A stretch of DNA of 24,168 nt from a virus, in the IMG/VR virus record IMGVR_UViG_3300027980_000096, positions 1 to 24,168 of that record; one strand, written 5' to 3'. Below, piece by piece: positions 1 through 24,168 of this stretch. The notes beneath the pieces were generated by a model that did no database searches, was not told the DNA's origin, and saw only the letters and a program-made list of their open reading frames with translations. The position numbers and the translations under genes were made by a program. The first letter of the stretch is position 1, and every line of letters begins with the position of its first letter.

Positions 1-1
1 A

Positions 2-85
2 GCGAAGGATCGGTCAGGCAAACTGGACGCGTGGGAACAATGCGACCTCGGAGCGATCATTGAGAAGATTGGGGGCGCGTCGTGA
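2..85 (+). CDS. C-terminal end of an upstream gene (partial)
   Basis: An open frame enters from the left edge and ends at the TGA at 83-85, giving 27 residues that end in AIIEKIGGAS. Its stop overlaps the GTG start of the next gene (GTGA), the coupling used throughout this arm. The fragment is too short to name. In phages with DUF669-type proteins this slot is often held by a RecA/Sak4-like ATPase, but nothing visible here proves that. Confidence 0.6.
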   Translation, partial: AKDRSGKLDAWEQCDLGAIIEKIGGAS

Positions 86-468
86 ACAACATTGACCCTC
101 TTCTTGAAGAATGGATCGAACTGAAGCGTCTTGAGAAGCTGTATCAAGACAGCCGCCGCTCGATCGAGGATCAACTGATCGACGCGATTATGGTTCCGGC
201 TGATTTGGACGGCACCGTCACGCCGACCGTCAGCCAAGACTATAAAGTGAAAATCACCGGACGCATGAGCCGCAAGGTGGACAGCGACCGCGTTCAAGAG
301 ATTGCCGCAGAACACGGCATTGTTGACCAACTAAGCGTTCTGTTTCGGTGGAAGCCGGAAATCAACATGGCCGTTTGGAAGGCAACCAACCCGTCAGTTA
401 CTGACCTGCTACTCGACGGGATTACGACAAAGCCGGGTCGCCCATCATTCACCATAGAGAAGGAGTAA
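82..468 (+). CDS. Conserved phage protein of the recombination block, function unknown
   Basis: This is a 128-residue soluble protein beginning with GTG, overlapping the preceding stop by three bases (82-84 against 83-85). Residues 8-35 are rich in E, K, L and R and look helical. The C-terminal part contains RWKPEINMAVWKA followed by ITTKPGRPSFTI, a pattern I associate with small phage proteins next to ssDNA-binding and nuclease genes; this is recollection, not a search. There is no signal peptide or membrane segment. Its stop is five bases before the DUF669 gene, and that gene's AAGGAG ribosome site overlaps this stop, so the two are probably co-translated. A role as helper to the single-strand-binding protein or a recombinase is inferred from position only. 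Confidence 0.8.
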   Translation: MNNIDPLLEEWIELKRLEKLYQDSRRSIEDQLIDAIMVPADLDGTVTPTVSQDYKVKITGRMSRKVDSDRVQEIAAEHGIVDQLSVLFRWKPEINMAVWKATNPSVTDLLLDGITTKPGRPSFTIEKE

Positions 469-473
469 GCCAA

Positions 474-950
474 ATGGCTTTTATTGATTTTGACTTGAAC
501 GACGACGAATATAAAGACGAAGGCGGATCGTTTGAACCGCTTCCGGCTGGTTGGTACATGGCGAAGATTACTCAAGCCGATGTGACGCAAACCAAAGCTG
601 GCACTGGTCAATATATCAAAATGCGTTTTGATATTACCGGGCCGACGCATCAGGGGCGCGTGGTGTTCGCTAACATCAACATCAATAACCCGAACCCGAC
701 CGCCGAAAAGATTGGGCGCGGCCAACTGCGTCAGATGCGTGATGCGCTTGGCATGGGCGAACTGAAAGACACCGACCAACTTATCGGTGGTGACTTGCAG
801 ATCAAGCTGTCCGTCAAGAAAGATGAGCAGTATGGCGACGGCAACGATGTGAAGGGATTTAAGCCGCTTGGTGGCGGGTCCGTAGCGCCGCAACCAACAC
901 AGCAATCGGCTCCGGCAGGGGCTTCCGCCTCACCGCCTTGGGCAAAGTAA
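474..950 (+). CDS. DUF669-type phage single-stranded-DNA-binding protein
   Basis: This is a 158-residue protein with a compact N-terminal domain (about residues 1-120) and a low-complexity P/Q/S/A tail ending in SPPWAK. The segments FEPLPAGWYMAKI, GQYIKMRFDI and NINNPNPTAEKIG fit the DUF669 family, which accompanies phage recombinases and is thought to coat ssDNA. The conserved final residues after a flexible tail recall the protein-docking tails of SSB proteins, although this one is not acidic. AAGGAG sits just upstream of the ATG. Immediately after the stop is a terminator-like hairpin, so this gene may be expressed at a higher level than the nuclease behind it. The family assignment is by eye. 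Confidence 0.85.
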   Translation: MAFIDFDLNDDEYKDEGGSFEPLPAGWYMAKITQADVTQTKAGTGQYIKMRFDITGPTHQGRVVFANININNPNPTAEKIGRGQLRQMRDALGMGELKDTDQLIGGDLQIKLSVKKDEQYGDGNDVKGFKPLGGGSVAPQPTQQSAPAGASASPPWAK

Positions 951-956
951 AAAATG

Positions 957-983
957 GGGGCTGGTTTAAAAGCCAGCCCCTTT
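957..983 (+). terminator. Terminator-like hairpin after the ssDNA-binding gene
   Basis: GGGGCTGG (957-964) pairs perfectly with CCAGCCCC (973-980) around an eight-base loop, followed by TTTAATTT. An A-run precedes it, so it could also work from the other strand. The T-tract is short, so partial termination or RNA 3' end protection is as likely as a full stop, given that co-oriented replication genes follow. Confidence 0.65.
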
Positions 984-1013
984 AATTTCTTCAGGGAGTT
1001 GAAGGAGGCAACC

Positions 1014-2048
1014 GTGAAAATTGAACTCGACACTAATATAGTGGAATTGATTGACGAACACCATCAAAAAAACCAAGACGCGCCGCGTCCGTATTTAGGC
1101 GGCTCTGTCTTAGGCCATCCGTGCGACCGCTGGCTTTGGCTTTCGTTTCGGTGGGCTGTGGTCGAGCAATTCCCCGGTCGTATCTTGCGCTTGTTTCGGC
1201 GCGGCCATAGAGAGGAAGAAACCATCGTGGCCGATTTAAAGGCCATCGGGATCGACGTTCATTCGGATCAACGCTCCGTCCCGATGCCGAAGCATTGTGG
1301 CGGTCATATCGACGGCATTGGCGAAGGCGTACCGGGCGCGGAAAAGACGCCGCACTTGTTTGAATTTAAGACCCACTCGAAAAAGTCGTTTGACGATCTA
1401 GAAAAGAACGGACTTAAAAAATCGAAGCCGATGCACTGGTGCCAGATGCAAGTTTATATGCACGGCCTCGGCCTCAAGCGCGGGTTATATTTCGCCGTCT
1501 GCAAGGACGATGACCGAATTTACACAGAGCGCGTTGAGTACGATAAAGAGGCGGCCAAGCAATTATTGGAACGCGGAGAGAAAATTGTCAGTGCCGAGCG
1601 CATTCCTGACCCGCTATCAACAGACCCTAGTTGGTATCAATGCAAGTTCTGCCCCGCTCATAGCTTTTGCCACAAAGAACGGATGACCAAGCAAGTCAAC
1701 TGCCGCACTTGCGCTCACGCGACGCCGTGCGACGATGGGGAATGGGCATGCGCGAGATGGGACAGCAAAGGCATTCCGGTCGATTATCAGCGCACCGGAT
1801 GCGATAGCCATGTGTTGCATCCTGACCTTGTGCCGTGGTCGATGAAGGATAGCGGATCTCCCTACGAAGCTGTTTACGAGATAAACGGCGTTGACGTTCG
1901 CAACGGAGAAGGTGACGCGCACGTTTTTACTTCGCAGGAGTTAATCGCTGGGGGCGAGGCTTGCGCCCATGAATTAGTCGGGGCGGTTAAGGAGACTTTT
2001 CCCAAGGCGACAGTGAAAGAAGTCAGAACGATTGAGGAGACTTTTTGA
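1014..2048 (+). CDS. PD-(D/E)XK nuclease with Cas4/AddB-like Fe-S cysteines
   Basis: The likely start is the GTG at 1014, preceded by AAGGAGG, giving 344 residues. An upstream in-frame ATG at 954 lies directly against the terminator-like hairpin and lacks a ribosome site. Nuclease motifs are visible: D100 in GHIDG, E117 and K119 in LFEFKTH, and Q144 in the following helix (QMQVYMH). The cysteines C37 and C210-x2-C213-x5-C219 match the four-cysteine iron-sulfur arrangement of Cas4, AddB and related RecB-type nucleases. A further cysteine group (C230, C233, C239, C246, C263) follows and may bind zinc. Known relatives are 5'-3' or end-processing exonucleases. Between an ssDNA-binding protein and a helicase, this one probably resects phage DNA ends for recombination or replication. 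Confidence 0.88.
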   Translation: MKIELDTNIVELIDEHHQKNQDAPRPYLGGSVLGHPCDRWLWLSFRWAVVEQFPGRILRLFRRGHREEETIVADLKAIGIDVHSDQRSVPMPKHCGGHIDGIGEGVPGAEKTPHLFEFKTHSKKSFDDLEKNGLKKSKPMHWCQMQVYMHGLGLKRGLYFAVCKDDDRIYTERVEYDKEAAKQLLERGEKIVSAERIPDPLSTDPSWYQCKFCPAHSFCHKERMTKQVNCRTCAHATPCDDGEWACARWDSKGIPVDYQRTGCDSHVLHPDLVPWSMKDSGSPYEAVYEINGVDVRNGEGDAHVFTSQELIAGGEACAHELVGAVKETFPKATVKEVRTIEETF

Positions 2049-3625
2049 TGCTCCGTGATTATCAGCAAAGGACAATCAATGACCTATATTCGTGGCTTGG
2101 TACAAACAGCGGCCATCCTTGTTTGGTGCTTCCAACAGGATCGGGGAAGTCGCATATTGTGGCGGCGTTATGTAAGGATGCGGTTCAGAATTGGCCTGAA
2201 ACGACTATTCTCATGCTTACGCACGTCAAGGAACTTATCGAGCAGAACGCTCAAAAAATGCGTGAGCATTGGCCGAACGCGCCTCTCGGCATTTATTCGT
2301 CTGGTTTGCGGTCGAAGAGATTAGATCAAATCACGTTCGCCGGGATTCAATCTATACGCAACAAGGCGGCGCTGATCGGTCACGTTGATTTGGTTATCAT
2401 TGACGAGTGCCATCTTGTTTCTCACAAGCAAGAAGGCGGATATCGAACGATGATTGACGAGTTGATGCATATCAACTCCAAACTGCGCGTTATAGGGCTG
2501 ACGGCCACGCCTTACAGATTGGGACACGGACTAATCACCGACGCCCCGGCGTTATTTGCCGATCTAATTGAACCGGTCAGCATCGAGGAGTTGATCTACA
2601 AAGGCTACCTAGCGCCGCTACGGTCCAAGGTGACGGACCTGACGCTATCGACCGAGGGCGTTCATAAGCGCGGCGGCGAGTATATCGAGTCCGAACTACA
2701 AAAAGCTGTCGATACCGTCAGCCAAAACGTGAAGATCGTGCGCGAAACGATTAGATTGGCTGGCGACCGAAAGGCGTGGTTGTTCTTCTGTACTGGCGTC
2801 GATCATGCCTATCACATTCGAGACGAGTTGCGAGAGCAGGGCGTAACCGCCGAAACGATAACGGGCAAAACGCCAGCCGCCGAGCGCGACGATATTATTC
2901 AGAGGTTTAAGTCTGGCGATATTAGAGCGCTGACGAATGCGAACGTCCTAACAACCGGCTTTGATTATCCCGACATTGACTTGCTTGTTATGGCAAGGCC
3001 GACCGCCAGCGTGTCGCTATATGTCCAAATGGCTGGGCGCGGAATGCGGCCAAAGAGCCATACCGATCATTGCCTTGTTTTGGACTTCGCCGGAGTCGTT
3101 CAATCTCACGGACCTATTACGGCTGTCGATCCCGGTCGCAAATCAGGCGAAGGCGATGCGCCGGTAAAGGTCTGCGAAAATTGCGATGAGCTGGTTCACA
3201 TATCAGCGAAGGAATGCCCTTCTTGCGGTGAGCCGTTTCCAGAGCCGGAGTTTAAGGACGATGGCGCGAAGCTGCACAATGACGATATTATGGGCCTAGA
3301 CGCGCTGGAAATGAACGTGTCTAGCTGGTCGTGGCGCAAGCATATCAGCCGGTCGAGCGGCAAGGAAATGGTCGCTGTGTCTTATTACGGGACGCTGACG
3401 GACGATCCCATTATTGAGTATTTGCCGATCACTCACGAGGGATACGCGGGTCAGAAGGCACTTCGTATTCTTGGAATGATAGCTAATGCTGCTGGCGTCG
3501 ATACGAACGATGCGTCTGGTATTGAGGATTTGACTTGGCTAATGAATGCCGGAAAGCCGCCAAGCATTCTTAAATACAAACGCGACGGAAAGTTTTATCG
3601 GGTACTGTCGAGGGATTGGGAATGA
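2048..3625 (+). CDS. SF2 DEAD/DEAH-type helicase with C-terminal zinc ribbon
   Basis: This is a 525-residue ATP-dependent helicase. The ATG at 2048 overlaps the previous TGA (TGATG) and has GAGGAG upstream; an in-frame TTG at 2045 is less likely. Motifs appear in order: LRDYQ near residue 2, Walker A PTGSGKS (29-35), DECH (119-122), LTATP (151-155), TTGFD (302-306) and QMAGRGMRP (327-335). CENC (376-379) and CPSC (390-393) form a zinc ribbon, and about 125 further residues follow. This architecture is common in phage helicases resembling UvsW, RadD or SSL2, which remodel branched DNA or unwind origins. No primase or polymerase is present in the window, so whether it is the main replicative helicase cannot be decided. 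Confidence 0.93.
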   Translation: MLRDYQQRTINDLYSWLGTNSGHPCLVLPTGSGKSHIVAALCKDAVQNWPETTILMLTHVKELIEQNAQKMREHWPNAPLGIYSSGLRSKRLDQITFAGIQSIRNKAALIGHVDLVIIDECHLVSHKQEGGYRTMIDELMHINSKLRVIGLTATPYRLGHGLITDAPALFADLIEPVSIEELIYKGYLAPLRSKVTDLTLSTEGVHKRGGEYIESELQKAVDTVSQNVKIVRETIRLAGDRKAWLFFCTGVDHAYHIRDELREQGVTAETITGKTPAAERDDIIQRFKSGDIRALTNANVLTTGFDYPDIDLLVMARPTASVSLYVQMAGRGMRPKSHTDHCLVLDFAGVVQSHGPITAVDPGRKSGEGDAPVKVCENCDELVHISAKECPSCGEPFPEPEFKDDGAKLHNDDIMGLDALEMNVSSWSWRKHISRSSGKEMVAVSYYGTLTDDPIIEYLPITHEGYAGQKALRILGMIANAAGVDTNDASGIEDLTWLMNAGKPPSILKYKRDGKFYRVLSRDWE

Positions 3626-3963
3626 AATCAGAGCACGAAGAACAACGCGAACTGGTTAAATGGTTTAGGCAGACATATCGCGGCGTGAAGATATACGCCA
3701 TTCCGAACGGCGGCTATCGCGGGAAGGCGGCTGCGGGACGGCTCAAGGCCGAAGGCGTCTTAAAAGGCGTTTCCGATTTGCACGTTCCGGCATGGAACCT
3801 ATGGATTGAAATGAAACGAGAGAAAGGCGGTCGGCTTTCGCCAGATCAAAAAGCGTGGGGCGAATACGTCGAGGCGATAGGCCACGCATTTATCGTCGGA
3901 AACGGGTTTGAGGATGCCCGAAAAAAAATTGAGTTGATGGTCGATAATGGGTTTACAAGTTAA
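3622..3963 (+). CDS. VRR-NUC domain nuclease
   Basis: This is a 113-residue stand-alone VRR-NUC protein. The ATG at 3622 overlaps the helicase stop (ATGA); a TTG at 3616 is less likely. The family pattern is visible: E6/E7 in the first helix, IPNGG (27-31), the acidic D52 in GVSDL, the E63-x-K65 pair in WIEMKRE, and Q76 in LSPDQ. This is the catalytic core of the PD-(D/E)XK superfamily. Stand-alone phage VRR-NUC proteins are reported to cut Holliday junctions or flaps. Translational coupling to the helicase suggests that they act together on branched replication intermediates. Confidence 0.92.
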   Translation: MKSEHEEQRELVKWFRQTYRGVKIYAIPNGGYRGKAAAGRLKAEGVLKGVSDLHVPAWNLWIEMKREKGGRLSPDQKAWGEYVEAIGHAFIVGNGFEDARKKIELMVDNGFTS

Positions 3964-3980
3964 GCCAGCTTATATATATT
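3952..3980 (+). promoter_or_regulatory. Sigma70-like promoter for the small-gene cluster
   Basis: TTTACA (3952-3957) and TATATT (3975-3980) are separated by exactly 17 bases, and each hexamer matches its consensus at five of six positions. Transcription would start near 3987, about 28 bases before the first small gene. The -35 lies inside the end of the nuclease gene. The surrounding bases are notably AT-rich compared with the neighbours. Confidence 0.6.
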
Positions 3981-4014
3981 TACATCATCAACAACGCAAA
4001 CAGGAGTTACACCG

Positions 4015-4230
4015 ATGAACATTCAATTAAAAACTAAACGCCTTTTCCCCGGCTTGTATCAGGTGATTGACAGCCGACACGATGTTGAGGCTTTCGGCGG
4101 TGAAATCTTTATTACGAAATGCGGCGATGGTGCTGGATGGGAAGCCTCGTGCAGTGATAGCCACTTTACCACAAAAGCTGACGCCATGTATGCGGTCGAG
4201 GCTTTCTTAGAAGAAGCAGCGGCGCAATAA
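4015..4230 (+). CDS. Small phage protein, unknown function (first of the small-gene cluster)
   Basis: This is a 71-residue protein with AGGAG nine bases before the ATG. The N-terminal two thirds look beta-rich (FPGLYQVID, GGEIFITKC, GAGWEAS) and the end is a helix, ADAMYAVEAFLEEAAAQ. There is no membrane segment. The next gene has the same outline (short beta part with an aromatic W/C patch, then a helix ending in AxAQ), and the two share a nearly identical 29-base sequence across their stop codons, so they may be diverged duplicates. I do not recognise a family. As the first gene behind a sigma70-like promoter it is probably expressed early. Confidence 0.75.
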   Translation: MNIQLKTKRLFPGLYQVIDSRHDVEAFGGEIFITKCGDGAGWEASCSDSHFTTKADAMYAVEAFLEEAAAQ

Positions 4231-4244
4231 GCGCCCTGCCGGGA
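4216..4244 (+). repeat. Stop-codon hairpin repeat, copy 1
   Basis: A 29-base element matches 4409-4437 at 27 positions and spans the TAA of this gene. GCAG-GGCGC pairs with GCGCC-CTGC around an AATAA loop, with one bulged base, so the stop codon lies in the hairpin loop. The element ends just before the ribosome site of the following gene. Confidence 0.7.
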
Positions 4245-4255
4245 GGGAGTTACTG

Positions 4256-4423
4256 ATGAAGGTTTACACAGACATCGACGGCTTTGAATATTGGTACGAC
4301 CGCCTATATCGCTGTTGGTTTGCAGCGCGTGTTGACGCCGACGGCAACCTCGGCCCGACGGTGGACGCTTACACGAAGCGAGACATTGTAGAGTTTTGTA
4401 AGGAACAGGCAGTGGCGCAATAA
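4256..4423 (+). CDS. Small phage protein of 55 residues, unknown function
   Basis: A 55-residue frame has a strong GGGAGGGAG ribosome site upstream of the ATG. It begins MKVYTDIDGFEYWYDR, is rich in aromatic residues (six Y, three W, four F or more), and ends in a helix, KRDIVEFCKEQAVAQ. It lacks signal peptides and membrane segments. The stop sits inside the second copy of the hairpin repeat shared with the previous gene. The spacing, ribosome site and shared repeat support it as a real gene despite its length. Function unknown; it may be a paralogue of the preceding protein. Confidence 0.7.
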   Translation: MKVYTDIDGFEYWYDRLYRCWFAARVDADGNLGPTVDAYTKRDIVEFCKEQAVAQ

Positions 4424-4437
4424 GCGCACTGCCGGGA
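4409..4437 (+). repeat. Stop-codon hairpin repeat, copy 2
   Basis: This copy differs from copy 1 at two positions (C to T and C to A). Pairing survives in a shifted register: GCAGTG-CGC against GCG-CACTGC around AATAA, again nine pairs with one bulged base. It again encloses the TAA and is followed by the next ribosome site (GGAAAGGAG). Confidence 0.7.
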
Positions 4438-4451
4438 AAGGAGAAAAACCA

Positions 4452-4631
4452 ATGAACAAATCAATTCAAAACATTTTTAACAGACGCAAGCCGAAACGCA
4501 GTGGCTTGTACGTTGAGACTTTGCGCGGCCAGATCGACCGCAACGAGATTGACTTTCCGCAAGCCGTGGACTTCTTGGTTGAACACGGCATTCACGAACT
4601 CAAAGCAATAAGGATGCTTGGCAATGGTTGA
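4452..4631 (+). CDS. Small basic phage protein of 59 residues, unknown function
   Basis: AAAGGAG precedes the ATG. The first 17 residues are strongly basic (FNRRKPKR), which could bind nucleic acid. The rest is predicted helical, with GQIDRNEIDFPQAVDFLVE followed by HGIHELKAIRML, resembling a two-helix module. There is no membrane segment. Its final eight bases overlap the start of the next gene. I do not recognise the family. The coupling and clean ribosome site argue for a real gene. Confidence 0.68.
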   Translation: MNKSIQNIFNRRKPKRSGLYVETLRGQIDRNEIDFPQAVDFLVEHGIHELKAIRMLGNG

Positions 4632-4836
4632 GGTAACTAACGAACAAGCGTGGCGCATGGTGTCAGAGGCATTTGAAGGTTGCGCCGAGGAATGCCATGA
4701 GTGTCCGTATTACGGATACGAATGGGCGAGTGATACAGGAGCGGATAGCTGGTGCGAACTTGGAACGGTTACCGGGCATGACCCGCAGTGGTGCGCGGCA
4801 TACGACAGGATCAAAGGGGAGGTGGAAGATGAATAA
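4624..4836 (+). CDS. Cys-rich small phage protein, unknown function
   Basis: This is a 70-residue acidic protein. The ATG at 4624, with AAGGA upstream, is preferred over an in-frame TTG at 4618. It has five cysteines: CAEECHEC early in the chain, a WCEL segment, and DPQWCAAYD near the end. Together with nearby W, H and D residues these suggest a metal site. The start overlaps the previous gene by eight bases and the end overlaps the next start by eight bases, a run of coupled genes. Family unknown; a small zinc-binding protein is an inference from the cysteines. Confidence 0.72.
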   Translation: MVEVTNEQAWRMVSEAFEGCAEECHECPYYGYEWASDTGADSWCELGTVTGHDPQWCAAYDRIKGEVEDE

Positions 4837-4969
4837 CTTCATCGCCGGAATTGCCATTGCGTTTACTATTGCTTTTGTGTTTTGGATCGCCGCTTTCGAC
4901 GCCATCGACCGTCACATGGTCGAGTATCAAGAATGCGGCTATCCGTGCAAGGTGAGCGAACATGACTAA
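4829..4969 (+). CDS. Single-TM membrane peptide of 46 residues
   Basis: The ATG at 4829 is preceded by GGGGAGG. A longer in-frame opening upstream runs antiphase through the previous gene and has no ribosome site. The protein has a short N-terminus, one hydrophobic helix (about residues 4-23, FIAGIAIAFTIAFVFWIAAF), and a charged tail containing two cysteines (C36 and C40). The topology is probably N-in or signal-anchor in the inner membrane. It overlaps both neighbours by eight bases. Possible roles include superinfection exclusion or inhibition of a host membrane process; the sequence does not decide. Confidence 0.65.
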   Translation: MNNFIAGIAIAFTIAFVFWIAAFDAIDRHMVEYQECGYPCKVSEHD

Positions 4970-5198
4970 GTGGAACGGATCAGGGATGGTCGCGCTGTCG
5001 AAAGAAAAGCGTAAGAAGATTGGTGAGCGTGAAGCCAAGCGCAGCCAAGAACGCAACTCAGGTTGGCCTCCATCTTCGGCGAAACTCGGTGATCCTGATT
5101 ACCATGAAAAGTGCAACGCGGAGTTTAACCGCCGCGTGGCAGCGAGTAAGGCACGGCGCGGCATTGTCGATAACTTAGATAAAAAGTTGGAGTGTTGA
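4962..5198 (+). CDS. Small highly basic phage protein, unknown function
   Basis: This is a 78-residue protein overlapping the TM peptide by eight bases. It is very rich in K and R: LSKEKRKKIGEREAKRSQER near the start, then RRVAASKARRG toward the end. It is hydrophilic throughout, with little hydrophobic core, and probably helical. Such composition suggests binding to nucleic acid or a ribonucleoprotein, but no named domain is visible. Its TGA overlaps the next ATG (TGATG). Confidence 0.7.
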   Translation: MTKWNGSGMVALSKEKRKKIGEREAKRSQERNSGWPPSSAKLGDPDYHEKCNAEFNRRVAASKARRGIVDNLDKKLEC

Positions 5199-5392
5199 TG
5201 ACATTATCAGAAATCCTCGACCAACTCTGCGACGAAGATGGTCGCCCTGCATGCGAGATTGCGGAAGCGGCTAACATTTCCGTACAGCTTTTGAGCAAGT
5301 ACCGCCAGCCGCATAACCAGCAGCCGTGGGCTAGGCTTGAGAAGGTGCTGGCCGCGCTTGGCTACGAATTGGAGGTAGTTATTAAGAAATGA
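5198..5392 (+). CDS. HTH (XRE/Cro-like) small DNA-binding protein
   Basis: This 64-residue protein starts at the ATG at 5198 (TGATG coupling); GTG and TTG codons just upstream in frame are less likely. Residues 15-58 read as an XRE-type helix-turn-helix: CEIAEAANISVQLLSKYR would be helices 2 and 3, and WARLEKVLAALGYELEVV matches the closing helices seen in Cro/C1-like repressors. It probably binds DNA as a regulator within the early region. No operator-like palindrome is obvious at the 3952-3980 promoter, so its target is unknown. It overlaps the next gene by four bases. Confidence 0.75.
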   Translation: MTLSEILDQLCDEDGRPACEIAEAANISVQLLSKYRQPHNQQPWARLEKVLAALGYELEVVIKK

Positions 5393-5559
5393 AGTGTGAA
5401 AAATGCGCCGACATGATCGAACAACAAGCGGCTGAGATTGATAGGCTCCGTGATCGCCTTGAAAAGATTGAGGCACAAGCAACCGAAGGCGTTGTATGGG
5501 GATGGGTGTGCATCCCAGCCGTCGAGTGGGAAGCAATTACGTCCGACACTTGCACGTAA
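5389..5559 (+). CDS. Small coiled-coil protein with CxxC, 56 residues
   Basis: The ATG at 5389 overlaps the stop of the HTH gene (ATGA). GGAGG lies 13 bases upstream, slightly long but acceptable with coupling. The N-terminus carries CEKC, followed by a strongly helical stretch (IEQQAAEIDRLRDRLEKIEA) with a heptad look, then an aromatic tail (WGWVCIPAVEW). This could be a small dimer with a metal-binding or redox CxxC. No family recognised. Confidence 0.65.
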   Translation: MKCEKCADMIEQQAAEIDRLRDRLEKIEAQATEGVVWGWVCIPAVEWEAITSDTCT

Positions 5560-5570
5560 GGAGATGAATG

Positions 5571-5825
5571 ATGCTTGACCATTGGCGCGTAAAAACAGAA
5601 GTCACGTTTTGGAGCGGGAAAAAGAGCCGACGCACCATCGATATAAAGAACCACTTTTGCAGTCGATGGGATGCACAATCACTGGCACGTATTTCTCTAC
5701 ATGCGGAACATAAGCGTCGGGGCGGTTATATAAAAATCGCCAAAACATTCATTGACCTTCCAGAGCGTGTGCCGACCGGAACGGTTACTAATTATTATAA
5801 AAACTTGAATGGGGAGATTGAGTGA
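5571..5825 (+). CDS. Small phage protein, unknown function
   Basis: This is an 84-residue basic protein. Two consecutive ATGs (5568, 5571) follow AAGGAG; the second has the better seven-base spacing. The chain mixes short beta-like segments (WRVKTEVTFWSG, GYIKIAKTFIDL) with a helix around residues 35-47. It carries no membrane segment, signal or cysteine pair. Family and function not recognised; it belongs to the same coupled cluster. Confidence 0.68.
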   Translation: MLDHWRVKTEVTFWSGKKSRRTIDIKNHFCSRWDAQSLARISLHAEHKRRGGYIKIAKTFIDLPERVPTGTVTNYYKNLNGEIE

Positions 5826-5848
5826 TGAAAATAGCTGACGAGGATTAA
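5825..5848 (+). other. Seven-codon mini-ORF between two small genes
   Basis: ATG at 5825 overlaps the preceding TGA by one base and reads seven codons (MKIADED) to a TAA, ending three bases before the next ATG. The ribosome site for the next gene lies inside it. It may be a coupling leader that carries ribosomes onto the next start, or chance. Confidence 0.3.
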
Positions 5849-5851
5849 ACG

Positions 5852-6043
5852 ATGCCACAGATAGCACAGATTAAAGAGATAGACGGCGAGGTTTGGGTGC
5901 GAGTTGGTGTGCCGGGTGACTTCCCTTCGGGCATCACTCTGTGGACGCCGGAAGAAGTAGAGGCGGTGAAGCGTGACGCTGTTAACGCTTATATCTATGA
6001 GCAGCGAAAAGTTACAGAGGGCGAGGGGCTTGATGATGAGTGA
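5852..6043 (+). CDS. Small acidic phage protein, unknown function
   Basis: This is a 63-residue protein with GAGG about nine bases before the ATG. The first half looks beta-rich (IAQIKEIDGEVWVRVGVP), the middle has a TPEEVEAVKRDAVNAYIYE helix, and the tail is acidic. It is soluble with no cysteine. It overlaps the next gene by eight bases. Unnamed; typical of accessory phage genes. Confidence 0.7.
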   Translation: MPQIAQIKEIDGEVWVRVGVPGDFPSGITLWTPEEVEAVKRDAVNAYIYEQRKVTEGEGLDDE

Positions 6044-6341
6044 CAAGACACTTCAAGAACGGTTGCGTGAGCCTGATTGGTGGATGGACGACACTCTTAA
6101 CGAAGAATCAGCCAACGCCATTGACGCTAAAGACAAGCTTATTGCTGAGTTGGAAACGCGCATCAAACGGTGGGACAGTATTAACCGTAGCATCGCGGAT
6201 CAACGCGACGAACTGGCGTCGGCTTTGCGGGAAGTTGCCGAATCTCACTTTGATTTATCACTCCACAAACAGCATGACACGCTTTCATATCTAAAACACA
6301 CAGCACAAAAAGCCCTCGCCAAGTTGGATGGAGATGCATGA
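6036..6341 (+). CDS. Coiled-coil phage protein, unknown function
   Basis: The start is taken at the ATG at 6036, seven bases after AGGGG; the adjacent ATG at 6033 is possible, while the much longer open frame upstream only shadows the previous gene. The 101 residues are almost all helical. DAKDKLIAELETRIKRWDSI and the following DQRDELASALREVAES have heptad spacing suited to a coiled coil. The end, LKHTAQKALAKLDGDA, continues the helix. Proteins of this kind are frequent among phage ea-like accessory genes. Function unknown. Confidence 0.75.
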   Translation: MSDKTLQERLREPDWWMDDTLNEESANAIDAKDKLIAELETRIKRWDSINRSIADQRDELASALREVAESHFDLSLHKQHDTLSYLKHTAQKALAKLDGDA

Positions 6342-6415
6342 CTAGAGAACAGCGATTGGCGAAGGTTTGGTGGTGGAAACTTCGTCGCCATAATCTGCGG
6401 TTATTATCAAATTAG
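6338..6415 (+). CDS. Possible 25-residue basic peptide at the end of the early arm
   Basis: The ATG overlaps the previous stop (ATGA), with GGAG four bases upstream. The peptide is basic and tryptophan-rich (KVWWWKLRRHN). Its TAG overlaps the stop of the converging gene on the other strand. Coupling favours translation; the short length means chance cannot be excluded. Confidence 0.35.
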   Translation: MTREQRLAKVWWWKLRRHNLRLLSN

Positions 6416-6627
6416 CTTAAACACTCCTTAATAAATGCCGTTTTCGCCACTTCTAACAAGGCGATAGTTTCCATGTGGTCAGCGTGAGAGCCAGAGACAT
6501 ACATTGTCCCGTCCTCAGTCCATCCGATTACAACGCACTCAGACACTCGCTCTTTAGCTGCGTCTAGGACAACTTTAGGATCGACAAAGTCTGGCTCGTG
6601 GGACGGAAATTTTACGATGTTTGTCAT
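6412..6627 (-). CDS. Small late protein, unknown function
   Basis: This is a 71-residue protein, last in the leftward late operon. Its start overlaps the stop of the holin gene (ATGA) and its stop overlaps the converging + strand frame. The sequence contains VVLDAAKERVSECVVIGWTE and a GTMYVSGSHADHMETI stretch, then a helix ending in KECLS. The pattern of a short beta hairpin with two polar turns recurs in small unnamed proteins near phage lysis genes, but I cannot give a role. Confidence 0.75.
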   Translation of the reverse strand: MTNIVKFPSHEPDFVDPKVVLDAAKERVSECVVIGWTEDGTMYVSGSHADHMETIALLEVAKTAFIKECLS

Positions 6628-7031
6628 TTCTTCATCTTATCTACTGTCCGAGCACCAGCGTATCCAAGATAACCAGCCCCGAATAATGTGTATAAACTGT
6701 CAGGGATAGCATGCAGCCAGCCAGTGAACCCTTGGATTACGGCGTCCGCAGTTTCCGGCTGGAATGCAAACAAGAACCCCATCGGGATAGACGCCAGAAT
6801 CAAAATATAAATCACGTACAGAAACGAAGGCCGTGCTCGGCTTGTCCATGGGTCGGATGACTGAGCCTCTGCCAAGATTGCAGACAGGCGCGTTTCCATG
6901 TCTTTTAGTTGACCGTCTTGTGCCAGCTTCATCAGCTTGGCTTTCGCCGCCGCTTTTTCTGCGTCAGTCTCAATTACGTCATCAAGTAGCTGACCGATTA
7001 CAGGCAGTGCCGCTGTTATTAATCCAATCAT
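6624..7031 (-). CDS. Holin, resembling the gene-transfer-agent three-TM type
   Basis: This is a 135-residue membrane protein. It has a weakly hydrophobic N-terminus (MIGLITAALPVIGQLLDD), then a charged helical stretch, then SDPWTSRARPSF, which is the characteristic lead-in of the GTA_holin_3TM family. A strong membrane helix follows (FLYVIYILILASIPMGFLFAF), then a looser hydrophobic C-terminal region. Holins of this type open the inner membrane so that the endolysin can reach the cell wall. It lies directly behind the M15-type endolysin gene with a two-base gap, supporting a lysis cassette. The exact number of TM segments is uncertain. Confidence 0.82.
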   Translation of the reverse strand: MIGLITAALPVIGQLLDDVIETDAEKAAAKAKLMKLAQDGQLKDMETRLSAILAEAQSSDPWTSRARPSFLYVIYILILASIPMGFLFAFQPETADAVIQGFTGWLHAIPDSLYTLFGAGYLGYAGARTVDKMKK

Positions 7032-7032
7032 A

Positions 7033-7416
7033 TCAGTAGCTCCACACGTTTGGCCGAGGATGCGACGGGGCTGTTAAATCATCGAAATGCAAGAAACGAC
7101 CCGACCCTTTTTGCTTTACCCCAATACCCGTGAAATGGATGGTGCCAAGAGCCAGTAAGCGTTTAGCATCTGCATGGCTCACGCCTATGTCAGCAGCGCG
7201 GCCTGTTGTGTGTGGCCCGTCTCGACCTGTAGATGAGACATTGGCGTTATGGTCAGGGCATCTGTAGCCGCTTGTGACGGTCATTGGTTTTCCGTATGCC
7301 GTGCGAACCTGTTGCAGTTTGCCCATGAATGTTGGCGACATAGCGGCACTGCCGCACCCGCATTGGCATTCAAATTCATCCCGACTGAAATTCGGGTAGT
7401 GATCCCAGTTCATCAT
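7033..7416 (-). CDS. Peptidase M15-family endolysin
   Basis: The likely start is the ATG at 7416, which overlaps the stop of the metallophosphoesterase gene and has GGAG eight bases upstream; a longer frame from 7482 would overlap that gene by 70 bases. The 127-residue protein shows the M15_3 pattern: SRDEFECQCGCG at the N-terminus, SGYRCPDHN (49-57), zinc ligands H69 in GPHTTGRAADI, D76, and H110 in RFLHFDD, and a final RPNVWSY. Family members are D-Ala-D-Ala or L-Ala-D-Glu peptidases that cut peptidoglycan cross-bridges. With no signal peptide, release would depend on the neighbouring holin. Confidence 0.92.
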   Translation of the reverse strand: MMNWDHYPNFSRDEFECQCGCGSAAMSPTFMGKLQQVRTAYGKPMTVTSGYRCPDHNANVSSTGRDGPHTTGRAADIGVSHADAKRLLALGTIHFTGIGVKQKGSGRFLHFDDLTAPSHPRPNVWSY

Positions 7417-8591
7417 TCGCACATCTCCGGTGTTACGTGGGTTGAGGCCACTAGGCCGTGTTCTTTGTGATAGGTCAGACATTCCGCTTTACGCTCTGCG
7501 AAATAACCGCCGCGTGCTGCGTAACTGTCTTTAGCCGCCAGCGTCCTGTGTTGGGTGACAGTGCAGCCCATGTCCTCTTTTTCGATCTTGTGATGAAAGT
7601 GTCCGACGTGTGCATAGCGGTACTTAGTCCCGCCCCAAATCTCAGAGAATTGCGCGGCAAACACGCCGGGAAGTTGAGGCATTTTCCGCAAGTGACCATG
7701 ATGAAAAAACAGGGCTGTCTTGCCGTGCTGAAATGCGTAGTATGGAAGGGGGGATTTTTCGACGGTGACGCGGGGTTCATTTTCGTACAGCGCATCGAAC
7801 ATGGTGCGGAGCCATACGGAACCGACTAGATCATGATTCCCCTCTGCCATAAGAACATGGACAATTTCGTGCTTGGTTAGCGCCATATCGACAATCTGAC
7901 GCAACACCTTCACGGCAGTTTCGATCACCTTTTCGGCGCGTCCGTCTGCGTCAAGAATGTGGCCGGATTGTGTCGCAGCTACAAAGGCGGGGAAATCAGT
8001 GTGAAGGAAGTCGCCAAGCTGGCAGACAAAGCCGACCTTGGAATCCGGCGACATTGCCATCATGCGGGAGAACGCTTTGACCAGTAGGTTTTCGGATATA
8101 TCCAAATCCCAATCATCTTGTTTGGTCTCTCGTGACCAAGCTCGCATTCCATGATGGTAATCTGTTATGACATATAAGTTTGCCAGATTATCTGTAGTTG
8201 TAGATGGTGGAGTAATTGGCTTGGCCCGTGGGATGTCACTTGACAACGCCTCTATAGCTGCCTGTGCTGCCGCCTGACGGGCTTCTTCGTCTGCGGTGCT
8301 CTTAACCCATTGAATACGAGCCTCGCCCGTCTGTAGGTCGTACAGCGTACTCACGCCCTTGGCCTTAAAGCCATCAGGGACAGGGTGAGTCATATCGTGG
8401 TCAGGGGAATAGCCGTGCTGTGCCGCACGCTTAGTCACCGCTGCCAACACTTGAGTAAAGCGACGCCTATCGATGCCTAGTGATTCTGCCGCCTTCTTCT
8501 GTGAACCTTGCTTTTCCCAAGCCTTGAGAATATTCCACTGGTTTTCAGTCGCACAGTATTTCTCTAACTCCGGGTCAACGGTGAATGGCAT
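7413..8591 (-). CDS. Metallophosphoesterase with N-terminal HTH-like domain
   Basis: This is a 392-residue protein. Residues 16-60 contain NQWNILKAWEKQGSQKKAAE then LGIDRRRFTQVL, which reads as a helix-turn-helix. A linker follows, then a calcineurin-like phosphoesterase domain with all metal motifs: D144 and H146 in VITDYHHG, GD at 193-194, GNHD (251-254), HHGH (297-300) and GHFHH (330-334). Such domains hydrolyse phosphodiesters or phosphomonoesters with two metal ions. HTH plus phosphoesterase proteins recur in tailed phages, usually with unknown substrate; DNA end trimming or packaging control has been considered. Here it lies between secreted small proteins and the endolysin, coupled to both, which is unexpected for a DNA enzyme. 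Confidence 0.9.
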   Translation of the reverse strand: MPFTVDPELEKYCATENQWNILKAWEKQGSQKKAAESLGIDRRRFTQVLAAVTKRAAQHGYSPDHDMTHPVPDGFKAKGVSTLYDLQTGEARIQWVKSTADEEARQAAAQAAIEALSSDIPRAKPITPPSTTTDNLANLYVITDYHHGMRAWSRETKQDDWDLDISENLLVKAFSRMMAMSPDSKVGFVCQLGDFLHTDFPAFVAATQSGHILDADGRAEKVIETAVKVLRQIVDMALTKHEIVHVLMAEGNHDLVGSVWLRTMFDALYENEPRVTVEKSPLPYYAFQHGKTALFFHHGHLRKMPQLPGVFAAQFSEIWGGTKYRYAHVGHFHHKIEKEDMGCTVTQHRTLAAKDSYAARGGYFAERKAECLTYHKEHGLVASTHVTPEMCE

Positions 8592-8592
8592 A

Positions 8593-8970
8593 TTAAGCGC
8601 CCCGACGATATTTCGGATTAGCCTGTATGGCTATGAATGCCTTTTGATCATTGAGCATTTGCACCGACCAGATTTCACCCTCACCAAAACCGCCTTTAAT
8701 CGGGAACTGAAATTCTTTCAAGATCAGCGCCATCATCTTTGGGAACACAACGCAGTTTCCCATCTGCTCATACATCGATACCTTCATGGAATACGCGGTC
8801 GCATCTTTTGACGAAGCAATCTCCGCGACGGTTTCAACGTCTTTACACGCCCAGAATACAGCAGCCGCCGCCCCCGGCTGGGCCACTTGTGCTTGCGCTT
8901 CGAGGCAGATCAAAATCCCCAAGATAAATGCGATGAATGAGAATAAAACGGTCTGAAATGAACGGGTCAT
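8593..8970 (-). CDS. Secreted small protein, unknown function
   Basis: The ATG at 8970 is preceded by GGAGG with good spacing; upstream in-frame codons overlap the previous gene. The 125-residue protein begins with a signal peptide: basic MTR, a hydrophobic core (TVLFSFIAFILGILICLEA), and an AQA cleavage site near residue 26. The mature part has two cysteines that could form a disulfide, consistent with the periplasm. The C-terminal portion (GEIWSVQMLNDQKAFIAIQA) is beta-like. It lies in the lysis region next to another signal-bearing protein, so a periplasmic role in lysis or exclusion is plausible but unproven. Confidence 0.78.
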   Translation of the reverse strand: MTRSFQTVLFSFIAFILGILICLEAQAQVAQPGAAAAVFWACKDVETVAEIASSKDATAYSMKVSMYEQMGNCVVFPKMMALILKEFQFPIKGGFGEGEIWSVQMLNDQKAFIAIQANPKYRRGA

Positions 8971-8984
8971 GACGACCTCCGGGG

Positions 8985-9206
8985 TTACGCGCCTTCGCTT
9001 TGCGCTGAGACACAATCACCAATGACAGTGACTGATTTAATTCCCCCATATGTTTTTTGTGCGCGTTGCTTTTGTTCATCCAATGCAACTTCGCAAATTT
9101 GCTTGTCTGGGAATGTTTCTTTCCAGATCACCGCGCTACGGTCAGACGGGGCCGCTGGGTTGGCTTGCGCCCATACGATAATGACAAAGGCCATAAATGA
9201 GTTCAT
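8985..9206 (-). CDS. Small secreted protein with paired cysteines, unknown function
   Basis: This is a 73-residue protein whose ATG falls one base after the previous stop. The N-terminus MNSFMAFVIIVWAQANPAA is a short signal peptide or anchor. The mature region is hydrophilic and helical, with C38 and C65 that could form one disulfide (FPDKQICEVALDEQ and VIGDCVSAQ). A short protein of this kind beside a TM/coiled-coil protein raises the possibility of a spanin outer subunit, but there is no lipobox cysteine at the cleavage site. Otherwise unrecognised. Confidence 0.72.
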   Translation of the reverse strand: MNSFMAFVIIVWAQANPAAPSDRSAVIWKETFPDKQICEVALDEQKQRAQKTYGGIKSVTVIGDCVSAQSEGA

Positions 9207-9207
9207 T

Positions 9208-9555
9208 TTATCGGCCTGTTTTATCTTCTAACCAGAGGTTAAGAAGTCGATCAACGCTATCTTTGATGTTCTTGGTGCGCTCATCAACGGCTGTGATCTT
9301 GTTACTCAACTCATTGACGTGATCTTTTTGTGTTTTGATATCTGTCCACATCCGACGCCTAATCTCAATGTTGTCGAGGATATCAGCCTCAACGGTTGAA
9401 AGGCGCTGGTCTGTCTCAGCCTTCCATGATGCGCCGACAAACACTAAGGTTAAGGTCTGCATAACAAACGCAAATATCAGGGCAAGTGGAACTTTCTTAT
9501 CTAAGTGCCATGATTGGTGGCGACGTTCGTTACCTTGGTAGCTTTCATGTATCAT
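9208..9555 (-). CDS. TM plus coiled-coil protein, possible i-spanin- or holin-like
   Basis: This 115-residue protein has a polar N-terminus (ERRHQSWHLDKKVP), one membrane helix at about residues 23-44 (LALIFAFVMQTLTLVFVGAS), then a long charged coiled coil to the C-terminus. The SWHLDKKVP lead-in is a pattern I recall from small phage membrane proteins near lysis genes. An N-terminal TM followed by a periplasmic coiled coil is the topology of inner-membrane spanins. The two genes upstream are also TM/coiled-coil proteins. Without an obvious outer-membrane partner, the spanin assignment remains tentative. Confidence 0.78.
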   Translation of the reverse strand: MIHESYQGNERRHQSWHLDKKVPLALIFAFVMQTLTLVFVGASWKAETDQRLSTVEADILDNIEIRRRMWTDIKTQKDHVNELSNKITAVDERTKNIKDSVDRLLNLWLEDKTGR

Positions 9556-9557
9556 AT

Positions 9558-9887
9558 CTACGGGTGGCTCCCGTTGTGCATTTTATAAATCCTATCAGCG
9601 GCCTCGCGTAGATACGTTAATTCTTTCTTAACTTCTGCAATTTCGCGCGACTGTTTGTCGAGGTTGCTGGGTGATAGTATGTTGCCCAGCACGTTGACCT
9701 GATGCTTAAAGACAGCCGACCCGCTTTCGATTGCGTCAAGTCTGTCATTAATCGTGTGCATTTCTGCTTCAATATTCTTGAGGTCTTCGATTACTCGTGA
9801 AAGCTGCGATTTCACAACAGCAAAAGCCCCGGCTAGTGTTGCAACGAGGCTTATAAATTGAACGAGTTCTCTGGCTCCTAATTCCAT
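9558..9887 (-). CDS. TM plus coiled-coil protein, unknown function
   Basis: This is a 109-residue protein. A moderately hydrophobic N-terminal helix (LVQFISLVATLAGAFAVV, about residues 8-26) is followed by a coiled coil, LSRVIEDLKNIEAEMHTIND, and a second helical region. The design resembles DUF2730-type and other phage coiled-coil membrane proteins. The start overlaps the previous stop (TAATG). It is probably an inner-membrane late protein connected with lysis, but no sequence motif proves that. Confidence 0.75.
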   Translation of the reverse strand: MELGARELVQFISLVATLAGAFAVVKSQLSRVIEDLKNIEAEMHTINDRLDAIESGSAVFKHQVNVLGNILSPSNLDKQSREIAEVKKELTYLREAADRIYKMHNGSHP

Positions 9888-10417
9888 TAACAGTCTCCGC
9901 CAGTGCAGCGATTAGCCCAAAGAATTGCGCCAACAACTACCGCCGCCGCCAGCACGCCTACCAATTTGAAACCCTCAAGCATCCAATGATACACGCTGTC
10001 CCAGAATGCTTTGTCCTCGCTTGCCTTTGCTGCCGCCGCCGCTTTAATCTTCTTCTGTTTTTCTGCCTTCGCCGCTACGCGCTTTTCACGCTCATCGACA
10101 ATGCTGTCCCACGTGCCTTGGCCCCACTTTCGGTCGATTTCTTTTTTGAGCGATGCGATTGCCGCCTCTTGTTGACGCGCTTCCAACACATCGTTGGCAA
10201 CAGACGAGATACTAGTCTCGTCGTCGTAGTCTGCGTCGCCGGACCGCATCCTCAAAATTTGCTGCATCCGCGTCTTTGGTTTTTTCTTTTTAGGCGGCTT
10301 GGCTTCCTGTGCAGACAGCAAGTTGTCGATACCGCCGACAATCTCTTTGAGATCACCGGCAGTCTCAACCAGTTTCTTTGCCCCGGCAATGGCTAATCCA
10401 ATCGTTACCGGGTCCAT
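9887..10417 (-). CDS. Tail-anchored membrane protein with basic/coiled region
   Basis: This is a 176-residue protein. It has an Ala/Gly-rich N-terminal helix (VTIGLAIAGAKKLVETAG), a basic patch PPKKKKPKTR near residue 45, a long charged helix (RQQEAAIASLKKEIDRKWGQ and beyond), and a C-terminal TM segment (LVGVLAAAVVVGAILWA) ending in two cysteines (CTGGDC). The C-terminal anchor would leave the bulk in the cytoplasm. It is the first of three consecutive TM/coiled-coil genes after the tail-fibre chaperone. It could alternatively be a structural or membrane-remodelling protein; no family recognised. Confidence 0.75.
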   Translation of the reverse strand: MDPVTIGLAIAGAKKLVETAGDLKEIVGGIDNLLSAQEAKPPKKKKPKTRMQQILRMRSGDADYDDETSISSVANDVLEARQQEAAIASLKKEIDRKWGQGTWDSIVDEREKRVAAKAEKQKKIKAAAAAKASEDKAFWDSVYHWMLEGFKLVGVLAAAVVVGAILWANRCTGGDC

Positions 10418-10419
10418 GA

Positions 10420-10761
10420 TTAGACAGGCTCAACCGGCCAGACAACATCACTCGGACTGGAATATGTCGCTGGGATGTCGCGCAGGGCTTGACGGTAATC
10501 CCGCCATTCATTTGACATGGCAGGCACGTCAGACATCGTTCGCCAATCCGACGCTGCAAGCAGATTGTTTCGAGTTGCTCGAATATCTGACCATGTTAAA
10601 TCTGGATATTGATGCTTTACGACAGCACCGTTTTCGTAGGTGTCCTCAGTCGTCGTGTCGTCGGCAACATCAGCCCATGAAAGTGGGCTTGCTACCGGGA
10701 ACTCCTCACCGTCAGCGACAATCTGCGCGATTCGCGTCCCTTGAATAAGTGCACGTTTCAT
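10420..10761 (-). CDS. Tail fibre assembly chaperone-like protein
   Basis: The ATG at 10761 overlaps the tail fibre stop (TAATG), giving 113 residues. The second half contains WSDIRATRNNLLAASDWRTM and then WRDYRQALRDIPAT, the signature of the phage tail-assembly chaperone family (Phage_tail_APC). These small proteins are encoded immediately after the fibre gene and help fibre folding or attachment. The position here matches that exactly. The N-terminal part (VADGEEFPVASPLSWADV) is also typical of the family. Confidence 0.88.
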   Translation of the reverse strand: MKRALIQGTRIAQIVADGEEFPVASPLSWADVADDTTTEDTYENGAVVKHQYPDLTWSDIRATRNNLLAASDWRTMSDVPAMSNEWRDYRQALRDIPATYSSPSDVVWPVEPV

Positions 10762-13151
10762 TATGCGTACTCCCAAACTATCACATAGCCAGAACCACCA
10801 GCGCCGCCGTTTCGTGCCGTCGTGCCTTGGTCCTGTGCGCCGGAACCACCGCCGCCCGTATTCGCCGCTCCTGCAACGCCAACAGCCGTGTTTGAATTGT
10901 TTGGCGCTGCGCCACCTTCGCCGCCGCCCGTGCCGCCGCGAGGTTGAGGCGTGCCATTGGTAATCTCTGCGGTTCCCCCCGCGATTCCGGTTCCGTCATA
11001 GTCGCCACCAGATCCAGAACCACCAGCGCCGCCAGAACCCGGAACGCCCGCAGACGCGCCCGGCGTAGTGCCGCCAGACCCACCCGTTGCCGAACAATAA
11101 GCCCCGAACGAAGATGTCCCGCCCGTTGACCCATTTGCAGCACCAACACCACCAGCGCCACCAGCGCCGACAGTGACTGTCTCGCTCGATGTTCCTGACA
11201 CGTCGATAAATTCAATAGAGTAGCCGCCTGCGCCACCGCCGCCGCTAGCCATCTCGCCCGCAGTCGTGCCAACACCGCCGCCGCCGCCTCCACCACCAAC
11301 CACCTTGACAAGCACTGATGTGACGCCAGACGGCTTTGTCCATGTGCCGCTAGTCGTGAACACCTGAACCGAGACAAGACGGCCTAAAGTTGCCTGCGCG
11401 ACCCGCAGGGGCGTCATAGCTTTGGTATTGTTTGTTCCAGCCTCTGCCTCTGCTGTTGTAGCTAACTCAACAACCCCAGCCGTGCTTTCAGACGCTGCAA
11501 CTTCGTCGCCAGTGTTTGTGCCACTCAAGTTATTTGCAGTCAGATCACCGCTGTCGTTGATCGTGACGCCGCTGTTCTGCACAAGCTGACCGGACGCGCC
11601 GTCCCATCGCACGACTGCATTGTCGGTCGCAGAACCGGGGCCAGATACATCACCAGACCCAGCACCGTCAGCACCTTTGTCACCGGAACGAGTAAAGCCG
11701 ATGAAAGTATCTTCGCCATCTGCAAACGTACCGCTAGACGCTACGTGCGTCACAGCAATCTGGAACCAACCTGTGTTGTCTGTCAGGTCGGTAATGTTAA
11801 AGGTAGCAACATCACCGCCACCAGTACGGAAGACCAGCGTGCCTTTTACTGTGTTGGTGCTATCGTCAAACAGAGCAATGTAAGCAGACTGATCGACGCC
11901 GTTTTTATCTAAATCGTCGATGGCAATCGCCGTGACACTGGCCACCGTGGCGTTGTTAAATCGGACGTTGCCGCTGCCGGGATCAGCCATTGCCGTGGTC
12001 GTTGAGAAGTCGTAACCGATCACTTGTGCCGCAACAGATGATACGTCGCCGCTAATCCCGGCCACCGTAGTCACGTCAGATGAGATGCCAGCAACCGTTG
12101 TTACGTTAGCAGAGATGCCAGCAACCGTACCAATGTCAGTGCTATCAGCAGCGACCGTTGTTACATCAGATGAGATCCCGGCCACCGTAGTTACATCAGA
12201 TGAGATCCCGGCGACAGTGCCGATATCCGTTGCGTCTGCTGCCACGGCGTTGATGTTAGACGTATTGCCTGCCACCGTAGTTACATTGGCAGAAATGCCA
12301 GCAACAGTCGTGACGTCAGTATCAATAGCTGCAACCGTGTTAATATTGGAAGCGTTGGCAACGGCAGCGTCGATGTTGGTTTGGTCGGCGCTAGTAGGTG
12401 TAGTTTGCTTCCAAGCCGTATTACCTAAATCGTAAAATTTCATTACGTTAAGGGTTGTGTCAAAGTACAACGCGCCGTCAATTAGCGCATCACCATCGTT
12501 ATCAAGGGTTGGGTCGCTTGCTTTTGCACCAAGGTAACGGTCATCAAAGTTGTCGTAAGTCGTCGCGGCTGATGACTCCGATGCTGCTGCTGCCGCCGCG
12601 CTGGCTGCCGCTGCTGTGGCGCTTGCTTCTGCCGCCGCAGCCGCCGTGTCTGGATCAGTGTCAGAATTTTCTAGCGCAGTCCCTGCGTCGTTCCATTTAA
12701 GCGCCTTACCAGCACTAGGATCGGGAACGGTCGTTGAAGCGCCACCGCTGTACGTGTCTGAATACTTAAACGCCTTTTCGCCTTCCGCTGCCGCTTCTTG
12801 AGCTATCAGCGTCAGACGATCAAGCGCGTCCTCATGGCTTTCAGCCGGGAACGGATCGTTTTCAACATAATCCGTTTCTTGCGTCTTGGTGGTGTTGCGC
12901 TTAATGAGCCATTGAACCGTATTAGCTGGAGCCACGGCAGCAGTGACGGTCCCAGTAGTGCCGGAACCGCCGGACACCGTGTAATCAGTCCCGTTTGTTT
13001 TCGTTGTTTCCGCACCCGTCGCAATCGTGCGCTCAATAACAGTCAACTCGGCACTTGTGCTGGTGCCGAAAAACGGAAAAGTAGTTGGGAAGGCGGTTGT
13101 TGAACCATCGCCCGTATAAATCACTTCCGTAGTTGTGCTAGAAATGGTCAT
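10761..13151 (-). CDS. Tail fibre with T7-like N-terminus, 10-residue repeats and glycine-rich tip
   Basis: This is a 796-residue fibre with GAGG upstream of the ATG. Residues 1-130 (GDGSTTAFPTTFPFF, PANTVQWLIKRNT, DPFPAESHEDALDRLT) match the virion-attachment domain of T7 gp17-type fibres. An Ala-rich helical stretch follows, then DDRYLGAKASDPTLDNDGDA, a segment common in marine phage fibres. Eleven 10-residue repeats occupy 266-375 (consensus ISSDVTTVAG). A GDKGADGAG collagen-like bit and a STAGVVELATTAEAEAG motif follow. From about residue 618 to the end the chain is glycine-rich (GGGGGGGG and many GG pairs), after TSGTWTKPSGVTSVLV, which fits Gly_rich-type adhesin tips. It recognises the host surface; the tip decides specificity. 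Confidence 0.92.
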   Translation of the reverse strand: MTISSTTTEVIYTGDGSTTAFPTTFPFFGTSTSAELTVIERTIATGAETTKTNGTDYTVSGGSGTTGTVTAAVAPANTVQWLIKRNTTKTQETDYVENDPFPAESHEDALDRLTLIAQEAAAEGEKAFKYSDTYSGGASTTVPDPSAGKALKWNDAGTALENSDTDPDTAAAAAEASATAAAASAAAAAASESSAATTYDNFDDRYLGAKASDPTLDNDGDALIDGALYFDTTLNVMKFYDLGNTAWKQTTPTSADQTNIDAAVANASNINTVAAIDTDVTTVAGISANVTTVAGNTSNINAVAADATDIGTVAGISSDVTTVAGISSDVTTVAADSTDIGTVAGISANVTTVAGISSDVTTVAGISGDVSSVAAQVIGYDFSTTTAMADPGSGNVRFNNATVASVTAIAIDDLDKNGVDQSAYIALFDDSTNTVKGTLVFRTGGGDVATFNITDLTDNTGWFQIAVTHVASSGTFADGEDTFIGFTRSGDKGADGAGSGDVSGPGSATDNAVVRWDGASGQLVQNSGVTINDSGDLTANNLSGTNTGDEVAASESTAGVVELATTAEAEAGTNNTKAMTPLRVAQATLGRLVSVQVFTTSGTWTKPSGVTSVLVKVVGGGGGGGGVGTTAGEMASGGGGAGGYSIEFIDVSGTSSETVTVGAGGAGGVGAANGSTGGTSSFGAYCSATGGSGGTTPGASAGVPGSGGAGGSGSGGDYDGTGIAGGTAEITNGTPQPRGGTGGGEGGAAPNNSNTAVGVAGAANTGGGGSGAQDQGTTARNGGAGGSGYVIVWEYA
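12027..12356 (-). repeat. Eleven 30-base tandem repeats within the tail fibre gene
   Basis: The block is 330 bases, exactly eleven units of 30 bases encoding 10-residue repeats. Units such as ISSDVTTVAG and ISANVTTVAG occur several times, with DxTDIGTVAG as an alternating form. Some neighbouring units are nearly identical in DNA, so unit number could change by slippage or recombination without breaking the frame. Confidence 0.88.
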
Positions 13152-13188
13152 TGTGCCTGTTCCTCTTGGGCGTTTATATCATAGAAAC

Positions 13189-15204
13189 TCATTGCTTAAC
13201 ACCTTCTTGCGGCCCTAAAGCCTCAATGAAGTCGTATATTTCTTCAGCAATGTATTGTTCTTCTGCGGCAATAGCTAAGAGTTGACCAATCTTACCACCA
13301 ATTTCGCTGGTCGAATTAACTGGTGACGCAAGCCATTTAACAAAGCGCGGAGAAGTCATTAGCTTTGCTATTTGATTAGGAAACAATAATCGCCCCGCCA
13401 CATTTCCTGCCATCCGAGCAGCGCCAGCGGCCATTCCTCCCGGCTGACCAGTTAGACCAGCAACGCCAATGTTTGAAACGTCAATGCCAAGCGCGGAAAG
13501 CGTATCAAGGGCAAATGTTGCACGCGCCGTATTGGAAAAGTTTTTAAGTCTTGCGCTTTCAGACATATCTTTCATCAGGCCAAATAACTCGTCTAATCCC
13601 GTTCGCAATTCAGACCCTTTTGCGCCAAAAAATGCGTCTTTAGCTTCGTCTGCGATATTGCCGTAATTTGTAACGAATGTGTTGATGGAAAACTCTGTGT
13701 CCAATTCATTGCCAATTCGTTTATATCCAAGTTTTTGCAAAACTGTTGCAGAAACATCGGACCATTCTTCCGGCGTAAATTCATTTTTTAGCCGCGTCAG
13801 AACTGTGCCGCCGTCAGTGCGCTCATTCATCAAAAAGCGATAAACTTTTTCCGGCGCGTCATACTTGGCAATTTTATCAAAAAGGTCTTGGTTTGTTGCC
13901 TTCCATTGCGCTTGGAACTTCATTGTCTCGTCCCACTTCTTACGAAGTGCTGCGCCGCCTATACGATCAACCCCATCCTTTAGGTCAGCAGTCATTGCTC
14001 TATAAAGGTCGCTGTATAATGGGCGCTGCAATGCGTCAGTTTCAAACGCTTCTGAGACAATACGAAAGTCTTTTCTTTGTTCTCGAAACATACGATACGG
14101 AATAACGCCATTATTCACTGAGGCGTCAGCAAGCATCCCGTCAATTTGAGCAATAGCCCCCTTGTACTTTGGCCCGAATGTGTTAGGGCTTTGCTCTATT
14201 TTTGCAACCCATTCACTCCGTAGCTTTTTAATGTTATCCAGAGAAAACATCGTATCAGGCCCAATAACCTGATCCAACTCGCCCTCTAACTTGGCAACTT
14301 GAGCATGATAACGCTTTTGCGCCGCACCAACAGCGGCTTGAACTTTAATTCCAGTTTCTTGTTGGGACCGCGCCTTACCGACTTTTGACGCCATTTTGGT
14401 AACAGCCGCCTCAGTTTCCTTGACCACTTTTTCAATTTGGTTCTTCATTCGCGTGGTGGCAGTCGGCGCAGCATCCAGTGCGCTTTCAATGGACCCGGCC
14501 CCACGGCCTCGCGTCACAGCGCCAGCGGTCGGGGTTATGTCATATCCCGTTAATGCTTGGAAAATCTTTTGAGACTTTTGATCTGCGCCGAGAACGCCTT
14601 TAATTGCCTTTGACGCATACGGCAACGCATATCGACCGATTAACTCGCCGCCGCCAGCCATTGCCGACGCTGTGGCTGTGTCAACCGCCATTTCTCCAAG
14701 GGATCGCGTATCATCAACGCCTAAGACGGTGCTGGCGAGAAAATCAACACCAACATCTGCGATTGCTGTTCCGGCAACAGCGCCGCCAACGCCGCCAGTG
14801 ACAGCGCCGACCGTCCCGCCGACCGCTTGAGCGCCTTCGCGCACAATGTCGTAAGTGTCTTTGAGCGTAAAGCCACTGCCAAACAGCCCGCCTTTTGTTT
14901 CGTCAAATAACACAAGGCGTTTTGTTTTAGGGTCGGTATAAACAAAGTTTCCATCGCCGTAAGGTACAGCGTCAGGAAAATGTTTTCTCAATTCAGAAAG
15001 CCGATCTTCTTCTTTCTGCGCTAAATTAACTTTTAAACGAACATCACTTGGCGCACCTGTGCGCTTATCAATAGACGCGTCAAATTGAGGCGTCTGACGA
15101 TAGTTATTGAGCGCCGCGTTAATTTCTTGGTCGCCCCAATCGTCAGGCACGCTAAACGTCATGCCGCCATATTTCAATCTGCGAACCTGACCGGCTTGGG
15201 TCAT
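13189..15204 (-). CDS. Large internal virion (ejection) protein
   Basis: This is a 671-residue protein encoded between the tail fibre and a second large internal protein, with its ATG overlapping the latter's stop. It starts with a small domain (GMTFSVPDDWGDQEINAALN) found at the N-terminus of large phage virion proteins. Residues 125-162 form a glycine/alanine-rich hydrophobic stretch (VGGTVGAVTGGVGGAVAG) able to enter a membrane. The rest is long and helical. Podoviruses place two or three such proteins inside the capsid; they are ejected to build a channel for DNA. There is no sign of a lytic transglycosylase motif. The assignment rests on size, order and composition. Confidence 0.75.
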   Translation of the reverse strand: MTQAGQVRRLKYGGMTFSVPDDWGDQEINAALNNYRQTPQFDASIDKRTGAPSDVRLKVNLAQKEEDRLSELRKHFPDAVPYGDGNFVYTDPKTKRLVLFDETKGGLFGSGFTLKDTYDIVREGAQAVGGTVGAVTGGVGGAVAGTAIADVGVDFLASTVLGVDDTRSLGEMAVDTATASAMAGGGELIGRYALPYASKAIKGVLGADQKSQKIFQALTGYDITPTAGAVTRGRGAGSIESALDAAPTATTRMKNQIEKVVKETEAAVTKMASKVGKARSQQETGIKVQAAVGAAQKRYHAQVAKLEGELDQVIGPDTMFSLDNIKKLRSEWVAKIEQSPNTFGPKYKGAIAQIDGMLADASVNNGVIPYRMFREQRKDFRIVSEAFETDALQRPLYSDLYRAMTADLKDGVDRIGGAALRKKWDETMKFQAQWKATNQDLFDKIAKYDAPEKVYRFLMNERTDGGTVLTRLKNEFTPEEWSDVSATVLQKLGYKRIGNELDTEFSINTFVTNYGNIADEAKDAFFGAKGSELRTGLDELFGLMKDMSESARLKNFSNTARATFALDTLSALGIDVSNIGVAGLTGQPGGMAAGAARMAGNVAGRLLFPNQIAKLMTSPRFVKWLASPVNSTSEIGGKIGQLLAIAAEEQYIAEEIYDFIEALGPQEGVKQ

Positions 15205-17399
15205 TAGATCACTCCACCCGTCAAAAATCTGTCTCTAATTTCAGCCGTGGAGATTTCTCGACCGCTAGGCAACGTGATTACATCATCATTCATCAAGCTG
15301 TCACCGGACATAGAGAGCAATTCATAAGCCTCTTGCATTTCCGGGTCATCTGCGAACAAGCCACCGGCCACCATCTGATCCCTAATTGCAGACATTTCAA
15401 CAACTTGACCATCTGGAAGTTGCACGCTGCCATCAGTGACAACTTGCTCGACCCCACCAGCCAAATCCATAGCTGTTTTCATTTCTCCCGGCGTGGCGGC
15501 GGCGGTGTTTTGCTCAACTGGTGCCACGGCAGCAACGGGCTGCGGCGTTGCCTGTTGAGGTTGCTGTGGTTGCTGCTGAATTGTCGCGGGTTGAGCCGTG
15601 GGCGTCTTGTTTGGCAGGAATTGGTCAAGCGGGACAACTGGGACACCATCTTCGCCCTCAATCATGCGAGCGCGACCGCGCAAATAACTCTCAGGCGGCG
15701 GCGGTGGTGGCGTATAACCTTGTTCCGGCAAAACGAGAGACATACCAGATTGGAAATTGGCGCGTTGCTTTTCCAAAGTTTTCGGTAACTCGTTAATCAG
15801 CTTAACAAGTGTGTCGGCAGTCGGCGCGACATTATCAGGGTCAAGCGTTCCGTCTGAACCCATGTAAAGTTTGCTTTCAAATTCTGTTGTTTGGCCAACA
15901 GCGCCAGTTTCAGCTTTGAGTTTTTGAAGCGTATCCATCAACGCCGTCAACTGCAATTTGGGCAAAAGACCACGGAATGTCGCCGCCTTGCTTTCCGGGT
16001 CGGCAAACGCGGCAACATCGCCATAAACGCCACCAACCCAATTAGCAAACTGGCCATTTTGAGCCTTGATTTTCGCCTCATTGATAGCGTTTTGAATGTC
16101 CTGCGGATTGTCTGTTAGCGGCTCTGTATCAGTCAAGGCAAACAGGGCTTTAACTGCCACCGTATAGTTTTCATGGATTTGATTTGATACATCCTCAAGA
16201 CCTTCGCGTGCCGGGATGTAATTAACCCGCTGATCCATTCTATTAAGATAATCTGGATCATCTGCCAGCCGCGCCTTAACATATTCCGCTTCCTCGCCAG
16301 CCATGACGTTTTCGCCGCGTTTATGCTGCTCAAAAATAACGCGGTCACGATGGTCTTGATCTGTTTTTGGATTATAAACAGGATCAAGCCCCATGACTTG
16401 CCTTGTGTCTCGGTAAATTTGAGAATTGGGATCAAGCGAATTGAGGTAAGCCATGTTTTGCTGAACGGCTGTTGGCTGTAAGCCAGAGGCCCATTTGCCT
16501 GTCGTGATGTAGCTTTGTTGCGCTGGCGTGGCGCGAGTTATATCGGTCACACCCAATTCGCGCATACGCTCCTCACGCGCAAGACTGCGCTCTGCCGCAA
16601 GGTCGGCTCTTGCTTTTTTGTGAACAGCAAGGTCAGTAACCAATTTTTGATATTCCTGCGGCGGCAACGAGTCGATAACGCTTTGTTGTTTTAATTGCCT
16701 TTCAACATCATCATATTCTTCCATTGCAATCATGCGATTGAGACTGCCGACGATCATTGTTCCTTGTGCGGCCTCAATTTTAGAAACCATTTCAAGATTA
16801 TCGTATGATTTGGCAAAATCGCCGTCCTCTTTTGCCAACTTAGCAACAGCGACATTGCCTTCCGCAAGCGTCATATCTCCACGCGCAACAGCGGCAGAAA
16901 TAGTGCCTATTTCCGTATTCCATTCCTCATCCATAATGGCGCGGGTTGCAGAATTATGCTTTGCAATAAATCCAGCCTCTAAGCTGGTGATTTGTTCTTC
17001 AATGCGCTCTTGAAGTCTCGCCCGACTATCCTCGGAGCCAGTATGCGCCTCAAGTGCTTTCGACCTTAAATCTGCGAGGCTTTTCTTGTACGCAAGAACA
17101 GCGTCCTTGCTGTCCATGCCGCGCACGTTTCCACTCGCATCTGGTACGCCTTCAGCCTCAATGCGATCAAATTCATCTTGAGCAGCTTGCGCGAAAGAAC
17201 GAAAATCTTTTCTTCGCGCAACGCCATCCTCTCTTGACTGAATACGCTCCCCTGCCGCCTGTAGCGCACCAGCAACCTCACTAACAGCGCCCGTAATCTG
17301 CGCCATATTGTTTTCGCCAGCCAACGACATAGACGCATATTGCTGCCCTGTCGTACCGGGGATGCTCTGCTGTCTTTGATAAACCGGAACTCGTGCCAT
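15204..17399 (-). CDS. Internal virion (ejection) protein with C-terminal repeated motif
   Basis: This 731-residue protein is mostly helical and charged, including a long N-terminal coiled region (AAGERIQSREDGVARRKDFR and later repeats of E/R/Q-rich helices). Toward the C-terminus there is YTPPPPPPESY, then a Q/P-rich linker (QQQPQQPQQATPQP). The end carries two copies of a 22-residue motif, LPDGQVVEMSAIRDQMVAGG and LPSGREISTAEIRDRFLTGG, 27 residues apart. Order and size match the gp15-like internal protein of podoviruses. The repeated ends may be docking sites for another ejection protein or the portal. Confidence 0.75.
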   Translation of the reverse strand: MARVPVYQRQQSIPGTTGQQYASMSLAGENNMAQITGAVSEVAGALQAAGERIQSREDGVARRKDFRSFAQAAQDEFDRIEAEGVPDASGNVRGMDSKDAVLAYKKSLADLRSKALEAHTGSEDSRARLQERIEEQITSLEAGFIAKHNSATRAIMDEEWNTEIGTISAAVARGDMTLAEGNVAVAKLAKEDGDFAKSYDNLEMVSKIEAAQGTMIVGSLNRMIAMEEYDDVERQLKQQSVIDSLPPQEYQKLVTDLAVHKKARADLAAERSLAREERMRELGVTDITRATPAQQSYITTGKWASGLQPTAVQQNMAYLNSLDPNSQIYRDTRQVMGLDPVYNPKTDQDHRDRVIFEQHKRGENVMAGEEAEYVKARLADDPDYLNRMDQRVNYIPAREGLEDVSNQIHENYTVAVKALFALTDTEPLTDNPQDIQNAINEAKIKAQNGQFANWVGGVYGDVAAFADPESKAATFRGLLPKLQLTALMDTLQKLKAETGAVGQTTEFESKLYMGSDGTLDPDNVAPTADTLVKLINELPKTLEKQRANFQSGMSLVLPEQGYTPPPPPPESYLRGRARMIEGEDGVPVVPLDQFLPNKTPTAQPATIQQQPQQPQQATPQPVAAVAPVEQNTAAATPGEMKTAMDLAGGVEQVVTDGSVQLPDGQVVEMSAIRDQMVAGGLFADDPEMQEAYELLSMSGDSLMNDDVITLPSGREISTAEIRDRFLTGGVI

Positions 17400-17408
17400 T
17401 ATCTTTGC

Positions 17409-17912
17409 CTATGCCAAAAGTGAGAGGCCTTTTGCCCCTGTTAAAAGAGTTGAGCCAGCGTTGAAATAGCTTTGCTTTTGCGCCGCCCTGCCTTCTGCGC
17501 GTCGAAGTGTCGCCGCCTGTTGCGCTGCCGACGCATTCATCTGCCCCCCATACCGGATCGCCAGCGCGTCCAATTCAGCTTCCTCGGCGCTAAACCCTAG
17601 AACGTCACCAGCATCTAACAACTCACCCCCACCAGCGGCGATGTTTGCTCGTTGTGTGCCGCCCATCCGCGCAATCATCGTGCGCTGGCGTTCTTCATCA
17701 TATTCCGCTTTTTGCCGAGCGGCGATGGCTTGGTTTTCGGCAACTTGCGCGTTGTATTGGGCGATCTTGTTTTGGCTACGGCCTTGTTGAATAGAGCCGA
17801 GCGCAGAAACACCCGTCAACGCGCCCATAGCAACGGAAGCCGCTGTGGCCGCTGTAGCTGCCGACGCCTTACTAACGCCTAACGCAATCATTGCTTCTGG
17901 ACCTACACACAT
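17409..17912 (-). CDS. Small internal virion protein (gp14-like)
   Basis: This is a 167-residue Ala/Gly-rich protein with GAAGG before the ATG. The N-terminal third is hydrophobic (SAATAATAASVAMGALTG), followed by a charged helical stretch (NQAIAARQKAEYDEERQRTM) and RMGGTQRANIAAGGGE. The N-terminal hydrophobic helix followed by a QxxxA-rich helix and the GGxxRA pattern are typical of the small ejection protein that precedes the two large ones in many podoviruses. It likely enters the host membrane first during genome delivery. Confidence 0.78.
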   Translation of the reverse strand: MCVGPEAMIALGVSKASAATAATAASVAMGALTGVSALGSIQQGRSQNKIAQYNAQVAENQAIAARQKAEYDEERQRTMIARMGGTQRANIAAGGGELLDAGDVLGFSAEEAELDALAIRYGGQMNASAAQQAATLRRAEGRAAQKQSYFNAGSTLLTGAKGLSLLA

Positions 17913-17913
17913 A

Positions 17914-19965
17914 TCACACCTTCGTCGTATTCAATTCGGGCATAATCGCCACCACACTCATAGGCAATGGTTGATCTTGCACGATGGTTATGTATCCGTC
18001 TTTATCCCACGTTCTCGGAAACTCGACTTCCTTATCACCAGAGAATAGCGCAGGAGGAGCGTCTTGGCTATCGGCAGATGAACGAAACGGAATTAAATCC
18101 AGCGAATCGCTATCCGGCCCCTGCTTTGCGCCCAAGGTTTTATAAAACCGATAGGTGATCCGAGAAATGCGCTTTTTCTTGCCTTGTGCGGTGCCGTCAG
18201 ACGCACCAGCCTCTATCCGTAAGGTTTGGAGCGTCGAAGTGTACGGAAGGCCCACATGGGCGACTGTGGCCGTCCTAGAAAGGGTAACAGAACCACTCGA
18301 CACCGTTACGTCAGGATGCGTTGCGCCATCGGCCAAAACCGACACAGTTTCGCCCTCAAGGTGATCCAATCCGGTAAGCGTCTTAACGCCGCCGCCGCTG
18401 TATGTGAGCATACTGTCAAGAAACGTAGCTTGCGTTGTCGTTGTCGCTCCTTCTGGCAACCCTGCGGTCATAAATTCAACGTGTTGCACCGTCGCGCCGT
18501 TTATTATGCGTTCAACAATTAGCCACAAATCATCGCGTGTGCCGTCCTCGGATGGGATAACAGCCACGCTTTTGACTTTGGCGTTAGTGCCGCCAATGGT
18601 GTGCTTATGCCAGCCCACAACGTCTTGGGCGCGTTCGTATGTCATGCCTAAAAGCGTTCCGTCAGAACGAACCATCCAAACGATGCTGTCCGGCTCTTGC
18701 TGATAGGCCATATCAATCACGCCGCCTTCGGTGATATGTTCTGCGAGAATGGACAAGTCGGGCGCGGTGTATGCGTCAGTTTCAAATTGATAAACGTATT
18801 CTCGCACCTTGCGGGACGCCCGTTGCAAGAACAAAACCGAGTTACCGACTTGCGGCGGCGTAACTTGAGCCGATCCGAACGTGGTCTGCCGCACAACCCG
18901 CGTATTCGTCGGGCTGATCGGGTTGTTCGTGTCGCCCTGCGAAACAATAAATTCACCGCCAGCAGTGCCAACCGAAAGCACGCGCCCCGCACGCATCCAC
19001 CGAATGACGTTCACTTGGTCGGTGGCGATGGTATAGACAAAGCCGTTATCATCGACCACCGTGCCGTCGCGCTCCGTTGGCGCATAATTTTCATAATCAG
19101 CCGACACGCTAAAGAACATTGATTGTGGTCGTTCTGTCGTAGCGCCCCAAACAAGTCTTTGTTCAAAAAAGGTGACAACAGCCGGATATCCGGTCGTATC
19201 ACTAAACGCGCCCAAGCGCCAGTTCTCAGTTGCCGTTCCAGCCGACGCATTTTCTCCGCGAATGGTCGCGGTGACTTGCGTGGCGCTGGTGTAAGCGGTG
19301 ATTTCAAGCCATGTCCAATCACTCGCCGGATCACGCCAGCGAATAGACCGACCCACATCAGTTGACGCGAATGTATTGGCCGACGCCGTGACCGTCACAC
19401 TTCCGGTCGTGCCGGAAAGCGCAAGCGTTGTCGTGCTGGTATTCGTCGCATTATAAGGACCGTCGAGAAAATCAATCTCCGTCAGCGTCCAATTCGTATC
19501 ACCAGTGCGGGATAGCTTGCGCGGCGCGTAATCCTCATGCGCGATATAAAGAACGTCAGCCGACTGCGTAATTACCAACTCAAAAACATCAGACGCAGCG
19601 TATGGTGTCGAAATCTCATAAGCGCCCGTTTTATGAAATTCGATAGAAAAAACACCGTCAAACGGGCCGGACGTAATCTGTCCATAATTCTTGTAAAAGC
19701 GAATGTATTGGTCGCCAAATTCCAGAATATAGGCTTGCGTGACGCTAAATTCGAAAGGCAGTAGCCGCGTAGCGTTGGCGCTCGTTTTTACGGTGGCGGC
19801 ATAATACGTCCCGCCGCGCCTTGCCGCTGGCCCATGCTTTTGAACCAACATATTCGTCATGGTTTGTACGCCATTGGCGTACTTTGACAGATCAACGCGC
19901 CCGTACAGCTTCGGGGATAACTCCCCGGCTGTGAAATTGGTATTCATGGGTGCGGAACGCGGCAT
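17914..19965 (-). CDS. Tail tubular B-like / virion stabilisation protein
   Basis: This is a 683-residue protein. The start MPRSAPMNTNFTAGELSPK, with FTAGELSP then RVDLSKYANG and GPAARRGGTYY, matches a family of podovirus tail proteins of similar length in which residues like LPFEFSVTQAYILEFGDQYI also recur. It is beta-rich throughout. The gene follows the tail tubular A-like gene, its ATG overlapping that stop (TAATG), so it probably forms the nozzle of the short tail. The exact name (tubular protein B or stabilisation protein) depends on the naming convention. Confidence 0.82.
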   Translation of the reverse strand: MPRSAPMNTNFTAGELSPKLYGRVDLSKYANGVQTMTNMLVQKHGPAARRGGTYYAATVKTSANATRLLPFEFSVTQAYILEFGDQYIRFYKNYGQITSGPFDGVFSIEFHKTGAYEISTPYAASDVFELVITQSADVLYIAHEDYAPRKLSRTGDTNWTLTEIDFLDGPYNATNTSTTTLALSGTTGSVTVTASANTFASTDVGRSIRWRDPASDWTWLEITAYTSATQVTATIRGENASAGTATENWRLGAFSDTTGYPAVVTFFEQRLVWGATTERPQSMFFSVSADYENYAPTERDGTVVDDNGFVYTIATDQVNVIRWMRAGRVLSVGTAGGEFIVSQGDTNNPISPTNTRVVRQTTFGSAQVTPPQVGNSVLFLQRASRKVREYVYQFETDAYTAPDLSILAEHITEGGVIDMAYQQEPDSIVWMVRSDGTLLGMTYERAQDVVGWHKHTIGGTNAKVKSVAVIPSEDGTRDDLWLIVERIINGATVQHVEFMTAGLPEGATTTTQATFLDSMLTYSGGGVKTLTGLDHLEGETVSVLADGATHPDVTVSSGSVTLSRTATVAHVGLPYTSTLQTLRIEAGASDGTAQGKKKRISRITYRFYKTLGAKQGPDSDSLDLIPFRSSADSQDAPPALFSGDKEVEFPRTWDKDGYITIVQDQPLPMSVVAIMPELNTTKV

Positions 19966-20567
19966 TAGCTTGTCCCGTTTACATCAACCGTCAAGGATGC
20001 TGCGTAATTCAACCGACTATCAAGCCATGTGTCAGCCACGATCTGCGGCTCTCCGCTTTCCTGACCGTCAATGGACCGCGCATCCGTAATTTTCATGCGG
20101 TAAACTTCCATCATATTTTGATAGAGGCTATTGCTTTCAGCCAGAGGGATTGCCAACTCAGCCGCTAAACGTGCGGAGAGCGCCTCGACAAACATCGGAT
20201 CGTATTGCGTCGGGTCCGTGATCTCGGCCAAATAAATAATTTTTGCCGTGCCTTCGTCAGTCAGCAAATTGCGGCCCTCGATCACGTAAACCATGTCTTT
20301 TTCTTCCATCTGGATTACTCGCAAGCAATCCGTAGGAAGCGCAAAAGAGTTGCCATAACCAAAGGCCGGGGCGGTGGCATTAAGGGCAAGCTGCACGCGC
20401 CGAAGCGCAAAATTCCAAATGTGATCCCGCAAGACAGCGTTACGCACTTGGTCAAAAATCAAATTGACGGCACGCGCCGCCTCGCTGTTCTCGGTAAAGC
20501 TGATGATCGAAGAAGCGCCGATGCGAATTAGCGCATTGTTGGCAATCTGCACATTAGAAGTCGCCAT
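19965..20567 (-). CDS. Tail tubular protein A-like adaptor
   Basis: This is a 200-residue protein with GAGG upstream of the ATG. It has the pattern of tail tubular protein A/head-tail adaptors: NNALIRIGASSIISFTE at the start, then AVNLIFDQVRNAVLRDHIWN, FALPTDCLRVIQM and DPMFVEALSARLAAELAIPL. In the T7 type this protein forms the ring between portal and nozzle. Its place between head genes and the tubular B-like gene agrees. A UUCG-loop hairpin precedes it. Confidence 0.9.
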   Translation of the reverse strand: MATSNVQIANNALIRIGASSIISFTENSEAARAVNLIFDQVRNAVLRDHIWNFALRRVQLALNATAPAFGYGNSFALPTDCLRVIQMEEKDMVYVIEGRNLLTDEGTAKIIYLAEITDPTQYDPMFVEALSARLAAELAIPLAESNSLYQNMMEVYRMKITDARSIDGQESGEPQIVADTWLDSRLNYAASLTVDVNGTS

Positions 20568-20587
20568 TTAGCACCTCAAGGAAAGGC

Positions 20588-20613
20588 GGGGGAATGACCG
20601 AAGCCACTCCCCC
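20588..20613 (-). terminator. Hairpin with UUCG loop between head and tail genes
   Basis: Read on the - strand, GGGGGAGTGGC pairs with GTCATTCCCCC (nine Watson-Crick and two G-U pairs) around a TTCG loop closed by C-G, the extra-stable type. The following sequence (GCCTTTCC) is only weakly T-rich. It may terminate partly, mark an RNA-processing site, or protect the 3' end of the head mRNA. Confidence 0.6.
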
Positions 20614-20621
20614 TGTTTTCG

Positions 20622-21044
20622 TTAGCTGTTTGAGAAATACAGATCAACGACCAACGTGCCGGATGCCGGAAGAGAGGCAACAGCAATGGTGATGAAGATT
20701 TCTTCGTCAGCCGACAACGTAGCCATTGCGCTCGAAGGACCGAACACTTCTGGCGTTGTCGTCGTCTTTACTGCTGCTGCGCGATATTTGCCGGTCGTGC
20801 CGGTGATACCGATAGCAACGGTCGCCGAAGCCCCAAGCGTGGCGCTGTTATTCATAACGCCGTACAGGAAGCTTTCGCCAGCTTTAGCTTTAGCAATGAC
20901 GATGGTGTCAGACGTGGTTTGAGAGGCCAAGGTGATGGTTGCACGCTTTACACGTACATTGCCATCAACAACGCCCCCGTCCGGCAGATCGACAGGAACG
21001 GAATTAAGCAGACCGTTCATTTCTGCGCTGTAAAGGGTAGCCAT
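20622..21044 (-). CDS. Probable head-associated structural (decoration-like) protein
   Basis: This is a 140-residue protein just after the capsid gene, with AAGGAGG before the ATG, indicating strong expression. It is almost entirely beta-like, with many T, V, A and S residues (VKRATITLASQTTSDTIVIA, ATVAIGITGTTGKYRAAAVK, EEIFITIAVASLPAS). No cysteine, membrane segment or signal is visible. Small beta-rich proteins placed behind the capsid gene often decorate or cement the head. The name is inferred from place and composition; I do not recognise a specific family. Confidence 0.75.
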   Translation of the reverse strand: MATLYSAEMNGLLNSVPVDLPDGGVVDGNVRVKRATITLASQTTSDTIVIAKAKAGESFLYGVMNNSATLGASATVAIGITGTTGKYRAAAVKTTTTPEVFGPSSAMATLSADEEIFITIAVASLPASGTLVVDLYFSNS

Positions 21045-21058
21045 GTTTCATGCCCTCC

Positions 21059-21934
21059 TTATTCTGTGCAAGGCGCTTCAAGAACACGCTTTTCTTCCAT
21101 CCGAGTGCCGCCGATGGCCATCGAAAGGAATACTTGGGTCGCGTAGTTCTTATCAGCACGCTCGCTGATTTTGGTCACAACGTCTTGACCAAGGCCAAGC
21201 AGCAGACCGTCCATTTGGAAGGCGAAGCAGCGGCGGTCGCCGTTGCCATCCACCGGCACCAACTTGGAACCGTCGATGCGGTTGCCGTTGACGCTGATGA
21301 ATTTGAAGCCCATGAACGTATCGACTTCGCCACGAGCCAGTGCCTTGACCGTATTGAAATCCGAACTTTTGATTTCAGTGGTGTTCAGCAAAGATTTGAT
21401 CTGGCTGGCGGTGCAAACGATGCAACGGCCTTCGTCCGGCACATCGTCGCCGTCAAAGGTTTCTTTGATCGAAAGCAGAGTCGTCAGGTTCATGTTAGAC
21501 GCTTGCGCCGAAAGGGCGGTTTGCGCTGCCGTTGCCGTGGAGCCGGAAACGCCCGTGTAGGCGGTGCCGAGCGCCGCGTCGATCAGAACTTCGTCCATCG
21601 CACGGCCCATTGCTTTCGCGGCGGCTTGTGCGTATTGCGAAGTCGGATCAATCAGCATCCGAACCTTATCTTCATTATCAATCAGGTCGGCCCAATCGAA
21701 ATCTTCCAGAGAAACCCGGCGACGAGCGTGCGGGGTGTCGATCTGCGGAGTATCCGCATGACGCGACGGACGGCGACGAGCGGCGGTAGCGCCGATCTGC
21801 TCAAAAAACGCATTTTTGCCGACAACAGCTTCTTCACGAATTTCGCCCCGCAACTTGGACCCGTCTTGCTGGACAAGGTGCTGAACATTCGCTGAATACT
21901 GCTCGACAAAGGCGGTGGTAACTTGAACGGACAT
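21059..21934 (-). CDS. Major capsid protein (Phage_capsid_2-like)
   Basis: The ATG at 21934 is preceded by AAGGAGA, giving 291 residues; in-frame codons upstream to 22000 lack a ribosome site. The N-terminal third carries NAFFEQIG, then ARRRPSRHADTPQIDTPHAR and DFDWADLIDNEDKVRMLIDP, and the helix AAAKAMGRAMDEVLIDA. This pattern fits the BPP-1-like capsid group. The C-terminal part (QMDGLLLGLGQDVVTKISER then AIGGTRMEEKRV) is the usual end of such shells. It would form the icosahedral head around the scaffold. It is separated from the scaffold operon by a terminator, so it may have its own promoter. Confidence 0.9.
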   Translation of the reverse strand: MSVQVTTAFVEQYSANVQHLVQQDGSKLRGEIREEAVVGKNAFFEQIGATAARRRPSRHADTPQIDTPHARRRVSLEDFDWADLIDNEDKVRMLIDPTSQYAQAAAKAMGRAMDEVLIDAALGTAYTGVSGSTATAAQTALSAQASNMNLTTLLSIKETFDGDDVPDEGRCIVCTASQIKSLLNTTEIKSSDFNTVKALARGEVDTFMGFKFISVNGNRIDGSKLVPVDGNGDRRCFAFQMDGLLLGLGQDVVTKISERADKNYATQVFLSMAIGGTRMEEKRVLEAPCTE

Positions 21935-22222
21935 TATCCATTCTCCTTTGTTGAATGTTACAGTTTGGTTTTGCGGGGTGTCGCCAATATGACGGCCCAA
22001 AAGCGCCTAAACTCTTGAGCGGGTCCGATGCGGAGTGTCCACAAAGATTGAAAGGCGTGGCTAATATAACACACTGTGGCAAGAAAGAAACAGAAAAAAT
22101 ATTTCCAAAAAACCTGTAACTTTTCTGATTTTTTTTCGTCCAACCCCTAAGAAAAACAAAAAACAAACGTCATACTAAATGAACATCAACAAACGGAGCG
22201 CCCCAAGGGGCATTTAAATACC
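21935..22222 (-). other. AT-rich intergenic region upstream of the capsid gene
   Basis: No convincing leftward gene is seen here; the open frames are shadows. The stretch 22080-22200 contains long A and T runs (including eight T in a row at about 22126-22133), in contrast to the neighbouring coding DNA. CAGAAAA and TTTTCTG form a weak inverted repeat within it. It holds a candidate promoter for the capsid gene and the leader of the opposite-facing small ORF. Confidence 0.6.
22063..22071 (-). promoter_or_regulatory. Possible extended -10 promoter for the capsid gene
   Basis: Read on the - strand, TGTTATATT is an extended -10 element (TGn followed by TATATT). It lies about 130 bases before the capsid ATG and has a T-rich stretch upstream. 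No good -35 lies at 16-18 bases. A phage-specific promoter cannot be excluded. Confidence 0.35.
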
Positions 22223-22381
22223 ATGATTACACAGCAAAAAATCAACGAAGTACGCGCTTTCCTCAAACTTGAAGCTAAAGTCTTAAACGATCCAGAACTT
22301 ATGGCTTTAATAAACATGATGGATGACAACAACATCCTCACGCTATGCGAAATCGTAAATAAAGAATATACAGAGCAATAA
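22223..22381 (+). CDS. 52-residue ORF facing against the late genes
   Basis: An ATG at 22223 opens a 52-residue frame on the + strand between the scaffold and capsid genes, both of which are on the - strand. AAGGGG lies 12 bases upstream, a weak fit. The peptide is a credible small helical protein (VRAFLKLEAKVLNDPELMAL, then MMDDNNILTLCEIVNKEY), with no repeats or biased composition. Its TAA shares bases with the T-tract of the leftward terminator. It could be a regulatory peptide, an accessory gene, or chance. No + strand promoter close to consensus is evident. Confidence 0.5.
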   Translation: MITQQKINEVRAFLKLEAKVLNDPELMALINMMDDNNILTLCEIVNKEYTEQ

Positions 22382-22419
22382 AAAAAGCGCCCCCGCCAAA
22401 TATGCAGTCTGGCGGGGGC
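22380..22419 (-). terminator. Canonical intrinsic terminator between scaffold operon and capsid gene
   Basis: Read on the - strand, GCCCCCGCCA pairs perfectly with TGGCGGGGGC (10 pairs, 11-base loop), followed by GC and seven T. This is the clearest intrinsic terminator in the window. It lies about 27 bases after the AT-hook gene. In the + direction no T-tract follows, so it acts on leftward transcription only. Confidence 0.88.
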
Positions 22420-22445
22420 TGGCGGCGGGTAACAAGGGGAAGGGA

Positions 22446-22601
22446 TTACCCGTCGCCTTTGGGCGGTCGTCCTCGACGTTTTGGCTTTTCGTCGCCCCCT
22501 TTGATCCACTCGTAATAGGTTTGAGCGTTTTTGACCGTCAAATCGGGCTGTCCAGCCTGACCTAATTCAAGGCATTTAAGTTTCAATTCCTCGTCGGTCA
22601 T
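22446..22601 (-). CDS. 51-residue AT-hook-like protein coupled to the scaffold gene
   Basis: The ATG at 22601 overlaps the stop of the scaffold gene (ATGA). The 51 residues run MTDEELKLKCLELGQAGQ, continue through NAQTYYEWIKGGDE, and end KPKRRGRPPKGDG. The final segment has the RGRP core of an AT-hook with flanking lysines and arginines, which binds the minor groove of AT-rich DNA. Small GRPPK-tailed proteins occur next to head genes in other phages, but their role is not settled. DNA binding during packaging or transcription control of the adjacent AT-rich region are both possible. Confidence 0.72.
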   Translation of the reverse strand: MTDEELKLKCLELGQAGQPDLTVKNAQTYYEWIKGGDEKPKRRGRPPKGDG

Positions 22602-23422
22602 GCCGCGTCACCGTGAGCGCGTTCAAACAACCGCTGCACTTGTTTAACCAAGCCAGCGTGTTCCGGGTGACGGCGATTTGTATAAGCCGGGTTTGCCATA
22701 ATCTTTTGAGCCTCAAGGCGTGCCTCTTCTGGCGTGAGAGCCGTCTGGCCACCGTTGGTCGGGCCAATCAACTCTTTGTCCGGCATCGTCGCCTTGGCGA
22801 TTTGCGCAAACGCCTCAAGCACTGCGGGGTGATTTCCGAGACCAGATGTGTCCATGATTTGAGCAAGATCATCGCCGCCGTACTTTTCAAACGCTTTCTT
22901 CGCAAAATCGACATTCTGATCGTAAGCCCTGCCCCATTTTTCACGCAGCGCCGCCTCGCCTTCTTCTAGCGAAGCCGCTTGCTGATCGGCCATTTGCGAC
23001 ATACCTTGACCTTGCAGTTCAGCGTACCAACCAAACAATTCGGAGACTTGCTGCTGGTTCATGCCAAGCGAATGCGCCTTTTCCCGAAAAGCGTTCATCG
23101 TGCCTTCGTCAAATGCCGACTTCACTTCGTCAGGGATATTTTCCGGCAAGGCCAATTCGTATTCAGTCGCATCTTCTGGCCGACCGAGAAAATTATAAAC
23201 ATCGTTCCAATCGTCCTCGGTGACGGGCTTGCTGATCTTGTCCCGGCCAAGGTGCGATTGCAGATTGATATGCGCTGCCGCCAGCTTTTCAATGCTGTCG
23301 TATTTCCCAAGCGTGGGGTTTTCTCGAATGTCCTCCGGCAAGGACGAGCGCCACGTTTCTTCTGCGGCGGTCGCTTCCGGTGCCGCAGTATCCGCTTCGG
23401 CGGGTGCGTTTTCTTCAGACAT
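22598..23422 (-). CDS. Head scaffolding protein
   Basis: The ATG at 23422 follows AGGAG by ten bases; an in-frame TTG at 23431 lies too close to it. The 274-residue protein has an acidic Ala/Glu-rich N-terminus (ENAPAEADTAAPEATAAEE), then WRSSLPEDIRENPTLGKYDS, and YELALPENIPDEV, all typical of phage scaffold proteins. The middle is helical and the C-terminus is basic (RRHPEHAGLVKQVQRLFERA), as expected for the capsid-binding end. Gene order portal, Bbp19-like, scaffold, capsid supports the call. It directs assembly of the procapsid and then leaves. Confidence 0.88.
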   Translation of the reverse strand: MSEENAPAEADTAAPEATAAEETWRSSLPEDIRENPTLGKYDSIEKLAAAHINLQSHLGRDKISKPVTEDDWNDVYNFLGRPEDATEYELALPENIPDEVKSAFDEGTMNAFREKAHSLGMNQQQVSELFGWYAELQGQGMSQMADQQAASLEEGEAALREKWGRAYDQNVDFAKKAFEKYGGDDLAQIMDTSGLGNHPAVLEAFAQIAKATMPDKELIGPTNGGQTALTPEEARLEAQKIMANPAYTNRRHPEHAGLVKQVQRLFERAHGDAA

Positions 23423-23672
23423 TGCTTTCAATCTCCTGTGCTAATTCAAGGAACCGCTCCGGCGTTTCATCCAAAGCGGTAAGGATCATAAGGGCTGCGT
23501 TACGCATGCCCTCATTAAAAATGGCGTCCTCCGGCCTTTGTCCGTGGACATAGGACGGTTGCAGGACGCCACACTCACGGCAGATGTGAGACAAGACGCG
23601 CTTGCCCTCATTGGTGCCGAATACTAAACGATAATCAGCTTTGAGCGACTTCGTTGGCTGACTTTGCGACAT
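23415..23672 (-). CDS. Bbp19-like phage protein
   Basis: This is an 85-residue protein with AAAGGGG before the ATG. The sequence YRLVFGTNEGKRVLSHICRE, then a CGVLQPSY, the EDAIFNEGMRNAALMILTAL helix and a final acidic helix, fits the Bbp19 family of phage BPP-1 and relatives, whose members sit between portal and scaffold genes. Two cysteines (CRECGV) are nearby. The biological role is not established. It overlaps the portal end by 38 bases and the scaffold start by eight. Confidence 0.85.
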   Translation of the reverse strand: MSQSQPTKSLKADYRLVFGTNEGKRVLSHICRECGVLQPSYVHGQRPEDAIFNEGMRNAALMILTALDETPERFLELAQEIESNV

Positions 23673-24168
23673 TTACACCCCTTTCAATCAAGCCCATCGC
23701 TTGTTCACCCGCCGCCATTTGCTGCATCATGGCTTGGGCTTGCGCTTGGGCTTGTTGTTCCTCTTGAATTTCATTATCGGTCTTGAGTAGTTGCGGCGGC
23801 ACGCCGTTAATGTCGGCAATATACCGCACCGTGTCTGCGCCTTTAATCGTTGCGGCTGCTTGCGGGTCAAACGCTGCAACCGGGCCAGCTAATTCGAGCG
23901 TTCGCATAATTCCTTGCGTTTCTTGCTGACGCTGCGCTCGTGCCAACGGCGACACGTATTCGATTTGAAGATCAGCGCCTTCGATCACTTCCGGCGGCAT
24001 CGGCATGCGGTCAGAACGAACCAACACGCCAAAAATGCGCTCAATCATTGGGCCGAGAAATTCAGACTGCAAGCGTCCCAAGGTGGGGCCAAGCAGTCGC
24101 AACGTGCGCTCTGTGCGTTCAATGACTTCCGTCGCAGTCATCTGCGGCCCACCTTGGAACTGCAACTG
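23635..24168 (-). CDS. Portal (head-to-tail connector) protein, C-terminal part only
   Basis: The frame is open to the right edge, so the true start is outside the window; 177 residues remain. Visible are GGPQMTATEVIERTERTLRL, LGRLQSEFLGPMIERIFGVL and the ADLQIEYVSPLARAQRQQE segment, characteristic of T7-like head-tail connector portals, then a Q/A-rich helical tail (QEEQQAQAQAQAMMQQM). Portal proteins form the twelve-fold ring through which DNA is packaged. It overlaps the next gene by 38 bases. Confidence 0.88.
   Translation of the reverse strand, partial: QLQFQGGPQMTATEVIERTERTLRLLGPTLGRLQSEFLGPMIERIFGVLVRSDRMPMPPEVIEGADLQIEYVSPLARAQRQQETQGIMRTLELAGPVAAFDPQAAATIKGADTVRYIADINGVPPQLLKTDNEIQEEQQAQAQAQAMMQQMAAGEQAMGLIERGVNVAKSANEVAQS

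Follow-up and report, generated by a model that had tools for sequence, protein, structure and literature searches.

The units that most resemble the locus analysed here are known from several phages. In phage T7, the capsid gene (gene 10) is placed in a unit with the promoter phi10, a structured 5' leader, the epsilon enhancer and the terminator T-phi. Phage morons are small genes that carry their own signals and are inserted between conserved genes. Phages of the HTVC010P type are widespread in the sea. The enhancer of the T7 gene 10 leader has also been described in PMC8748333, where an epsilon-type enhancer was not needed in Agrobacterium. In phage HK022, putL and putR are short two-stem RNAs with internal bulges, and the phage operon is read by the host polymerase (PMC9378689). 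In Skadi, an HTVC010P-type phage, no RNA polymerase is encoded and the host polymerase is used, and its authors identified neither terminators nor riboswitches (PMC10504331).

In the present study, a window of 24,168 bases, which is a whole IMG/VR virus record, was analysed. Herein, we propose, as a reading about as probable as its negation, that the capsid gene in this window would form a separately transcribed unit whose mRNA starts with an unrecorded structured leader, the biochemical role of which is suggested below. This arrangement is similar to that of T7 gene 10, as the capsid gene would lie in its own unit with a terminator-like site downstream and, in many relatives, the leader is followed by an A/U-rich stretch and a Shine-Dalgarno site. 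An epsilon-like (TTTAACTTTA-like) sequence was observed in 23 of 53 leaders compared with 4.8% of shuffles, the window matching 7 of 10 positions, below the cut. However, in the window the predicted promoter is of the host extended -10 type and not one for a phage polymerase, a terminator lies upstream of the capsid gene, and the leader is a conserved RNA with two modules and a proposed pseudoknot. The likeness to the HK022 put RNAs, which is one of description and not of alignment, concerns a short, bulged, two-stem RNA at or near the start of transcription, whereas the present leader belongs to a late capsid unit, occurs in one copy, and has a proposed pseudoknot and paired identical loops.

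Probable division of the late region ahead of the capsid gene

The window carries the late genes of an HTVC010P-type podovirus. Its capsid protein is homologous (57.5% identity with the Pelagibacter phage HTVC010P protein), and the gene order is connector, scaffold/assembly protein, small gene, capsid and tail tube. The structural genes run leftward from the scaffold/assembly protein through a 51-aa AT-hook protein to the capsid, and the same order of scaffold/assembly protein, small protein and capsid is observed in HTVC010P itself. The N-terminal part of the AT-hook protein resembles the HTVC010P hypothetical protein AGE60278.1 (36% identity, 39 alignment columns). The AT-hook protein (minus strand, 22449-22601; KPKRRGRPPK) has no match in Pfam or NCBIfam, though it is kept beside the leader across the clade. 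Between the stop of its gene (22446) and the capsid ATG (21934) there is a gap of 511 bp, in agreement with the 510 bases of the initial annotation. The features of this region are as follows.

22446..22601, minus strand: AT-hook gene, 51 aa, directly upstream of the terminator and conserved in the clade
22380..22419, minus strand: intrinsic terminator, hairpin at 22419-22389 and T-tract at 22386-22380
22063..22071, minus strand: predicted capsid promoter, extended -10 (TGT-TATATT, hexamer at 22068-22063), 6 nt upstream of the leader RNA
21943..21947, minus strand: Shine-Dalgarno sequence AGGAG of the capsid gene, 8 nt ahead of the ATG
21059..21934, minus strand: major capsid gene (Pfam Phage_capsid_2, PHROG 3437)
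20588..20613, minus strand: terminator-like hairpin beyond the next gene after the capsid gene; this hairpin would close a short capsid unit

The minus-strand terminator that had been noted between the AT-hook and capsid genes is present. The hairpin has 12 pairs (9 G-C) and a loop of 7, followed by GCTTTTTTT, and it shows the form of an intrinsic terminator, namely a G+C-rich hairpin with an immediate T-tract 3' of a gene on the same strand. When both strands of 6300-24168 were scanned, it was the strongest terminator-like site; its RNA fold has an energy of -25.8 kcal/mol (z -2.9), equalled by 1 of 200 shuffles. The T-tract is present only in the leftward direction, the rightward one being absent. 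Among the relatives L002-L018, nearly all have a similar hairpin and T-tract after the AT-hook gene (weak in L006, unclear in L013). These comparisons support a late region that would be split by a terminator, kept in position in nearly all close relatives and acting at 22380..22419 with an efficiency that is presumed. At the place corresponding to the second hairpin (20613-20588), strong terminators are observed in L020 and L057; this hairpin would be either a target for a put-like leader or simply the boundary of a T7-like capsid unit.

With the late transcript split, the initial annotation had argued, the capsid gene would need its own promoter or an antitermination system, and the small opposite-strand ORF in the gap might regulate the switch. 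The first half of this reading holds, in that the terminator would divide the late region and a conserved promoter-like site, probably that of the capsid gene, is located just downstream of it; the second half, concerning the ORF, is not supported. In 15 of 20 distinct sequences, the spacing between a -10-like box (at least 4 of 6 matches to TATAAT) and a conserved GCCTT is exactly 6 nt, compared with 0-7 of 20 for the other spacings. In other groups (L030, L036 and L039), TTGACA..TATAAT or TGA-TATAAT is observed ahead of the leader. In the window, the -35 region adjoins an insertion and contains no recognisable -35. Promoter-like matches as such were no commoner than in shuffles, and one match at 21961-21933 was discarded because it overlaps the Shine-Dalgarno region. 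Since the -10 box stands 6 nt ahead of GCCTT, the predicted start of the transcript coincides with the first pseudoknot strand of the leader.

Structure and distribution of the capsid leader RNA

The remaining ~165 bp of the gap hold a structured RNA, which the initial annotation did not mention, with the following parts.

21974..22056, minus strand: conserved leader RNA core, consisting of the 5' pseudoknot strand, module 1, the P3 hairpin and module 2
22019..22042, minus strand: module 1, GUGG-ACAC-UCCG..CGGA-C-CCGC, with a 4x1 internal loop
21998..22017, minus strand: P3 hairpin, CAAGAG..CUUUUG
21975..21998, minus strand: module 2, GGG-C-CGUC..GGCG-ACA(C)-CCC, with the internal loop of module 1 in the opposite strand order

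Both stem-loops carry one 4x1 internal loop, in which AYAA or AYAC stands against C. The layout of module 1 is stem-G-AYA(A/C)-stem-loop-stem-C-C-stem, and module 2 has the same loop with the strands exchanged. The loop of P3 (AGGCG, 22008-22004) can pair with the strand at the 5' end (CGCCU, 22057-22053) as a pseudoknot. The covariance model R1 (79 positions, 19 pairs) was built from six co-linear relatives, to which the others were fitted, because the 5' strand and module 1 were out of register in the first MAFFT alignments. With R1, the element was recovered in the window (34.9 bits, E 5e-6) and in the other close relatives, each time within the capsid leader; no second copy was found anywhere in the 24-kb window, the record being a fragment.

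In the first alignment, 97.5% of cells are paired and 13 of 19 pairs have changed on both sides, a count that takes in two weak matches (L031 and L091); the controls gave 0 of 500 shuffles and 31-54% for slid versions. In a deeper set, 98.4% of cells are paired and 11 of 19 pairs are compensatory. Because the alignments had been fitted to the structure, the counts lean in its favour; most rows are gap-free in the helices. The compensatory changes exceed both shuffled and slid controls, and this covariation is strong: the capsid leader is a conserved structured RNA. It is the capsid-sense RNA that folds, since on the opposite strand the frequent U-G pairs (columns 19/43 and 98/112) would turn into A-C mismatches. 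For the pseudoknot, at least 5 pairs are possible in 20 of 20 distinct sequences, with an invariant core (GCCT/AGGC); the variation comprises a single position where T-A is replaced by C-G, together with changes of the end pairs, and covariation thus lends it thin support, the core being nearly invariant. P3 fails in L015 and L016. Single-sequence folding energies of the leaders are ordinary (z -0.1 to -1.9) and were rejected as proof of structure.

The leader is similar to Rfam cis-leaders and riboswitches in being a conserved 5'-UTR RNA with a proposed pseudoknot upstream of one gene family, but it differs in that none of the 4,227 families of Rfam 15 matched at gathering score and no expression platform was seen. 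A permissive search gave six matches, all far below gathering score and all over the terminator region instead of the leader core, and a known RNA family was rejected. By eye, no alternative pairing that would sequester the Shine-Dalgarno site or form a terminator was seen inside the leaders; regulation, if any, would therefore not take the usual riboswitch form. Binding sites for CsrA/RsmA (GGA) were set aside, as several modules have AGA before the loop. No report of the leader RNA was found in open-licence papers. The leader would add a new RNA family to annotation. Its recurring AYAA(C)/C loop, which is used in both strand orders and on stems that change, offers a well-defined object for structural studies.

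In a scan for the loop module, at least one module was observed in 78 of 88 capsid leaders (35 + 54 - 11), compared with 1.4% of 1,760 control stretches (0.45% and 1.0% by strand order); the scan itself selects for pairing and many of the leaders are related, so that the argument depends solely on the contrast with the controls, and a few single matches may be due to chance. Group-B pelagiphages have two modules, both in the second strand order, and in 20 group-B cores, chosen by the loop letters and not by pairing, the outer stems covary (50 of 55 versus 35.5 in shuffles, and 35 of 35 versus 29.6). When exact patterns were searched in IMG/VR, all 28 matches of group A were located 100-107 nt before a capsid gene, and 64 of 75 matches of group B preceded a capsid gene, 2 of the other 11 being on truncated contigs; as these patterns were derived from capsid leaders, the lack of other contexts is informative for close copies only. 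The module also precedes related capsid genes in GTDB genomes of Alphaproteobacteria (L196-L199 and L207). In HTVC028P (L092), in Skadi-3 (L219) and at most capsid genes that are more distant, the scan found none. Module 1 is present in the cultured phages HTVC010P, HTVC034P, HTVC203P, HTVC100P, Greip and Lederberg, and also in alphaproteobacterial genomes, so the leader RNA is open to experiment.

Several single cases deserve mention. In HTVC010P (L082, 5660-5830), module 1 overlaps the 3' end of a small upstream gene, and the same bases appear to serve both as codons and as RNA structure. In a contig of Candidatus Phyllobacterium onerii (L207), both modules lie ~70 nt apart upstream of position 5001; the capsid gene is 52% identical and belongs to a named bacterial isolate, making this a candidate for a tractable prophage. 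In alphaproteobacterial prophages, some of them from the rumen (L202, L203, L205, L206 and L218), a terminator is located directly ahead of the capsid ribosome site and is possibly an attenuator; in these and in L200, which also has a terminator before that site, the leader module is absent.

Possible roles of the leader

The sequence comparisons can be combined into the following proposal. First, leftward transcripts of the portal, scaffold and AT-hook genes would end at the intrinsic terminator, and the host RNA polymerase would restart at the extended -10 promoter just downstream. Second, the capsid mRNA would start with a compact RNA, its first nucleotides pseudoknotted into the loop of P3, with the two stem-loops that carry the AYAA(C)/C loop on either side of P3 and then an unpaired stretch and the Shine-Dalgarno site. 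Third, such a leader would secure high and lasting capsid expression, with the 5' end of the mRNA protected and the ribosome site held open, and with possible tuning through a protein bound to the paired modules. The stabilising role is one that we infer; the pairing of the 5' end, the position before the gene of the most abundant structural protein, the open Shine-Dalgarno region and the epsilon-like sequence would favour a leader that secures expression. Terminator, promoter and structured RNA together offer a concrete and testable account of how capsid expression might be set apart without a phage RNA polymerase. A broader and tentative reading, which we consider rather doubtful, is that a new class of phage RNA acts on the host RNA polymerase or on a dedicated protein and switches on the structural operon without a phage polymerase; this class would contain the internal-loop module twice, in either strand order, with a knotted 5' end, before the capsid gene of most HTVC010P-type phages.

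A little less probable still is that the leader is a translational operator, to which a putative binder (the capsid, scaffold, AT-hook or a ribosomal protein) attaches and adjusts capsid synthesis. Two copies of a module with conserved loop letters (A-Y-A-A/C, C) and freely changing stems, as in a binding site, are what such an operator would show, the leader is strictly tied to the capsid gene, and a neighbouring gene encodes the small basic AT-hook protein. However, ~27 nt separate the leader from the Shine-Dalgarno site, which is not overlapped, and in group-B relatives, for example L039, the modules are present and no AT-hook gene was seen in the gap. Improbable, and more so than an operator, is a put-like RNA that modifies the host polymerase during its departure from the promoter, so that the enzyme ignores the terminator after the capsid unit and reads the long tail operon; the put RNAs of HK022 suppress downstream terminators by way of the beta-prime zinc-binding domain. 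HK022 putL, an RNA of ~70 nt with two bulged stem-loops, is located immediately downstream of its promoter and works independently of phage proteins (PMC9378689); reliance on the host polymerase in Skadi and the terminator-like hairpin downstream of the capsid unit in the window and some relatives would fit this idea. Yet each stretch searched holds a single leader copy, which belongs to the late capsid unit (in the 24-kb window it precedes the capsid gene); HK022 carries two copies, one at each of its two early promoters, and neither a pseudoknot nor paired modules have been described for put. A leader that secures capsid expression is the reading that we prefer.

The insertion and its opposite-strand reading frame

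Two further features lie in the upstream part of the gap.

22100..22379: window-specific insertion, net 286 bp, ~36% GC, between the terminator and the capsid promoter
22223..22381, plus strand: orphan 52-aa ORF, predicted three-helix mini-protein

The 52-residue ORF that had been reported on the opposite strand is present, and its stop (TAA, 22379-22381) shares bases with the T-tract of the terminator (22380-22386), because a junction of the insertion is located at that place. The word "inserted" in the initial annotation proved literally true: in L002 and L003, both flanks are 90-96% identical to the window in DNA sequence and the 286-bp block is absent. The AT-rich stretch was likewise found, the block having 36% GC versus 52% in the window. 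Both junctions lie in A/T tracts, the flanking alignments overlap by 8 bp, and in the closest relatives the site of the missing block is the A/T tract at the end of the terminator. A short gap (172-252 bp) is seen in all other close relatives too, so an insertion in the lineage of the window is the simpler reading, compared with loss in the others, given only these relatives.

The block would be a moron-like insertion at a spot between terminator and promoter. It is a small, AT-rich orphan insertion of deviant base composition, present in one phage and missing from close relatives in which the flanking genes are adjacent. It differs from a moron in that the insert is reversed relative to the operon, the T-tract of the neighbouring hairpin serves the leftward direction only, and no promoter of its own was identified for the ORF, there being no promoter-like site on the plus strand of 21000-23500 and no rightward T-tract at the hairpin.

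Whether the ORF is a gene was judged from several results. In a first-order Markov region, an ORF of at least 52 codons from ATG on either strand arises with P = 0.14 (0.32 when GTG and TTG starts are allowed), and its length alone is not significant. Its codon periodicity (period-3) has P = 0.001 and its frame scores best among six, in a test run on a single ORF already chosen. A single-sequence AlphaFold2 model gives three compact helices (pLDDT 92.5, pTM 0.71), compared with 75.3 and 0.40 for an out-of-frame 52-codon control, the only one used. Periodicity and model are modest evidence that the ORF may be a real small gene, which would presumably be expressed. The search for homologues gave none among 50,697 phage records, in peptide-pattern scans of IMG/VR, in the records of 16 relatives or in Pfam/NCBIfam; the best PHROG match had E 0.03, the sole plasmid match E 4, and a fold search of the model against viral and PDB libraries gave no match below E 2. 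Records very close to the window are excluded from some of these searches, and the pattern scan matches exact peptide words only; near-identical or distant copies may therefore have escaped detection.

A considerable, if lesser, possibility is that the ORF is not a gene and the insertion is neutral spacer DNA. An ORF of this length is expected in 14% of matching random regions, it has no homologues and no clear promoter, and 12 nt, a long spacing, lie between GGGG and its ATG, all of which would suit a spacer; the period-3 signal, the best-scoring of the six frames and the confident model relative to its one control speak against it. That the ORF encodes a phage regulator of the terminator or of the capsid promoter is very improbable and was rejected, despite its place between the two, its coding-like periodicity and its confidently modelled small helical fold, since it is missing from close relatives that share the gene order and retain terminator, promoter and leader, an outcome that the initial annotation had itself named as a refutation and which puts the ORF outside the core switch, and an orphan with neither homologue nor structural match is unlikely to regulate a conserved one. 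The reversed ORF is a private insertion, and the conserved parts are the terminator, the predicted capsid promoter and the RNA leader. In L013, a different, lysine-rich ORF of 84 codons is observed on the capsid strand in the same gap (-438 to -183 from the capsid start), which suggests that the gap between the AT-hook and capsid genes may be a permissive spot for the insertion of small genes.
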